Assembly: GCA_013214355.1 (NCBI GenBank) | Contig: JABSSL010000049.1 | Span: 1 to 58,309 of the forward strand | DNA: 58,309 nucleotides | Direction: 5' to 3' | From: Saprospiraceae bacterium | GTDB lineage: Bacteria > Bacteroidota > Bacteroidia > Chitinophagales > Saprospiraceae | Part shown: positions 1 through 58,309 of the stretch, piece after piece | Layout of the letters: the number at the start of each line of letters is the position of its first letter | Position numbering within the stretch: the first letter of the stretch is position 1 | Position numbers and translations under genes: made by a program | The notes under the pieces: generated by a model | What the model saw: the letters and a program-made list of their open reading frames with translations, nothing else | What the model was told of the DNA's origin: nothing | Databases searched by the model: none

Positions 1-35
1 CTTTTTCTTTGCATTTGATACTTCAATAGTTATAG

Positions 36-248
36 TTTAGCACATTCAATTACTTATACATCAGCCCTTTATTGATCCACAAACCCTTTTTGAGGACGCC
101 CTATTTAGATCTGAACTACCAGACATTAGAGGACAAAGGAATCCAGCCTGTAAAGACGCTCACAAATTCCCTAGAAGAGCTAGAGGTCGGTAAAGACGCT
201 ATTCTTCATCGGGCCATTCAACTATTGAAAAACGGTAGCGATCAATAG
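36..248 (+). pseudogene. Coding-like fragment without an ATG, possible tail of a peptidase gene
   Basis: An open frame runs from just after a stop at 33-35 to TAG at 246-248, ending 8 bases before the convergent kinase stop. From about 72 it reads like real protein: a loop, then GIQPVKTLTNSLEELE and KDAILHRAIQLLKNG. There is no ATG; TTG at 72 is the only easy start. All three forward frames are closed in the first 40 bases, so it cannot simply continue from upstream. The pattern GI-P...LEEL..GKD..L..AI.LL resembles the C-terminal end of S41 (tail-specific) peptidases, but this is a weak recollection. It may be a decayed gene end or a short TTG-start gene. Confidence 0.3.
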
Positions 249-256
249 GATATCTA

Positions 257-1561
257 CTATAACTCAATCTGAAAGACCGTCCAACCATCTGGTCTGGTGC
301 TGAGGGAGAAGGTAAAACCATGATTGCGAAGGATCTCACGTGTTAAGGTGAGGCCAATGCCCTGGCCGTTGGTCTTAGTGCTGTAAAAGGGTGAAAAAAG
401 TTGACTGCTGATGGCCTGCGGTACGCCCATGCCGTTGTCTAAGACTTCGATACTTAAGGGACGAGTATTCAATTGCAATCGCACTTCTCCGGTAGTTTCA
501 ATCGCCTCGATGGCATTCTTGACCAGATTGATCAGTACCTGTTCCATTTGTTGTTGATCCAATGATCGTGTCACTGGCTGCTTGGGAAGGTCCAGCTTTA
601 GCTCAATTTCTTTCCCTCCGGTGTAGGATTGCATTAAGGTCTTGGTATCTGATAGGAGTTGATTCAAATTTACTTCACTCTTTTGTGGAATCGGTAATCG
701 GACCACATCCGCGAAGTTCCGCATAAAGAGATTGAGTTGCTGATTACGAGTAATAGCTACCTCCAAGGCCTGTTGATAATCCTGCCGATCTCCTTCCTTC
801 AACTGCTCTTCATAGAATCGTAGAGAATCGAGGATAGAGTTGATTGGACCAATCGAATTATTTACTTCATGGGCCATCATGCGAATCACCTTTCCGTAAG
901 CCTGTTTTTCAATTTCTAACTTCTCATCGGTTAATTCTTCAATGGTAATGAAATAGTGTGGAAAACCCCGATCAATGAAGTGAGCCTTCTGGCATTTGTA
1001 GGTTTCCAAACCATTGATGCTAATCGTCTTAGCTTTATCTTTCGGTAGTTCCTTTATGGCTTGAGCGAGGGGTGTATCCAATTCGGAGAGTTTCTTCTTC
1101 AGGAGTCCCTTCGCAGGAAGCTTGAGTAGTTGCACCGCCTTGGGGTTGCAGGAAGCGATTTGCTCTTCAAAGTCTAACACTAATATTCCGGAAGGAGCGG
1201 TCTGGATCAACTTATCTAAAAAATAATGCTGCTCTGCCTGTGACAAACGTTCCTTTCTCAATTGATCGATCATTTGGTTATACATTCCTATCAATTTATC
1301 CATTTCCAGCTGTCCTACCTCTTGAAACTTCACATTGAAATCTCGATCCCGAATAGCATCTACCCCGGTCATAATCAGCCTCAGGGGTTGCACCAGTCCT
1401 TTATACAGGAGATAAGCCAAATACAAAGAAAACAAGATGATTACCTCGGAGGCAATGAAGATCAAAGGCTTGTCCTTAAAGGCCAAATAACTCAACACCA
1501 GCGGCGGCGTGTGGATTAGCGCCATAAATAGTATATACTTGGTCCGCAGTGACAACATCAT
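257..1561 (-). CDS. Membrane sensor histidine kinase, NtrY/AtoS-like
   Basis: 434 residues. Two N-terminal membrane helices (about 8-28 and 33-53) lie so close together that there is no periplasmic sensor. They are followed by a HAMP-like segment (54-105), a PAS-like domain (about 110-215) opening with the LDKLIQTAPSGILVLD pattern, and the kinase core. The phosphoacceptor is His231 in MAHEVNNSIGP. The ATP-binding domain shows the N box (LINLVKNAIEAI), G1 (DNGMGVP) and the F/G2 stretch (FSPFYSTKTNGQGIGL). It is the last gene of the exporter operon, 64 bp after the NtrC-type regulator, which is its probable partner. With no external domain it may sense the membrane or a cytoplasmic ligand, perhaps exporter substrate or envelope stress (inference). 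Confidence 0.9.
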   Translation of the reverse strand: MMLSLRTKYILFMALIHTPPLVLSYLAFKDKPLIFIASEVIILFSLYLAYLLYKGLVQPLRLIMTGVDAIRDRDFNVKFQEVGQLEMDKLIGMYNQMIDQLRKERLSQAEQHYFLDKLIQTAPSGILVLDFEEQIASCNPKAVQLLKLPAKGLLKKKLSELDTPLAQAIKELPKDKAKTISINGLETYKCQKAHFIDRGFPHYFITIEELTDEKLEIEKQAYGKVIRMMAHEVNNSIGPINSILDSLRFYEEQLKEGDRQDYQQALEVAITRNQQLNLFMRNFADVVRLPIPQKSEVNLNQLLSDTKTLMQSYTGGKEIELKLDLPKQPVTRSLDQQQMEQVLINLVKNAIEAIETTGEVRLQLNTRPLSIEVLDNGMGVPQAISSQLFSPFYSTKTNGQGIGLTLTREILRNHGFTFSLSTRPDGWTVFQIEL

Positions 1562-1640
1562 TTATTCCATTATACTATTTAACATTACTCATTCAATATT
1601 CAACAATAAACATTATCCATTATCATCATTCATTATTGTA
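1562..1640. repeat. AT-rich CATT/TTCAA repeat tract
   Basis: The gap between the regulator stop and the kinase start is filled with degenerate units such as CATTCAATATTCAACA and CATTATCCATTATCATCATT. Very similar tracts lie at about 5575-5655 and 11671-11712. In all three places the tract directly follows the stop codon of a minus-strand gene. Confidence 0.6.
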
Positions 1641-2996
1641 AGGGATCTGATACTTCTCCAACCGGCGGTACAACGCACTTCTCGTAAGCCCTAATGACTT
1701 AGCGACTTTTGAAATCCGATTGTTATGATGAGTCATGGCTTTGAGAATCATTTCTTTTTCCATTTCATCTAAGGTAATACTTCCCACTGCTGGCAGATCT
1801 GATTTATCCGCTGTTGGCTGGCTCATTGGGCTGAGATTATTAATAAAATCCTCAGCGGTTAGCTCATCATTGGGACTGATGAGGACTGTTCTTTCTACCA
1901 GATTCTTCAGCTGACGAATATTGCCAGGAAAATCAAAGTTCTTAAGCCATCTGATCGCCTCTTTGGTCAAGGTAATTTCTGGGCGTTGATAGATGGCTTT
2001 GAGATTATTGACGTAGTGATTCACCAGTAAGGGTATATCTCCGGGCCGTTCTCGCAAAGCTGGTAAGTACACCGTGATCAGATTGATCCGATAGAAGAGA
2101 TCCTCTCTAAACTGGCCATTGCGTACCATTTCCGCCAAGTTCCTATTCGTAGCACTGATAACGCGAATATCTACAGTCTGTGTTCGGCTACTTCCCAATA
2201 CTTCAAAGGTTCTGTCCTGCAACACCCTTAGTAACTTGACTTGGCTGGGCAACTCTAATTCTCCCAATTCATCTAAAAAAATGGTGCCCTTATGTGCAGT
2301 CTCAAAACGACCTTTCCGATCATATCGTGCATCGGTAAAAGCGCCTCGCTTGTGACCAAACATCTCACTCTCAAACAAAGAAGCAGAAATCCCACCGAGA
2401 TTTACCTTAACGAACGCGCCCCGCTGACGATGACTGTTATGGTGAATGGCTTCGGCAATTAATTCTTTTCCAGTCCCACTTTCCCCCAAGACTAGCACGG
2501 AGGCATCTGTACTCGCCACACGACCAATGGTAGACAATACTTGGAGAAATTTAGGATCTTCCCCAATGATATGAGAAAAATCGTATTGCTCATCTAGCTT
2601 TCTTCGACTTAAGGACTTTACCTCTCCGTCTGGAACAGCTAAGGCAGTCCTGACGGCTTGTAGCAGTACCTCATTGGTCCAAGGTTTGCTGAGGAAGTCT
2701 TTTGCCCCCGCCTTCATCCCTTGAATAGCCAATTCCAAAGTAGCCCAACCCGTAATGAGGATAACGGGAACCTGTGGCACTACTTTTCGGATCTCTGAAA
2801 GCAGCGCTAAACCTTCCTCCCCGGTAGTCTCCACGGTATAGTTCATATCCAGGAGGATCAGCTCAGGTACTTCTTCAGACAAGCGCTGCATCGCTTCTTT
2901 AGGGGAGGAAGCGGTCTTTGTCTCCCATCCCTGCTGCTTGAGTAACAACTGAAGAGAAACCTGAACTGCCTTATCATCATCAATAATGAGAATCAT
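1626..2996 (-). CDS. Sigma-54-dependent response regulator, NtrC family
   Basis: 456 residues in the classic three-part order. The receiver (1-115) has the acidic pair at 6-7, phosphoacceptor Asp50 (LILLDMNY), Thr82 and Lys104, with a long loop TVETTGEEG after the Asp. The AAA+ domain (about 140-370) has Walker A GESGTGKE (171-178), the sigma-54 contact loop GAFTDA (218-223, canonical GAFTGA) and Walker B TIFLDELGE. A Fis-type helix-turn-helix ends the protein (AKSLGLTRSALYRRLEKY). It activates RNA polymerase carrying sigma-54 after phosphorylation, presumably by the kinase encoded next. It is the sixth gene of the exporter operon, whose promoter at 9072-9087 matches the sigma-54 consensus closely, so autoregulation is likely. 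Confidence 0.95.
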   Translation of the reverse strand: MILIIDDDKAVQVSLQLLLKQQGWETKTASSPKEAMQRLSEEVPELILLDMNYTVETTGEEGLALLSEIRKVVPQVPVILITGWATLELAIQGMKAGAKDFLSKPWTNEVLLQAVRTALAVPDGEVKSLSRRKLDEQYDFSHIIGEDPKFLQVLSTIGRVASTDASVLVLGESGTGKELIAEAIHHNSHRQRGAFVKVNLGGISASLFESEMFGHKRGAFTDARYDRKGRFETAHKGTIFLDELGELELPSQVKLLRVLQDRTFEVLGSSRTQTVDIRVISATNRNLAEMVRNGQFREDLFYRINLITVYLPALRERPGDIPLLVNHYVNNLKAIYQRPEITLTKEAIRWLKNFDFPGNIRQLKNLVERTVLISPNDELTAEDFINNLSPMSQPTADKSDLPAVGSITLDEMEKEMILKAMTHHNNRISKVAKSLGLTRSALYRRLEKYQIPYNNE

Positions 2997-3043
2997 GTGC
3001 GTTAAATCTAAGGATTTTTCGGCTTTCGAAAATGGGAAACACG

Positions 3044-4210
3044 CTACTCTTCGTGCAAAGCAATAGCCGGATGCAATTGCGCCGCCTGTCTACTTGGGAA
3101 AAAGGCACAAAGTGCTACTAGCAAATAGATCACTAGAATAGCAGCCACAATAGCAGCCAAATACACCCATACTGGCAATCCAAATACACCTAATAAAGGG
3201 AACTGAATGGCAAAGAAAGTACCCAACACCACGGCTAAAGTGGATAAGACGACCACCTCTCCTATGAATTGCCATCCAATGTTAGTCTGAGTAGCACCTA
3301 CTGCTCGACGCACTCCGATCTCGGCCTTTCGGATATTAATATTTTGCCATAATACCCCAAATAAACCTAAAGCCACATTAAAAATTAAAAAGCTGCTAAT
3401 AACTAAAAAGATTACCATCGGAAGCCAAACCGCTAACAACTTGTTTTTGCGGTTATCGTCAACATAATCAACACTTGCAGTCACTCCCTTTACCAGCTGA
3501 GATATATCTTTCAGCAATTTCTCCTCAAAGTTCGCCCCAGTCCCTGGTTTTAGCCGGAGTAAAATGGTAGAAAATACGTGATCTTCCAGCGGACTAAGGA
3601 ACATTTGAGCAGTAGCTTCTGAAAACTCTCCTTCGTACTTGTAGTTCTGGTATACGCCGACCACTCTAGCATAGTCCTCGCCCATTGCCTGAAATTCCTT
3701 CCCAAGCGCCGGTTCATCTCCAAACAATTCATCTTTCAAGATCTCATTGATCACTACTGGCCGGATAGCAGCTGCCATGTCAGCTCTATTAAACCAGCTT
3801 CCTTCGGTCACTTCAATTTCATAAAGGCTCTGAAAATCTTCATCTACCACGAAGGTGTGAGGGCTGGCACGTTTCTCTCCATAATTTGCCGAATTGATAT
3901 GCATAGAATTACCGTACGGGGTATTCCGGTTAGCAAAGCTAAACTTCTCAATTTCTGGATAATTCTTGAGATGTTCTTGGAACAATTCTTGCGCCGCAAA
4001 TTGCTCTTCGCCGGTCAGGGTATTCCAAGAAAGGTCCAATTGCCAGACATTTTCATAATTGAACCCTAAGGGCTCCTGATAACGTGCTAAATTGTAAATA
4101 ATGAAAGTTAATACGGCAAATAAAACTAGAAATGAGAAGAATAGCTCAAACAATAAGCCCGCATTCTTACGCTTCTGGTTCCAGATAAGTTTAAATAAAT
4201 GCTTGATCAT
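3044..4210 (-). CDS. ABC exporter permease, FtsX/MacB type (second subunit)
   Basis: 388 residues with one N-terminal helix (about 18-45), a MacB-like periplasmic domain (about 46-260) and three C-terminal helices carrying the FtsX signature. The coupling segment AEIGVRRAVGAT, which contacts the ATPase, sits before the third helix. The start overlaps the stop of the preceding permease by four bases (ATGA), implying translational coupling. The two permeases are clearly different in sequence, so the exporter membrane part is probably a heterodimer rather than the MacB homodimer. The next gene, 47 bp on, encodes the NtrC-type regulator. Confidence 0.9.
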   Translation of the reverse strand: MIKHLFKLIWNQKRKNAGLLFELFFSFLVLFAVLTFIIYNLARYQEPLGFNYENVWQLDLSWNTLTGEEQFAAQELFQEHLKNYPEIEKFSFANRNTPYGNSMHINSANYGEKRASPHTFVVDEDFQSLYEIEVTEGSWFNRADMAAAIRPVVINEILKDELFGDEPALGKEFQAMGEDYARVVGVYQNYKYEGEFSEATAQMFLSPLEDHVFSTILLRLKPGTGANFEEKLLKDISQLVKGVTASVDYVDDNRKNKLLAVWLPMVIFLVISSFLIFNVALGLFGVLWQNINIRKAEIGVRRAVGATQTNIGWQFIGEVVVLSTLAVVLGTFFAIQFPLLGVFGLPVWVYLAAIVAAILVIYLLVALCAFFPSRQAAQLHPAIALHEE

Positions 4211-5451
4211 GATTCTCCACCTTTTATAGCGTTTACAATTTTCATTTTAGACATACGCCGCGCTGGCAGAACACCAGAAAGCAGCCCAAAAATCAAGCAG
4301 AACAAGAGTCCTACTAAGAAAACTACAAAGTTGACCCGAAACTGTGCATGAGGTATCCAGCCACTTTGGTTCAAAAACTGAATGACTATAAAAGCTAAAC
4401 CTAGCCCCACAGCTCCTCCAATTAGCGTCAACAAGATATTTTCGACCAGAAATTGTATCGTCAAGTTCGAAGAAGTCGCTCCGAAGGCCTTCCGCACACC
4501 AATCTCTGAGGCTCGTTCCATAATCCGACTAGTATTCAGATTAATTAGATTCACTGCCGGCAATAGCATAAATAAGAACATGCCTCCAATCAACACCCCT
4601 AAAAATAGCCCCACTGAATTTTTATCGGAGGCAGTTACCTCTGATGATATATGTTCCAACAAAGTCTTCGCTTCTACCTCTAGCAGTTGCAGATACTCAT
4701 CTTCTGGAACATCAATACGACTTACCATATCATTAAACTCAGCCTTCAAAGCAGAAAAATCTGACCTAGAATGTGCCAATACACTCCCTTCAAAGCCACC
4801 TAGAAACCCGGTTCGCCTATAATCCCAGGGTACCGTACTGTAAGGAAGATACAGGTCGGCAGCAGTTGATCCTCTGAAAAAAGGCACGTTTTTCACGACG
4901 CCTATCACCTGGTAACTAATCCCATTTAAAATGATCGTTTTCCCAAGCGCTTCGGTGTCTAGGCCAAAATACTGATCTCGTGTATCTTCGGAGATGACGG
5001 CCACATGCGCATTGTTATCCAATTCCGTACGCCCGAAGGGCTTCCCTTCCAAGAACTCAAAATCAAAAACCTTCCAATAATTCTCGCAGGTATAGCGGAG
5101 ATCTAAGGCTAATTTCTTGTCTCCAACAAAGGCAGTGGCCGTATTACCATTGGAGTTAATTGCCACCAATTCCGGCGTTTTCAATTGCTTCACATAATGA
5201 TCCAGAAAGTGAAAACTGGCCCCGCTTCTGGACATACTGGTTCGATCCTTATCACGCATCGTCACCTCATTCACCACCAATGTGCGTCGCCCCTTCTTTT
5301 CTGGATATTTAGGGTTCAACAGATCGTCCATCATGGTAGCGACGATCAACAATACCGCTAGCGTGAAACTGATACCAAACAAGCTCACGAAGGTGAAAAA
5401 CTTATTCCGCCCCAACACCTTCCAAGCTATTTTTAGATAATTCTTTAACAT
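4207..5451 (-). CDS. ABC exporter permease, FtsX/MacB type (first subunit)
   Basis: 414 residues with the FtsX-family layout: N-terminal helix (about 16-42), a periplasmic MacB-like domain, then three helices at about 285-310, 335-360 and 375-400. The coupling motif ASEIGVRKAFGAT lies just before the second helix. It pairs with the following permease (four-base overlap) and the ATPase encoded 210 bp upstream. Its substrate cannot be told from sequence. The C-terminus (MKIVNAIKGGES) is typical of permeases whose ATPase is a separate protein. Confidence 0.9.
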   Translation of the reverse strand: MLKNYLKIAWKVLGRNKFFTFVSLFGISFTLAVLLIVATMMDDLLNPKYPEKKGRRTLVVNEVTMRDKDRTSMSRSGASFHFLDHYVKQLKTPELVAINSNGNTATAFVGDKKLALDLRYTCENYWKVFDFEFLEGKPFGRTELDNNAHVAVISEDTRDQYFGLDTEALGKTIILNGISYQVIGVVKNVPFFRGSTAADLYLPYSTVPWDYRRTGFLGGFEGSVLAHSRSDFSALKAEFNDMVSRIDVPEDEYLQLLEVEAKTLLEHISSEVTASDKNSVGLFLGVLIGGMFLFMLLPAVNLINLNTSRIMERASEIGVRKAFGATSSNLTIQFLVENILLTLIGGAVGLGLAFIVIQFLNQSGWIPHAQFRVNFVVFLVGLLFCLIFGLLSGVLPARRMSKMKIVNAIKGGES

Positions 5452-5502
5452 GATTCTTTTTTTTCAGGGAGCTGGCTTTGGTGGGTTGAATTGAGTGTTT
5501 AC

Positions 5503-5564
5503 GGTTTAAAGAAGCTTATCTCTAATATCGTATACCCTAATCCCATATCACTAGACTTTAAACC
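5503..5564. other. 9-bp inverted repeat inside the operon
   Basis: GGTTTAAAG (5503-5511) and CTTTAAACC (5556-5564) can pair across a 44-base spacer in the 210-bp gap between the ATPase and first permease genes. It could stabilise or attenuate the transcript between the adaptor-channel-ATPase part and the permease-regulator part. There is no U run beside it, so it is not a clear terminator. Confidence 0.35.
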
Positions 5565-5574
5565 TTCCACCCTT

Positions 5575-5655
5575 AACTCCCCCATTATCCAATTCCCACT
5601 ATTCAATCTTCATTCAGCATGATCCATTCAACACTATCCATTCAACATTCAACAT
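5575..5655. repeat. AT-rich CATTCAACA repeat tract
   Basis: Tract of short degenerate units (TTCAATCTTCATTCAGCAT, ATCCATTCAACACTATCC, ATTCAACATTCAACATTATA) immediately after the ATPase stop. Same family as the tracts at 1562-1640 and 11671-11712. Confidence 0.6.
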
Positions 5656-5661
5656 TATAAA

Positions 5662-6327
5662 CTACACCACCTGGCTTCCATCAAATAGTCGCAACAATCG
5701 GTGGGTCTTCTGGGCCATCGTTTCATCATGCGTTACCATCACGATGGTCGTTTCTTCCTTTTCATTCAGGCCTAATAATATATCCATGACCTCATTGCCC
5801 ATCACACTATCCAAATTACCCGTTGGCTCATCCGCCAAAATAATTTTGGGATTTCCAACAATGGCACGAGCGATGGCTACCCTTTGGCGCTGCCCACCGG
5901 AGAGTTGGTTGGGGAAGTGGGAAAGGCGGTTGCTCAAGCCGACTTTGGCTAGGGCCTCCGTCGCTAATCTGCGGCGCTCGCTACCAGAGATCTTACGGTA
6001 GAGAAGTGGAAGTTCCACATTATCGACAACGGGTAGATCATTGATCAAATGGTAGCTCTGGAAGATAAATCCTAGCGTTTGGTTGCGGAATTTAGCAAGC
6101 TGCTTATCGGTATACCCCTTGAACTGCGTACCATTAATCTCGACCGCTCCTTCGCTGGGTTCATCCAATAAGCCCATGATGTTTAGCAGCGTACTTTTCC
6201 CACAACCGGATGGCCCCATAATAGAGAGGAACTCTCCCTTAGCTACCTCCAGATTAATGTTATTCAAGGCTAGGGTTTCGATAGTTTTAGTCCGATAGAC
6301 CTTTTCGATGTTGGCTAAGCTTATCAT
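5662..6327 (-). CDS. ABC exporter ATPase, LolD/MacB-type
   Basis: 221 residues, the normal length for a stand-alone LolD/MacB-class ATPase. Walker A is GPSGCGKST, the Q-loop lies in FIFQSYHL, the ABC signature is LSGGQRQRVAIARA, Walker B is IILADEPTGNLDS and the switch His is in VTHDE. It should power the two FtsX permeases encoded next, as MacB does with MacA and TolC. The gene follows the outer-membrane channel gene by two bases and is followed by a 210-bp spacer holding an inverted repeat and a CATTCAACA tract before the first permease. Confidence 0.95.
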   Translation of the reverse strand: MISLANIEKVYRTKTIETLALNNINLEVAKGEFLSIMGPSGCGKSTLLNIMGLLDEPSEGAVEINGTQFKGYTDKQLAKFRNQTLGFIFQSYHLINDLPVVDNVELPLLYRKISGSERRRLATEALAKVGLSNRLSHFPNQLSGGQRQRVAIARAIVGNPKIILADEPTGNLDSVMGNEVMDILLGLNEKEETTIVMVTHDETMAQKTHRLLRLFDGSQVV

Positions 6328-6329
6328 GA

Positions 6330-7790
6330 TTAGTATTTAATTTTTTGTTGATTTTCAAAATCGTATAAGGTGAGCACACGCAGGTAATAATGCGTCTGCC
6401 AGAAATCCCATAAAGATCGAATATAGTCTCGTTTGGCTTGAACGTTTTCCTGCAGGGCAATACTCAAGTCTGTAATACTAAGGTCTCCCAAGATAAAGCG
6501 ATCCTGGGCAATCTTGTAACGCGCCGCAGCTACTTCATCAGCCTCTTTGGTCAGCTCTAGCTGTTGTTGAAACATTCCCAGCAACGCGACTTGTGTCTGC
6601 ACCTCTTGTTCTAAATTGACCCGATCCTGTTCCACCTCAAAAATGGTCAGTTTTTGTTGTGCATTGGCCGTCTCCAAACGGGACTTGGCTCTTCCCCAAT
6701 CGATAATGGGGATATTAAACTGCAGGAAAACACTCTCCTTATCTTGTGCTTCTGTATACACTTGACTCAATTGAGCACCACTCCCTGACAGTCCAAAAGC
6801 CCCGATCAAGGAAGCTGTAAAACCACGTCGCCCTTTGGCTTCGGCCACCGCCGCCTTCGCTTCCAATTCACGCCGTAAGAAGCCAATTGCATCCGGTCGG
6901 TTTACCATCGTTTCTTGGATAGCGCGATCTGGGTTTACCACCACGTTTGGTATTAGCTCAGGCAATTCCAATAGAAGATCGGCAGCAATAGGTTTGCCTA
7001 CGTAGGCGCTCATCTCCTGTCTGGCCCCCGCCAGGTCTTGCTGCGCCGAGGCCAAGGCTTTTTTCGCCTTCAGCGTTTCCAAACGAAGTTGAAGCACATC
7101 GTTTCGAGAGGCTTTTCCTAGCTTTTCTCTTTCCAGGGTGATCTGATAGACGGTGTCGGTATTCACCAAGTTCGTCTGCGCGATTTGAAAATTGGTCTGC
7201 GCGATCAGCAAACTAAAGAAGAAGTCCACCGTATTCTGGGCAATTTCTTCCATATCGCCAATATATTCCTGCTGCGATTCCCGAAAACGCAAAGGCTCAA
7301 TTTTTCGATCCCACTTCAGCTCATTGTAGGCAAAGAGGGGCTGATTGATCCCCAACTCGATGGGTGCTCCATTGTAAAAGATAGCACCGTCCTTGAAGTT
7401 GTCAAAACGCTGTAAGCTAGTGCCTAAAAATACGGTACCCCCTGTACTGGCGATCGGTTGACTCATGGAAAGCCCGAGGTTGGCGTTGTTGTTGGAAACC
7501 GAGATAAAACGAACGGTTCCGTCCTGCTGCGTAACCTCTTGAAAAGACCGAGTAAAACCAGGTAGGGTTCCATTCAATTGGATCTGAGGCTTGTAATTAG
7601 CCTGAAATGAACGGTACTCCCAGTAGCGGGTCGTCTGTATCGTAGCAGCGCGGCGGGCGGAGATCGATGCGTTCTGCGCCCAGTCAATCACTGCGTCTAA
7701 GTTCAGTCGGGTGATTCCCTCCCCAGCTTGGGCATGGGCCCAGTTGCAGGTGAGGATGAATATAAAGGTGATGAGATTTCTTCGCTTCAT
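6330..7790 (-). CDS. TolC-family outer-membrane efflux channel
   Basis: 486 residues. A signal peptide (about 1-22, ending NWAHAQ) is followed by two outer-membrane-efflux repeats made of long heptad-rich helices, for example SQQEYIGDMEEIAQNTVDFF and the stretch around VEQDRVNLEQEVQTQVALL. The final part (KRDYIRSLWDFWQTHYYLRV) is typical of TolC-like proteins in Bacteroidota. It sits two bases after the adaptor gene and two before the ATPase gene, which fits a dedicated channel for this tripartite exporter. Confidence 0.93.
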   Translation of the reverse strand: MKRRNLITFIFILTCNWAHAQAGEGITRLNLDAVIDWAQNASISARRAATIQTTRYWEYRSFQANYKPQIQLNGTLPGFTRSFQEVTQQDGTVRFISVSNNNANLGLSMSQPIASTGGTVFLGTSLQRFDNFKDGAIFYNGAPIELGINQPLFAYNELKWDRKIEPLRFRESQQEYIGDMEEIAQNTVDFFFSLLIAQTNFQIAQTNLVNTDTVYQITLEREKLGKASRNDVLQLRLETLKAKKALASAQQDLAGARQEMSAYVGKPIAADLLLELPELIPNVVVNPDRAIQETMVNRPDAIGFLRRELEAKAAVAEAKGRRGFTASLIGAFGLSGSGAQLSQVYTEAQDKESVFLQFNIPIIDWGRAKSRLETANAQQKLTIFEVEQDRVNLEQEVQTQVALLGMFQQQLELTKEADEVAAARYKIAQDRFILGDLSITDLSIALQENVQAKRDYIRSLWDFWQTHYYLRVLTLYDFENQQKIKY

Positions 7791-7792
7791 AA

Positions 7793-9040
7793 TTACTTAA
7801 TCTTGATCGTCTCCAAATGCTCAAAACGGCTCATGTCACTAATGATCACTTCTTCCCCAGCGGCAATACCACTCAGGATCTCCACGTGATCAAAGCTGGT
7901 CATGCCTACCTGAATATCTCTCCGCTCGGCCATCTCCCCATTCCTAACAAAGACCTTCTGCCTCGCCAAATCCTTGAAGGCCGGTCCGTTTTGTACCCGG
8001 ACAATATTGTTCTTACTTGCAGTAACCACGAAGACTTCCACGCGCTGGTTAGGGCGGAGCATGGGATGGGCACTGTTCTCCAACTGGATGTCGAAGGTGA
8101 TCACATTATTTTCAATGGTGGGTCTAATGTTTGTAATACTACCATTGATCTGATCTTCGTCGGTCAGCCGCACGATCACCTGCATACCTATACGCAGGCG
8201 CTCCGCATACAAATCAGAGCAAGTTGCTAGCACGCGATAGGACTGTAGATCAGCAATCCGGGCCAAGGATTCTCCTTCCGTCACCGTAGAACCGATGTTG
8301 TCATTCACCCAAGTCAGTACGCCTTTTCTTTGGGACACGATATCTGCTCTTTTCAATTTTTCCTCCATTTCCCGAATGGCGTTGGCTTGAATATTCGATT
8401 GGATTTCCAATTCCTTGAGATCCGTCACAGTCGATTTCTCCTGGATGCGTAAATCGTTTTCCAGCTGTTGCTTTTCCAGCTTAGCGATCTTAAGATCTAG
8501 GGCTGCCTTATCAATTCCCTCCTGCGTTCCTCCCCCAATCGACTCCAATCGTATGGCATTATCCAGTTCAGCTTGCAGTTGGCTGATGCGCAGTGCCTTG
8601 ATAGAATCCGTAATTCTAAGGTCAAAAAGGGTCTTATCTAGCTTAAATCCCATTTTGGTCATGCTATTGCGTTTCAACTCCAGCTCTTGCTTCAATTTCT
8701 CATACTCTAGCTCGCTGAAAGACTTATCCAGTGCCAGAATGGGCGTACCTAGCTCTAGCGTGGTCCCAACGGAGGCCAGCACCTCCTGCACCTCCGCCCG
8801 GATCGGAGCCGTAATCACCTGTTCGAAAGCAGGGATAACTTCTCCAGAAGCATTCAAGGTGTTGTCCATTCGACCTATTTCCGCCCTAGCCATTCGCAGT
8901 CGATTGGCCTCTACATTCGTGCTGAGTAGACTGCGAAGTCCGAATAGTGCACCAATCAGCAGCAATACCATCACGGCAATCCAGCTGCGCCGCTTCCAAT
9001 CTTCTTTCTTAATTACTGTAGGATCTATTTCTCTATCCAT
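7793..9040 (-). CDS. Periplasmic adaptor (HlyD/MacA membrane-fusion protein)
   Basis: 415 residues from the chosen ATG at 9040. One N-terminal helix (about 20-38) is followed by a barrel-sandwich/lipoyl-like half (TAPIRAEVQEVLASVGTTLE), a long coiled-coil hairpin (about 115-220, rich in K/E/L) and the returning half (GVLTWVNDNIGSTVTEGESL). It should bridge the permease pair to the TolC-like channel. An in-frame ATG at 9088 would add 16 residues, but it lies inside the sigma-54 promoter; ATG 9040 leaves a leader of about 21 bases and begins MDREI, usual for this family in Bacteroidota. First gene of the operon. Confidence 0.92.
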   Translation of the reverse strand: MDREIDPTVIKKEDWKRRSWIAVMVLLLIGALFGLRSLLSTNVEANRLRMARAEIGRMDNTLNASGEVIPAFEQVITAPIRAEVQEVLASVGTTLELGTPILALDKSFSELEYEKLKQELELKRNSMTKMGFKLDKTLFDLRITDSIKALRISQLQAELDNAIRLESIGGGTQEGIDKAALDLKIAKLEKQQLENDLRIQEKSTVTDLKELEIQSNIQANAIREMEEKLKRADIVSQRKGVLTWVNDNIGSTVTEGESLARIADLQSYRVLATCSDLYAERLRIGMQVIVRLTDEDQINGSITNIRPTIENNVITFDIQLENSAHPMLRPNQRVEVFVVTASKNNIVRVQNGPAFKDLARQKVFVRNGEMAERRDIQVGMTSFDHVEILSGIAAGEEVIISDMSRFEHLETIKIK

Positions 9041-9071
9041 TTCAAATTTGTTCGGTTTTGCTACTATACTA

Positions 9072-9087
9072 TTCAAGCGGCGTGCCA
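9072..9087 (-). promoter_or_regulatory. Sigma-54 (RpoN) promoter of the exporter operon
   Basis: Read on the minus strand the bases are TGGCACGCCGCTTGAA, against the consensus TGGCACG-N4-TTGCW. The -24 half is perfect, the spacing is right (GG-N10-G) and the only miss is A for C in the -12 GC. Transcription should start near 9061, 21 bases before ATG 9040. An NtrC-type activator is encoded in the same operon. Confidence 0.75.
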
Positions 9088-9146
9088 AACCACAACAAAC
9101 TGTCTATCAACTAATTAAATCCAATCCTCAAGAAAAACGGCGTTTG

Positions 9147-9186
9147 ATTCCGGACGGAATGTTCGAAAGCGGACAAAGAGCGAACA
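9147..9186. promoter_or_regulatory. Candidate activator-binding dyads upstream of the sigma-54 promoter
   Basis: ATTCCGgaCGGAAT (9147-9160) is a perfect dyad. TGTTCGaaagCGGACA (9160-9175) is an imperfect one, and CGAACA (9181-9186) mirrors TGTTCG again. They lie about 85-125 bases upstream of the predicted start site, the usual place for enhancer sites of NtrC-family activators. Confidence 0.5.
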
Positions 9187-9280
9187 GGTATATGAGAAGG
9201 GGCAAAAAAGATTCACCTTTTTAAGTAATCTAAAGGCTTCCTAAATGTTTCTTACCTTCAGGAGAACGCAAATCTCTGAT

Positions 9281-9736
9281 ATGAACATCATAAAACCTCC
9301 TCATCCTCTAGTGGTAAGCCAACCCAGCATCTTTCTAGCCGGAAGTATTGAATTAGATAAGGCCGAATTGTGGCAAGATCAGGTGTGCAAAGCTTTGGCA
9401 GATCTACCGGTCACTATTTTGAACCCCAGGCGTGATAGCTGGGATGCCTCCTGGCCACAGGATATGTCCTTTGCTCCTTTCCGAGAGCAGGTGGAATGGG
9501 AATTAGAAGCTTTAGAATTAGCCGATATGATCTTACTGTATTTTGATCCAGCCACCAAATCGCCCATTAGCCTCTTGGAATTGGGCTTGCATGCCAGGTC
9601 TAAGAAAATGGTGGTGTGTTGTCCGGAAGGATTTTGGCGGAAAGGGAATGTGGATATTGTGTGTGCGAGGTATGGGATTGAACAAGTTGAGCGATTGGAG
9701 GATTTGATTAATTGGGCAGAGGAGCAACTTACTTAG
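9281..9736 (+). CDS. Nucleoside 2-deoxyribosyltransferase-like protein
   Basis: 151 residues from ATG 9281; a longer frame from 9245 exists, but the chosen start places the conserved opening SIFLAGSIE near the N-terminus. The fold pattern is that of the nucleoside 2-deoxyribosyltransferase superfamily: FLAGSI, then NPRRDSWDASW, a REQVEWELEALELADMILLYF helix-strand, and the glutamate segment SPISLLELGLHA, where Glu would be the nucleophile. Members transfer deoxyribose between bases or hydrolyse nucleotides; the exact substrate is unknown. The gene converges on the acetyltransferase with a 7-bp gap and has TTACCTTCA, a near-match to the -7 box, at 9252-9260. Confidence 0.8.
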   Translation: MNIIKPPHPLVVSQPSIFLAGSIELDKAELWQDQVCKALADLPVTILNPRRDSWDASWPQDMSFAPFREQVEWELEALELADMILLYFDPATKSPISLLELGLHARSKKMVVCCPEGFWRKGNVDIVCARYGIEQVERLEDLINWAEEQLT

Positions 9737-9743
9737 CGGAGGT

Positions 9744-10322
9744 CTACACCTTCTCCCACTCCGCCTTCATCAACCCAAGTACCATCACATCGATAATCTC
9801 GCCGCTGGTTTTCTTAAAGTCGGCGCGGAGATCTCCTTCGCGACGGAAACCACATTTTCGAGCGAGGCGTTGGGAAGCATAATTATCCATAGCAGTACGT
9901 AGACTGATCTTTTCGAGCTTCAATTGCGTAAAAGCAAAGCGGATGATCACTAAGAGGACCTCCGTCATGATGCCTTTGCTGCTGAAGTCCCGGTCAATAA
10001 AGAAGCCAACTTCTGCCTTGGGGATGTGCCAGTCGATGCGAAAGAGACGAATAAAGCCGATCAGTTTCGCAGAATCATTGTCCCATACACCAAAACAGTA
10101 TTCTTCCTGGAGCAACCATTTAGCCAAACGGACTCGGACATACCATTCTGACTTTTCCTTCGAACTATTTTCGTTGAGGGTAGAAGGGAAGGCATCTTCC
10201 AAATAGACACGGTTACTTTGCAAAAGATCATACAGTTGCTCTCCATCGTTTTCACGAAATCGACGCACAACAACGCGTTTAGTCAGTAAGGCAGTGTCTA
10301 CAGATAGAAGATGTAATTGCAT
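9744..10322 (-). CDS. GNAT acetyltransferase, RimJ/RimL-like
   Basis: 192 residues. The GNAT core is complete: an N-terminal strand TKRVVVRRFRENDGEQLYDLL, the central strand FGVWDNDSAKLIGFIRLFRID, an acetyl-CoA loop around FSSKGIMTEVLLVIIRFAF, and the closing segment DNYASQRLARKCGFRREGDLR typical of RimJ/RimL enzymes. These acetylate N-terminal amines of ribosomal or other proteins, or small amines; the substrate here is not clear. It is transcribed away from the nucleotide cyclase gene, with 141 bp between the start codons. Confidence 0.9.
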   Translation of the reverse strand: MQLHLLSVDTALLTKRVVVRRFRENDGEQLYDLLQSNRVYLEDAFPSTLNENSSKEKSEWYVRVRLAKWLLQEEYCFGVWDNDSAKLIGFIRLFRIDWHIPKAEVGFFIDRDFSSKGIMTEVLLVIIRFAFTQLKLEKISLRTAMDNYASQRLARKCGFRREGDLRADFKKTSGEIIDVMVLGLMKAEWEKV

Positions 10323-10392
10323 AATACAAAGCTACATAAGAACTATGAAACCCACTAGTGCTTTTAGGCCGCTATTGGCGGGAGAGGAATTA

Positions 10393-10434
10393 TTTTACCG
10401 TAAAATGAGTTTTCATTACTGCTTCACGAGTGAA
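10393..10434. promoter_or_regulatory. Two short palindromes before the cyclase gene
   Basis: TTTTACcGTAAAA (10393-10405) and TTCACgaGTGAA (10423-10434) are perfect dyads in the divergent gap. The second ends five bases before TTACTTTG (10439-10446), a one-mismatch -7 box for the cyclase. Repressor or activator sites are plausible. Confidence 0.4.
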
Positions 10435-10463
10435 TTAATTACTTTGTGGTAACTTACATCCTA

Positions 10464-11609
10464 ATGTTTCTCAATTTATCTCTTAAGGGTAGGACCAAAC
10501 GGCGAGTAGGCCAGATCATCTGGATTACAGTCTTCTGGACATTGGCGGGTGCACTAGACGCTCTCAATACTCAGGCCTTGGCAGTAAGCCAATACATGGA
10601 CCCTACGGAGGTTTATGACTTCAATAGTTCCTTTTGGGTAAGTGTAATTTCTGCGGCAGTAACAGCCATCCTTTCCGGAGCGATCCTCCTCTTCTACTTA
10701 CGCGATCTCTTCTTAACCAAGTCCTTTGGCGCGGCCTTGGTTTTCAATAGTATTGTGATTTCGGCGCTAAACTTTCTCTTTAGCGCGATATTTTATGATC
10801 TTTTCCTCAGCGCCAAACTGCAAGTTTCTCCTTTGGCTTCCAACGTAATTCAGGAAACCCAAAGCATCCTACGGAGCGGATTCTATGGGAAGAACTTGAT
10901 CTTTTGGACGCTCATTACTTTCCTGACAATCGTGTTCTTGCATGTGAATGATAAGTATGGACCAGGCGTCTTGGGGAAGCTCTTAACTGGGCGTTATCAC
11001 AATCCATTAGAAGAAGAACGGGTATTTTTATTTGCTGACATCAACCATTCCACAGCCATTGCTGAACGATTGGGACATATTCGATTCTTTAATCTTTTGA
11101 ATGATTTCTTCCGAGATATCACCAATTCCATTATCGATACCGGTGGAGAGATTTACCAGTATGTAGGGGATGAAATCGTCATTTCTTGGCCCATCAAGAG
11201 AGGAGTTAACAATGCAAATTGTATTCGATGCTTCTATTTCATGCAAGAGGCCATCCAGAAAAAGGCTCCAAAGTATTTGGAAAAATATGGCGAGGTACCC
11301 TATTTCAAGGCAGGTCTGCACGCAGGCCTAGTAACGTCTGGAGAAATTGGGGTGATCAAGAAAGACATTGTTTATTCTGGTGACGTACTCAATACCACCT
11401 CTCGCATCATTAATCTTTGTCATCAGTACGATACACGCATTCTATTGTCCAAGTATTTGTTAGATAAACTCAATCTCCCTCCTCATGATCTGGCGCCGGA
11501 AAGGATGGGTATATTTGAACTCAAAGGCAAGCGACAAAAAGTAGAGATTTATACCCTAACCAGCGAAGATATCCAGAAAGACCACCGGCCAGTTATTACA
11601 AGCATATGA
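10464..11609 (+). CDS. Membrane class III adenylate/guanylate cyclase
   Basis: 381 residues from ATG 10464. A GTG at 10446 is in frame but overlaps the likely -7 box, so the ATG is preferred. Four hydrophobic helices (about 10-30, 50-75, 85-112 and 140-160) make a membrane anchor. The class III catalytic domain follows (about 185-370): FADINHSTA holds the first metal Asp, IYQYVGDEIVISW the second, and AGLHAGLVTSGEIG and DVLNTTSRI complete the site. The product is cyclic AMP or GMP; substrate-selecting residues were not resolved by eye. A single catalytic domain should work as a homodimer. Confidence 0.88.
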   Translation: MFLNLSLKGRTKRRVGQIIWITVFWTLAGALDALNTQALAVSQYMDPTEVYDFNSSFWVSVISAAVTAILSGAILLFYLRDLFLTKSFGAALVFNSIVISALNFLFSAIFYDLFLSAKLQVSPLASNVIQETQSILRSGFYGKNLIFWTLITFLTIVFLHVNDKYGPGVLGKLLTGRYHNPLEEERVFLFADINHSTAIAERLGHIRFFNLLNDFFRDITNSIIDTGGEIYQYVGDEIVISWPIKRGVNNANCIRCFYFMQEAIQKKAPKYLEKYGEVPYFKAGLHAGLVTSGEIGVIKKDIVYSGDVLNTTSRIINLCHQYDTRILLSKYLLDKLNLPPHDLAPERMGIFELKGKRQKVEIYTLTSEDIQKDHRPVITSI

Positions 11610-11628
11610 TGATCAGGGATAATTTCAA

Positions 11629-11696
11629 ATGAATAATGTTGAACGGATAATTAAGTATGGGATATAGCAATCCATTATACATTCAACATTATTCAT
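11629..11696. terminator. 15-bp inverted repeat between convergent genes
   Basis: ATGAATAATGTTGAA (11629-11643) pairs perfectly with TTCAACATTATTCAT (11682-11696), between the stops of the cyclase and the PKD protein. No long U run follows, so a two-way terminator is only probable. The right arm belongs to the same repeat family as the tracts at 1562-1640 and 5575-5655. Confidence 0.45.
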
Positions 11697-11712
11697 CCAA
11701 CATTATACATTA
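11671..11712. repeat. AT-rich CATTCAACATT repeat tract
   Basis: Units CATTATACATTCAACATT and ATTCATCCAACATTATACAT directly follow the stop of the PKD protein gene. Third member of the tract family. Confidence 0.6.
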
Positions 11713-11718
11713 CAAACG

Positions 11719-14700
11719 CTATCGCAGTAAAATAACCGATCCCATCTTGACCTCCCGCAACCCATTCAGGTATTTTATCGAAGCCTTCCAAGCATAGGCG
11801 CCCTGCGGTGCAATTTGTCCCTTGTAGAAGCCATCCCAGTATCCACCAGGTTGTTCACCATCTAGCTCCTTGGATTCCCAAAGCAATTCTCCCCAAGGAG
11901 AGAAGATCTGTAAATGAAGTTCCTCAATACCGATGCCCGCCGGTTTCCAGTATTTCACATCGCCAATGCCACTTTCAGGAGAAAAGGCGTTGGGAGCGGA
12001 GAAATTGAAAAATAGGCCCGGTGAGACAATAGCTGAAGTAGTATCGGTACAGCCATTTGGGTGAAAGGCAACTAAGGTGGCCTCCCAATCGCCATTGTCT
12101 TCGTATTCATGGCGTGGATCTGATTCTTCTGATACTTCCCCATCTCCAAAGTCCCAGAAATAGGCGGAGGCATCTATGGATCGATTCATAAAGCGCACCA
12201 ATCCCCCAGGACCAAAAGTCGGGTCTTCTTGCCAAGTAAAATCCGCAATCGGGCCACGGATCACGCGAACAGCATTCGGGATCTCAAGACTATCAAAGCA
12301 GACATCACTGTAGCTCACTACTAGCTTTAAATCGTATGCCCCTTGGGTTTCATATTCGTAGGCAGGTTGAAATTCCGTAGAAGTATTGCCATCCCCATAG
12401 TCCCACAGGAAGCGATTGGCATTCAAAGAAGTATTTTCCAGAATGAAGGTATTTCTTTCACATATCTCTAATCTACGTGGACCAAAGGAGGCCACGGGAC
12501 GGAAATTAACCCCAATCTGCTGCCTTGTTGTATCGCTGCAGCCGAAGGCATTTCGGGCAATTAAGGTAATGTCATAACGGCCAGTATCTGCATAAAAAAT
12601 GATCGGGCTATTCTGATTCCCAGTATTGCCATCACCAAAATCCCATTCAAAAGCGGCAGCACCTTCAGATTGATTGGTGAGCACTATAGGTTCATCGATA
12701 TCACAATATTGCAACTGAGCTGGAGAAAACGCACTGGTTGGAGGGGCATAAGCCTGCACATTGAAAACGGCAATATCGGTAAAGCAGCCATTGGCATCTG
12801 TACTCTTGAGTGTCACAGAGAAATTACCGGCTTCAAAATAGGTGTGACAGGGATTTTGATCCACACTACCTTCTCCATCGCCAAAATCCCATTCATAGTA
12901 AGCTGCTCCTTGGCTAGTATTGGTAAAGCAAACCGTAAAGGGTAGACAGCCGTCCGTATCGGATGGCGCAAAGCTAGCTACGGGATTGGGCAGAATCTCG
13001 ATGGTACTGCTGATACTCGACGGACAATTATCGGAGGAGGAAAAAACCGTTAAGACTACCTCATAAATGCCAGCAGAATCGAAGGAGTGCTCGGGATTCA
13101 CGAGGAGTGAAACTTCTCCATCGCCGAAATCCCATTCTGCTGCACCGACATCCGGCGAGGTATTTTGAAACAAGACCGCTTCCCCTATACAGGCGGTAGG
13201 CTGGTGGGTAAAGGAAACTTCAGGTGCCGGAAACACCCGAACATCAATGCTTGCCGTATCAAAGCTGCAACCGTTCGTTACATATTGGTAGACGGTAAAT
13301 GTTCCTAAGGTATCATAAATGTGCGTTGGGCTAGCCTGATTAGAGAAATTCCCATCACCAAAGTTCCAGGTCACAGTAGAGCCTGGCGTAGAAAAGTTGG
13401 TGAAGTTCACCTCTAAAGGCTGACATCCACTAGTGGTATCGATATTGAAAAAGGGATCCACATCATTGGGATTAACCACGATTTCACGATTTAAGGTATC
13501 AGCACCACATTCGTTCGTCGCAATCAAGGTAACGGTATAGACGGTAAAGGTGGAGTCATTGGTCGTGTACTTCTGATCTGGAGGAATAGAGTCACGTGAC
13601 ATCACCCCATTACCCAAATCCCAGAAGTAGTTCTCTGGATTTCCGGCAGTGATATTAGCAAAGCGGATAGGCAAGGGAGAACAGCCATCATCGATATCTG
13701 TACCAAAGTCCACAATCGGTTTAGGAAATACGGTAATAGAATCTGTATCTATAACAGAACCGCAACCATTGATCGCCGTCAAGGTAACTACATAGGTGGT
13801 ATCATCTCTACCTTGATCAAATAGAATCGTTCCTGGATTGGCTTCATCACTTAAACGTCCATCGCCAAAATCCCAATTATAAGTGACACCCACCCCGAGG
13901 CTTTCATTATCAAAGTTTACGGCTAGTACCGCACACCCCTCTCTGACATCGGGCGTGAAAGCTGCCGTTGGTGGGATAGTCACGGAAACATCTCTTTGAA
14001 AAACATCCACACAACCATCACAAGAGGTAATAGTGAGCGTGATTGTATAATCTCCAATAACGGTGTAGGTATGCGTTGGTACCTCTTCCGTGGAGGTCGA
14101 ACCATCGCCGAAATCCCATTCGTAGGAACACACCCCAATGGAGTTATTTTCCAAAGTAATCGGTTCATTGAGACAAGTCGTACCAATCACTTCAAAAATG
14201 GCCTCTGGTACTGGAAAAACAGTAACGGTAACTCGATCGGTGGCAGCACATCCTACTTGATCATTACTGACCGTATATTCTAATGAGTAGATTTCATCCC
14301 CTTGTAAGGTGCTGGGATCAAAAAGGCCGTTGATGGAATCAATAATACCTGGGCCTCTCCAGGTACCCCCGACTGGCGTAAAACCTGAAAGGGCCAGTAC
14401 GCCATTACTCTGGCAGATTTGAAAATCATCACCAGCATCGACACCAGATAGATCAATAACTGAGACATCCACTTGGTCACTAACCTCGCAGCTAGTACCT
14501 GGAGAGAAGGTATAGGTATACACAAAATCTCCTCCTCCAGCTGCCTGTAAGTCGATCTCTCCTGATTCCATATCGATTCCGGGGCCTGACCAAACACCTC
14601 CCCCTGGCGTACCGATCAACTGTACTTGCCCTTCATCTATACAAATGGTAAAATCATCTCCTGCCTCAGCGGTTTGCGGTTCTTCCAAGATAATCTCCAT

Positions 14701-17031
14701 CTCATCAGAAACCGTACAAGCCCCCTGCATATAGGTAATCATCACATCAAATCGATCACTATTTTGGGCCTCCCCTACTGTACTTTTGAAAATACCATTA
14801 GGCGCATCGATAATCCCTGGGCCAGTCCATTCCGTTGTACCACCGGGAGGGTCTAGATTGAGGCCGACTTGGACCGGTAAATTGATCAGCGCATCCGTTC
14901 TACAAAACGTAGCAGATGGAGGCAAACCAATAGTAGGTAGAGCTTGCACGGTAACTGGAACATCTCGCGTTACCACGCAGCCATTAGCATCTGGGAAAGT
15001 ATAGGTAAGGGTAAGATCCCCTGGAGTAACTTGTTGCGGATCGAATTGTCCCAGCGAAGGATCAACTACCCCGAGGCTACCACTCCAAGTACCTCCAAAT
15101 GGAGTGAAATCCAAATTGTAAACTGGAGCATCTTCGCAGATCAATACATCTGATTCGACCGTAACCTCTGCCGCTGGGAGTACTTCAAGTTCTAGCGTTT
15201 GCGATTGGTCACAAGCCCCTTCTATCAGGCGATAGGTAAGCGTGTAGGTTCCTGGGCCTGCTTGCCTTGGATCAAAAACGCCTTCAGCCGTGACTGCCGT
15301 ACCCGACCAACTTCCACCCCCGGGAGAAACATCAAGCGTAATGGGACTAGAGGTATTACAGATAGCATCTGTCGGCTGTGTGATTTGAATAGAGGAGGGG
15401 GTTTGAACCTCTATCGTAGTAGAATCCATAATGGTTCCACAACTACTGCCAATTTCAATAACTACGAGTCCCCCGGTATTGAATAATATGTCACTGGGAA
15501 AGGGATCCGTAGAAGATCCAACCGAGCCATTCTGAAAAGTCCAATTATAGCTAGTGATATTGCTCTCTGAAATATATTGTACGGATGGCGTATAAGAAAG
15601 GCTACCACAGGCAGGATCTACAGCGGCTAGGTTCACATCAGGCGCCTGGAAAACCTCGACTTGGACGGTACTTTCCGAACTACAAACACCATCTCCGTAC
15701 TGATACCTGATGGTATGGGACCCTACTCCAGCATTAGCCGGGTTAAACACCCCATCTGGATTCACTCCCGGCCCGGACCACTGCCCATCTGCCGGTGTTG
15801 CGGTAAAGCTAACCGGATCATCACTAGTACAAAACGTGGTATTAGGACCAGGTCTTTGAATATTAACCGGATCGCGGCTTTGTACCACGACCTGAATGGT
15901 ATCCGAAATAGACCCACAAACATTATTGATCGCTTCGACAATTACCTCATGACTACCTGGTGTGTTAAACACAACCCCGCTGGGTGCCGCTTCGGTGGAA
16001 GTTGCAGGCTCACCATTTTCAAACCTCCATCGATATTCAAAAACAGAACCGGTATAGCTGACTTGGTTGCCAAAATTTACCGTCACACTTTCACAACCGG
16101 GGGGAACAGGTTCCAAGTTAACAGTGGGCGCTTCAAAAAGCTCTAAAGTATCTGCCCAGACATCTTCTCCGCAAATATTCCGCGCTCGTAAGCGGAATAT
16201 GTACTCCCCTGGTCCGATTACTCGAACCTCCGGCTCCTCTGCAAATTCATCCGTATCATTGATATATAGGACATTGTTGGTTGGTGTGATGTCCCATTCA
16301 AAATTAGTAGCAAAGTTCGATTGGTTCCGCAAGCGGATATTTACCGGCGTACAGCCGTTGGAAGGAGTAAATTCAAAGGTAGCATCGGCCTCTGGGCTAT
16401 CGTATACCGTAATGATCTGGTTGTAGGTAGCAATTCCGCAAAAACCATCGGTAGTTAATCTAACATTGTACGTTCCAGGTCCACCAAAGGTGTGAGAAGG
16501 ATTCTCCTCGGTTGAGGTAGTACCATCTCCAAATTCCCAACGGTAGGTGGCATCCGGATCAGGACTACAACTTTGGTTTTGAAAGTCTACTGTCAAATCT
16601 GGTGTACATAGGAATTCTGGTGCATTGAACGAAGCCTCGGGTCTAAGCTTGATAAAAATGGGCTTAATAACGAAGTGGTTAAATTGTGGGCATTCTGGAA
16701 CGATCGCATCCAGTCGTAAACTAACGTTAGCCTCTCCACCCGGTGTGTTACAAACACTCTGATCTTGAAACAAGTATACGTGCGTCGTATCAGAGCGATT
16801 GTACATCGTATCTTTCGTACCATCTCCCCAGTCCCAAATGTAAATGACATCCATATTTCCTGCCTCATCCGTCGTATTGGCTACCGGAATCACTTCTCCT
16901 TCACAAATATCATTCGTCAACAGTTCGTAATTGGCGTCCATTCGAGAGCCATCACATTGACTCCATAGATCAGGTACGAAGCTGAGTATCGCAATTACAC
17001 TACACAACAAGAGTTTGTATCTGTAGGACAT
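11719..17031 (-). CDS. Giant PKD-repeat surface protein with T9SS type B tail
   Basis: 1770 residues. A signal peptide (about 1-24) is followed by roughly twenty Ig-like units. Twelve carry the PKD core W-[DEN]-x-G-[DN]-G (such as WDFGDGSTS), in one group near the N-terminus and a long run from about 960 to 1680. Between them (about 390-950) are six units of another type with GGxWSGPGV followed by a G-[VI]-F motif. The end (about 1690-1770), with FNFSAPNAFSPE, LQIFSPWGELLWES and GYWDG, is the gliding-motility-associated/T9SS type B sorting domain, which sends the protein through the type IX system to the cell surface. Adhesion or gliding is plausible. No catalytic domain is visible. Confidence 0.93.
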   Translation of the reverse strand: MSYRYKLLLCSVIAILSFVPDLWSQCDGSRMDANYELLTNDICEGEVIPVANTTDEAGNMDVIYIWDWGDGTKDTMYNRSDTTHVYLFQDQSVCNTPGGEANVSLRLDAIVPECPQFNHFVIKPIFIKLRPEASFNAPEFLCTPDLTVDFQNQSCSPDPDATYRWEFGDGTTSTEENPSHTFGGPGTYNVRLTTDGFCGIATYNQIITVYDSPEADATFEFTPSNGCTPVNIRLRNQSNFATNFEWDITPTNNVLYINDTDEFAEEPEVRVIGPGEYIFRLRARNICGEDVWADTLELFEAPTVNLEPVPPGCESVTVNFGNQVSYTGSVFEYRWRFENGEPATSTEAAPSGVVFNTPGSHEVIVEAINNVCGSISDTIQVVVQSRDPVNIQRPGPNTTFCTSDDPVSFTATPADGQWSGPGVNPDGVFNPANAGVGSHTIRYQYGDGVCSSESTVQVEVFQAPDVNLAAVDPACGSLSYTPSVQYISESNITSYNWTFQNGSVGSSTDPFPSDILFNTGGLVVIEIGSSCGTIMDSTTIEVQTPSSIQITQPTDAICNTSSPITLDVSPGGGSWSGTAVTAEGVFDPRQAGPGTYTLTYRLIEGACDQSQTLELEVLPAAEVTVESDVLICEDAPVYNLDFTPFGGTWSGSLGVVDPSLGQFDPQQVTPGDLTLTYTFPDANGCVVTRDVPVTVQALPTIGLPPSATFCRTDALINLPVQVGLNLDPPGGTTEWTGPGIIDAPNGIFKSTVGEAQNSDRFDVMITYMQGACTVSDEMEIILEEPQTAEAGDDFTICIDEGQVQLIGTPGGGVWSGPGIDMESGEIDLQAAGGGDFVYTYTFSPGTSCEVSDQVDVSVIDLSGVDAGDDFQICQSNGVLALSGFTPVGGTWRGPGIIDSINGLFDPSTLQGDEIYSLEYTVSNDQVGCAATDRVTVTVFPVPEAIFEVIGTTCLNEPITLENNSIGVCSYEWDFGDGSTSTEEVPTHTYTVIGDYTITLTITSCDGCVDVFQRDVSVTIPPTAAFTPDVREGCAVLAVNFDNESLGVGVTYNWDFGDGRLSDEANPGTILFDQGRDDTTYVVTLTAINGCGSVIDTDSITVFPKPIVDFGTDIDDGCSPLPIRFANITAGNPENYFWDLGNGVMSRDSIPPDQKYTTNDSTFTVYTVTLIATNECGADTLNREIVVNPNDVDPFFNIDTTSGCQPLEVNFTNFSTPGSTVTWNFGDGNFSNQASPTHIYDTLGTFTVYQYVTNGCSFDTASIDVRVFPAPEVSFTHQPTACIGEAVLFQNTSPDVGAAEWDFGDGEVSLLVNPEHSFDSAGIYEVVLTVFSSSDNCPSSISSTIEILPNPVASFAPSDTDGCLPFTVCFTNTSQGAAYYEWDFGDGEGSVDQNPCHTYFEAGNFSVTLKSTDANGCFTDIAVFNVQAYAPPTSAFSPAQLQYCDIDEPIVLTNQSEGAAAFEWDFGDGNTGNQNSPIIFYADTGRYDITLIARNAFGCSDTTRQQIGVNFRPVASFGPRRLEICERNTFILENTSLNANRFLWDYGDGNTSTEFQPAYEYETQGAYDLKLVVSYSDVCFDSLEIPNAVRVIRGPIADFTWQEDPTFGPGGLVRFMNRSIDASAYFWDFGDGEVSEESDPRHEYEDNGDWEATLVAFHPNGCTDTTSAIVSPGLFFNFSAPNAFSPESGIGDVKYWKPAGIGIEELHLQIFSPWGELLWESKELDGEQPGGYWDGFYKGQIAPQGAYAWKASIKYLNGLREVKMGSVILLR

Positions 17032-17052
17032 TAATTCTTACTTAGTTTTTGG

Positions 17053-17224
17053 TAATTAAGCACCAAATCAGAATTATCTATAGTTAATGAAGGCGACTTT
17101 TTAGTAGACTCTTCGTTGCTCAAAGCCTCGCTTAGCTATGGCTAGGCTCGGTTTTCGTGCCTCGATTCTACTAAAAATTCACTCCTCTTTTTCCTATACA
17201 TAATTATGCTCTGGTGCTTAATTA
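17053..17224. repeat. 172-bp imperfect palindromic element
   Basis: The ends are perfect 13-bp inverted repeats TAATTAAGCACCA (17053-17065) and TGGTGCTTAATTA (17212-17224). Further in, TTTTTAGTAGA (17098-17108) mirrors TCTACTAAAAA (17167-17177), and most bases between also match in mirror order, so each arm is about 60 bases. The middle (17121-17155) has another imperfect dyad. It fills most of the gap upstream of the PKD gene and has no ORF. It could be a MITE-like element, a structured RNA, or a terminator-regulator. Confidence 0.7.
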
Positions 17225-17327
17225 TTAACTAATATAGCTTTAGCTGCCCAGCGGACCAAACTGATTTTGGTACACAGTTATTGTACGGGGTATCGAAGTA
17301 TCGGCTAACTTCTTTTAGAGATACTTT

Positions 17328-18962
17328 TTAGAATCCAGCTGGTGGCCGCAAGGTTCCTGCCTTTATCTCTTCTGCGTTTGTTGTTTTCAATCGGGCCACA
17401 TAATAGTAATCACTAATACTGTGGCGAGCTTTTACGGAATCACTTGGTGGGAAAAAGAGAGATGGGGCGTATTGATCAGGATTGAAAATATAGTCTTCTT
17501 CAGTGCTTAGCTCTCCTACCTTTCTACGAGGAACAATCTGATTCAATTGGTTTTGCAAATAAAAAGAAGTGGTTGGCTCCATTTGTGTAGCTGCAAAAAT
17601 GAATAGTTCTCTATCCTGCCAACGATCGGCCAATTGAGTAGCAGAGACCTTAATCCCTTCGCCAATTGATTTTTCTGATGTTCGAGGAGGAATAGCTAAT
17701 AAATCTAACCCAATTCTACCTATTAGCAAGCCGGCTACAAGAAGAAATAATCGACTCCGAGGGAGGCGATAATATGGGAACAAAAGAAGTAAGATACCAA
17801 GAGCAAGGAAGGTGGATTTTAGCCATCTGTAGGGCACCATTTGAGTGTCTTCTGCAAGTGGAGCAACAGCAGTGATTACCGCCGCTCCAAGTAATACTAT
17901 TCCGAAAATGACCTCAAGCGCCAGGTATAACTTGTTTTTCTCTTGATCATCATCAGGCACGATCTTTACCAAACTTACGAATCCAAGCGGCAGCAACATC
18001 AAAATGTACCTAGGGTAGAAGTTGGGGGATAACCAATAAATAATCAGGTTTAGGCCCAAGGCGTATAAGCAGAAGCGAATGAATTGGTTCTCCCTGATCG
18101 CAAGCCTGTTTTTTTGATTGACCAACAGCAATAGTAATGCGGTCCATGGTAAGAAATGGTAGAACAGTTCAAGCGGGAAATTGAAAATGTGCTTCAGCGT
18201 ATCTAGCCATCCGTAAGCTACCGCTGTGCGTTTTCCAGACTCTACAAACAGCACTTGAAAAACGGTTTCAAGTGAATGGTATTGATGATAAACGGCATAG
18301 TAAGCTGCCAATAAGCCAACGGCCAGGAGGCCACTCCCAATATGAACCCAGGAAAACAATTGCTTCCAGGCTTTCTGAAACTGCAAAACCAATAAAAGTG
18401 TAAGTCCTTGGAAGGCTATGGCTGGCAGGCCCTTAAGCATAAAACCAATAGCCATGAGTAAATAGGTGAACAGAAACATACGCCCCCAGCGCTCTTTTTC
18501 ACTTTCGTGGTAAAAAACCATGATCAAGGTAAAAATGGTCCAAGAAAAGGCTAGGTCGATTAGCCCTAGTAAGGATTCCCAAAAGATGATTCTACCACAA
18601 GTGAGTAGCATTAGCGCTGCCAAAGCGGCTTGCTCAAACGATAAATGCTTGCGAAAGTAGTGATATACAGTACCCGCGAAGCCAAACAAGGCCAGTACCG
18701 CCGGTAGACGAACCACCCATTCACTGGCACCGCCATGTAACCAGATGGATAGGGCCAGTATCCAGTTCCACAAAGGCGGCTTATTATAGTAATAATCACC
18801 GTGCAAAGTGGGCGTGATAAAGTTGCCACTCCAGAGCATCTCGAGGGCCACCGTTGCTCGATTCCCTTCATCATCGATAAAGGGCTGTACGTTGAGATTG
18901 ATCAAGAATGCCATTGGGATTAGCACTAAAATTAGTACCAATAGCCAGCGAGGTAGTTGCAC
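17328..18962 (-). CDS. Membrane glycosyltransferase, GT39/ArnT-like
   Basis: 544 residues, starting with GTG at 18962. About eleven to twelve hydrophobic helices fill residues 5-420, followed by a soluble C-terminal part. The first periplasmic loop has the acidic cluster IDDEG (Asp30, Asp31, Glu32) and the stretch HGDYYYNKPPLWNW, both hallmarks of the PMT/ArnT superfamily that moves a sugar from an undecaprenyl-phosphate carrier to lipid A, glycans or proteins. Acceptor and sugar cannot be inferred. Minus strand like its neighbours, but flanked by a 180-bp gap upstream and the palindromic element downstream, so probably its own transcript. Confidence 0.88.
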   Translation of the reverse strand: MQLPRWLLVLILVLIPMAFLINLNVQPFIDDEGNRATVALEMLWSGNFITPTLHGDYYYNKPPLWNWILALSIWLHGGASEWVVRLPAVLALFGFAGTVYHYFRKHLSFEQAALAALMLLTCGRIIFWESLLGLIDLAFSWTIFTLIMVFYHESEKERWGRMFLFTYLLMAIGFMLKGLPAIAFQGLTLLLVLQFQKAWKQLFSWVHIGSGLLAVGLLAAYYAVYHQYHSLETVFQVLFVESGKRTAVAYGWLDTLKHIFNFPLELFYHFLPWTALLLLLVNQKNRLAIRENQFIRFCLYALGLNLIIYWLSPNFYPRYILMLLPLGFVSLVKIVPDDDQEKNKLYLALEVIFGIVLLGAAVITAVAPLAEDTQMVPYRWLKSTFLALGILLLLFPYYRLPRSRLFLLVAGLLIGRIGLDLLAIPPRTSEKSIGEGIKVSATQLADRWQDRELFIFAATQMEPTTSFYLQNQLNQIVPRRKVGELSTEEDYIFNPDQYAPSLFFPPSDSVKARHSISDYYYVARLKTTNAEEIKAGTLRPPAGF

Positions 18963-19142
18963 TTGTTTACAGATTTTGGATACCTGTAAAGGTAAACTAT
19001 ATGCTTATTGAGCCAAACGATCTTATGAACTAAAAAATGAAAATACAAGATTAGGGCCTTCCTAGTCACGCTAATGAAAGACGAAAGGACCAAGCTTGAA
19101 GTGATTAATGCATCAGGATAAGGGGGCTGAGTTATATCTTCA

Positions 19143-21572
19143 TCACTCCTCCCGCATACAATCCAAAGGATTGGCCAAAGCAGCCTTCACCGACTCCATG
19201 CTCACGGTCAAAAAGGCTAGGAGCAAAACCAATAGACTAGCGAGGGTAAAGACCCACCATTGCATCTCTATTCGATAAGCAAAGCCTTCCAGCCATTGAT
19301 CCGTAAAATACCAGGCCAGGGGAACAGAGAAAAGCACAGATAAGCCTACTAGTTTGAGGAAATCTTTCGACATCAATTGTACAATGCCGCTCACTGATGC
19401 GCCGAGTACTTTTCGAATGCCAATTTCTTTGGTGCGCTGTACCGCGGCATGCGTGGCTAAGCCCCAAAGCCCTAAGCAAGAGATGAGGATCGCAATGCCA
19501 GCAAAAAGTTTGAAGAAACCGAAGAGTTGGCTTTCACTCTCGTAGTGGGAAGCCAATCGGTCATCCAGGAATTCGTAGTCGTAGAACTGGTGAGGGAAAG
19601 CTTTTTGCCAGGCAGCTTGTATGTTGGATAGTGTTTGTGGCATGTTACTATTGGCTTTGATCTTGATACATGCGCTATCATAGAAGCCATTTTGTTGAAA
19701 GATTACAATAGGTTCTACGGCTTCATGTAGGGAGCTGGTCGCAAAATTCTGGACCACGCCCACGATTTCAGGCTGCCAGCTATTCCAGTCGATCTTGAAA
19801 CGCTTTCCAACTGCTTCTTCTGGAGTGCCCAACCCTAGTGTCTTTATCAAGCGCTCATTAACGATGGCTTTGGGGAAGCGCTGATCGCGAGGAAGGGAGA
19901 GTAGACCAGCAGTAGTATCCCTGGCTTCAAAGTATCGACCGGCCGCCAGTTGGAAGTCAAACAAATCGGGATAGGCATCATCACCAAAGACCATATTGAC
20001 CAAATGAGGGCTAGGGTCCTCGGCAAGAAACATATCGGTCCTGTTGTGGCGGATGCCGCTGGGAGGAGTGCTCATAAAGGAGAGGTGCTTTACCGCATTC
20101 AATTGCGATAGTTCAGTGGCTAGGACATCGTATTTAGCTGCGTCTGGCGCTTTCACTAGTATGATGTTATCTCGATCAAAACCCATGCTCTGGTTGTAAA
20201 AAAGGGTCAATTGTTGGGCAATGAAAAATAAGGCGATCAACATCGTTCCGGAAATGGTAAACTGAAGCGTAACCAGGGCCTTAGACAAGAAGTTTGAATT
20301 CTTTCCCGTGGAAGTCCATTGACCTTTGAGCGCAATGACGGGCTTGAATTTTGAGATTAACCAGGCCGGATAGATGCCGGTCAGCAGGGCGGTTATTACG
20401 ATGCCAAAGATAAAGATGCCAATGCCTAGAGGGTGGAGGAGAGACTCAAGTGATATGCTCTTTACTAAGCTTTGATTGAGATAACCTAAGGAAGATCCTG
20501 CGGTAAGGATAGCAAGGATGGAAGCGATCGTGACCAGTAGGAAAGCTTCCATTACAAACTGCATCATCAAATGTGTCCGGGCGGCACCAATGGTCTTGCG
20601 GATAGCCACCTCTTTAGCCCGAGTTAGTGCCTGAGCGGTAGAAAGATTTACGAAGTTGATGGCGGCTAATAAGAGTACGATGAAGCCCACTGCTGCAAAG
20701 AACCAAAGCCACCGTGGATTGATGGCTTGCACCCATTGGCCGCCCCCCGCGTATTTAGGCTCTAAGTGTATCTTGGATAAGGGCTGGAGCTCTCCACGAG
20801 CTTTTTCCAAACTTTCGGGATTCGTATTGACGTACTTATCATAGACCGCTTGGATGGGTGCTTTTAGTACTTCGGGTGTGATGTTTTCCTCTAAGGCAAG
20901 ATAAGTAGAGGCGCCAAAGGTAAAGGTCCATTGATTGAGATTAAAACCCATGTATTCTGGTGTGACGAGGTAGGAAATAAGCATGGAAGCTCGGAGGTGC
21001 GTATGATTGGGCAGGTCTTTCATGATGCCTGCCACGGTTAGGGTTTTGGAGCCATCATAGATGAGGGTTTTGCCTATCGGATTCTCTTCGCCGAAGAATT
21101 TCTCCGCCGTAGATTCCGTCAAGATGGTCTGCCAGGGCTGGCCTAAAGCCTGCTGGGCATCCCCCTCAATCATTTGGAAATCAAAGACGTTCAAAATATC
21201 GGCTTCGGCCAGTAGGATACCTTCTTGTTTGAATAGTTTCCCGGCTTTCACCTCAATGGTTTGTGCTTCTTGCGGAAATACGCTAGCCACGGCTTCAATA
21301 CCGCTTACCTCTTGCCGTAAGGCATCGGCTAAGGGGGCTGGCGCTGCGTATTTGTATTTGATACCATAGCTAGGGGCTGTTTTTACTTCATTAATCCGAT
21401 AAATCCGATCGGCCTTTTGATGGTAATTATCAAAGCTGAGTTCATAGGACAGGAAAAGGCCAATGACGAGGCAGGTCGCTAGTCCAAGTGTCAGCCCCAG
21501 TAGATTGAGCAGGGTGTATTTTTTCTGGCGAATTAGGCGACGGATAATGAATAGGAAGTTCTTTGTCAGCAT
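19143..21572 (-). CDS. Large FtsX-family ABC transporter permease
   Basis: 809 residues from ATG 21572; an in-frame ATG ten codons earlier (21602) is possible but lies closer to the operator array. It has two MacB-like periplasmic domains and eight helices: one N-terminal, three near 280-410, one near 425-450 and three at the end. Both halves carry the coupling motif (AKEVAIRKTIGAA and TKEIGIRKVLGAS), so it is a fused two-repeat permease common in Bacteroidota. No ATPase gene adjoins; it may share one encoded elsewhere. The upstream 20-bp repeat array suggests specific transcriptional control. Confidence 0.88.
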   Translation of the reverse strand: MLTKNFLFIIRRLIRQKKYTLLNLLGLTLGLATCLVIGLFLSYELSFDNYHQKADRIYRINEVKTAPSYGIKYKYAAPAPLADALRQEVSGIEAVASVFPQEAQTIEVKAGKLFKQEGILLAEADILNVFDFQMIEGDAQQALGQPWQTILTESTAEKFFGEENPIGKTLIYDGSKTLTVAGIMKDLPNHTHLRASMLISYLVTPEYMGFNLNQWTFTFGASTYLALEENITPEVLKAPIQAVYDKYVNTNPESLEKARGELQPLSKIHLEPKYAGGGQWVQAINPRWLWFFAAVGFIVLLLAAINFVNLSTAQALTRAKEVAIRKTIGAARTHLMMQFVMEAFLLVTIASILAILTAGSSLGYLNQSLVKSISLESLLHPLGIGIFIFGIVITALLTGIYPAWLISKFKPVIALKGQWTSTGKNSNFLSKALVTLQFTISGTMLIALFFIAQQLTLFYNQSMGFDRDNIILVKAPDAAKYDVLATELSQLNAVKHLSFMSTPPSGIRHNRTDMFLAEDPSPHLVNMVFGDDAYPDLFDFQLAAGRYFEARDTTAGLLSLPRDQRFPKAIVNERLIKTLGLGTPEEAVGKRFKIDWNSWQPEIVGVVQNFATSSLHEAVEPIVIFQQNGFYDSACIKIKANSNMPQTLSNIQAAWQKAFPHQFYDYEFLDDRLASHYESESQLFGFFKLFAGIAILISCLGLWGLATHAAVQRTKEIGIRKVLGASVSGIVQLMSKDFLKLVGLSVLFSVPLAWYFTDQWLEGFAYRIEMQWWVFTLASLLVLLLAFLTVSMESVKAALANPLDCMREE

Positions 21573-21622
21573 AACAATCAGGTGTTGAATTTGTGAGATC
21601 AATGGTCAGTGCCGACAAGTTG

Positions 21623-21683
21623 CAACTATTTTTGTAGTAATTCAACTGTTTTTGTAGTTGATTAACGATTAATGTAGTTTTAT
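21623..21683. promoter_or_regulatory. Three tandem 20-bp repeats, probable operator array
   Basis: Units begin at 21623, 21643 and 21663. The first two share CAACTRTTTTTGTAGT over sixteen positions; the third (TAACGATTAATGTAGT) keeps 12 of 16. The middle unit is also a dyad, CAACT-N8-AGTTG. Read toward the permease gene each unit contains ACTACA-like half sites. Such sites recall BlaI/MecI-family operators (inference only). Distance to the permease ATG is about 50 bases. Confidence 0.6.
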
Positions 21684-21695
21684 TTCAGTGCCCGC

Positions 21696-22148
21696 TTAAA
21701 AATAATAGGTGATTTCAACCAGTCCTTCCATTCTAATGCTGTCTACTTCAAATTGGAACCAGTTCATATTTGCTATGGGAAAAGCCTCAGCGGCTACACT
21801 CAGGTTCTTTCTTTCGAAAGGGAAAAACTCTATCCCGAGCGGTATTTTGAAAAAATAGAATTCTGCTGCATCAAAGTCTACATCGTAGGATTGAATGCCG
21901 CCTCCCAGTGTCATATAAAGTGTAGCTTTTTCTTCTCGAACGAGATTAATACCTAGATCTAAATCTGCATTGAAGCCGAAGAAGAATTCGATATCTGGTT
22001 CAATGCGTAGGGAGTATCTAAAGGTGGAGGAAGGAAAAGATTTGATAACTATACCCCGGTTTCCAAGTCCAAGTCCAATTGTACTTTGCGCATTGATGGT
22101 GAGTGGGAAAAGGAGTAGCAGTAAAACAACAATGAATGGCTGTTTCAT
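21696..22148 (-). CDS. Small predicted outer-membrane beta-barrel protein
   Basis: 150 residues. A clear signal peptide (MKQPFIVVLLLLLFPLTINAQ) is followed by alternating hydrophobic/polar strands: STIGLGLGNRGIVIKSF, FRYSLRIEPDIEFFFGFNADLDLGINLV, ATLYMTLGGGIQSYDV, and a last strand ending in phenylalanine (EITYYF). Terminal aromatic strands are typical of outer-membrane barrels, and a protein this size could form eight strands. No family recognised. It precedes the FtsX permease on the same strand with the operator array between them. Confidence 0.65.
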   Translation of the reverse strand: MKQPFIVVLLLLLFPLTINAQSTIGLGLGNRGIVIKSFPSSTFRYSLRIEPDIEFFFGFNADLDLGINLVREEKATLYMTLGGGIQSYDVDFDAAEFYFFKIPLGIEFFPFERKNLSVAAEAFPIANMNWFQFEVDSIRMEGLVEITYYF

Positions 22149-22413
22149 TCCAATAGTTTTAGAGCGTTATAAAAGATCGCAGGTAAGCCCTGCTAAAGTT
22201 GATAGACTTGAGCTACAGACGTTTTCAAGCTTTTATACAAGCATGCATCGAGGTTTCTACTGATGCCCCAGCAGACATCAATATATAAATGCCTCGTACT
22301 TGAGAATAGAACGGTAGTATAAAGGCGGTATTGCACTTTAACAACTCGTGAGGTGATGCGAAATAGCTGCTACTGCCGCTACGAAAACAAACATATACAC
22401 TTTTGAAAATACC

Positions 22414-23706
22414 TTAGGCTAGATCTAAGCCCTTTTGCCTGAATAATAACCATTGAAACAAACCACGAGCAATCATGAACACTAGGAGAGCTAGCCATAG
22501 CCCATGGTTGCCATAGCTTTGCTGAAACAGGTAATAGGTAGCAAAATATACGATGATCGCCAAGAGCATGCTATTCCTCATTGCTTTGGCTGCCGTCAGA
22601 CCGATGAACACGCCATCCCAAATGTAACAAGGCGTGCTTAATATCGGAAAGATAACCATCCAGATAAGAAAGGGGCGTGCCGCTTCCAGAACGTCCGTTT
22701 TATTGGTAAATAGTTGTAAAATGGAATCCCCTAGTACGCCATAAATCAAAGCATATCCAGCGGCCAAGCCCATTCCCCACCAAAAAGAGAGGGCAATCGC
22801 TTTGGATGTTTTTGGGCGATCTGCCGCTCCCGCATATTTACCGACTAAACTCTCTGCGGCAAAGGCAAAGCCATCTACCCCATAGGACATCCAATTCAAG
22901 AATTGCAGGAGAATCACATTGGCAGCCAGAATTAGGGCGCCCTCCTGAGAAGATTGGCTATAAAAGAAGCCGAAGGCCAAGGTGAGGCAAAAGGTGCGCA
23001 GAAAGATATCCGCGTTTAAGCTTAAAAAGGCTTTCAACTCACTCCAAAGTAAGAGTGCTTTGGTACTAAAGTGATCCAAGAATTTGCGATAACGGCCGAG
23101 GAAAAGAAGAATGGCTATGAGCAGGCCCATGTATTGCGCTACTACGGTTCCATAAGCAACGCCGGCCGTTTCCATCCCATATTCCCGCACCAGGATCCAG
23201 CTCACTACGATATTCGTGATGTTAACAACTAAAGTCAGGATAAGTGGCAAGATCGCATTCTGCATCCCGAAAAACCAACCAAGAATCGCATAGGAGGCGA
23301 GCGTCGCCGGAGCTGCCCATACACGAATATAGAAGTATTCTTCCACCAATGGACGTTGCTCCTCTGATATGTTGAGTAGATAAATGGCTCCTTCTGCCAA
23401 GGGGTATTGCAATAGCAAAATAAGCGTGGCCAAGATCAAAACTACCAGCATTCCCCTTCCGAGAGTGGTCATAATAGCCGCATCATCCTGGCGGCCGTAG
23501 GCTTGAGCCGTGATGCCAGTGGTGCCCATCCGAAGAAAACCAAAATTCCAATAAACGAAGTTGAAGATCATGGATCCCACCCCCACGGCCCCAATGTGAA
23601 GGGCTGTTAAATGCCCCATCAGCAGCGTATCTACGGAGCTCAACAAGGGTACGGACACATTGCTGAGAATGTTGGGTACAGCTAGTTTGAGCAGCTCTCG
23701 ATTCAT
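22414..23706 (-). CDS. MATE-family efflux transporter, DinF-like
   Basis: 430 residues from ATG 23706; a frame 19 codons longer opens at 23763, but residues from MNRELLKLAVPNILSN are the usual MATE N-terminus. Twelve hydrophobic helices run in two six-helix halves. The motif around LLSSVDTLLMGHL in helix 1 and the CYIWDGVFIGLTAAKAMRNS stretch in the C-terminal half fit the DinF branch. These proteins exchange Na+ or H+ for cationic drugs or metabolites. Divergent from the ligase-PASTA gene, with a short shared promoter region. Confidence 0.92.
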   Translation of the reverse strand: MNRELLKLAVPNILSNVSVPLLSSVDTLLMGHLTALHIGAVGVGSMIFNFVYWNFGFLRMGTTGITAQAYGRQDDAAIMTTLGRGMLVVLILATLILLLQYPLAEGAIYLLNISEEQRPLVEEYFYIRVWAAPATLASYAILGWFFGMQNAILPLILTLVVNITNIVVSWILVREYGMETAGVAYGTVVAQYMGLLIAILLFLGRYRKFLDHFSTKALLLWSELKAFLSLNADIFLRTFCLTLAFGFFYSQSSQEGALILAANVILLQFLNWMSYGVDGFAFAAESLVGKYAGAADRPKTSKAIALSFWWGMGLAAGYALIYGVLGDSILQLFTNKTDVLEAARPFLIWMVIFPILSTPCYIWDGVFIGLTAAKAMRNSMLLAIIVYFATYYLFQQSYGNHGLWLALLVFMIARGLFQWLLFRQKGLDLA

Positions 23707-23803
23707 AGGTTTTCTTTTTGTAGTCTGGTCGTTCGAGGCTGCAAAGAAAATGGAGTTTCTCAATATTCTCTACAAAAAATGAGCAAGGGTATCCAATTTA
23801 AGC

Positions 23804-23811
23804 TAAATTTG
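23804..23811 (+). promoter_or_regulatory. -7 promoter box TAAATTTG before the ligase-PASTA gene
   Basis: Exact match to the Bacteroidota -7 box TAnnTTTG. Transcription would start at about 23816-23818, which leaves almost no leader for ATG 23819 but about 20 bases for ATG 23837. No clear -33 TTG was found. Confidence 0.5.
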
Positions 23812-23836
23812 CGCCGACATGAGCGCCAATAGCGAT

Positions 23837-26800
23837 ATGAAAATAAAAGTAGGTATCTTTTTTGGCGGCCCATCTAGAGAAAGAGAAATCTCTTTCGCAG
23901 GGGGCCGGACAGTGTACGACAACTTGAACAAGGCTATTTTTGAGCCACTTCCCATCTTTGTTGATAGTTATCGAAACTTCATCCTTTTAGATTGGGCTTA
24001 TATTTACAAAGGCTCCATTCGCGACTTTTTCCCACCCGTAGCAAGCTTACCCGAATCTCCCAATGCTTTTCAAATCTATCAGGAGAGTTTAGGAGAGTTA
24101 TCCGATGCGGAATTGGATGCATTGCTGAACCAAGTTGGTCAACGTATAGAGGCGAGTGAACTGCCTCAGCTGATTAATGTGGCCTTTTTGGCACTACACG
24201 GGATCTATGGAGAAGATGGACAGATCCAACAGCAATTGGCAGACCTTAAGATACCCTACACTGGCAGTGGCGTAGCGGCTAGTCAATTGGGTATGGATAA
24301 GGCGAGGCAGAAGGAGGTGATGGGAGAAAAAGGCTTTCCGTGTCCAAAGGTGATTACCCTGACTAAGCCAGAATGGCTTGATCGCGGAGATAAAGACTAT
24401 TTTGAAGAAGCAAAGGAACAGATTGGTTATCCGATGGTAATTCGGCCAGCTAATCAAGGATCTTCCATTGGAGTATCCATCATCCAAGCATCCGAGGGAG
24501 CGCGTGGTTTTCATCAAGCCATGGATCAGGCCTTCTTCCGTTGGCGATTGCCAGTGCTGAAATGGAGTGGCATGTCTGATGAAGAGAAGGTGGCGTATGT
24601 GAGAGATCTTACGGATATCAGACATGGTTTAGGTTTTCCACTACATCTGCAATATCAGGAACACGCAGCTACCTACTATCATCCTGAGACGCTACTGGCC
24701 TACCTCAATAGCTTACCGGAGGAGAGCGACGGGATCGCCTTGCTGGAAGCCCAGCAATCAGAAGAGAAAGTCATCATAGAAGAATTCATCGACGGGAAGG
24801 AGTTTTCTTGTATCGTGATTCGCATGGCGGACGGTAGCAGTGTGGCTTTACCTCCTACCGAGATCATCAAAGGACAGGAACTCTTCGACTACCGATCGAA
24901 ATACATGCCCGGCCTATCCCGCAAGCTTACACCGATTGATTTGCCGGATACCCAGATCAATGACATCCGTAAGGAATGTGAGCGTTTGTTTGAAGAACTA
25001 GATTTTCAAACCTATGCACGTATTGATGGCTTCATCACTGAGGAAAATATCTTTTTGAATGACCCGAATACCACTTCGGGTATGTTGCCTTCCTCTTTCT
25101 TTTTCCATCAGGCGGCAGAGATTGGCCTGAACCCGTCCCAGTTCCTGACCTACATCATTCGAACTTCTATTCAGGAACGAATTGTTGAAGAACAAGAGAA
25201 AGCCTCTTATAAGGCGCTATTGGCGGTGGTGGATGATGCTATCGCTTCCCTCCAAAATCAGCAGAAGGAGCGTAAGAAGATTGGGGTAGTACTAGGAGGG
25301 TACTCTGCGGAGCGGCATATTTCAGTAGAGAGTGGTCGGAATATCTTTGAAAAGCTGGCGAGTTCTGAGGATTACGAAGCTATTCCCATTTTCCTGTCGG
25401 GAAGCGCTGAGAAATACGAGTTTTATCAGTTGCCGATCAACCTTTTGTTGAAGGATAATGCTGATGATATTCGGGACAAGATAAAGACCTGGAAAGCTCA
25501 TCCCATTATTGAAGATATTAAACAAACTTGCCAAAGTGTTACGGATAAGTATGCCTCGGCAGAAGTCGTGTTTGCGCCACAACAATTGACCTTAGATCAA
25601 TTGGCCAAGAAAGTGGATGGCGTTTTCATTGCTTTACACGGCAGACCAGGGGAAGATGGGCAGTTGCAATTGCAGTTGGATGCGAAAGGCGTTCCCTACA
25701 ATGGGTCAGGAGTGAAATCGTCAAGTTTGACGATCAATAAGTATAAAACGCTACAAACTTTAAAGGCCAATGGCTTTAAGGTAGCCGGACAATTATTGCT
25801 GGGTAAAGCTATCTACGAATCAGATCCCGGTTCCTTTTATCAAGAGGTGGAAGCTACCTTTAACTACCCAATGATAGCCAAGCCAGTTGATGATGGCTGT
25901 AGTGCGGCGGTAAAGGTGTTGAAAAACCGTGAACAGCTGGAAGCTTTTACGCGCTTGATCTTTCGTCCAGTGGGTACCGATGATGCGAGCTCTAGAGAAA
26001 TTCTGGCATTGCAACCGCAGGAAGAGTTTCCTGCCAAGGAAGATATCCTTTTCGAACAGTTAATTGTACGAGAGGAAGGGGTTCACTTTCTAGAGATTAC
26101 GGGGGGACTATTGACGAGGTACAATGAGGACGGCGAACTCACTTACGAAGTATTTGAACCCAGTGAGACGCTTTCAAGCGGAGCTGTTTTGTCGCTGGAG
26201 GAAAAGTTCTTGGCAGGGGAGGGGCAAAATATCACACCCGCGCGCTTCGCAAGCACTGCTGCTAATTATGAATCGGTGGCTTCACAAGTGAAAGCTGATT
26301 TAGAAAAAGCAGCGAAAATCTTGAACGTGCAAGGTTATGCACGGATTGATGCTTTTGTAAGGGTATTGGCCGACGGAACCGCCGAAACTCAAATCATAGA
26401 GGTCAATTCCTTACCTGGTATGACGCCAGCTACCTGTATTTTCCATCAGGCGGCGGCGGCGGGCTACAAGCCCTATCAGTTTATTGATCAGATCTTGACT
26501 TTTGGTTTTGATAAAAAGGCTAAGGCTTTGGCCCCGCCGGTCGTGCCTGTGGAAGAAGTGCCTGTTTCAACAACGCAAGAAGAGGTAGCTGTTGCAGTGG
26601 AGAACGATGAGGTGGAGCCGGTAAATAGCACCATTACAGATGACTCCGGTGCTAGTTATATCTCTTATGCAGATCCATCTGAAACTACCGTCAGTGAACC
26701 AACAGTCGGGCCGGAAGATGAATCCTTCTTAGGTAGACTGAAAGCACGAATTGTAACACCCGTTTGGGAATTCTTAAAAGCCCCAATATTCTTGAAAAAT

Positions 26801-27538
26801 CTAGCGGCCATTCTTGGGTTTGTACTTTTGCTCTTTATACTGACCACCGCTTGGTTGAGGATGTACACCGACCATAATGAATCCATTCAGGTGGAGGACT
26901 ATGTTGGAATGACCGTAGAGGAGGCGGTGCGTAAGGCAAAGAGCCGCAGTTTCAAGGTGGTAGTAGATTCCCTGTATGTAGCGGGCAATAAGCCCAATGT
27001 GATTTACAGTCAAACGCCGGAAGCTTTTTCAAGGGTCAAGGAAAATCGAACGATCTTCATGGTGCGCACGACAGCTAAAGGTGTGCCGATCCCCTTTAAG
27101 CCCTCGACAGAGGATTTTCAAGGGGCAAAATCTTATCTCGAATCCCGATCAATTATCGTCAATGAACCCAAAACGATCTTCAATGCTCGAAGACCTGAGG
27201 GCACCATCGTAGAGGCTACCTATAACGGTAAGACCTATCCTATGAGTCAATTGCGAAAAGAGGGGCTTGAGATTTACCAGGGAGAATCTATCGATTTTGT
27301 GGTATACACCCGAGTTTCCGATTACGTGGGCTTGCCGAATCTAGTTTGTAGAACCTTCTCAGAGGCTGAATTCTTGATTCAATCCCGCTTTTTGAAAATG
27401 GGGGTTATCCATGGTAACAAACAGGGATCAGCTTATGTATATAAACAGGAACCAGCTTATGTTCCTGATCAATCGATCCGGAAGGGAACGACCATTAGTC
27501 TGTTCCTGACATCCAGCGAACCGGATGACTGTGAATAG
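23837..27538 (+). CDS. Tandem D-Ala-D-Ala ligase modules fused to membrane-anchored PASTA repeats
   Basis: 1233 residues from ATG 23837 (ATG 23819 adds six). Module 1 (1-465): GIFFGGPSRERE, HGIYGEDG near 120, glycine loop QGSSIGVS near 205, FDYRSKYMPG, RIDGF near 394, NDPNTTSGM near 406. Module 2 (478-900): GVVLGGYSAER, HGRPGEDG near 600, DDGCSAAV near 685, EEKFLAGEGQNITPA, RIDAF near 835, EVNSLPGMT near 855. An acidic linker, one membrane helix (about 989-1010) and three PASTA-like units (about 1020-1233) follow. Ordinary Ddl is about 310-370 residues and soluble. The ligase half should be cytoplasmic, joining D-alanines for peptidoglycan, with PASTA outside, where such domains bind muropeptides or wall proteins. 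Not a simple duplication: the modules have diverged strongly. Confidence 0.88.
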   Translation: MKIKVGIFFGGPSREREISFAGGRTVYDNLNKAIFEPLPIFVDSYRNFILLDWAYIYKGSIRDFFPPVASLPESPNAFQIYQESLGELSDAELDALLNQVGQRIEASELPQLINVAFLALHGIYGEDGQIQQQLADLKIPYTGSGVAASQLGMDKARQKEVMGEKGFPCPKVITLTKPEWLDRGDKDYFEEAKEQIGYPMVIRPANQGSSIGVSIIQASEGARGFHQAMDQAFFRWRLPVLKWSGMSDEEKVAYVRDLTDIRHGLGFPLHLQYQEHAATYYHPETLLAYLNSLPEESDGIALLEAQQSEEKVIIEEFIDGKEFSCIVIRMADGSSVALPPTEIIKGQELFDYRSKYMPGLSRKLTPIDLPDTQINDIRKECERLFEELDFQTYARIDGFITEENIFLNDPNTTSGMLPSSFFFHQAAEIGLNPSQFLTYIIRTSIQERIVEEQEKASYKALLAVVDDAIASLQNQQKERKKIGVVLGGYSAERHISVESGRNIFEKLASSEDYEAIPIFLSGSAEKYEFYQLPINLLLKDNADDIRDKIKTWKAHPIIEDIKQTCQSVTDKYASAEVVFAPQQLTLDQLAKKVDGVFIALHGRPGEDGQLQLQLDAKGVPYNGSGVKSSSLTINKYKTLQTLKANGFKVAGQLLLGKAIYESDPGSFYQEVEATFNYPMIAKPVDDGCSAAVKVLKNREQLEAFTRLIFRPVGTDDASSREILALQPQEEFPAKEDILFEQLIVREEGVHFLEITGGLLTRYNEDGELTYEVFEPSETLSSGAVLSLEEKFLAGEGQNITPARFASTAANYESVASQVKADLEKAAKILNVQGYARIDAFVRVLADGTAETQIIEVNSLPGMTPATCIFHQAAAAGYKPYQFIDQILTFGFDKKAKALAPPVVPVEEVPVSTTQEEVAVAVENDEVEPVNSTITDDSGASYISYADPSETTVSEPTVGPEDESFLGRLKARIVTPVWEFLKAPIFLKNLAAILGFVLLLFILTTAWLRMYTDHNESIQVEDYVGMTVEEAVRKAKSRSFKVVVDSLYVAGNKPNVIYSQTPEAFSRVKENRTIFMVRTTAKGVPIPFKPSTEDFQGAKSYLESRSIIVNEPKTIFNARRPEGTIVEATYNGKTYPMSQLRKEGLEIYQGESIDFVVYTRVSDYVGLPNLVCRTFSEAEFLIQSRFLKMGVIHGNKQGSAYVYKQEPAYVPDQSIRKGTTISLFLTSSEPDDCE

Positions 27539-27686
27539 GTAAATCAAGGGATTTATCCAATCTTAGGGATTTCTGTAAGGCTGATGACTCCCGCAAATTA
27601 AGCGAGAAGTACTAGCACAACATAAAGGCATAAGCGGCGTTCAGAGAGGAGAGAATAACTATTGTATCAACGAAGTAAGCATATTA

Positions 27687-30203
27687 ATGAGAACTGTCTA
27701 CTTATTATTTGCCTTTGTCTTGTTCGTCAGCGGACTACAGGCACAGGAACTGATCCCATTGCAAAACAACAACTACTTAAGACAGCTACAGGAAACTGCT
27801 TCTAAAGACTTCCCAAAGGAAAGAGCAAATCCCAAAATGGTTTGTCCAGTAGAGGAAGAAGGAGTCATCTATGTAAATACCGGCGAAGAGGCACTGATCG
27901 AAATTCCAATCGATACCCTATTAGCTGGAGATGATGGTGGTTTTTTTAGATGTGATAATTGCGATCAAGCCAATTTTGGAATCGCTAGCATCATGGGCAA
28001 TGAACTTTCTTATTCTCCTTTGACTGGATTGGTGGGTAAGGATTTTATCCAGGTCAGCTTCTGTAGCAATGCGGACCCTAATAATTGTTTTGATCAAGTA
28101 ACTATATCGGTGGTGGCTCGACGCCCCGGCCAAAATATTTTCCCAACTACCTTTGTATTGGCTCCAGATGATGAAGTAATTGCCACGGCGATCCCTAATT
28201 TGCCGGGTCAGTTGACTTGTAGTTCTATCGAGGAATGTGAGGATAATTATGAAGGAAGAGACCAAAGGGTAATTCCTATAGATGACACCCGCATTTTTTA
28301 TCGTGCGAGTGCTTTTGCGGGAACGGACTCCCTTTGTCTGGTTATCTGTGATGACTTTGCCATTTGCGATACCTATCACTTCAGCTTTAGAATCACTTCA
28401 GATACGCTTTCCTTGCCTTTCATGGATGATTTCTCGTACGACGGGCCTTATCCCTCGCGGAGCCATTGGCTAGATCGAGAGGCATTCCTCAACAATACAA
28501 TGGCAGCTGGTCCTCCTTCCATAGGGGTAGCATCTCTGGATGGCCTCGATCCTCAAGGTGTGCCATACGGCGGTGGAACAGGTGAAGCTGATCGCTTGAC
28601 GTCCAAGTATTTGAATCTAAAAGGTGCTAATGGAGACCTCGTTTTATCCTACTGGGTACAAGCAAGAGGTTTGGCGGATAAACCGGAAGAATCAGATTCT
28701 TTAATTCTGGAATTCAAAACATTAGATGGAAAGTGGATAGAAATTGAAAAGATACCAGGCTTACTTAACAGCGAGCCATTAACGAGTAATCGGCCTTTTG
28801 AGTTCTATGCTATTTCTGTGCCGCAGGAATATAGATATAATGGCTTTCAGTTTCGCTTTATAAATATCGCGGATCGACGGGGGATGAATGATGTTTGGCA
28901 TATTGATTATGTGCGATTGGATGGTGTACAGATTGATACCTTTATCAATGATATTGCTTTCACGGAGCCGCCCCGGCCGATTCTGAAGAATTATACTAGC
29001 CTACCTTGGCGACATTTCCAAGGTCTCGGAGCTGATGAATTGTCTAGAGATATCTCGGTTGGCTTGTACAATCACGCAAACCAGGGACTGCTGGCTGATC
29101 CAAGCAGCCTAACCTTGCAAGAGCTGACCACCAACTTGAATCCCTTTTTTGGTTCACTAGTATTGCTAAACGGACAAGAGCGGAATGTCACAGAGAAATC
29201 GGCTTCTAATCGAACCTATTCCTTAGATGGTGACCCCGTATTTCCGGATGTTTGGGCTAATTATGCCCTGATTATGGAGGGGCCAAGTTTTGACAATGTT
29301 TCAGGACCAGTTCGCTTCCAGATGAACTACAGTCTTTCCAATAGTACACAGGTTAACACATCCGGTTTTGAAGCCATACAACGTAATGATTTTGTGTCCT
29401 ATACTACTGTTTTTGATAATCAGTTTTCCTATGATGATGGAACGGCAGAACTGTCTTTGGTTTCTGCTCCAGGTACTGACGTAGCGATGAAGTTTACTGC
29501 GGGAGTGGCTGATTCTTTACAGGCAGTAGCCATCCACCACCCTTTCGCTACTGCAGTAGATGTTGAGGAACAGTTTTTTCGTCTGAAAGTATGGGTAGGG
29601 GAGCTCGATGATAGTCCGGAATATCAAGCCGTTTTAAATCCCTTCTTCGCTACTAACAACTTCGATACTTTACAAGGCTTCACAACCTACTTGTTAACTA
29701 ATGATGAAGGCGAGGGAGAAGCTCTATATCTCCCACCTGGGGACTTCTATGTCGGCTGGGAACAAGCTTCTGCTTGCGATTTCAATCAGTGCGTTCCGGT
29801 GGGATATGATCGCAATCAACCTCAGGCCTTGAACTTTACTTTTAGAAATGCCGGTGTACAATGGGAGCCTATTAACCTATTTATTCCAGGTGCTTTGATG
29901 ATTCGGCCAATTGTCGGAAGCGAAAAGCCCATCTCTACGCCAGTTGAAGAGATAGAGAAAGGACTGACTGAAGTAAAGTTATACCCCAATCCAGCTCGGG
30001 ATCAGTTATTTGTGAAGCTGTTAGAGGCGAATTATGATGACTACGAGTATACGCTGTTTAGCCAAGTTGGACAGCGACTTAAATATGGGGTTTTAGAACC
30101 AAGTATCTCCCTAGATGGTTTGATTAATGGGACTTATTTTGTGCAGCTGCGCAATGTAGATACCAATCAAATCGAAAGACGAAAACTAATCATTATAAAA
30201 TAG
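27687..30203 (+). CDS. Secreted protein with T9SS type A sorting tail
   Basis: 838 residues. A signal peptide (about 1-19, ending LQAQ) precedes an extracellular part with paired cysteines (RCDNCDQ, CSSIEECE, CLVICDDFAICD), suggesting disulfides. The middle (about 245-400) holds a jelly-roll-like region (FMDDFSYDGPYPS and KYLNLKGANGDLVLSYWVQ) resembling carbohydrate-binding or MAM-like folds. The last 80 residues (VKLYPNPARDQLFV ending in RRKLIIIK) are a T9SS type A sorting domain. No catalytic motif seen. The rhodanese gene begins seven bases after its stop, so the two are probably cotranscribed. Confidence 0.85.
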   Translation: MRTVYLLFAFVLFVSGLQAQELIPLQNNNYLRQLQETASKDFPKERANPKMVCPVEEEGVIYVNTGEEALIEIPIDTLLAGDDGGFFRCDNCDQANFGIASIMGNELSYSPLTGLVGKDFIQVSFCSNADPNNCFDQVTISVVARRPGQNIFPTTFVLAPDDEVIATAIPNLPGQLTCSSIEECEDNYEGRDQRVIPIDDTRIFYRASAFAGTDSLCLVICDDFAICDTYHFSFRITSDTLSLPFMDDFSYDGPYPSRSHWLDREAFLNNTMAAGPPSIGVASLDGLDPQGVPYGGGTGEADRLTSKYLNLKGANGDLVLSYWVQARGLADKPEESDSLILEFKTLDGKWIEIEKIPGLLNSEPLTSNRPFEFYAISVPQEYRYNGFQFRFINIADRRGMNDVWHIDYVRLDGVQIDTFINDIAFTEPPRPILKNYTSLPWRHFQGLGADELSRDISVGLYNHANQGLLADPSSLTLQELTTNLNPFFGSLVLLNGQERNVTEKSASNRTYSLDGDPVFPDVWANYALIMEGPSFDNVSGPVRFQMNYSLSNSTQVNTSGFEAIQRNDFVSYTTVFDNQFSYDDGTAELSLVSAPGTDVAMKFTAGVADSLQAVAIHHPFATAVDVEEQFFRLKVWVGELDDSPEYQAVLNPFFATNNFDTLQGFTTYLLTNDEGEGEALYLPPGDFYVGWEQASACDFNQCVPVGYDRNQPQALNFTFRNAGVQWEPINLFIPGALMIRPIVGSEKPISTPVEEIEKGLTEVKLYPNPARDQLFVKLLEANYDDYEYTLFSQVGQRLKYGVLEPSISLDGLINGTYFVQLRNVDTNQIERRKLIIIK

Positions 30204-30210
30204 TCATCAC

Positions 30211-30519
30211 ATGGATATAAATGTGCAAGAATTAAAAGAAAGGCTTGATAAAGGCGAAGAGCTCGTATTGATTGATGTTCGCCAACCCAACGAGCACGAA
30301 GAGTTCAATGTGGGAGGCAAATTGATCCCCTTGGGCACGGTGCCAATGCGAATGAGTGAGATCACTGAGAATAAAGATGCGGAAGTTGTGGTTTACTGCC
30401 GTTCTGGTGGTCGAAGTGGCCAAGCTAAGCAGTTCTTAATGCAAAATGGCTTTACTAATGTTCGCAACCTGCAAGGGGGGATGTTGGCGTGGGTAGATGC
30501 TTTTGGAGCGACTAAGTAA
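30211..30519 (+). CDS. Rhodanese-like sulfurtransferase domain protein
   Basis: 102 residues, a single rhodanese domain covering the whole protein. The active-site loop is YCRSGGRSG, with the persulfide-forming cysteine at its start, as in GlpE/PspE-type enzymes. Strands IDVRQPNEHEEF and the end NVRNLQGGMLAWVDAFG are typical. It moves sulfane sulfur to an acceptor, perhaps in detoxification or sulfur trafficking. No signal peptide, so cytoplasmic. Seven bases downstream of the T9SS protein; no functional link between them is evident. Confidence 0.92.
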   Translation: MDINVQELKERLDKGEELVLIDVRQPNEHEEFNVGGKLIPLGTVPMRMSEITENKDAEVVVYCRSGGRSGQAKQFLMQNGFTNVRNLQGGMLAWVDAFGATK

Positions 30520-30548
30520 GTTACTATACCTCCCTTGGTGGAATAAAT

Positions 30549-31010
30549 CTATAAATCCAGTCCTAGATAAATGACATCTGGGACTGGATTGTTATAATAG
30601 GGGGGTATTAGTTCGAAGCCTAAATTTTTGTAGATCCTTACAGCCCCCTTCATAGTCGGTAGCGTGTCTAGTACCATTTGTTTATAGCCTGCCCGACCCG
30701 CTTCCTCGATGCAAACCTGGGCGAGTTTTTTGCCCAGTTGGCGACCGCGGAATTCGGGGCGTACGTATAGTCTTTTCATCTCACAACGATCTTTCCCTTT
30801 CTCTCTAAAAGCAATGCAGCCCGCCATTCCTTCTGCTTCCTCTGCCAGAAGCAATAAGCCCTGAGGAGGGCTATACATTTGCTCCATCGTTCGGAATTCG
30901 CCAGCATAATCTTGGTAGGAAAGATCAATCCCTAGCCAGTCTACGTATTCCTGTACTAATTCTCTCGCGGTGGCCCAGTGTGCTGCACTTGTAGCTACAA
31001 CGATCTTCAT
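30549..31010 (-). CDS. GNAT-family N-acetyltransferase
   Basis: 153 residues with a full GNAT core: an N-terminal helix pair, GCIAFREKGKDRCEMKRLYV (strands 4 and 5), the acetyl-CoA binding loop PEFRGRQLGKKLAQ (R/Q-x-x-G-x-G/A type), and VRIYKNLGFELIPPYY at the end. The substrate is not known. Transcribed six bases after the SPOR protein gene, so likely its operon partner. Its last codons contain a 10-bp inverted repeat that may end convergent transcripts from both sides. Confidence 0.92.
   Translation of the reverse strand: MKIVVATSAAHWATARELVQEYVDWLGIDLSYQDYAGEFRTMEQMYSPPQGLLLLAEEAEGMAGCIAFREKGKDRCEMKRLYVRPEFRGRQLGKKLAQVCIEEAGRAGYKQMVLDTLPTMKGAVRIYKNLGFELIPPYYNNPVPDVIYLGLDL
30554..30590. 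terminator. 10-bp inverted repeat at convergent gene ends
   Basis: AATCCAGTCC (30554-30563) pairs perfectly with GGACTGGATT (30581-30590), loop 17 bases. It lies in the last codons of the acetyltransferase and just after the rhodanese gene. No strong U run on either side, so termination is a fair guess only. Confidence 0.4.
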
Positions 31011-31016
31011 ATAGTC

Positions 31017-31631
31017 TTAGTTCTTTCGTTTCACAAAAGCATCAATACCTTTGGTTTCGACCTCCGTAGCGAGTTTGTTGGCAGATTTAGCATCAGTAAA
31101 GCGACCTACTAAGGCTACCGCTAAAGATCCTCCGTTAAAGCTGGCTACGCGAGCATCATCAAAGCCCAACTGCTTTAGTCGCCGTACTTGCGCCTCTGCA
31201 TTGGCCTTTTGCTTAAAGGATCCCGCCAACACCAGGAAGTCCCCTGCGGCCGCAGTTTCCGTGTCGAAGCTAGCAGGTACTTCTTCCTCCGGTTCTTTTT
31301 CTTTTGCTGCGATAGGTTCTGTTTCTTGAGTGGGGCTTTCGTCTTCGTCAGCCGAACCTTCCTCTTCTTCTACTAGCGTGCCATTATTTACACTTAGATC
31401 TTCATCATCTAGATCACCTTCTTCAGCGGCGATGGGATCAACAATCCGTCCTTCATCATCAAAAGTTAGGGTATCCGGGGGAGTAGTTTCCTTATTTTCC
31501 TGGACCTGGATGGAGGTAATGGGAGATGCGTTTTTGAGCTCGCGTAATTTGATCGTTTTGTACACTAGGTACCCCAATGCCGCTAAGCAAAGGCCTACAA
31601 TCAAAACGGTAAATGAGTCAAGTTTCGACAT
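31017..31631 (-). CDS. Membrane-anchored SPOR-domain protein
   Basis: 204 residues. One N-terminal helix (about 7-27) anchors it in the inner membrane. An acidic, low-complexity linker (about 40-125, rich in Asp/Glu/Pro) follows, then a SPOR domain (about 128-204) with FLVLAGSFKQKANAEAQVRRLKQLGF and VALVGRFTDAKSANKLATEV. SPOR domains bind denuded glycan strands at division sites, so a cell-wall or septal role is likely. The layout resembles FtsN-like proteins, but essential-FtsN features cannot be judged. First gene of a two-gene transcript with the acetyltransferase. Confidence 0.88.
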   Translation of the reverse strand: MSKLDSFTVLIVGLCLAALGYLVYKTIKLRELKNASPITSIQVQENKETTPPDTLTFDDEGRIVDPIAAEEGDLDDEDLSVNNGTLVEEEEGSADEDESPTQETEPIAAKEKEPEEEVPASFDTETAAAGDFLVLAGSFKQKANAEAQVRRLKQLGFDDARVASFNGGSLAVALVGRFTDAKSANKLATEVETKGIDAFVKRKN

Positions 31632-31801
31632 AGTACGTGCTTTTTTTGAAATTTAAAGACTTCTTTTTCAGTAGTTTAACTCCTTAAAGGTAGTTTTTTT
31701 TGGTTTTCCATAAAATAAAATCCTCCCTTTTAGCATTTATAGATTGTCTTCACAACTACTCCTCAAGTATCCACTACTATCAGAGTATAATCCAACTTCA
31801 A

Positions 31802-31816
31802 GTGGAATAATTCCAC
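31802..31816. promoter_or_regulatory. 15-bp palindrome in the SPOR/ankyrin divergent gap
   Basis: GTGGAATAATTCCAC is a perfect dyad with a three-base centre. It lies about 60 bases upstream of TAACTTTA (31875-31882), a one-mismatch -7 box for the ankyrin gene. A regulator site is possible; the rest of 31632-31925 is AT-rich and has no ORF. Confidence 0.35.
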
Positions 31817-31925
31817 AATTCTCATTAATCCTTAATTTTCTTTTCAGCCTGCTCTATATCGAGGCAGACCGACATAACTTTATTTATGCAGCAAATATAC
31901 TTTTTGATAATTAAAACCGGACGAC

Positions 31926-33071
31926 ATGAGAGCTACACTGATCATAGTGGCACTAGCCCTAATCTTGCCGGTGGGAGGTATATTTGCGCAAGAAATTTCC
32001 CCCACCCCAGCTGTTGACACACTAGAAGAAGTTAAGCTAGAGGAGGAGAAAACTTCCAAAAAGAAGAAAAAGAAACGCACACCAGAAGAAGTAAAGCAGC
32101 AGTTTTTCGAGGCTATTCAGAATGGAGATGTCGAGCATGTAAGCGAGTCGCTTGACGCCATGAAATATTACCAGCACAACAAGGATGGTGAAACGGCCCT
32201 TACCTTGGCCATTCAACAGGGGAACACCGAAATGGTACGCCAATTGGTCCAGAAAGCAGTGATCAATTTTAAAAATAAAGAGGGAGAAACACCGCTCACC
32301 CTTGCCCTCAAAAAGAAGAATACCTCAATTATCCAATTAGTCATAAAGAGAGCCAAAGCAGGCCTAAAAAATGATGCTGGCGAAAGCCCGCTGATGCTGG
32401 CCATGGAGCTCAAGGATTTAAAATTGTTACAAACACTCATCGAGAAAGGGGCAGATGTCAATCGAAAATCGAATGGCATCACCCCGATCGCAAAGGCCAC
32501 CGAAATGAACAATGTGCGGATGGTGGCACTGCTCGTTCGGAACGGAGGAGACCCGAGTCAAGCTAATGATGATGGTGAAATTCCATTGTACATCGCAGTG
32601 CGCAACGGTTATAATGTGATTAGTGGCATTTTACTGCATAAGAGTGAGCAGGCAGGGGCGGATGCCAACTGGAAAACGGATATGGGAGAAACGCTACTCA
32701 ATATCGCCATTGAAGAAGGGCATGAGCAGGTGGCTAGAATTCTCGTTGATTTCGGAGCAGATGTCGAAGGTATGGACTACATGGAAAATACCGGCTTGCA
32801 TCTTGCAGCTGAGAAGGGTGACCTTGCTTTGGTTAAAGTATTGTTGGAAAAAGGAGCCAATTTTGATCACCCAAATATCATGGGAACTACGCCCATTATG
32901 GCTGCTGCACAGAAAGGCCATAATGCGGTGGCAGACTTATTGGCAGAACACGGAGCGAACCCAAGTGTAAGAAATTTTGAAGGGCTAGCGGCAAACGATT
33001 ACGGAAGCTATAAGTCTTCAGCTGATCAGGAGATTATGGATGCCGTTTTTGAGTTGACCGAACAGCAATAG
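31926..33071 (+). CDS. Secreted ankyrin-repeat protein
   Basis: 381 residues. A signal peptide (about 1-22, ending GIFAQ) and a short Lys-rich segment precede about nine ankyrin repeats (about 55-365). Clear examples are NKDGETALTLAIQQGNTEMVRQLVQKA, KDLKLLQTLIEKGADVNRKSNG, MENTGLHLAAEKGDLALVKVLLEKGANFDHPN and GTTPIMAAAQKGHNAVADLLAEHGANP. Ankyrin stacks bind other proteins; a periplasmic or surface partner is expected. The gene ends with a strong rho-independent terminator, so it is monocistronic. Confidence 0.9.
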   Translation: MRATLIIVALALILPVGGIFAQEISPTPAVDTLEEVKLEEEKTSKKKKKKRTPEEVKQQFFEAIQNGDVEHVSESLDAMKYYQHNKDGETALTLAIQQGNTEMVRQLVQKAVINFKNKEGETPLTLALKKKNTSIIQLVIKRAKAGLKNDAGESPLMLAMELKDLKLLQTLIEKGADVNRKSNGITPIAKATEMNNVRMVALLVRNGGDPSQANDDGEIPLYIAVRNGYNVISGILLHKSEQAGADANWKTDMGETLLNIAIEEGHEQVARILVDFGADVEGMDYMENTGLHLAAEKGDLALVKVLLEKGANFDHPNIMGTTPIMAAAQKGHNAVADLLAEHGANPSVRNFEGLAANDYGSYKSSADQEIMDAVFELTEQQ

Positions 33072-33145
33072 TCCTTTCTCAATAAAGAAGCACAAATGTT
33101 GATAGGTGAAAAATGGGATTTCAAGATCTCAATTTCATGATTTCC

Positions 33146-33168
33146 GGGGCCGAAAGGCCCCTTTTTTT
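33146..33168 (+). terminator. Rho-independent terminator of the ankyrin gene
   Basis: Perfect 6-bp stem GGGGCC-gaaa-GGCCCC followed by seven T. The GNRA-type loop and pure GC stem make it the clearest terminator in the window. Confidence 0.93.
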
Positions 33169-33273
33169 ATGACCCTCGCTAATTTTCATCCCTAAAAAAA
33201 AGGCGTTGAACGGGCTAAATCCCGTCTTGATCTAATTGACTATAAATGCCTTAGTCGTTGATAAAAGCTTTTT

Positions 33274-33281
33274 TACATTTG
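33274..33281 (+). promoter_or_regulatory. -7 promoter box TACATTTG
   Basis: Exact TAnnTTTG match, 332 bases before the DUF2911 start; TTG at 33258-33260 is rather close for a -33 element. Confidence 0.4.
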
Positions 33282-33317
33282 TTTAAGAGAAATCACCCGA
33301 CTGTAGTACTATCTAAT

Positions 33318-33357
33318 GTTAGTAAAGCTCCCTTTTATAGGAAAAAGCTTTACTAAC
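33318..33357 (+). other. 12-bp perfect hairpin in the DUF2911 leader
   Basis: GTTAGTAAAGCT (33318-33329) and AGCTTTACTAAC (33346-33357) pair without mismatch over a 16-base loop. Not followed by a U run. Possible regulatory RNA structure or protein-binding site. Confidence 0.5.
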
Positions 33358-33612
33358 TCAACAGGCAGATCCAACTATAACAAGTGTTCTTTTCAGGTAA
33401 TTCAACCTGACACCTTTTATCCTATTTAACTTCAGTTAGCGGGTATTTCGCTAGATTCGATTAGTAGAAGATCAAACGCTCAGATTCTTCTTGATGCCAA
33501 AGCAGTTTTCCTCTCAAGACAGATTACCGTTAGCAAATTCGAAAGATAGACGACCTTACTGGTAAACAGGTATATACATTCACTATTCATTGTTCCATAA
33601 ATCTTTCATGTA

Positions 33613-34752
33613 ATGATTACCAAAAGGACTACCCAACTGTTTTTACTCTTTGTTTTTGTTGTTACGATAGGTAAATCACAAATCACCTTACCACCTAGCG
33701 GTGGAAATCAAAAAAGCATCGTCACCCAATACATTGGAGCTATCGCTCATGTATCGGTGATCTACAACAGCCCAGACGTAACTGCCTCCAATGGACAAGA
33801 CCGGAAAGGACAAATCTGGGGACAACTAGTACCTTACGAAATGGCACCCAATAACTTTGGTTCCGCTAAAGAGATTCCTTGGCGTGCTGGTGCTAATGAA
33901 AACACCGTTATTAAGTTTTCCCATGATGTAAAAGTCCAGGGAAAGACGCTGAAAGCGGGTAAGTACGGATTCCATATAATACCTAAAGAAAACGGAGCCT
34001 GGACCTTGATTTTTAATAAAAACACCTCTGCATGGGGGAGTTATTTCTATGATCAAGCAGATGATGTGCTTCGGGTAGAAGCCACACCTGAAAAGGTAGA
34101 ATATACCGAGTGGTTAAGTTATGAATTTACGGATCGCCAGGCTGAATCTGCGGTTCTGGCACTGAAGTGGGAAAATCTCCAAATCCCCTTTAAGATAGAA
34201 CTGTCCAATCCTAAGGATCTTTACGTAGAAACGATTCGGGATGAACTCCAAGGATCGACCGGTTTTCAATACCAGGCCTGGGTAAGTGCAGTCAACTACT
34301 GCGTATCCAATGATGTGAATCTAGAGGAGGCCTTAGTTTGGGCTGACAATGCCATTAGCGCACCCTTTGTTGGCCAGGAGAATTTCACCACTCTATCCGC
34401 AAAAGCCGCTGTCTTGAATAAGCTAAATCGAGGTGATGAAGCCATCGCAACCATGGATAAGGCGGTAAAACATGCTACGGCAACTACCTTCCAAATCCAC
34501 CAGTTTGGCCGGCAATTGATTGGACTAGGTCAAAAGGAAAAAGCCTTGGAAATTTTCAAGTATAATGCGGAGCGCTTTGGCGAGGCTTGGCCCACGCACG
34601 TTGGTCTGGCAAGAGGTTATTCTGCGGTAGGTCAATACGATAAAGCATTGAAACATGCAAAACTGGCTCATGGCCAAGCTCCTGATCAATTAAATAAAGA
34701 TAGCTTAGCCGCTATGATGGAGAAGTTGCAGCAGAAACAGGATGTCAATTAA
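33613..34752 (+). CDS. DUF2911 protein with C-terminal TPR region
   Basis: 379 residues. A signal peptide (about 1-22, ending GKSQ) and a DUF2911 domain (about 30-195) with VIYNSPDVTASNGQDRKGQIWGQL, PWRAGANENTVIKFSHDV and GKYGFHIIPKENGAWTLIFN. The C-terminal third (about 215-370) has tetratricopeptide-like helices, for example ALVWADNAISAPFVGQENF, GDEAIATMDKAVKHA and GQYDKALKHAKLAHGQA. The domain is very common in Bacteroidota and has no assigned biochemical role. Probably periplasmic. A long, structured leader precedes it and a 16-bp hairpin follows it. Confidence 0.9.
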   Translation: MITKRTTQLFLLFVFVVTIGKSQITLPPSGGNQKSIVTQYIGAIAHVSVIYNSPDVTASNGQDRKGQIWGQLVPYEMAPNNFGSAKEIPWRAGANENTVIKFSHDVKVQGKTLKAGKYGFHIIPKENGAWTLIFNKNTSAWGSYFYDQADDVLRVEATPEKVEYTEWLSYEFTDRQAESAVLALKWENLQIPFKIELSNPKDLYVETIRDELQGSTGFQYQAWVSAVNYCVSNDVNLEEALVWADNAISAPFVGQENFTTLSAKAAVLNKLNRGDEAIATMDKAVKHATATTFQIHQFGRQLIGLGQKEKALEIFKYNAERFGEAWPTHVGLARGYSAVGQYDKALKHAKLAHGQAPDQLNKDSLAAMMEKLQQKQDVN

Positions 34753-34784
34753 AGCCAATCTGATTTTTTGCAGCTTCTAAATGA

Positions 34785-34836
34785 GTAGGACTTTGAGGGG
34801 ATAAACTCTAAGTGAGCGAACCTCTCGAAGTCCTAC
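34785..34836 (+). terminator. 16-bp hairpin after the DUF2911 gene
   Basis: Arms 34785-34800 (GTAGGACTTTGAGGGG) and 34821-34836 (CCTCTCGAAGTCCTAC) pair fully, using two G-U pairs, with a 20-base loop. It begins 33 bases after the stop codon. No U run follows, so it may protect the mRNA 3-prime end instead of terminating. Confidence 0.55.
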
Positions 34837-34944
34837 CTATCCCTCCCTTTGCCTCGTGTTCTCTAGGTGCTTAAGTATACCTCATCTCATTCTCGTATCC
34901 TTAGCGGCTTTTACTGGCAAATTTGTGTTCGAGCACGAACCAAA

Positions 34945-35043
34945 ATGGATTCCTCTTCTATTTTGTTGGAGAATTACTTTAATTTATTGTATAATTGGAG
35001 TAAAATCGCTGCCTTGGTAAATTCCGCAAGTAAGGGCTTTTAA
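34945..35043 (+). CDS. Possible 32-residue peptide
   Basis: ATG GAT to TAA; 32 residues beginning MDSSSILLENYFNLLYNWSK, amphipathic in character. No recognised relative and no clear promoter box or ribosome-binding site. May be chance. Confidence 0.2.
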   Translation: MDSSSILLENYFNLLYNWSKIAALVNSASKGF

Positions 35044-35504
35044 AGCCTTTAGTCTTGGGCTGATGATGTATTAAGTTATTGCTAGATGGTTACCGTATAG
35101 AAAAAGTAGTTAAAGATTTAAACTGTTTAGAGATACATTAATAGTTACACCCAACCTAATAAAGTCGTAATAAAACTTCTAAGATCATTTCAAAAGTAGA
35201 GAGTATTGCCATATGGATTCAAATTACTGGAGTCTATAACGGGAAGCTTTTCTTTCCCTTGATACCCAATTAGAGTACGCCATTCAAAACATGTTTAGTC
35301 TTCATCAAATACATTGTTCGACAGTGTATAAGTATGATTCCTACACCTCGCCTAATAGGATTGAAGCCTATTAGCATTCCCCTTTACGTTGATTAACTAT
35401 TTGAGGAAAGTAGCCCTGAAACCCATAATGAAGGATTATTTTCTTGATCAAGTGAATGCGTTTCATTTGCTACTAGATTCGTATTCCACAAACCTACCCA
35501 ACGA

Positions 35505-36026
35505 ATGCATACCCGATCAACTGATTTACATTGGGGAACTAAGCTATTGTCTTTAGTCTTACTAGTTGTCACTTTCAACTGGTCTTGTACTTCCGCCAAT
35601 AGCGGAGATCACCATGAACTTTTCCAAGAGTTTTTCAAACCTACTGACAATGATGTAGTCAAAACAGATGCTGGAGCAGCTGCGCAACGATTGAACGAGC
35701 AGGCGTTTCGACTGTATGATCAGCAACGTTATGATCAAGCCCTAATTCTTTTTGACGAATTGCTTAAGGGGCAAAAGACACCAGATTTACTCTTTTTTAA
35801 GGGCAATACACTATTGATTCTTGGGCAATACCAGGCTGCCTTAGATGTGTTTCTTGAAATCCCTGAAGAGCATAGGCGATTTGGAGATAGCCAATGGTAT
35901 GCCGGGCTAGCCAGTATGAAACTAGAACAGGTCGATCAGGCCAAGACTCATCTCAACCGGGCTGCTACCGCTGAACAGGGAGCTTATCGTGCTAAAGCCA
36001 AGCAATTGCTTCGGCTACTGGATTAA
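35505..36026 (+). CDS. Small TPR-containing lipoprotein
   Basis: 173 residues. The N-terminus (hydrophobic about 14-25, then FNWSC) looks like a lipoprotein signal with Cys28 as the lipidated residue, a loose lipobox. Residues 60-172 form about three tetratricopeptide repeats: NEQAFRLYDQQRYDQALILFDELL, LFFKGNTLLILGQYQAALDVF and YAGLASMKLEQVDQAKTHLNRA. It probably scaffolds an envelope complex. Its last 12 bases overlap the end of the convergent ligA gene. Confidence 0.78.
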   Translation: MHTRSTDLHWGTKLLSLVLLVVTFNWSCTSANSGDHHELFQEFFKPTDNDVVKTDAGAAAQRLNEQAFRLYDQQRYDQALILFDELLKGQKTPDLLFFKGNTLLILGQYQAALDVFLEIPEEHRRFGDSQWYAGLASMKLEQVDQAKTHLNRAATAEQGAYRAKAKQLLRLLD

Positions 36027-38156
36027 GGCCAGGAATTCTTCCTCTGAGAGGATTTGAACGGTACCTAGGGCCTGAGCTTTTTTGAGCTTAGAGCCCGCCT
36101 TTTCACCGGCAACCAAGATATCTAGCTTAGAGCTCACACCACTAAGGTTGCGTGCTCCGGCAGCCTCTGCCTTCTCTTGGGCCTCCTTGCGTCCCATTAG
36201 CTGTAGGGAGCCCGTGAAAAGAATGGTTTTTCCCGCTAGTGGTGCATCCGCAGCTACTACTCTTGGTTTATCCTCTTCAGTTTGGGTAAGGTTGACACCT
36301 AAGGCTTCCATTTCCTCCAGCATTTCCACGTTTGATGGAAGTTCGAAGAATCGGATCACATTCTCAGCCACGATGGGGCCGACATCTTTAATATTGGTGA
36401 AGTCCTTTGCTGTCCAGTCTTTTAATTCAAGCACGTGATTGACCTCCGCGGCCAATAATTTCGACACTTTTTTACCCAGATGATGGATGCTAAGACTATG
36501 CAAAAGTCGGTGAATGGGGTTCTGCTTGGCCTTGTCGATGGAGTCCTTCATTTTCTGGGCGGATTTCTCCCCAAAACCTTCCAACTGAGCTACCGCTTCA
36601 TAATTCAGGCGATAGATATCCGGGAGGCGTTGAATCCATCCCGTTTCAAAGAAACGCTCGATGATGGATTTACCTAGACCATCAATATCCATCGCGGGCT
36701 TAGATACATGAAAAATCGTGCGCTGTAGATCTTGGGCGCCACAAACGCAATTCGGACAGCGCCAGGCAGCCTCAGTGCCCTCTCTGATTAATTCCACAGG
36801 TGTATCTGTGCTATTGATCGGGCAGGTTTTGGGAAAGGCAATAGGCTCCTCGCTGCCGTCTCTAAGATCTTCTACAGCTTTGACAATGTAGGGAATCACA
36901 TCTCCAGCTCGTTCTACTACAACGGTATCACCTAAACGAAGATCTTTTTCTTTGATAAAGTCCTCGTTGTGCAAGGAAATGGAGCCTATCGTTACACCCG
37001 CAAGTGCAACAGGTTCTACTTTTGCTACGGGGGTGATGGAGCCAATTTTTCCCACTTGATAATCTACGTGGAGCAGCTTCGTGGTGGCTTGTTTGGCTTT
37101 GAATTTAAAAGCAATGGCCCAGCGTGGATGATGGCTGGTGTACCCCGCTCTTTCTTGCAACTCGCGTTCATTCACTTTTACCACCATACCGTCTATTTCA
37201 TAAGGATAATCTTCGCGCTTATCCTGCCACTCCATGCAAAAGTCAATGGCTTCTTGTATGTTTTTACAAAGCTTACGTTCAATACCTTCCCGCGGAACCT
37301 TGAAGCCCAAATCAGTAAGCATGTCTAGGCTTTCCTTATGGGTATTGAAACTACTTAGTTTATTGTTACCTTCTTCGTCGGTAGCATAACCTAAGGTGTA
37401 GAGGAAGGCTTCCAAACCACGCTTGGCCACATCAGCCGGGTCCTTCATCCGTAAACCTCCGGAGGCTGTATTTCGCGCATTGGCAAACAGACTTAGCCCC
37501 TGTTTCCCTCTTTCTTTGTTGATTCGCTCAAACACATCTTTTCGAATCAACACCTCACCCCTTAGTTCGGCTTTTTGAATGCCATGGGCAGAAAAAGTCG
37601 CCTTGAGTGGTATAGATTTAATCGCTCGAGCATTATTGGTCATTTTCTCGCCTTTGGTCCCGTTTCCGCGGGTAGCTCCACGTGCCAAAAGGTCGTTTTC
37701 ATAAACCAAGGCAATGCTCCCTCCATCAAACTTAGGCTCAACGGCGTAGGCAATATCCGCATCCTCTGGCAAATTCAGGAGCCGCTTCACCTGTTCATCA
37801 AACTCCTTAAGATCCTCTGCATTGTAGGAGTTGGCTAATGATAGCATGGGAGTGAGATGAGGTACGGATTCAAAGTCAGAGGAGAGATCGGTGCTGACTC
37901 TTTGGGTGGGAGAATCGGGCGTGATCAGCTCGGGCTGGGCCGCTTCAATAGCCTCCAATTGCTTGAATAGTTGATCATACTCATAGTCAGAAAGAACCGG
38001 ATCATTAAGCATGTAATACCGCCATTCATGGTAGACAATTAGGCGGCGCAGATCATTGGCTTTATCAGATTCAGTTTGTTGGTGAACAGCTGTTTGGGGA
38101 TCTAGAAATTTTTTGGAGAGCTCAAAGAGTGCTTTCTGATCGGGTTGACTGTACAT
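36015..38156 (-). CDS. ligA: NAD-dependent DNA ligase LigA
   Basis: 713 residues, slightly longer than the usual 670. All parts are present in order: NAD-contacting Ia domain (HEWRYYMLNDPVLSDYEYDQLF), adenylation domain with the nucleotide-accepting Lys142 in EPKFDGG, OB fold, zinc finger (about 443-475), helix-hairpin-helix repeats (MDIDGLGKSIIERFF, VGPIVAENVIRFF) and a C-terminal BRCT domain (GKTILFTGSL). It seals nicks in replication and repair and is normally essential. Odd point: the first zinc pair, usually CPxC, reads CPIN, while the second reads CPNCVC. A -7 box lies about 30 bases upstream. It overlaps the convergent TPR gene by 12 bases. Confidence 0.97.
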   Translation of the reverse strand: MYSQPDQKALFELSKKFLDPQTAVHQQTESDKANDLRRLIVYHEWRYYMLNDPVLSDYEYDQLFKQLEAIEAAQPELITPDSPTQRVSTDLSSDFESVPHLTPMLSLANSYNAEDLKEFDEQVKRLLNLPEDADIAYAVEPKFDGGSIALVYENDLLARGATRGNGTKGEKMTNNARAIKSIPLKATFSAHGIQKAELRGEVLIRKDVFERINKERGKQGLSLFANARNTASGGLRMKDPADVAKRGLEAFLYTLGYATDEEGNNKLSSFNTHKESLDMLTDLGFKVPREGIERKLCKNIQEAIDFCMEWQDKREDYPYEIDGMVVKVNERELQERAGYTSHHPRWAIAFKFKAKQATTKLLHVDYQVGKIGSITPVAKVEPVALAGVTIGSISLHNEDFIKEKDLRLGDTVVVERAGDVIPYIVKAVEDLRDGSEEPIAFPKTCPINSTDTPVELIREGTEAAWRCPNCVCGAQDLQRTIFHVSKPAMDIDGLGKSIIERFFETGWIQRLPDIYRLNYEAVAQLEGFGEKSAQKMKDSIDKAKQNPIHRLLHSLSIHHLGKKVSKLLAAEVNHVLELKDWTAKDFTNIKDVGPIVAENVIRFFELPSNVEMLEEMEALGVNLTQTEEDKPRVVAADAPLAGKTILFTGSLQLMGRKEAQEKAEAAGARNLSGVSSKLDILVAGEKAGSKLKKAQALGTVQILSEEEFLALIQ

Positions 38157-38186
38157 ATGGTTGATTTGAAGGTTTTATTTGCTAGG

Positions 38187-38194
38187 CAAATGTA
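38187..38194 (-). promoter_or_regulatory. -7 promoter box of ligA
   Basis: TACATTTG on the minus strand, an exact TAnnTTTG match, leaving a leader of roughly 25 bases before the ATG at 38156. Confidence 0.55.
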
Positions 38195-38440
38195 AGGATA
38201 TCTCGCTTTCTTTGCCACTGAGAAAGATTGGATTTGTATCTCATTTCTTTTTTCAGCTTAGTGGTTTTATCTATGCGTGATTTCAGATGGAACTTAGGGA
38301 ACTAAATGCCGAAGACGATGGTTTTACTTCCGGAATTTCATTCAAATCCTATCCAATGAAGTAAAATAGCCCAAATTCTCCCAAGACCCATCTGGTCAAT
38401 TTTGCTTAGACTACTTTCGATTACCCGAAATTTGTATTCC

Positions 38441-40237
38441 ATGTCGATTGCTGCCCTTTTCAAGAATCCATATTTATCCTTAATGCAGACGGCTTGGCAT
38501 TATGCCAAAAGCGAGAAAAAGAAGTATGCCTTAATATATACTCTTTTCGCCTTGAGCTCAGCCGGTACTGCCTTATACCCTATTTTTTGGGGTTTGTTCA
38601 TCAATGAACTCCAAAAAGAAGGCGTCAATGCTTTGCGCTATGTTTGGATCTATGCCCTTGCTTACTTTTTGGTCCACTTGCTGGAATGGGCGTTTCACGG
38701 TCCAGCCCGAGTGATGGAGCGCAAAATGGCTTTTGACATTAGCCGCAATTTCTTAAACGAATTGTACCACAAAACGGTGCATCTTCCCGTAAAATGGCAT
38801 CAGGACAACCATAGTGGTGCTACTATCAATAGAGTTCGTAAGGCTTACAGTGCCTTAATGCAGTTTTTTGATGAAGGATTTATGTATTTCCATACCATTG
38901 CTAGTATGGTGATGGCCATCTCAGCTATGATCTACTTTCCTCCGCTTTTTGGCGGGTTGGCGGTTTTCCTTGGTTTTTTTGTGATCTACATTATTTTTCA
39001 GTTTGATAAGCCTTTTATCGAAGCTAGTAGAGAGGTAAATGAAAAGGAACACGAGGTATCGTCCACACTATTTGATAGTTTATCCAATATTATCACGGTA
39101 ATTACCTTGCGTTTGGAAAAGCGCATGGAAGTAGGGGTAGATAATAAAGTAGCTGCCATCTTCCCCCCTTTTCGCCGCAAGGTGTTGATTAATGAATGGA
39201 AGTGGTTTACCGTAGAGTGTTGCGTCAGTTTGATCTATGGGGTGATTGTGGTAGGGTATGTCTATCAGAATTGGGTGCCTGGAGAGATGTTTTTGGTAGG
39301 AGGCCTGGTGACTTTGATCGGGTTCGTCAAGCAATTTACGGGCGTGTTTCACAATTTTGCCTGGCAGTACACGCAGATTGTTCGCTATCACACCGATGTC
39401 GACACAGCCAAGAACATTCTCAAAGCTTATGATGAATTGCACCTGCCTCAGAAGGAAGAGGTATTGGAAAAAGATTGGAAAGCCATTGAGTTAAGCGGAC
39501 TTCAGTTCACGCACAAAGAAGCTTGGGCAGGTAAAACCGGAAGCATGGGCCTGTTTGACTTGAGAATGCGGATCCGCCGTGGAGAGAAGATTGCCCTGAT
39601 TGGTGAAAGTGGTAGCGGGAAAAGCACCTTATTAGCCTTGCTACGAGGACTTTATCCACCGGCAGAAGTTGACATCAAAGTGGACGAGAACCCAATAGAG
39701 ATTAGAGACCTTTCAGCTCAAGTTACGCTCTTTCCGCAAGAGCCTGAAATATTTGAGAATACGATCAATTATAACATCACCTTAGGCCTTTCCTTTTCGG
39801 AGGAGGAAGTGAGTCGTGTATGTGAGGCTGTACATTTCACGGAAGTGGTTAAACAACTACCCAATGGCTTGGCTTCGAACATCAAAGAGAAAGGCGTGAA
39901 CCTATCTGGTGGACAGAAGCAGCGCTTGGCCCTAGCTCGTGGAGTTCTTGCGGCTAGAGATAGTCAGCTGGTACTACTGGATGAACCGACCAGTAGCGTA
40001 GATCCGAAGACGGAGCTGTTGATCTATGATCGGCTGTTTAAGGAATTCCAAGAAAAGGCAGTGGTTTCTTCCTTGCATCGCTTACATCTTTTACCAAAGT
40101 TTGATTACATCTATGTCTTAGAAAATGGACGAGTGGTGGATGAAGGTGCTTTTGAGAAGTTACGACAAGAAAGTGAAGTCTTCCAAGAGCTGTGGAAACA
40201 CCAGGAGGATACCATGAATGGAGCATTGCACAATTGA
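38441..40237 (+). CDS. ABC exporter, fused membrane and ATPase domains
   Basis: 598 residues from ATG 38441; a TTG-initiated extension from 38402 is possible but unlikely. The N-terminal half (about 20-310) has six helices of the type I exporter fold. The ATPase half (about 340-590) shows Walker A GESGSGKST, Q-loop TLFPQEPE, signature LSGGQKQRLALARG, Walker B LVLLDEPTSSVDP and a switch-region His in SSLHRLHLL. Half-transporters dimerise; lipid, peptide or drug export are all possible. A PhyH-type oxygenase gene begins 23 bases later on the same strand. Confidence 0.93.
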   Translation: MSIAALFKNPYLSLMQTAWHYAKSEKKKYALIYTLFALSSAGTALYPIFWGLFINELQKEGVNALRYVWIYALAYFLVHLLEWAFHGPARVMERKMAFDISRNFLNELYHKTVHLPVKWHQDNHSGATINRVRKAYSALMQFFDEGFMYFHTIASMVMAISAMIYFPPLFGGLAVFLGFFVIYIIFQFDKPFIEASREVNEKEHEVSSTLFDSLSNIITVITLRLEKRMEVGVDNKVAAIFPPFRRKVLINEWKWFTVECCVSLIYGVIVVGYVYQNWVPGEMFLVGGLVTLIGFVKQFTGVFHNFAWQYTQIVRYHTDVDTAKNILKAYDELHLPQKEEVLEKDWKAIELSGLQFTHKEAWAGKTGSMGLFDLRMRIRRGEKIALIGESGSGKSTLLALLRGLYPPAEVDIKVDENPIEIRDLSAQVTLFPQEPEIFENTINYNITLGLSFSEEEVSRVCEAVHFTEVVKQLPNGLASNIKEKGVNLSGGQKQRLALARGVLAARDSQLVLLDEPTSSVDPKTELLIYDRLFKEFQEKAVVSSLHRLHLLPKFDYIYVLENGRVVDEGAFEKLRQESEVFQELWKHQEDTMNGALHN

Positions 40238-40256
40238 GGTAGTCGTCCTACCTTTG
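40226..40256 (+). promoter_or_regulatory. Promoter of the PhyH-type gene (TTG-N20-TACCTTTG)
   Basis: TTG at 40226-40228 and TACCTTTG at 40249-40256, good Bacteroidota spacing. The box ends only four bases before ATG 40261, so the transcript would be leaderless or nearly so. The -33 part overlaps the end of the ABC gene. Confidence 0.5.
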
Positions 40257-40260
40257 CGGC

Positions 40261-41244
40261 ATGATCTCTTTGGGTAAAGTTTTCCGCAAGTACACCGGCG
40301 CATTGCGTCAATATAAGATTCTGTATGTGCTCAATAATTGGCTGAATCGACGCCAGCTAGCGCATAATCGCGCCCTGTACCGCAAATATGGATTGCAGAA
40401 AAGCATACTTAGTAATATCGGAAGCAAGGATTTTCCAGCACATCATGAAGATATTCCTTGGCTCGATCGCCCGAATGCCAGGGAAGAGCTGGAGCAGCAT
40501 CCAATTTTTCTTGCGATGCCGCCTGAACAGCAGGCGGAAATCCGAAGATTTGTGGAGGAGGGCTATTTAATTCTTAGAGGCTTCTTCTCCGAAGATGAAG
40601 TTGAGCAATTGAATGAAGAGATCGAGGAATTGATGCAGCAACAGCAACTTGACTTCAACTACACCGGCCGAAAGATCATGGAATCCTATAAGCATTCCCG
40701 TACCGCGAATGCCTTCTTCCGCGATGCTCGTTTGCTAGAGCTACTCCAATTCATCATGGGAAAGCCTATCATCCCTTTTCACACCATCAATTTCATTGAG
40801 GGGAGTGAGCAGAGAGCGCATTCCGATTCTATCCATATGACCACGGAGCCGCAAGGATACCTAATTGCGGCCTGGATTGCCCTGGAAGAGATTGGTCCTA
40901 ATCAGGGTCCGCTCATTTACTACCCCAAATCTCATCGCCTGCCCTATATCACCACCGAAGATTATTCTTCAGGTCATACCCGTTGGCGGCTAGGGGAGTT
41001 TGCGAATGAACGTTTTGAAGATGAAATTGAAAGTGTAGTAGAGACGAATCAGTTTGAAGCTAAAACCTTCCAGGCTCAGAAGGGAGATGTGCTACTATGG
41101 CATGCCAACCTAATTCACGGAGGAACAGCGATCACAAAAGCAGGAGCTACCCGGAAGAGCATGGTAGCTCACTACTTTTGTGAGGATGTGATCTGTTATC
41201 ATGAAATCTCTCAACGACCTGCTTTACTCTCCCTGCAAGACTAG
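40261..41244 (+). CDS. PhyH-family Fe(II)/2-oxoglutarate dioxygenase
   Basis: 327 residues. The double-stranded beta-helix fold of the phytanoyl-CoA dioxygenase family is visible: RFVEEGYLILRGFFSEDEVEQL at the start, the iron-binding HxD pair (RAHSDSIHM, about residue 187), the segment GPLIYYPKSHRLPY, the distal iron His in LLWHANLIHGG and the 2-oxoglutarate Arg in GATRKSMVAHYF. The catalytic set looks complete. The substrate is unknown; bacterial members hydroxylate lipids, amino acids or secondary metabolites. Its final 21 bases overlap the convergent metalloprotease gene. Confidence 0.9.
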   Translation: MISLGKVFRKYTGALRQYKILYVLNNWLNRRQLAHNRALYRKYGLQKSILSNIGSKDFPAHHEDIPWLDRPNAREELEQHPIFLAMPPEQQAEIRRFVEEGYLILRGFFSEDEVEQLNEEIEELMQQQQLDFNYTGRKIMESYKHSRTANAFFRDARLLELLQFIMGKPIIPFHTINFIEGSEQRAHSDSIHMTTEPQGYLIAAWIALEEIGPNQGPLIYYPKSHRLPYITTEDYSSGHTRWRLGEFANERFEDEIESVVETNQFEAKTFQAQKGDVLLWHANLIHGGTAITKAGATRKSMVAHYFCEDVICYHEISQRPALLSLQD

Positions 41245-44200
41245 TTTGAAGGAGCGAGTTGCTCCTAGTGATTGAAGCTGTAGAAAGTAAACGCCTGCTG
41301 GCAGGCTACGAACATCAAATTGGAAGTTCTGAGCCAGTGGTATCCCTGCTCGTCTCCTCAATGTCTGTCCCTGTAGGTTTACCAAACTTACCTGGATTTC
41401 ATCCTCCCAGGGCTCATCAAATACCAGCTGAACTTGCTCCTCTGCAGGATTGGGGAAAACTCGTATCTGGGCGGCTTGAATGGGGTCTATCGTACCTACT
41501 ACCGCATTTTCATCAATCTTTATCTGAAAGGCTTGCGTTGGAAGCCATCCTCCTGTTCCATCTTCCACAATGAAAGTAAATTGATCGAAGATAATATCGG
41601 TACCATCGTGCTCATATACGACTCGATTGTCATTAATGTGGGCTTGTAGGAATTGATCTCCTGCCTGAAGCGGTACTCCATCCAATAACACATTACCGAA
41701 AGCAGCTGGGGTGATAATGGTGTAAGCCAATTCTAGTGAACTTTGATCGGGATCTTGGATCTCTAGCTTGCCACGCGTAATGATGTTGAATTGGTTAGGC
41801 GGAACAAAGAGGGTGTCATTTGTCAGAATGGCAGGCAAAGACGGATTCAAAGAAGCACAATATTCCAGGGTCCATTCCTCAATTCGGCCACCTCCACCAA
41901 ATCCAGACTTTACGACTTCCGCTCTCAGGGTCCAGTCTCCCTGCGCATCTTCTCCATCAAAGGCATCCAAGGGTTCTACCGGCTGGAAAATGAGGTTGTC
42001 ATCTGGAGCACATTGGATCGGCTCTGGAGCATCACTATCAAAACCAATATCGATGTTGGTGGTATTTCCGCAGTTTTGATCAAATAGTACCACCTCCGTA
42101 TTGTTTGGACTAATGACGGTAAACCGTAGACTATTCACGGGCTGGAAGGATCCTTTTATTCTAGGAATATTTAGGTCAGAAATCGTTCCTCCTTCCGGTA
42201 CATTAATTTGCAATTCTCGCGTAGGAAGACCTGAGCCGGGTAAGATTACGGGATCCCCCATACTCATAATGGTAACACAGGCCGCTGTAGAAGTCTGAAA
42301 GGCAAAAGGTGCCGAGAAAGGACCATCACCACAGGCGTTCTGGGGTTTGATTCGCCAAAAATAAATCTGATTGCCTTCAAACTGAATACTGGGACTAAAA
42401 GTAGATCCGGAGATCTGATCTTCTTGTAAAATGATGGTTTCAGGAGAAAATATCGGACTAGTAGAAACTTCGATCCCGTAGGAGTCTGCATTTTCAGTTG
42501 GCATCCAACTAAAATCTGTGGATAGCACAATGTCACGAGTTCCATCCGCTGGACTCATTAAGGCTAAATCGGAAAAATCATTAGAGACCGTGCTGATTCT
42601 AACATCTCGATATATAGTATCTGTTCCGGAATAAGCTTTGATCAAGAAGTCAAAAGTGCCCTCGGAGAAATCCTGTAAAGATAAATTGAGCTGACTACTT
42701 TGATTAGCCTCAATGGGGTTTTGACTAAAGCTCGCTGTGGTATTGGCAGGAAGATCTCCGACTACTTCCAAGGTAATAGGACTACTGAAGCCCGCCGTAG
42801 CAGCAGCATCGATTTGTATGCTCACATCTGTAGGTGGGCATAGGTTGAGAGCGGCTAGGGGATCTACGCTCAAACTAAAACTCGGACTCTGACTCGCCTC
42901 TATTGTGAAGTCTCGATTGGAGATATCAAAGAAGATATTGTTAGCTGCTGCAACCATTACCCTTGCGTCATTAGTGCTTAGTTCGGGTACGGTAACGAAA
43001 GCTTGGCCGTCATTTGCCGTTTCGGCCAGTAGTAGGATAGGATAGCTAAGGCCGCCGTCGGTGGACAAATAGATGTTTACTTTCTGACAATTTACAATCT
43101 CATTGTCTGTATTAGCAACATCCCAGGTCACTTCAGCTGAGCTGCCTGCTGTCCAGTTGTCAAAGGTGGTATTTGGAGCTGTCACAAGAAAGGGACCTGC
43201 AGTGTCAGAGGATTTAAAGGCTACTTCTGTCCATGCTACGCCTCCCGCTTCTGGGTTATTATCTCTGGCCGTACATCTGAAGGTTAAAAAGCGACTATAA
43301 GAAGGCAGTACCTCAACATCTAAAGTAGCATTATTCAGGAGTGCCCCGAGATTGGGGAAATAGCGAGTCGAGTCTTCTACTGGTGGATAAGATCTGAAAA
43401 GAGGCGCATCTCCCATGGGATTACCCAATTGACTGGAAGGCCCGACGTCAAATTGCTCCCAACAATAGGTAAGGGCATCTCCATCTTCATCGGATGCACT
43501 AGCGCTTAGCCGAAATGGCGTATTGATTGGAATGGTAAAACCATCAATATATTCATTGGTGATCGTTGGAAGATGATTATTGGTAGGGGTGATGGTGGGG
43601 CAGTTATTTCCTCCATCCTCTCGGCTAAATTCAATGAAGTCTTCCAAGGATCCAATGTTGTAGTAGGGGTCTGCATTGGGCTGGACGTTATTCGATCCAC
43701 AAAGGCCAGCATAAGACATGATTGTACTCCCGCTACCCGGCTCAAAGGCATTGGAAGGGGAAAGCTGTGGAGCTGAATTGGGGCAGTTGTTCCAACTATG
43801 CCCACAGGAGAACTGATGGCCAATCTCATGGGCCATTACATCCACCGCAATTCGTTCAACGTCATTGGTGAAGTGACAGGTTACACCTGCACCTTTGTTA
43901 CTTTGACATACGGAACTCGGATTGGCTACTCCCGCAAGCCCGTTGTCACAGCCACGGGTAAAAACATGCCCAATGTCGTAAGTGCCGAAGCCAATTCTGG
44001 CATTGATTATAGCGGTGTTTTGGGCTAGGAGCTGGGATCCATTGCGGGCATCTAAGTAAGGATCAGTAGCTGGATCTAGAAAGATTAGCTCATCATTCCG
44101 ATCAATAATCAACAAGCGGATGGCTACTTCTTGCTCGAAAATCAAGTTTATACGATTCACCGCCGTATTCATGGTGGCCAAAACTAGTTCTACGGTTCCT

Positions 44201-44892
44201 CCTTTGGCGCGTGCATATTCTCCGGTACAGGCCAAGGCAAGATTATAAGTGCGGAGCGATAATAGTTCCGTAGAATTAGATTTTTGCAGCGTAGAATGCT
44301 CTTCAAATTCTATATTTTCCAAAGGGGAAATTTTAGGACCAAAGAAACGTGTGCCACAACTCATGGCTGGCAGGTCAGTGGGGTCAATGTGAACGTCTTT
44401 AGCATAATACACCACGTGGTATTTTGTACTAACAGTGGCGTAGGGATCAATGTAGATCTTGCCCTTTGGCGAACTTATATAGGCATGAAATCCTTTGGGG
44501 GAATAGTCGATTCTTCCTTGGATTCTTTGATTTGTATGGTGTACAATCTTGAACGAACGAATGCTTGGGTAGCGGGCACTGATGTCAGCACCCATGACGG
44601 GGGAATGAACGACTTTAAAACTGACTTGCTCTCCCTCCGGGGTAGGAAGTGTTATCGTATGTTCCGAATGATCCGTTTTATTGAATTCTTCTGGTGCTTG
44701 GGAAAGTTCTCGCTTGAGAACTTTCAGATCAAGTTCAAAGACTTTGTAGCTTTCGATGGGAAGTTGAACTTCGGCATCTTGTGGAAGGAAGATTTGATCC
44801 GGCGTCACGGACTTCCAAAGGTTTGAATTTACTTGTGCGCTTAAGAGATGAACAAAGGAAATACCGATGATTAATGTAATACAATGCTTCAT
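41224..44892 (-). CDS. Secreted reprolysin-like zinc metalloprotease with T9SS tail
   Basis: 1222 residues: signal peptide (1-19, ending LLSAQ), prodomain (about 20-190), catalytic domain (about 205-420) with the extended zinc motif HEIGHQFSCGH and a following AGLCGS turn, then Ig/Fn3-like units (about 430-850), a proprotein-convertase-type P domain (about 880-1000, FTVISPNNTEVVLFDQNCG and GDWTLRAEV), a cadherin-like unit (FGNVLLDGVPLQAGDQF) and a T9SS type A sorting domain (IRVFPNPAEEQVQLVF onwards). It should be exported by the type IX system, cleave its prodomain and degrade extracellular protein. A -7 box lies about 75 bases upstream. It overlaps the convergent oxygenase by 21 bases. Confidence 0.92.
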   Translation of the reverse strand: MKHCITLIIGISFVHLLSAQVNSNLWKSVTPDQIFLPQDAEVQLPIESYKVFELDLKVLKRELSQAPEEFNKTDHSEHTITLPTPEGEQVSFKVVHSPVMGADISARYPSIRSFKIVHHTNQRIQGRIDYSPKGFHAYISSPKGKIYIDPYATVSTKYHVVYYAKDVHIDPTDLPAMSCGTRFFGPKISPLENIEFEEHSTLQKSNSTELLSLRTYNLALACTGEYARAKGGTVELVLATMNTAVNRINLIFEQEVAIRLLIIDRNDELIFLDPATDPYLDARNGSQLLAQNTAIINARIGFGTYDIGHVFTRGCDNGLAGVANPSSVCQSNKGAGVTCHFTNDVERIAVDVMAHEIGHQFSCGHSWNNCPNSAPQLSPSNAFEPGSGSTIMSYAGLCGSNNVQPNADPYYNIGSLEDFIEFSREDGGNNCPTITPTNNHLPTITNEYIDGFTIPINTPFRLSASASDEDGDALTYCWEQFDVGPSSQLGNPMGDAPLFRSYPPVEDSTRYFPNLGALLNNATLDVEVLPSYSRFLTFRCTARDNNPEAGGVAWTEVAFKSSDTAGPFLVTAPNTTFDNWTAGSSAEVTWDVANTDNEIVNCQKVNIYLSTDGGLSYPILLLAETANDGQAFVTVPELSTNDARVMVAAANNIFFDISNRDFTIEASQSPSFSLSVDPLAALNLCPPTDVSIQIDAAATAGFSSPITLEVVGDLPANTTASFSQNPIEANQSSQLNLSLQDFSEGTFDFLIKAYSGTDTIYRDVRISTVSNDFSDLALMSPADGTRDIVLSTDFSWMPTENADSYGIEVSTSPIFSPETIILQEDQISGSTFSPSIQFEGNQIYFWRIKPQNACGDGPFSAPFAFQTSTAACVTIMSMGDPVILPGSGLPTRELQINVPEGGTISDLNIPRIKGSFQPVNSLRFTVISPNNTEVVLFDQNCGNTTNIDIGFDSDAPEPIQCAPDDNLIFQPVEPLDAFDGEDAQGDWTLRAEVVKSGFGGGGRIEEWTLEYCASLNPSLPAILTNDTLFVPPNQFNIITRGKLEIQDPDQSSLELAYTIITPAAFGNVLLDGVPLQAGDQFLQAHINDNRVVYEHDGTDIIFDQFTFIVEDGTGGWLPTQAFQIKIDENAVVGTIDPIQAAQIRVFPNPAEEQVQLVFDEPWEDEIQVSLVNLQGQTLRRRAGIPLAQNFQFDVRSLPAGVYFLQLQSLGATRSFKLVLQGE

Positions 44893-44967
44893 ACAGGTTA
44901 TTGCAAATTTTTATTGAGTTTCATCACGTATCAATGACTTGTGACGAAGGATTTTTTACCAGAACGA

Positions 44968-44993
44968 CAAAATTAAGATTGCAGCATATACAA
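44968..44993 (-). promoter_or_regulatory. Promoter of the metalloprotease gene
   Basis: TAATTTTG on the minus strand (44968-44975), preceded by TTG (44991-44993) with 15 bases between. Predicted leader about 70 bases. Confidence 0.45.
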
Positions 44994-45043
44994 TGGTAGT
45001 ATTAGTAACACATTTGTCGGCTTGGTTATGCAAGAAGGGCAGT

Positions 45044-48000
45044 TTAAAAGGTAGCGGCCACTTGCGCTCGCCCAACGTGGATGACTCTAGCGGATCCCGT
45101 TTTCCTCCCTTCATAACTTAAAATCAGTAGAATGTTCTTGGCCAGCTGTCGATTCAGGCTGAGGTTCCAGATGAAGTTTTGTCCTTGTTGTAAGCCATTG
45201 AGAATGGCCAGACCAGCGGGGGAATTGGCTTGTCCTTCATAAGTCACATCGACAAAGGAGAAGCGGAGATTCAAGAGGCGTTGCTTGTAGACCATTTCCA
45301 GGGATAGATCGTGCTGTTGTGCTTCTTCTCCCTCGGGACTGATGGTATTGCGATCTTGTTGATATTTGTAGCGTAATATCGTCCTGAAATTTTGGTCTTT
45401 TTGGAAGGTAAATTCAGGCTCTAATCTCCAAAAGTTAAGTAGATAATCTCGGTTGCTAAAAAATTCTGAATCACTTTCCTTTTGGCCAAAAGTAGTAGTA
45501 AGCCTTGTACTCACACTTTGACTCATGTTCCAACGTCCTTGGATAAACCAATCACTTAATCTTCTGGATTCAAAGCCGGAGGTTTGGACAACCCGGCTGC
45601 GATTATCCTTTTGCCCAAGTTGTAGACCATATTTAGGGTCTGTTTGGTTGAAGAAGAGGTTGTTGTTGATCGTGGAACGCAAACTTACCAGTGCTGTATC
45701 TGAAATATTTACCTGGAAGGGATCGTAGGTTCTCACCTGTGGAGCAGCTCGTGTTTTCCTATTGATTTGCAGGTTGGTACGAGCAGACCAACGGCTCAGC
45801 CATTTTTTGAACCCCTTTTTATTGAACCAGATCGCACGAGGATTAATTCGTAAACTCTGATTAAAGCTGACATTATCCGTTCGAATGAACTCGTCCGTGA
45901 TGTTGCTAATCCGTATATAATCTGCTAGGTCCTGAAAAGGTGCAATTTCCATCTCGAATTCCTGAATCTTACCATCGTTATTGTAAATAGAATCTAACCA
46001 AATGTGCGTTCCTGAGCCTGGTCGGACTTGTGCATAGGTGTATTCTATTTTGGGTTCTTGTCCAGATCCTATGTTATAGATAGTATTGGATTGGACCGCT
46101 CCTCTGAATAAATTAATATTCACGTCCGTTCTACCCAAGTAGGTTTCGGCGGGGCTTTCAGGGCTAAGATCGGACCGAAGAATAGCTAATTCTCGATAGG
46201 TGAGGCCACCTCCCAACCGAAGTCGGTTGCGTTTTCCTTTGGTACGCCAGCTACCATCAACTGCCAATTCGGAGGCGGTCGTACTCTGCTCAAACTGGGG
46301 CGTCGTGGGGGCGAAATCCTTGCGTTGGTTAAATTGCAATCCTAGCTGATAGGTCTCTTTTTCGGGACTTTTTAGGAAGACACTGTATCTATCATAGTGG
46401 AAACTAGAGGAGAGTAGCGTATCAGTGAAGCCATCGTATCGTTCACTTTTTTCTCGTTCACCAGCCCAGCCAATTTCCCAATTGTCCAGCCAAGGGAGTT
46501 GTTTAGTGATTCGAAAATTGGGCCTGAAGAAGCGGGTTTGCCGATCGATCTCATCCGTTTCTAGATAACTTCCTTTACCATCGATCGTCCAGGTACCTCG
46601 TTTGAGTCGAAGTTCTCCTTGGTGCTGCAAGCCCTCGTAGAGCCCTTTCCTTAAGAACCCGCTAAAGCTGTAGCCAATGTTGCCCCATTTGTTCTTATTC
46701 AACCGAAGTCCAAGTTTACCTATCTGTTCGGCAGCGCTCTCAGCGGTACCTTGGCCAGCTACGTTGGCAATGTTCCAGTCGCGTAGGAATTCTGGGGCGC
46801 GATAGGGATTTAGTGCTTGGAAATTATTTTGGGTAAACTCATAGCTAAGGCTCGTATTTAAGTCCCAGCCACTAGAATCTGAACCCAATTGAAACCTGCG
46901 ATTGAAGGTGGTATATCCGGCTAGCCCTAAATTGTCATCATCATCTTGGTCTGAAAAACGATTTAGGTCAATTCGACTTAAGGCTACCTCCGTTTGCAAA
47001 CTTGCTTTATCCGAGAACTGATACTCAAATCCTCCCGAGAATAACTGCTGTTGCATTGGGGCGGAAAGATTCGTAATCGGGGCAAAGTCTCCTAAAGGTT
47101 GACAGGAGACGGGATCTATACCTACCCATCGATATACGCGCTCATTAGCTGTTGTCTCGGTGTCTAAAATATACTGACCATTTCCTTGGCCAACTTGGGT
47201 GAAACGCGCAATGTAGGTTCCTCGGGTTTGATCCGTAGAGTATAGCAAGTACTGATTTAGGCTGTCAGGACCTAAGCAAGGAAGCAGGGTATCTCGCAGT
47301 TCGTAAGTTGCTCGTAGTTCGCCACTGCCTTCTAAGGTGTCGATTGTTGATACAAAGGCATTTTCGAACTGATCACCAATTCGGCTTAGGAGGCTTTTCT
47401 CATTATCACTGAGCTGTAAGTCCCCGGTGGCATTTTTACTGTCCTGCTGACTGAAGGCGTTGAGGTACAATCGTACCTTATTCTCCTGATAATCCAAATT
47501 AGTAGCATACATGGAACGCAGGTAGTTTTGATCAGAATAGTCGAATTCTACAATGATTCGACTGTCCTTGGTGATTAAGCGCCGGAAGGTAAAAGTCAAT
47601 TCTCCACGATTGTAGTCAATGATGTAGTCTGCCTCCAGTCCACGCCTCATCAATTGGCCATCAAGCCAAACCTTCTCCGTTCCAGAGAGTATGATTATGA
47701 AGCGCTCATTCTGGCTTCCCCGCAGCTTATACGGACCCTGATTTCCTTCCTGTGCTACAATCAGATTCCGGGCAAATTGCCCCCTCGCAATGGCCACTGA
47801 GGATTTAGTGAAAAGTCGGCCCTTTTCTCCATTCCTGAAAGTGCTTTCAAAAGTGGCGCCTTGGAGTTTTTTGAAATAATTCATGAAATAGCCATTGGGG
47901 CGGCGTAGTTCGTAATCACCGGCAGTTAAACTCGTGCTACCCTTTTTCAGCTGAATAAATACCTGATCAAATTCTCTAAGTTGCTGGGTATTGCCTTCCG

Positions 48001-48559
48001 CTTGCAAGGGGATATTTTCATCCGTAATGGCAGCTCTTAGTTCGATCCCATCTCCGATCTCACCCGCCATTTGAAGATTAAAACTAGAATTCAGAACTAG
48101 ATCCTGATTATTTCCGAAGGATATTCCTCTAGAGAAGCTTCCAGAATAATCAAGCCCTTTGAAATCAATCAACTGATCGTCATTTTCATAGGGGTTGTAT
48201 TCATAGGTGACGATCATATCATCTTCGACACGATTGAGTTGATTGGTGTCGATCCTGCTAAGGGTCTTGTCGATGGGGTAGGGGAGGACTCGGTATTCTA
48301 AGCTAAGGGAATCGGGCTGACTATGTAGCCAATAGAAGCGACGCGCTTCCACTTTGTAATAGCTTGAATCTACGCGCTGATTGGTAGTTAGGGAACGAAC
48401 GAATAGCGTACTTTCGATAATCGGTAAAGTATCCAATAAAACGGCTCCTTCCTTTGCCATCAATTTCTTGCTTCGCAAGTTTGATAAAGGTAAGTCCTGG
48501 GCTGTGCTTGAATTCTGGAGCAGTAATAAGAATAATATGATTTGTAGAATGAACCGCAT
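45044..48559 (-). CDS. Large outer-membrane protein with SprA-like motif
   Basis: 1171 residues with a signal peptide (about 1-20, ending SSTAQ). After about 120 residues comes the conserved block GSFSRGISFGNNQDLVLNS, then AAITDENIPLQAEGNTQQL and FDQVFIQLKKG, a pattern I associate with SprA/Sov-type cell-surface proteins of Bacteroidota. The remainder (about 300-1171) is dense in alternating beta strands and ends in phenylalanine, as outer-membrane barrels do. It is half the size of true SprA (the T9SS translocon, about 2400 residues), so it is likely a smaller paralogue of unknown role. The Ig-repeat surface protein gene is upstream on the same strand. Confidence 0.75.
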   Translation of the reverse strand: MRFILQIILFLLLLQNSSTAQDLPLSNLRSKKLMAKEGAVLLDTLPIIESTLFVRSLTTNQRVDSSYYKVEARRFYWLHSQPDSLSLEYRVLPYPIDKTLSRIDTNQLNRVEDDMIVTYEYNPYENDDQLIDFKGLDYSGSFSRGISFGNNQDLVLNSSFNLQMAGEIGDGIELRAAITDENIPLQAEGNTQQLREFDQVFIQLKKGSTSLTAGDYELRRPNGYFMNYFKKLQGATFESTFRNGEKGRLFTKSSVAIARGQFARNLIVAQEGNQGPYKLRGSQNERFIIILSGTEKVWLDGQLMRRGLEADYIIDYNRGELTFTFRRLITKDSRIIVEFDYSDQNYLRSMYATNLDYQENKVRLYLNAFSQQDSKNATGDLQLSDNEKSLLSRIGDQFENAFVSTIDTLEGSGELRATYELRDTLLPCLGPDSLNQYLLYSTDQTRGTYIARFTQVGQGNGQYILDTETTANERVYRWVGIDPVSCQPLGDFAPITNLSAPMQQQLFSGGFEYQFSDKASLQTEVALSRIDLNRFSDQDDDDNLGLAGYTTFNRRFQLGSDSSGWDLNTSLSYEFTQNNFQALNPYRAPEFLRDWNIANVAGQGTAESAAEQIGKLGLRLNKNKWGNIGYSFSGFLRKGLYEGLQHQGELRLKRGTWTIDGKGSYLETDEIDRQTRFFRPNFRITKQLPWLDNWEIGWAGEREKSERYDGFTDTLLSSSFHYDRYSVFLKSPEKETYQLGLQFNQRKDFAPTTPQFEQSTTASELAVDGSWRTKGKRNRLRLGGGLTYRELAILRSDLSPESPAETYLGRTDVNINLFRGAVQSNTIYNIGSGQEPKIEYTYAQVRPGSGTHIWLDSIYNNDGKIQEFEMEIAPFQDLADYIRISNITDEFIRTDNVSFNQSLRINPRAIWFNKKGFKKWLSRWSARTNLQINRKTRAAPQVRTYDPFQVNISDTALVSLRSTINNNLFFNQTDPKYGLQLGQKDNRSRVVQTSGFESRRLSDWFIQGRWNMSQSVSTRLTTTFGQKESDSEFFSNRDYLLNFWRLEPEFTFQKDQNFRTILRYKYQQDRNTISPEGEEAQQHDLSLEMVYKQRLLNLRFSFVDVTYEGQANSPAGLAILNGLQQGQNFIWNLSLNRQLAKNILLILSYEGRKTGSARVIHVGRAQVAATF

Positions 48560-48660
48560 ACTAGCAACAGTAATAACGGCAAATTTCAGGCCAGCGCGTA
48601 TCCTTAAGGAGAAAATATGATTTCGGAGGCTGAAATACCGAGCTCATGTCCGTGTTTTAC

Positions 48661-48700
48661 CAAAAAAAGAGGCCATCGACACCGGAGTGTGATGACCTCT
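48661..48700 (-). terminator. Rho-independent terminator of the Ig-repeat gene
   Basis: On the minus strand a 13-bp stem (outer AGAGG/CCTCT, inner ACAC/GTGT, one mismatch and one bulge, four-base loop) is followed by seven T. It sits about 63 bases past the stop at 48763, so the downstream SprA-motif gene has its own promoter. Confidence 0.85.
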
Positions 48701-48762
48701 ACACGATCATTTGCGCAAGAGATTTTTATGGGGTTATAGTGATTTGGATATCTCTAGTAAGG

Positions 48763-51700
48763 CTAGAATTTTATGGTTCTAACCCCTTGGTCTGAGCCTG
48801 CATCAGAAGCAGCGCTCAGCACCACTCGATTTTCGCCTCTTTGTAAAGTGAATGTGCACTGGAAAAAGCCAGTTTCAGCATTGTAATTAAAGTTAGTTAC
48901 AGCTTGATTATTCACCATTAAGCTAATCTGTTCGGCCGTAACATTTTTTACCGTGGCAGTAATGGTACTTTTAGCGGCTCCTGGATTTAAAGGATTGATG
49001 GTGGGTTGAGACAGGGACTCGATTCGGACAAAAGGCTTGTCGCCATCAGGTTGCTTGGGTACATAATTAATGATCCGTCGGTCATTGGCAGTACCGCCAT
49101 CGGTTGTAACAAATATGGCCACCACATTGCGCGAATTTTGTAGCTTCATCTCAAAGCTTATGGTTCCACCCTTTGGATTAAAGTTGAAATCTGGAGTAGT
49201 ACTTCGATTGACACTGATCCGAATTTGATCCTTTCTAGTGACATTGAGGATTTTGGCTCTGACGGTTAGGACGTTTTCCTGATGGGTAGTTTCTTCATCT
49301 ACCGGAGTAAGAAAAGTCACGCTTGGAGGTCGTGTGCGAACAGGAGGTGTATAGTTGACCTTAACCTGCGCTTCATCTGATCCATTCCGATTACTCACCT
49401 TTACCAAAATCGTGTTGTCTCCAGCCTTCAGGCCTGTAAGGTTGGCTGAGATTTGACTACCGTTCCAATCGAAAGCTGAAACGGCTATACCATTGAGCAA
49501 AAGGCTAATTTCACTTTTATCATTTACGGCTTGCGTAGTAGCCATGAATGGTACGCTGGCTTCATTGACTACGGTGCCAGAGCTTGGGCTACTAATGTTG
49601 ACCTGTGGCGGTTTTGGCGGCTGGAAGTTGATACCTATTTGATCATTGGCTCGGCCGTCGCGATTGTTGACTTCTATCCGGATGGTGTTTGTTCCTGGCT
49701 TTAGGACAATTTGTGCCGTTAGTTCTTGCCGACTGGACTGGAAGCCAAAATTGCTGATTGGACTCCCGTTTAGCGTGAATAGGATATCATTTCGACTACC
49801 CACATTTTCAGTTCGCGCCTTTACGGTAACCCGTTCATTAGTCAAGCTTGTATTAGCTTGAGGTGCAGTTATTTGCACACTGGGTGGAGCCTGCTGGCGA
49901 TATTCTACGCGGACCTCATCTTGTGCTGATCCACCATTGTTTTGCACCTGCACATTGATAGTGTTCCTACCAGGCGTTAGGCTAAGATCAGCCACCACTT
50001 CCTGCCGGGAAGCATTGAAGCTAAAATTGTTGATCGCCTGTCCATTTAGGAAAACACGAACCTCCTCCCTGCGCTGGACAGATTGGGTGGTAGCCCGTAG
50101 CCTAGCTGTACTGGTATTGACTTGACTATTGGATGCTGGAGAATTGATACGGACAGACGGTGGAAATGCACTTTGCAATTGTACATTTACCTCATCTTGG
50201 TTACTTCCATCACTATTTTGTACCTGTATCCTAATCGTATTATTACCTTCTCGTAAATTTAGATTAGCTGTTACAGTTCCCCGGAACAGGTTAAAGTCAA
50301 AGTTGGTAATGGCTTGGCCATTTAGATACATCCTGATCTCCGAACGTTTGGAAATTTTGGTCGTGTTGGCATTAAAGGAGATGGAAGCGGTCTCTGTTGT
50401 ACTGTTATTGATGGGGCGCACAATATCTACCGTAGGAGGATTAGCGTTCTGAAAGTTGACATTGACACGGTCCTGTGTTTGGCCATCATTGTTAGCTACT
50501 TGGATTTCAATACTATTATTACCTTCTTGGAGGTTGATGGCTCCCGTTACTTCTCGACGATTTGCATTGAAGTTGAAGTCATTTACCGATCTACCATTTA
50601 CCAGAAGCCTAATTTGGTTGCGTTGGGTAATATTTTGGGTATTGGCCCGAAAATTGATTCGGTTGTTACGGACCGTGGCATTGTTAAAGGGCTCTACAAT
50701 GGACACAGTTGGTGGTGTATTTTGCCGATAATTCACATTCACTCGATCTCGATCGGATCCTCTAGTTGTCCGAGCTATCACCTCAATATTGTTGTTCCCT
50801 GGAATCAAAGAAATATTCGCGCTTACTTGCTGCCTAGAAAGATTGAAATTGAAGTTATTGGAACTGCGGCCATTCACAAGAACCTGGATTTCCGTTTTGC
50901 GTTCTACGTTGATGACCGAGGCCACCAATTGAATCGATGGTTGACCACTGATGAAGTTTTGACTAGGCTGATTAATGCTTACCCGAGGAGGTTGAGCTGC
51001 AATGATATCTTCGATTCTTTCAATATTTAGCGCATCTTCAGCTTGTCCATCAACGTTTTGTACCCTAACGGTCACTTGATTGAAGCCCACTTGCAAGGGG
51101 AGGTCAGCGGTGATGGCGCCGTTCGAGAAACGGAAGTTATAAATGGCTCTATTGTTGACTTCAAGACGGATATCGGAACGACTTTGTACGTTTTGTGTAT
51201 TGGCGCGGAGCTGCACCCTCGCATTGGATGTTCGGAAATTGGGGTTTGGACTTGTAATCCTAACTTGTGGAAGCAGAACTTGTCGAGGGGCCTCATAAAT
51301 AATATTGACCTCCCGCTGATCCTGTCCCCATGCATTTTCTGCGCTCACTTGAACGCTATTATTACCTTCACGAAGCGTGAGATTTGCGCTTAACCTCCCT
51401 GAAGAAGGATCGAAGTTAAAAGACGAAATCCTTCGACCATTCGATAGCAGTGTTACACCTGATCTTTGTGGGACATTTCTAATGGTTGCCTCCAAGGTGT
51501 ATTGAGCACGATCCGTATTGAAAGGAGAGGTGTTGGGCCTGGTGATGGTAACTATTGGCTGTTCTCCCCTTTGGAACTCAATATTGACCGATTCTTCATC
51601 TCTCCCTGCACTATTGGTGGCTACGATTCGCACAGTATTATTGCCTTCCTGCAAATTGATAGTAGCGCTTAACCGTCCCGTAGAGGGATTGAACTGAAAG

Positions 51701-52140
51701 TTTCTAGATTGGCCATTAAGCCTGAAATCAATCTGCTCTTTACTGTTGATTTCATTGATACTCGCCTGAACTTGATAGTTAGATTCAGAAGTTTGAGTAT
51801 TGTTGGATCTAGGTTGGGTGAATAGGACGTCGGGTGCCCGCACCACAGGATCAGGAGTGACAGGCTCTTCGTAGTATATGGTTAATTTCTCTTGGGCAGT
51901 GCCTACACTGTTTGTTGCTGTTATAATTACCTCATTGGCTCCATTATCTAAACGGAAAGGCTTGCTAAAGCTACCACGATTAAAGGTAAAGGATTGCTCG
52001 CGACCATTAATGGTACAGCTTACAGCTGCCGCATTTTGTACGTGACGAATTCTTGCCCTGACTAAGCCATTGACGACTGTGGAAGTAAAAGGACGATTGT
52101 TGGGCGTAATGATTTCAATGACCGGAGCCACCAAAGTGGA
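48763..52140 (-). repeat. Twelve tandem ~275-bp coding repeats
   Basis: The repeats encode the Ig-like units of the 1422-residue protein. Units 5 to 10 are the most alike and share the ends GNNxIxIxVxN and the start PPxVxI; the first three and last two have diverged more. Such arrays can expand or shrink by recombination. Confidence 0.8.
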
Positions 52141-53031
52141 TTCTTTGGGGCGAATTTTCCAACGGAGTGCGAAATTGGTATAATGATAGATATCATTGCC
52201 TGGATCAGCCCATTGATGGCCATCCAAAATATCAGTACCAGCGAAAGTAAACCGGTGGCCAGCATGGATAGAGAAGTTGGGGGTCACCTCATAGCCCAGC
52301 TCCAGGCCCAAGGAAGGCATCAATCCAATAGCCCCACCATCATTGTCAAATCCATCGGCAAGGCTTTCATAGTTGCCATCTAAAATGGCCTCTTGCAACT
52401 CCGTCCGAATACTAGCTTTCGATTTTTGCTGATCTAGACCGGCATACTGACTGTAATAAGCGTTGCCACTAGCATCAGCTTGGTCTATACTTGCTCGATA
52501 CCAATCCAGTCCCAATCCACCATAGATGGATGCTACTACACCCGTCCTTTCCCTCAGTCGGTTTAGTGTAAGTACCCCTTCCAAACCCAATTCAAATACC
52601 TCCGTTTGATGATTTTGGAAAACGAAGCCCTGAGATTCTCCTAGATTGGCTGGATAATTAGTGTAATCCAAATTTTGACTCCCATTCAACACCGAGTTAT
52701 TGGAGATGTCAAAAGAGCGAGCAGCGTCCAATCCGAACTGTTGCGCATACAGAAGTCTTCCCCGTAGGTCAAAACTGATGGGAGCCCCGGGTTTGTAGAA
52801 CAAGTTTTTTCCCAGGGTGAGTCCCAAACCAAAGCCTTCCGGCAAGGCCTGCACATCGCTGGACTGGTAAGACAGGCCCGCATTTAAACCGAAGGTATAA
52901 TAGCCGCCTTGCTGTCTAAGGCTTTGTTGAGCATGGATACTTAGGGCGTAGAAATTTGCTAAGATTAGGAGCAGACACCAGCGCAGACTTGTCTTTTGGG
53001 GTAGATGGAGTGAAGTAGGCTTGTTTCCCAT
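48763..53031 (-). CDS. Barrel-headed surface protein with twelve Ig-like repeats
   Basis: 1422 residues. A signal-anchor-like stretch (about 17-34, ending SIHAQ) is followed by a region of about 260 residues that reads like an outer-membrane barrel (GFGLGLTLGKNLFY, GLEGVLTLNRLRERTGVVASIYGGLGLDWYRA, LGLELGYEVTPNFSIHAGHRF). From about 300 to the end are twelve units of about 90 residues with a PPxVxIxxP start, a VNGRxxxxFxF middle and a LxEGNNxIxIxVxNxxGxxxDxVxVxY end, resembling glucodextranase-B/Big-type Ig domains. No T9SS tail is seen. An adhesin or periplasm-facing scaffold are both possible. Confidence 0.82.
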   Translation of the reverse strand: MGNKPTSLHLPQKTSLRWCLLLILANFYALSIHAQQSLRQQGGYYTFGLNAGLSYQSSDVQALPEGFGLGLTLGKNLFYKPGAPISFDLRGRLLYAQQFGLDAARSFDISNNSVLNGSQNLDYTNYPANLGESQGFVFQNHQTEVFELGLEGVLTLNRLRERTGVVASIYGGLGLDWYRASIDQADASGNAYYSQYAGLDQQKSKASIRTELQEAILDGNYESLADGFDNDGGAIGLMPSLGLELGYEVTPNFSIHAGHRFTFAGTDILDGHQWADPGNDIYHYTNFALRWKIRPKESTLVAPVIEIITPNNRPFTSTVVNGLVRARIRHVQNAAAVSCTINGREQSFTFNRGSFSKPFRLDNGANEVIITATNSVGTAQEKLTIYYEEPVTPDPVVRAPDVLFTQPRSNNTQTSESNYQVQASINEINSKEQIDFRLNGQSRNFQFNPSTGRLSATINLQEGNNTVRIVATNSAGRDEESVNIEFQRGEQPIVTITRPNTSPFNTDRAQYTLEATIRNVPQRSGVTLLSNGRRISSFNFDPSSGRLSANLTLREGNNSVQVSAENAWGQDQREVNIIYEAPRQVLLPQVRITSPNPNFRTSNARVQLRANTQNVQSRSDIRLEVNNRAIYNFRFSNGAITADLPLQVGFNQVTVRVQNVDGQAEDALNIERIEDIIAAQPPRVSINQPSQNFISGQPSIQLVASVINVERKTEIQVLVNGRSSNNFNFNLSRQQVSANISLIPGNNNIEVIARTTRGSDRDRVNVNYRQNTPPTVSIVEPFNNATVRNNRINFRANTQNITQRNQIRLLVNGRSVNDFNFNANRREVTGAINLQEGNNSIEIQVANNDGQTQDRVNVNFQNANPPTVDIVRPINNSTTETASISFNANTTKISKRSEIRMYLNGQAITNFDFNLFRGTVTANLNLREGNNTIRIQVQNSDGSNQDEVNVQLQSAFPPSVRINSPASNSQVNTSTARLRATTQSVQRREEVRVFLNGQAINNFSFNASRQEVVADLSLTPGRNTINVQVQNNGGSAQDEVRVEYRQQAPPSVQITAPQANTSLTNERVTVKARTENVGSRNDILFTLNGSPISNFGFQSSRQELTAQIVLKPGTNTIRIEVNNRDGRANDQIGINFQPPKPPQVNISSPSSGTVVNEASVPFMATTQAVNDKSEISLLLNGIAVSAFDWNGSQISANLTGLKAGDNTILVKVSNRNGSDEAQVKVNYTPPVRTRPPSVTFLTPVDEETTHQENVLTVRAKILNVTRKDQIRISVNRSTTPDFNFNPKGGTISFEMKLQNSRNVVAIFVTTDGGTANDRRIINYVPKQPDGDKPFVRIESLSQPTINPLNPGAAKSTITATVKNVTAEQISLMVNNQAVTNFNYNAETGFFQCTFTLQRGENRVVLSAASDAGSDQGVRTIKF

Positions 53032-53693
53032 ATTGAAGAGGTTTTTAGTGAATTTGATACAATGTGGCTGTTGTTGTTAGACGTCAATTTAGGGTTAATG
53101 TAGCAGTAGGAAAATAGCGGTATGGCGATTATGTATAAGGATCTTAACAATGTATTGATTGAGTAAAAGAGCCTTGAAAATGAGTTTATTGAGACTAACG
53201 GATATGGTAATTGGCTGATTTTTAACGATCTATCGGCATTTGCCGGTGATATATGATGAAAAAATATAAGGGATGCTTGAAAATCAGTCGAATGTTAACG
53301 AATTGGGTCGAATATCCTTGCTTTTAACGCAAGTTTAAGGCCTTGGAAAGATAATAAATTGGCAGGCTTGATATATCGAAGTATAATTTATTTGTAAAAT
53401 ATAGAATTGGAATGCCTGTTGATCATGCGTTTTGCTTATTTTTGTGTTGTAATATATAGAATCCTACTGCCCAAATTGTCTTACATATTGTCATCCCCTT
53501 TCTAAAGGCTTTTAACCACCGTTGTTTTGCCATTTTAGGACACAGTATTCAAATTGCCTCATAAGCTTTAGGCAACTTAATCCGCTATATCTAGTATAAG
53601 GGATTAACAAGATTCGCAGTCTGAATTGGTGTAGAGCTTTTTCCAACAACTGTGACGACACTAAGCAAATCCCATGACTCTAAATAGAAAAGT
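53032..53693. other. 662-bp divergent gap before the peroxidase gene
   Basis: AT-rich, no plausible ORF. It contains a -7 box TATTTTTG (53437-53444), an inverted repeat TTGCCT/AGGCAA (53554-53575, ten-base loop), and short hairpins CGGC-attt-GCCG near 53235 and CTTGC/GCAAG near 53320. It must hold the promoters of both neighbours. Confidence 0.55.
53437..53444 (+). promoter_or_regulatory. -7 promoter box TATTTTTG
   Basis: Exact TAnnTTTG match with TTG at 53419-53421, spacing 15 (short). If used, the peroxidase mRNA has a leader of about 245 bases. Confidence 0.35.
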
Positions 53694-56585
53694 ATGCGTA
53701 ATAGACTTTTACTAAGCTTTACCCTAGTTAGCCTTTCGATATTTGCCTTTGGGCAAATCACCGATACCGATAACTATCGAACCTACGATGGTTCTTTCAA
53801 TAATCCCGTGGAGACCAGCTGGGGCGCAGCCGGGACCAACTTGCTTCGTCTTGTACCCGTTGCGTATGCCGATAGTATATCCGCGCCAGCAGGATCCGAG
53901 CGGGCCAATCCCAGAGAAATCAGTAATACTTTATTTGCCCAGGAGGAGCTTATTAATGATCCGTTAGCCCTTAGCGACTTCTGCTGGGTCTTTGCGCAGT
54001 TCCTGGATCACGACATAGGACTTACACCGGATGGTCCAGAGCCTGCCTTAATTAAGGTACCTACTGGCGATCCCCACTTTGATCCCTTTGGTGCCGGGGA
54101 GGCGATTATTCCTATGCAAAGAAATCTCTTTGATCCGACCACTGGTACGGGTAGCGATAATCCACGCCAGCACCCGAATATTCTGTCTGCTTATATAGAT
54201 GGTTCGGCCGTCTATGGCTCGGATCAGGAAAGAGCGGACTGGTTGCGGAGTTTTGAGGGCGGGAAGTTGAAGGTGTCAACCGGTAATCTTTTGCCTTTCA
54301 ATACGATAGATGGAGAGTTGGAAGGGGAATTGTCAGAAGAAGCGCCTGAAATGGATGATCCCGTACGGATCAGTGAGAAGCACTATGTGGCAGGAGATGT
54401 GCGTGCCAATGAAAATCCTCTATTGCTTTCTTTTCATACCCTCTTTGTAAGAGAACACAATCGGCTGTGTGATGAAATAGCACTCAAACATCCAGACTGG
54501 GATGATGAGATGTTGTACCAATATGCCAGAAAATTAGTGGGGGGACTCATCCAATCCATCGTATACGATGAATGGTTGCCAGCGATGGGTGTGGAGCTGA
54601 CGGCCTACCAAGGGTATCGTGAGGATGTCAATCCACAACTGGCCAATGTATTTACGGCTGCCGCCTTCCGCTTGGGCCATACTTTATTGAATAGTGTGAT
54701 TCAAAGAAGAAACAATGATGGGGAGGTTATTCCACAAGGTAACCTGACCTTGCAGGAGGCCTTTTTCAATATCTTTTCCTTTATCGAAACGGGTGATATT
54801 GATCCCTTCTTCAAGGGGATGGCATCCCAGATCCAGCAAAACATGGATCCAAAATTGATCAATGATGTGCGCAACTTCCTATTTGGACGACCAGGCGATG
54901 GAGGTTTAGACCTTGCCTCTATCAACATCAATAGAGGGCGAGAAAGAGGATTAGCCGATTTCAATACGGTAAGAGCCGCGATCGGTTTACCACGGTATGA
55001 CTTTTTTCAACAAATCAATTCGAATGCCGGGGTTTTTACCCGTTTACTATCCCTCTACGCAGATATTCATGAGATTGATCCCTGGGTGGGTATGTTGGCA
55101 GAAAAGCCCATGCCTGGCGCGCTGTTTGGAGAAACGATTATGGAGATGATGAAGCTGCAGTTTACCAACCTAAGGGATGGAGACCGCTTCTTCTATTTGA
55201 TTGACCCGGTTTTAACCGAAGTAGATAAGGATTGGATTAAACAGACCACGCTTCACGATGTGATCATGTACAATACCAATATCGACTTAATGCAGGATAA
55301 TGTCTTTTCTGCTATGCCACATAGTGAGATCTGTGCCAATATGACGGCTAATATAGAGGGGGTAGTGACCACGGAATCTGGTGCACCGATTGCCAATGTA
55401 GATCTTTCGCTGAAAGTAGCCAATGATGATGCCTTTGATTTTACGACCAGTTTAGAGGGAGACTATTACTTCACGGATCTATACTCCTGTGAGGTAGATG
55501 AATTAGGCATCGGTAAAAATGATCGCATCACCAATGGGGTAACGACGGTAGATTTGATTTTAATCCAACAGCATATCCTTGGCATTCGGCTATTGCCAAC
55601 ACCTTACAAAATCATTGCGGCTGATATTGACGGCAATGGTTTTGTTTCAACTGTCGATCTGGTCTTTTTGCGACGAGCGATTCTGGGCATAGATGATAGT
55701 TTCCCGAATGACAATACCTCTTGGCGTTTCGTTTTAGCTGATTATGAATTCACGAATAGCAATCCGCTAGCGGAAGACTTCCCGGAATACCTGGACTTTG
55801 CCAATGTTCCTTCCGGACAAGTGGCGGCTAATTTTATTGGGGTAAAAGTCGGGGATGTCAATGAAAGCGCGCAAACCTTCGACCAACAATTTAGCCCTGG
55901 AGGTCTAGATGATTTAATGGTATATGCTCCCAATCGGCAGCTGGTCAAAGGAGAAGTAGTGAAAGTTCCCTTGCAACTGGGGGAAGTGAAGGAAGGAGTA
56001 ATTGGATATCAGTTTAGCTTGGATTTTGATCAAACAAAGTTAGAACTCGTGCAGCTTACCTCCTTGAATTCCATGCTTAAGGTGGAAGAACATATCGGAG
56101 ACTTCCGAGAGAAAGGTATGCTTACCACAAGTTGGAATGATCTAGAGCGGCTGGAATCCGATGCTGAGCTTTTTGAGATGACCTTCGTGGCGAAGGCCTC
56201 CGGTGAATTAGCGGATTGGATGACCATCAATGATGCTATGACACCAGCCCTGGCGTTTGATGAAGGGATGGAGGATATGCACGTAGCATTGGCTTTTGCC
56301 GATCAGCAAGCACCACCAAGCTTTGATCATTCTAGACTTGCACAAAATCAACCTAACCCATTTCAGGAAAATACGCTGATCCCATTCTACCTCGCGGAAG
56401 CAAATGATGTGCAGCTGCGAGTGGTAGATCTACAAGGTCGCATCATTTATGAGCAAGCTGGCTTCAGGCAAGCCGGGCATCACCAAATTCTTTTGCAGGC
56501 TACAGAATTGCGCACCAAAGGCTTGTTAATGTATCAACTTACGGTGGGAACGGATACTTACAGTAAGCGTATGGTTTTGCAATAA
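53694..56585 (+). CDS. Secreted haem peroxidase with dockerin-like and cohesin-like domains and T9SS tail
   Basis: 963 residues. A signal peptide (1-20, ending FAFGQ) precedes an animal-type haem peroxidase domain (about 25-550): the distal His is in FAQFLDHDIGLTPDG, the core helix is FVREHNRLCDEIA, and the proximal His is in AAFRLGHTLLNS. After about 560 come a carboxypeptidase-regulatory-like strand set (GVVTTESGAPIANVDLSL), a dockerin type I-like pair (NGVTTVDLILIQQHILGI and DIDGNGFVSTVDLVFLRRAILGI), a cohesin-like domain (about 740-870, KVPLQLGEVKEGVIGYQFSLDFD) and a T9SS type A tail (NQPNPFQENTLIPFYL onwards). It probably makes hypohalous acid or oxidises phenols outside the cell. Confidence 0.9.
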   Translation: MRNRLLLSFTLVSLSIFAFGQITDTDNYRTYDGSFNNPVETSWGAAGTNLLRLVPVAYADSISAPAGSERANPREISNTLFAQEELINDPLALSDFCWVFAQFLDHDIGLTPDGPEPALIKVPTGDPHFDPFGAGEAIIPMQRNLFDPTTGTGSDNPRQHPNILSAYIDGSAVYGSDQERADWLRSFEGGKLKVSTGNLLPFNTIDGELEGELSEEAPEMDDPVRISEKHYVAGDVRANENPLLLSFHTLFVREHNRLCDEIALKHPDWDDEMLYQYARKLVGGLIQSIVYDEWLPAMGVELTAYQGYREDVNPQLANVFTAAAFRLGHTLLNSVIQRRNNDGEVIPQGNLTLQEAFFNIFSFIETGDIDPFFKGMASQIQQNMDPKLINDVRNFLFGRPGDGGLDLASININRGRERGLADFNTVRAAIGLPRYDFFQQINSNAGVFTRLLSLYADIHEIDPWVGMLAEKPMPGALFGETIMEMMKLQFTNLRDGDRFFYLIDPVLTEVDKDWIKQTTLHDVIMYNTNIDLMQDNVFSAMPHSEICANMTANIEGVVTTESGAPIANVDLSLKVANDDAFDFTTSLEGDYYFTDLYSCEVDELGIGKNDRITNGVTTVDLILIQQHILGIRLLPTPYKIIAADIDGNGFVSTVDLVFLRRAILGIDDSFPNDNTSWRFVLADYEFTNSNPLAEDFPEYLDFANVPSGQVAANFIGVKVGDVNESAQTFDQQFSPGGLDDLMVYAPNRQLVKGEVVKVPLQLGEVKEGVIGYQFSLDFDQTKLELVQLTSLNSMLKVEEHIGDFREKGMLTTSWNDLERLESDAELFEMTFVAKASGELADWMTINDAMTPALAFDEGMEDMHVALAFADQQAPPSFDHSRLAQNQPNPFQENTLIPFYLAEANDVQLRVVDLQGRIIYEQAGFRQAGHHQILLQATELRTKGLLMYQLTVGTDTYSKRMVLQ

Positions 56586-56630
56586 GGAGTAGTCGACAGA
56601 TTTGAAAAAGGCGTATGTTTAATAAATTTT

Positions 56631-56638
56631 TATATTTG
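56631..56638 (+). promoter_or_regulatory. -7 promoter box TATATTTG before the regulator gene
   Basis: Exact TAnnTTTG match. A start near 56644 gives a leader of about 180 bases, which holds the palindrome at 56757. Confidence 0.45.
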
Positions 56639-56756
56639 CCTGAAAAAGCTTAAATTCCCATATAGATATAATCCACAAGACCTAGGCTAAAGGCCGTAGC
56701 TCGAGTTGTAGAACAGTATCGCGAGGACGGTTGTCATTCCCTAGGCTGAACATAAA

Positions 56757-56769
56757 TAGCAAATTGCTA
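56757..56769. promoter_or_regulatory. 13-bp palindrome in the regulator leader
   Basis: TAGCAAaTTGCTA, perfect dyad with one central base, 57 bases before the ATG. LuxR/NarL-type proteins bind such dyads, so self-control is possible. CCTAGGCTRAA occurs twice just upstream (near 56682 and 56740). Confidence 0.35.
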
Positions 56770-56825
56770 GAGGTGGTGTCAACTCCCCCTGGCGAATCCC
56801 ATAACATATTCAAATCATAGTTGTC

Positions 56826-57503
56826 ATGCAAATAATTAAAGCTTTACTTGCGGACGACCACTACATCTTTATTGAAGGTCTAAAAACCGTATTGAGTCAA
56901 TCCCCCCAGTACCAAGTAAGCGTGCAAGGCGTTGCACACAGTGGGGAGGAATTGATCGAAAAGCTACAGGAAGTGAAGGCCGACTTGGTCATTACGGCCC
57001 TAAACCTATCCGGAAAAGATGGCTTTGATGTCATAGAGTACATTCGCAAAGCCAAAATACCGATCCAAGTACTGGTAATTAGTGCGTACAAAGATCCCAA
57101 AATCATCAAGACGGCATTTAAGTTAGGAGCGGATGGGTTCATCCTTAAGGATCATCCGACCAGTGAATTATACACGGCTATTGATGAAATTCATGCCGGG
57201 AATAGTTACGTTGGAAAAGGCATTTATTTAAATGGCTCCAAGTTAAACGGCAGTGCAAAGGCGAAAATTCCTACCCGCCAACTCAACTTTGAAGATCGTT
57301 TCCTAAAGAAGTATAATCTAACCAAGCGAGAGCTAGAAATTCTCGGTTTGATTAGTAGGGCTTTGAGCAATAAGGAGATTGCTAAGGAACTATACATAAG
57401 TGACCAAACGGTAGGCGTACATCGAAAGAATATCATGCGTAAATTAGGGGTAAGTAATACTGCTGGATTAATCAAACTGGCCTACGATTATAGCCTAGTA
57501 TAG
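56826..57503 (+). CDS. LuxR/NarL-family regulator with phosphoacceptor Asp replaced by Ala
   Basis: 225 residues: receiver (1-120) and LuxR-type helix-turn-helix (about 160-225, LTKRELEILGLISRALSNKEIAKELYISDQTVGVHRKNIMRKL). The receiver keeps the acidic pair Asp10-Asp11, Ser86 and Lys108, but where NarL proteins have LxDxNLPGMDG this one has ITALNLSGKDG, so residue 58 is Ala (codon GCC at 56997-56999) and cannot be phosphorylated. It should bind DNA as a dimer, either constitutively or under another signal. No kinase gene is adjacent. It follows the peroxidase gene by 240 bp. Confidence 0.92.
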   Translation: MQIIKALLADDHYIFIEGLKTVLSQSPQYQVSVQGVAHSGEELIEKLQEVKADLVITALNLSGKDGFDVIEYIRKAKIPIQVLVISAYKDPKIIKTAFKLGADGFILKDHPTSELYTAIDEIHAGNSYVGKGIYLNGSKLNGSAKAKIPTRQLNFEDRFLKKYNLTKRELEILGLISRALSNKEIAKELYISDQTVGVHRKNIMRKLGVSNTAGLIKLAYDYSLV

Positions 57504-57702
57504 CAGAAAACGCTTGTTGCTCATCGAATCTCAAGCTTTAGGCGGTAAATCCTCCCAGAGCGCATCTGAAAACATAGATTGAGTAGACACCTATATTTTT
57601 TTATTTTTCATTATATGTTGATATTCATTTACTTGTGAGGCTTTTTAGAGGACGATTTTAAAAATACCCCTTTTAGGGTATAAAGGATCCAGTTTTATAT
57701 TC

Positions 57703-57710
57703 TATATTTG
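57703..57710 (+). promoter_or_regulatory. -7 promoter box TATATTTG
   Basis: Exact TAnnTTTG match; a five-bp hairpin lies at the expected transcript start (57715-57728). No annotated gene directly downstream. Confidence 0.35.
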
Positions 57711-57850
57711 TAACGTCTTAGAAAAGACACGCTTCTTGTAAGTTCGACGACATAATACACGAAATCAGAATAGTTACATACCGAAAAGATAGAATTGAAA
57801 GACCTGCTCACATAGTAATGAGGAAGAGTTAAAAAACTTATTATCAAATT

Positions 57851-57883
57851 TTTGGTATTTATATTTTTTATGTGTTACATTTG
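57851..57883 (+). promoter_or_regulatory. Promoter TTTG-N21-TACATTTG
   Basis: Both elements are exact (57851-57854 and 57876-57883) and well spaced. The next ATG is at 57912, leaving a leader of about 20 bases. Confidence 0.5.
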
Positions 57884-57911
57884 TGCTGGTAATATTGACA
57901 AAAACAATCCC

Positions 57912-58004
57912 ATGACTAAAACTTTACACTCCTCAAATTACCCTTCATTTTCTTCATTTATCATTCCATATAACATATCGTCATCCATCCCTATAAGTTC
58001 CTAA
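57912..58004 (+). CDS. Possible 30-residue Ser-rich peptide
   Basis: ATG to TAA, 30 residues beginning MTKTLHSSNYPSFSSF, one third serine, with no membrane helix. It follows the best-formed promoter of this region at the expected distance. AAAGGAG occurs right after its stop. No known relative. It could be a leader peptide for a gene beyond the window. Confidence 0.3.
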   Translation: MTKTLHSSNYPSFSSFIIPYNISSSIPISS

Positions 58005-58309
58005 AGGAGTTTTCCATCCATTCTTAGCGGATGCCTACGTTTCATCCTGTCATGTGGTTATAATATTCCCTGCATGTCCCATAGAAAGCTATGCGGATTC
58101 ATTTCTTTGACATCTTTTTTTAAGATTCGTTACAATTTCGAAGATTGATTTTAAACAGGATGAGCTCGCTTTATTCGACGATCAAAAACACTACGGTGAG
58201 ATTATCCATCTTCAAAATCATTCAGTATCAAAAAAGGAAAAAAACTAGATGTTCATCTTCGACGACTAAAAGGATGAACTTCTTCATAAAAAATAATCTT
58301 TCTGTATCT

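Follow-up and report, generated by a model that had tools for sequence, protein, structure and literature searches.

Can a D-Ala-D-Ala ligase (Ddl), an essential drug-target enzyme that is described as a soluble homodimer, be built twice into one chain, anchored in the membrane and joined to PASTA repeats? This question is raised by a gene in a stretch of 58,309 nucleotides from a Saprospiraceae bacterium (contig JABSSL010000049.1), which was analyzed as a whole and is called the window here.

One reading frame encodes two Ddl modules, a membrane helix and PASTA units

The gene is a single unbroken open reading frame on the forward strand (23819-27538, 1239 amino acids), in which a tandem Ddl is followed by a linker, a membrane helix and three PASTA units. 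The start given in a preliminary description of this DNA, 23837, corresponds to residue 7, an ATG in the same frame; translation may truly begin here, as some relatives (e.g. those at loci L013 and L015) start at this point. A domain search of the whole protein brought every model in question above its Pfam cut-off: Dala_Dala_lig_N matched in two stretches (148.7 bits in total, cut-off 34.6), Dala_Dala_lig_C in four (187 bits, cut-off 24) and PASTA at residues 1023-1080 (55.5 bits, cut-off 23.2). Two sequence motifs are present twice, HGxxGEDG at residues 127-134 and 607-614 and RIDxF at residues 401-405 and 842-846. General Ddl models of NCBIfam also scored above cut-off (NF002378, 361.5 bits, cut-off 243; TIGR01205, 355.3 bits, cut-off 245.65; NF002528, 340.1 bits, cut-off 262), and no equivalog model reached its cut-off among 25 of 51 families listed for the whole protein. 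The single reading frame, the Pfam matches, the AlphaFold2 models and the motif pairs thus confirm the domain order that had been read from the sequence before.

Eight relatives align across almost the full length with 38-92% identity. The same fusion recurs in genomes that were sequenced independently, among them those of four Neolewinella species with named strains, which rules out an assembly or sequencing error that fused separate genes; we regard the probability of such an error as negligible. A named strain with the fused form is Neolewinella persica. Among the top-ranked results of longer lists, literature searches returned nothing on a double Ddl with PASTA.

Module 1 is near-canonical and module 2 has an altered active site

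Module 1 (M1, residues 8-456, 23840-25186) is a Ddl with a near-canonical active site comprising E21, H127, K161, R209, S215, S216, E321, E328, K361, Y362, R401, D403, D415, N417 and S426. It carries an insertion of about 70 residues at 239-307, and its loop 353-366, which holds K361 and Y362, has a pLDDT below 50. A helical connector (residues 457-485, 25187-25273, predicted helix 462-484) leads to module 2 (M2, residues 486-900, 25274-26518), a diverged Ddl that has kept all ATP and Mg residues checked. The loops 786-795 and 797-803 of M2, the latter including F797, have a pLDDT below 50 as well. The predicted tandem part reached a mean pLDDT of 86.3 and a pTM of 0.87, and all of the 50 PDB matches listed for this model are Ddl or Van-type ligases, with a TM-score to the target of 0.73-0.91.

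M1 of the window protein is identical to E. coli DdlB at 13 of 15 catalytic positions, and the two differences, K144R and E270D, are conservative. M2 is identical at 12 of 15 positions; C694, F797 and T872 occupy the positions of S150, Y216 and S281, and these positions presumably belong to the amino-acid site. By alignment, one common pattern over the 15 positions is found in 97 of 100 tandem proteins, with 13 positions identical to DdlB, one K or R and one E270D in M1, and with S150C, Y216F and S281T in M2. The earlier idea that the two modules act as a built-in dimer is therefore too simple: M2 has three invariant active-site changes, and nearly all of it has been lost in one family. Because of these changes and this loss, one module (M1) resembles a catalytic half and the other (M2) a diverged one.

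The protein shares the Pfam N and C domains, the fold and the catalytic residues of M1 with E. coli DdlB and Salmonella DdlA. It differs from them in its two diverged modules per chain, the M1 insertion, E270D in M1, the three M2 changes and its membrane anchor with PASTA. Carbamoyl phosphate synthetase, a tandem enzyme, likewise combines two diverged ATP-grasp halves in a single chain; its N-domains and its reaction are different, however, and the likeness is an analogy only. A Ddl joined with a further wall-pathway component occurs in Chlamydia as a MurC-Ddl fusion, but no MurC domain was matched here (NF011171, 157.7 bits, cut-off 1015). In a tree of modules from 23 of the 100 tandem proteins together with 29 single Ddls, M1 and M2 each formed one clade on long branches; the two clades were not sisters, a placement that carries a long-branch warning. 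The modules may have arisen by an old internal duplication or by the joining of two paralogues, and the tree fits either origin.

The C-terminal part is predicted to be periplasmic

M2 is followed by an acidic, fast-evolving linker (residues 901-985, 26519-26773) and by a membrane helix in the AlphaFold2 model (residues 989-1017, 26783-26869). The topology is predicted to be N-in and C-out because basic residues lie on the N-side of the helix and the C-side is mostly acidic; the PASTA units are predicted to be periplasmic. PASTA unit 1 (residues 1023-1080, 26885-27058) was detected by Pfam, AlphaFold2 and Foldseek, and units 2 (about residues 1090-1164, 27086-27310) and 3 (about residues 1169-1231, 27323-27511) by AlphaFold2 and Foldseek. 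When the C-terminal part alone was searched, Pfam reported two PASTA stretches, that is two of the three units. At about residues 1022-1231, behind the membrane helix, AlphaFold2 built the alpha/beta units of three PASTA domains, with a 10-residue mean pLDDT of at least 92 from residue 1025 onward. Owing to the disordered linker and the unsure positions of the parts relative to one another, this model reaches a pTM of only 0.57. Foldseek matched the C-terminal part best to the PASTA regions of PrkC and PknB, with low TM-scores over several units (0.27-0.49, best five targets) and high ones over single units (e.g. 0.83 for 3ouv). PASTA in the C-terminal region is thus backed by a Pfam match above cut-off and by the predicted fold.

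A single membrane pass and PASTA units facing outward, as predicted here, are features of PASTA kinases (PrkC, PknB, StkP) and PASTA penicillin-binding proteins. Unlike in these proteins, the part in the cytoplasm is a ligase for wall precursors, and neither a protein kinase nor a transpeptidase domain is among the seven Pfam matches of the whole protein. A single-pass helix behind a fast-evolving linker would be a poor signal relay, which counts against signalling.

The tandem protein is the only Ddl detected in most genomes that encode it

In the genome of the window, no Ddl N-domains were found apart from the two of this gene, so the check for another ddl gave no further candidate; Ddl_C matches elsewhere in the genome were rejected, none of them being accompanied by a Ddl N-domain. 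MurF, which uses D-Ala-D-Ala as substrate, is present. Among 60 genomes, including this one, 30 have the tandem only, 25 a single Ddl only and three both, and in two none was found. Just two N-domains are present in 12 of 13 further tandem genomes (four of them Neolewinella). A tandem Ddl occurs in up to 172 of 395 sampled genomes of the host's class. The view that this gene represents a new device holds in part: the tandem enzyme is widespread in the class and is no novelty of this gene, and only the PASTA fusion is clade-specific.

Natural variants bear on the parts played by the modules. In four genomes of one family (f87) the protein has 551-557 amino acids and consists of M1 and a stub of M2. 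Each of these genomes has one PF01820 match, and the short protein, to which this lone N-domain match was assigned by matching scores, is their apparent sole Ddl, which makes M1 the likely ligase. Split genes for M1 and M2, considered for f87 after a stop was reported within the match, were rejected, as the reading frames show M1 plus the stub. The part of M2 that survives alone (about residues 505-580, 25331-25558 on the forward strand, with PINLLLKDNADDI) is a candidate M1-docking element. Catalytic sites are intact in 27 of 27 complete tandem-only genomes, the present one included, and in none of the three genomes with an extra ordinary Ddl, all of which retain the fusion. Since the three decayed proteins group together (support 99), they amount to one contrast, not three.

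Selective constraint was compared by dN only, because dS was near or past saturation. For the two closest relatives, dN is 0.026-0.044 in M1, M2 and the membrane helix with PASTA, compared to 0.24-0.34 in the linker; for a third relative the values are 0.11-0.15 and 0.77, respectively. M2 is therefore as constrained as M1, and this could equally mean that it is a working enzyme.

The fusion merged a neighbouring gene pair

A single branch separates all 24 fused proteins from the others in a tree of 100 tandem proteins, and the fusion is one change of state with a support of 99; the tree is quick and unrooted, L041 sits on a long branch in it and 13 of its rows have an odd composition. Three fragmentary genomes (G029, G042 and G046) of the 33 tandem-bearing ones were left out of this set. 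From the 80 loci, L078 and L079 (near-copies of G002 and G001) as well as L085 and L102 (cut by contig ends) were omitted, and six more duplicated rows already present. Repeated independent fusions were rejected, as a single change suffices on the tree. An apparently longer fusion in G426 was rejected as well: its frame of 1389 amino acids results from an over-long start, and PASTA is encoded by a separate downstream gene.

At 46 of the 62 unfused loci, a PASTA gene lies less than 400 nt downstream on the same strand, and in 23 of these 46 the matches of tandem ddl and PASTA overlap. One clade thus retains the fusion, and in most relatives that lack it the two genes are still neighbours. PASTA was not found within the flank examined at 12 of the 62 loci, and in several single-Ddl relatives it is located away from ddl, showing that the coupling is not obligatory. 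On the present tree, the fusion merged an old neighbouring pair of tandem ddl and PASTA gene, apparently once. A large part of one bacterial class hence has an unequal double Ddl, with a further Ddl not found in nearly all sampled cases, and this double Ddl is tied to a PASTA protein by gene order or by fusion.

Proposed function and alternative explanations

We favor, with a probability of roughly 0.55, the reading that M1 makes D-Ala-D-Ala, that M2 is its diverged partner, and that a single merger of the gene pair left the enzyme anchored, and perhaps tuned, by PASTA. M1 would join two D-Ala with ATP in the cytoplasm, as suggested by its near-complete active site, by its being part of the sole Ddl and by the short relatives, in which only M1 is kept. 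M2, an anciently diverged Ddl copy, would still bind ATP and Mg with an altered amino-acid site, and would most likely be a bound partner that stabilizes or controls M1, not a second copy of the same catalyst. Helix and PASTA units would place the enzyme at the inner membrane with its tail in the periplasm, where the tail may bind peptidoglycan. The ligase could then be held where uncrosslinked wall or lipid-linked precursor is present, and its activity perhaps adjusted to their amount.

The preliminary description went further and tied precursor synthesis to a wall sensor. The sole detected Ddl and predicted periplasmic PASTA units do lie on one chain; sensing and wall homeostasis are perhaps to be expected by analogy with PASTA proteins elsewhere. 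It appears rather doubtful that the protein is a full receptor-enzyme, in which PASTA reads uncrosslinked peptidoglycan or lipid II on the outside and, by way of the helix and M2, sets the rate of the sole ligase or its acceptor (D-Ala or another D-acid) without a kinase, M2 being ATP-binding but re-specialized. The widespread tandem with its adjacent PASTA gene would then be the same device in two pieces. If PASTA does control the ligase, precursor supply would be coupled to the state of the wall with no kinase needed, and PASTA proteins of Gram-negative bacteria would gain a role.

M2 could instead be only the structural half of a pseudo-dimer that replaces the Ddl homodimer, with PASTA as a mere anchor. 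The dimer of E. coli DdlB in the crystal, which holds two active sites (PMC5717164), would be mimicked by the two modules, whose helical connector and tandem model fit such a pairing, and the f87 stub would suit docking. A purely structural M2 need not, however, hold its ATP and Mg residues invariant in 97 of 100 proteins, and we consider this explanation somewhat unlikely. These residues would be expected if both modules are active on different acceptors, M1 making D-Ala-D-Ala and M2 another D-Ala dipeptide or a depsipeptide, so that the cell sets the proportions of its precursor ends. The constraint on M2 equals that on M1, the changes in M2 fall on amino-acid-site positions, and M2 alone carries the Phe (F797) described for depsipeptide (D-Ala-D-Lac) ligases, whereas M1 has Tyr. 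We know of no such precursor in Bacteroidota, and most of M2 is lost in f87. Phe at the Y216 position separates depsipeptide from dipeptide ligases in lactic acid bacteria, as with F261 in the Ddl of Leuconostoc (PMC5996685); S150C and S281T, which M2 adds, lie outside the switch described there. Curated VanA-type models remained far under their cut-offs among 25 of 51 families listed for the whole protein (e.g. VanA, 116.3 bits, cut-off 775), and altogether two working ligases seem unlikely to us.

That the fusion has no function, a stop codon having been lost between two genes and the product tolerated, would agree with genes that overlap or nearly touch in many unfused relatives and with the sufficiency of a single origin. 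Nevertheless, the 100-row tree needs no reversal, all 24 fused rows have retained the fusion, even the three proteins with decayed ligase sites, and membrane tethering of an essential enzyme is a real change; this explanation is quite improbable. In the shortened f87 protein and the decayed copies, nature offers ready tests of the part played by each module.

Neighbouring genes

The gene downstream (27687-30203, forward strand) encodes a protein with a type IX secretion sorting tail. Of 49 relatives whose flanks are long enough, 21 have a match to this protein downstream of their tandem ddl. Next comes a gene for a rhodanese-like protein (30211-30519, forward strand), with a match in 23 of these 49.

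Domain architecture and predicted structure

The tandem ddl gene is located at 23819-27538 on the forward strand and encodes an open reading frame of 1239 residues. In a Pfam search of the whole protein the Ddl N-domain occurs twice, both halves match the Ddl C-domain and the C-terminus matches PASTA, confirming the C-terminal assignment of the preliminary description. AlphaFold2 yielded a confident model for residues 1-914 (mean pLDDT 86.3, pTM 0.87), in which the active-site loops 353-366, 786-795 and 797-803 have a pLDDT below 50; all 50 PDB matches listed for this tandem part were Ddl or Van-type ligases. Residues 905-1239 were modelled as a membrane helix (989-1017) followed by three PASTA-like units, with high local confidence and a pTM of 0.57. 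The best structural matches were the PASTA regions of PrkC and PknB, and TM-scores against PASTA structures were high over single units and low across several units. The helix is flanked by basic residues on the N-side and mainly acidic ones on the C-side. By the positive-inside rule, the ligase is predicted to lie in the cytoplasm and the PASTA part in the periplasm.

Chlamydia contains a MurC-Ddl fusion. MurC-Ddl (NCBIfam NF011171) is a Ddl fusion already known; judged by titles and abstract openings, none of the papers listed in open-access searches on Ddl with PASTA, on tandem or fused Ddl, on PASTA in Gram-negative Bacteroidetes and on D-Ala or Ddl in Saprospiria or Lewinella deals with this architecture. 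The protein is a Ddl by fold and residues, and its architecture is new.

The tandem protein is the sole detected Ddl

In the own genome, of 11.2 Mb and an estimated completeness of 100%, exactly two Ddl N-domains were detected, both within the tandem gene, which answers the earlier question of a second ddl elsewhere: none was found. Two murF matches were above the cut-off, therefore a pathway using D-Ala-D-Ala is present. One of them lies within an 826-aa frame (L187, G000:C1:152387-153649), perhaps MurF fused to another domain. Among 60 genomes (own and 59 relatives), the tandem is the sole Ddl in 30 and an ordinary single Ddl in 25, while three contain both; in the remaining two, with completeness of 57% and 91%, Ddl was not found. 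Thirteen further tandem genomes were analyzed, 12 of which have only the two N-domains of the tandem; the other has an additional N-domain, located in a 529-aa frame.

Consistent active-site differences between the modules

We read 15 catalytic positions of E. coli DdlB, with reference residues from the K-12 gene, in 100 tandem proteins. The reference is E H K K S S E E K Y R D E N S. In 97 of the 100 proteins module 1 reads E H K R/K S S E E K Y R D D N S and module 2 E H K K C S E E K F R D E N T. Deviations of module 1 are conservative (K144R in 68, E270D in 97/97). Module 2 retains the ATP and Mg residues and is altered at S150, Y216 and S281, which line the amino-acid site. The modules share about 25% identity, and when placed in one tree together with 29 single Ddls, module 1 forms one clade and module 2 another.

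Broken patterns were confined to three proteins (L016, L027, L041), encoded in exactly those three of the 60 genomes (G022, G004, G020) that also contain an ordinary Ddl, itself intact at 15/15 positions. Complete tandem proteins of this set are intact in 27/27 tandem-only genomes, own included, versus 0/3 with a second Ddl. Because the decayed proteins group together (support 99), this counts as one contrast. All three retain the full-length PASTA fusion, a hint that the fusion is useful apart from ligation.

A short form was found in the family f87. Four genomes of this family (G299, G347, G443, G408; loci L176, L178, L179, L180) have one Ddl N-domain match apiece, and the protein of 551-557 aa consists of module 1 with an intact active site and a tail in which no more of module 2 is left than approximately residues 505-580. 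Pfam was run on one of these proteins; the short protein was assigned as source of the single match from score fit (the G443 N-domain score fits it). If it is the Ddl of these genomes, module 1 is sufficient for catalysis and the surviving piece of module 2 may be the part in contact with module 1.

For the window gene, dS was near or beyond saturation, so ratios were set aside and dN alone was compared. Against the two nearest relatives dN was 0.038-0.044 for both modules, 0.026 for the membrane helix plus PASTA and 0.24-0.34 for the linker between module 2 and the helix; against a third relative it was 0.15 (module 1), 0.11 (module 2), 0.14 (helix plus PASTA) and 0.77 (linker). Module 2 and PASTA are therefore roughly as protected as module 1.

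The tandem is widespread and was apparently fused to PASTA once

A profile of 19 tandem proteins (E <= 1e-130) matched 175 of 395 class genomes. Three matches are the short form (G299, G347, G443), leaving the tandem in up to 172/395, some of them known from fragments alone. Read by eye, six of the 172 (G115, G119, G218, G336, G368, G403) have more than two Ddl N-domains, some of which belong to fragmented genes.

Fusion to PASTA is not widespread. Genomes were scanned with one representative per species; among the 80 best-scoring of at least 579 loci, 18 are fused and 62 unfused. At 46 of the 62, a PASTA match in the same orientation follows ddl at a distance below 400 nt, overlapping the ddl match at 23 of these 46; at 12 the examined flank contained no PASTA match, and another four abut a contig end. 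When 100 tandem proteins were placed in a quick, unrooted tree, the 24 with the fusion, among them those of Neolewinella persica, N. xylanilytica, N. aurantiaca and N. lacunae, need one change of state (support 99). Relatives, on which the preliminary description had left the choice between a kept fusion and separate neighbours, thus display both. The frequent adjacency and the single change argue that neighbouring ddl and PASTA genes merged once, as far as the data show.

Probable working of the fused protein

In the most likely reading, module 1 would make D-Ala-D-Ala, module 2 would support or control it, and PASTA would keep the enzyme at the membrane by the nascent wall and may report wall state. 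Module 2 may instead be a second ligase with a different acceptor. Its phenylalanine replaces Y216, the tyrosine of the switch between depsipeptide and dipeptide ligases. According to PMC5996685, Phe for the active-site Tyr distinguishes these two classes in lactic acid bacteria.

The PASTA part may be a wall-state sensor for the ligase; in PrkC, peptidoglycan fragments are bound by the PASTA region (PMC5786024). However, a lone helix that follows such a rapidly evolving linker makes a weak relay, and the 12 of 62 unfused loci whose examined flank shows no adjacent PASTA gene also speak against a sensor. PASTA may instead serve as a plain tether.

Neighbouring genes

Downstream of the tandem gene are a type IX secretion-tail protein (27687-30203) and a rhodanese (30211-30519), matched in 21 and 23, respectively, of 49 loci with 5.9 kb of downstream flank, as in the window. 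A part in this wall function is also conceivable for the type IX-sorted secreted protein. Close by, on the opposite strand, a SPOR-domain protein (31017-31631, reverse) recurs in 14/49 relatives; SPOR binds bare peptidoglycan. A MATE-family transporter (22414-23763, reverse) is encoded upstream and divergently, with matches in 13 of 47 relatives with sufficient upstream flank. In two single-Ddl genomes (L074 in G030, L076 in G018) PASTA and the secreted protein occur together with no ddl adjoining, and L076 also retains the MATE gene, as if the tandem ddl had dropped out of the locus. Very large open reading frames lie on the reverse strand at 11719-17031 and 41224-53031 (1770, 1222, 1171 and 1422 aa).
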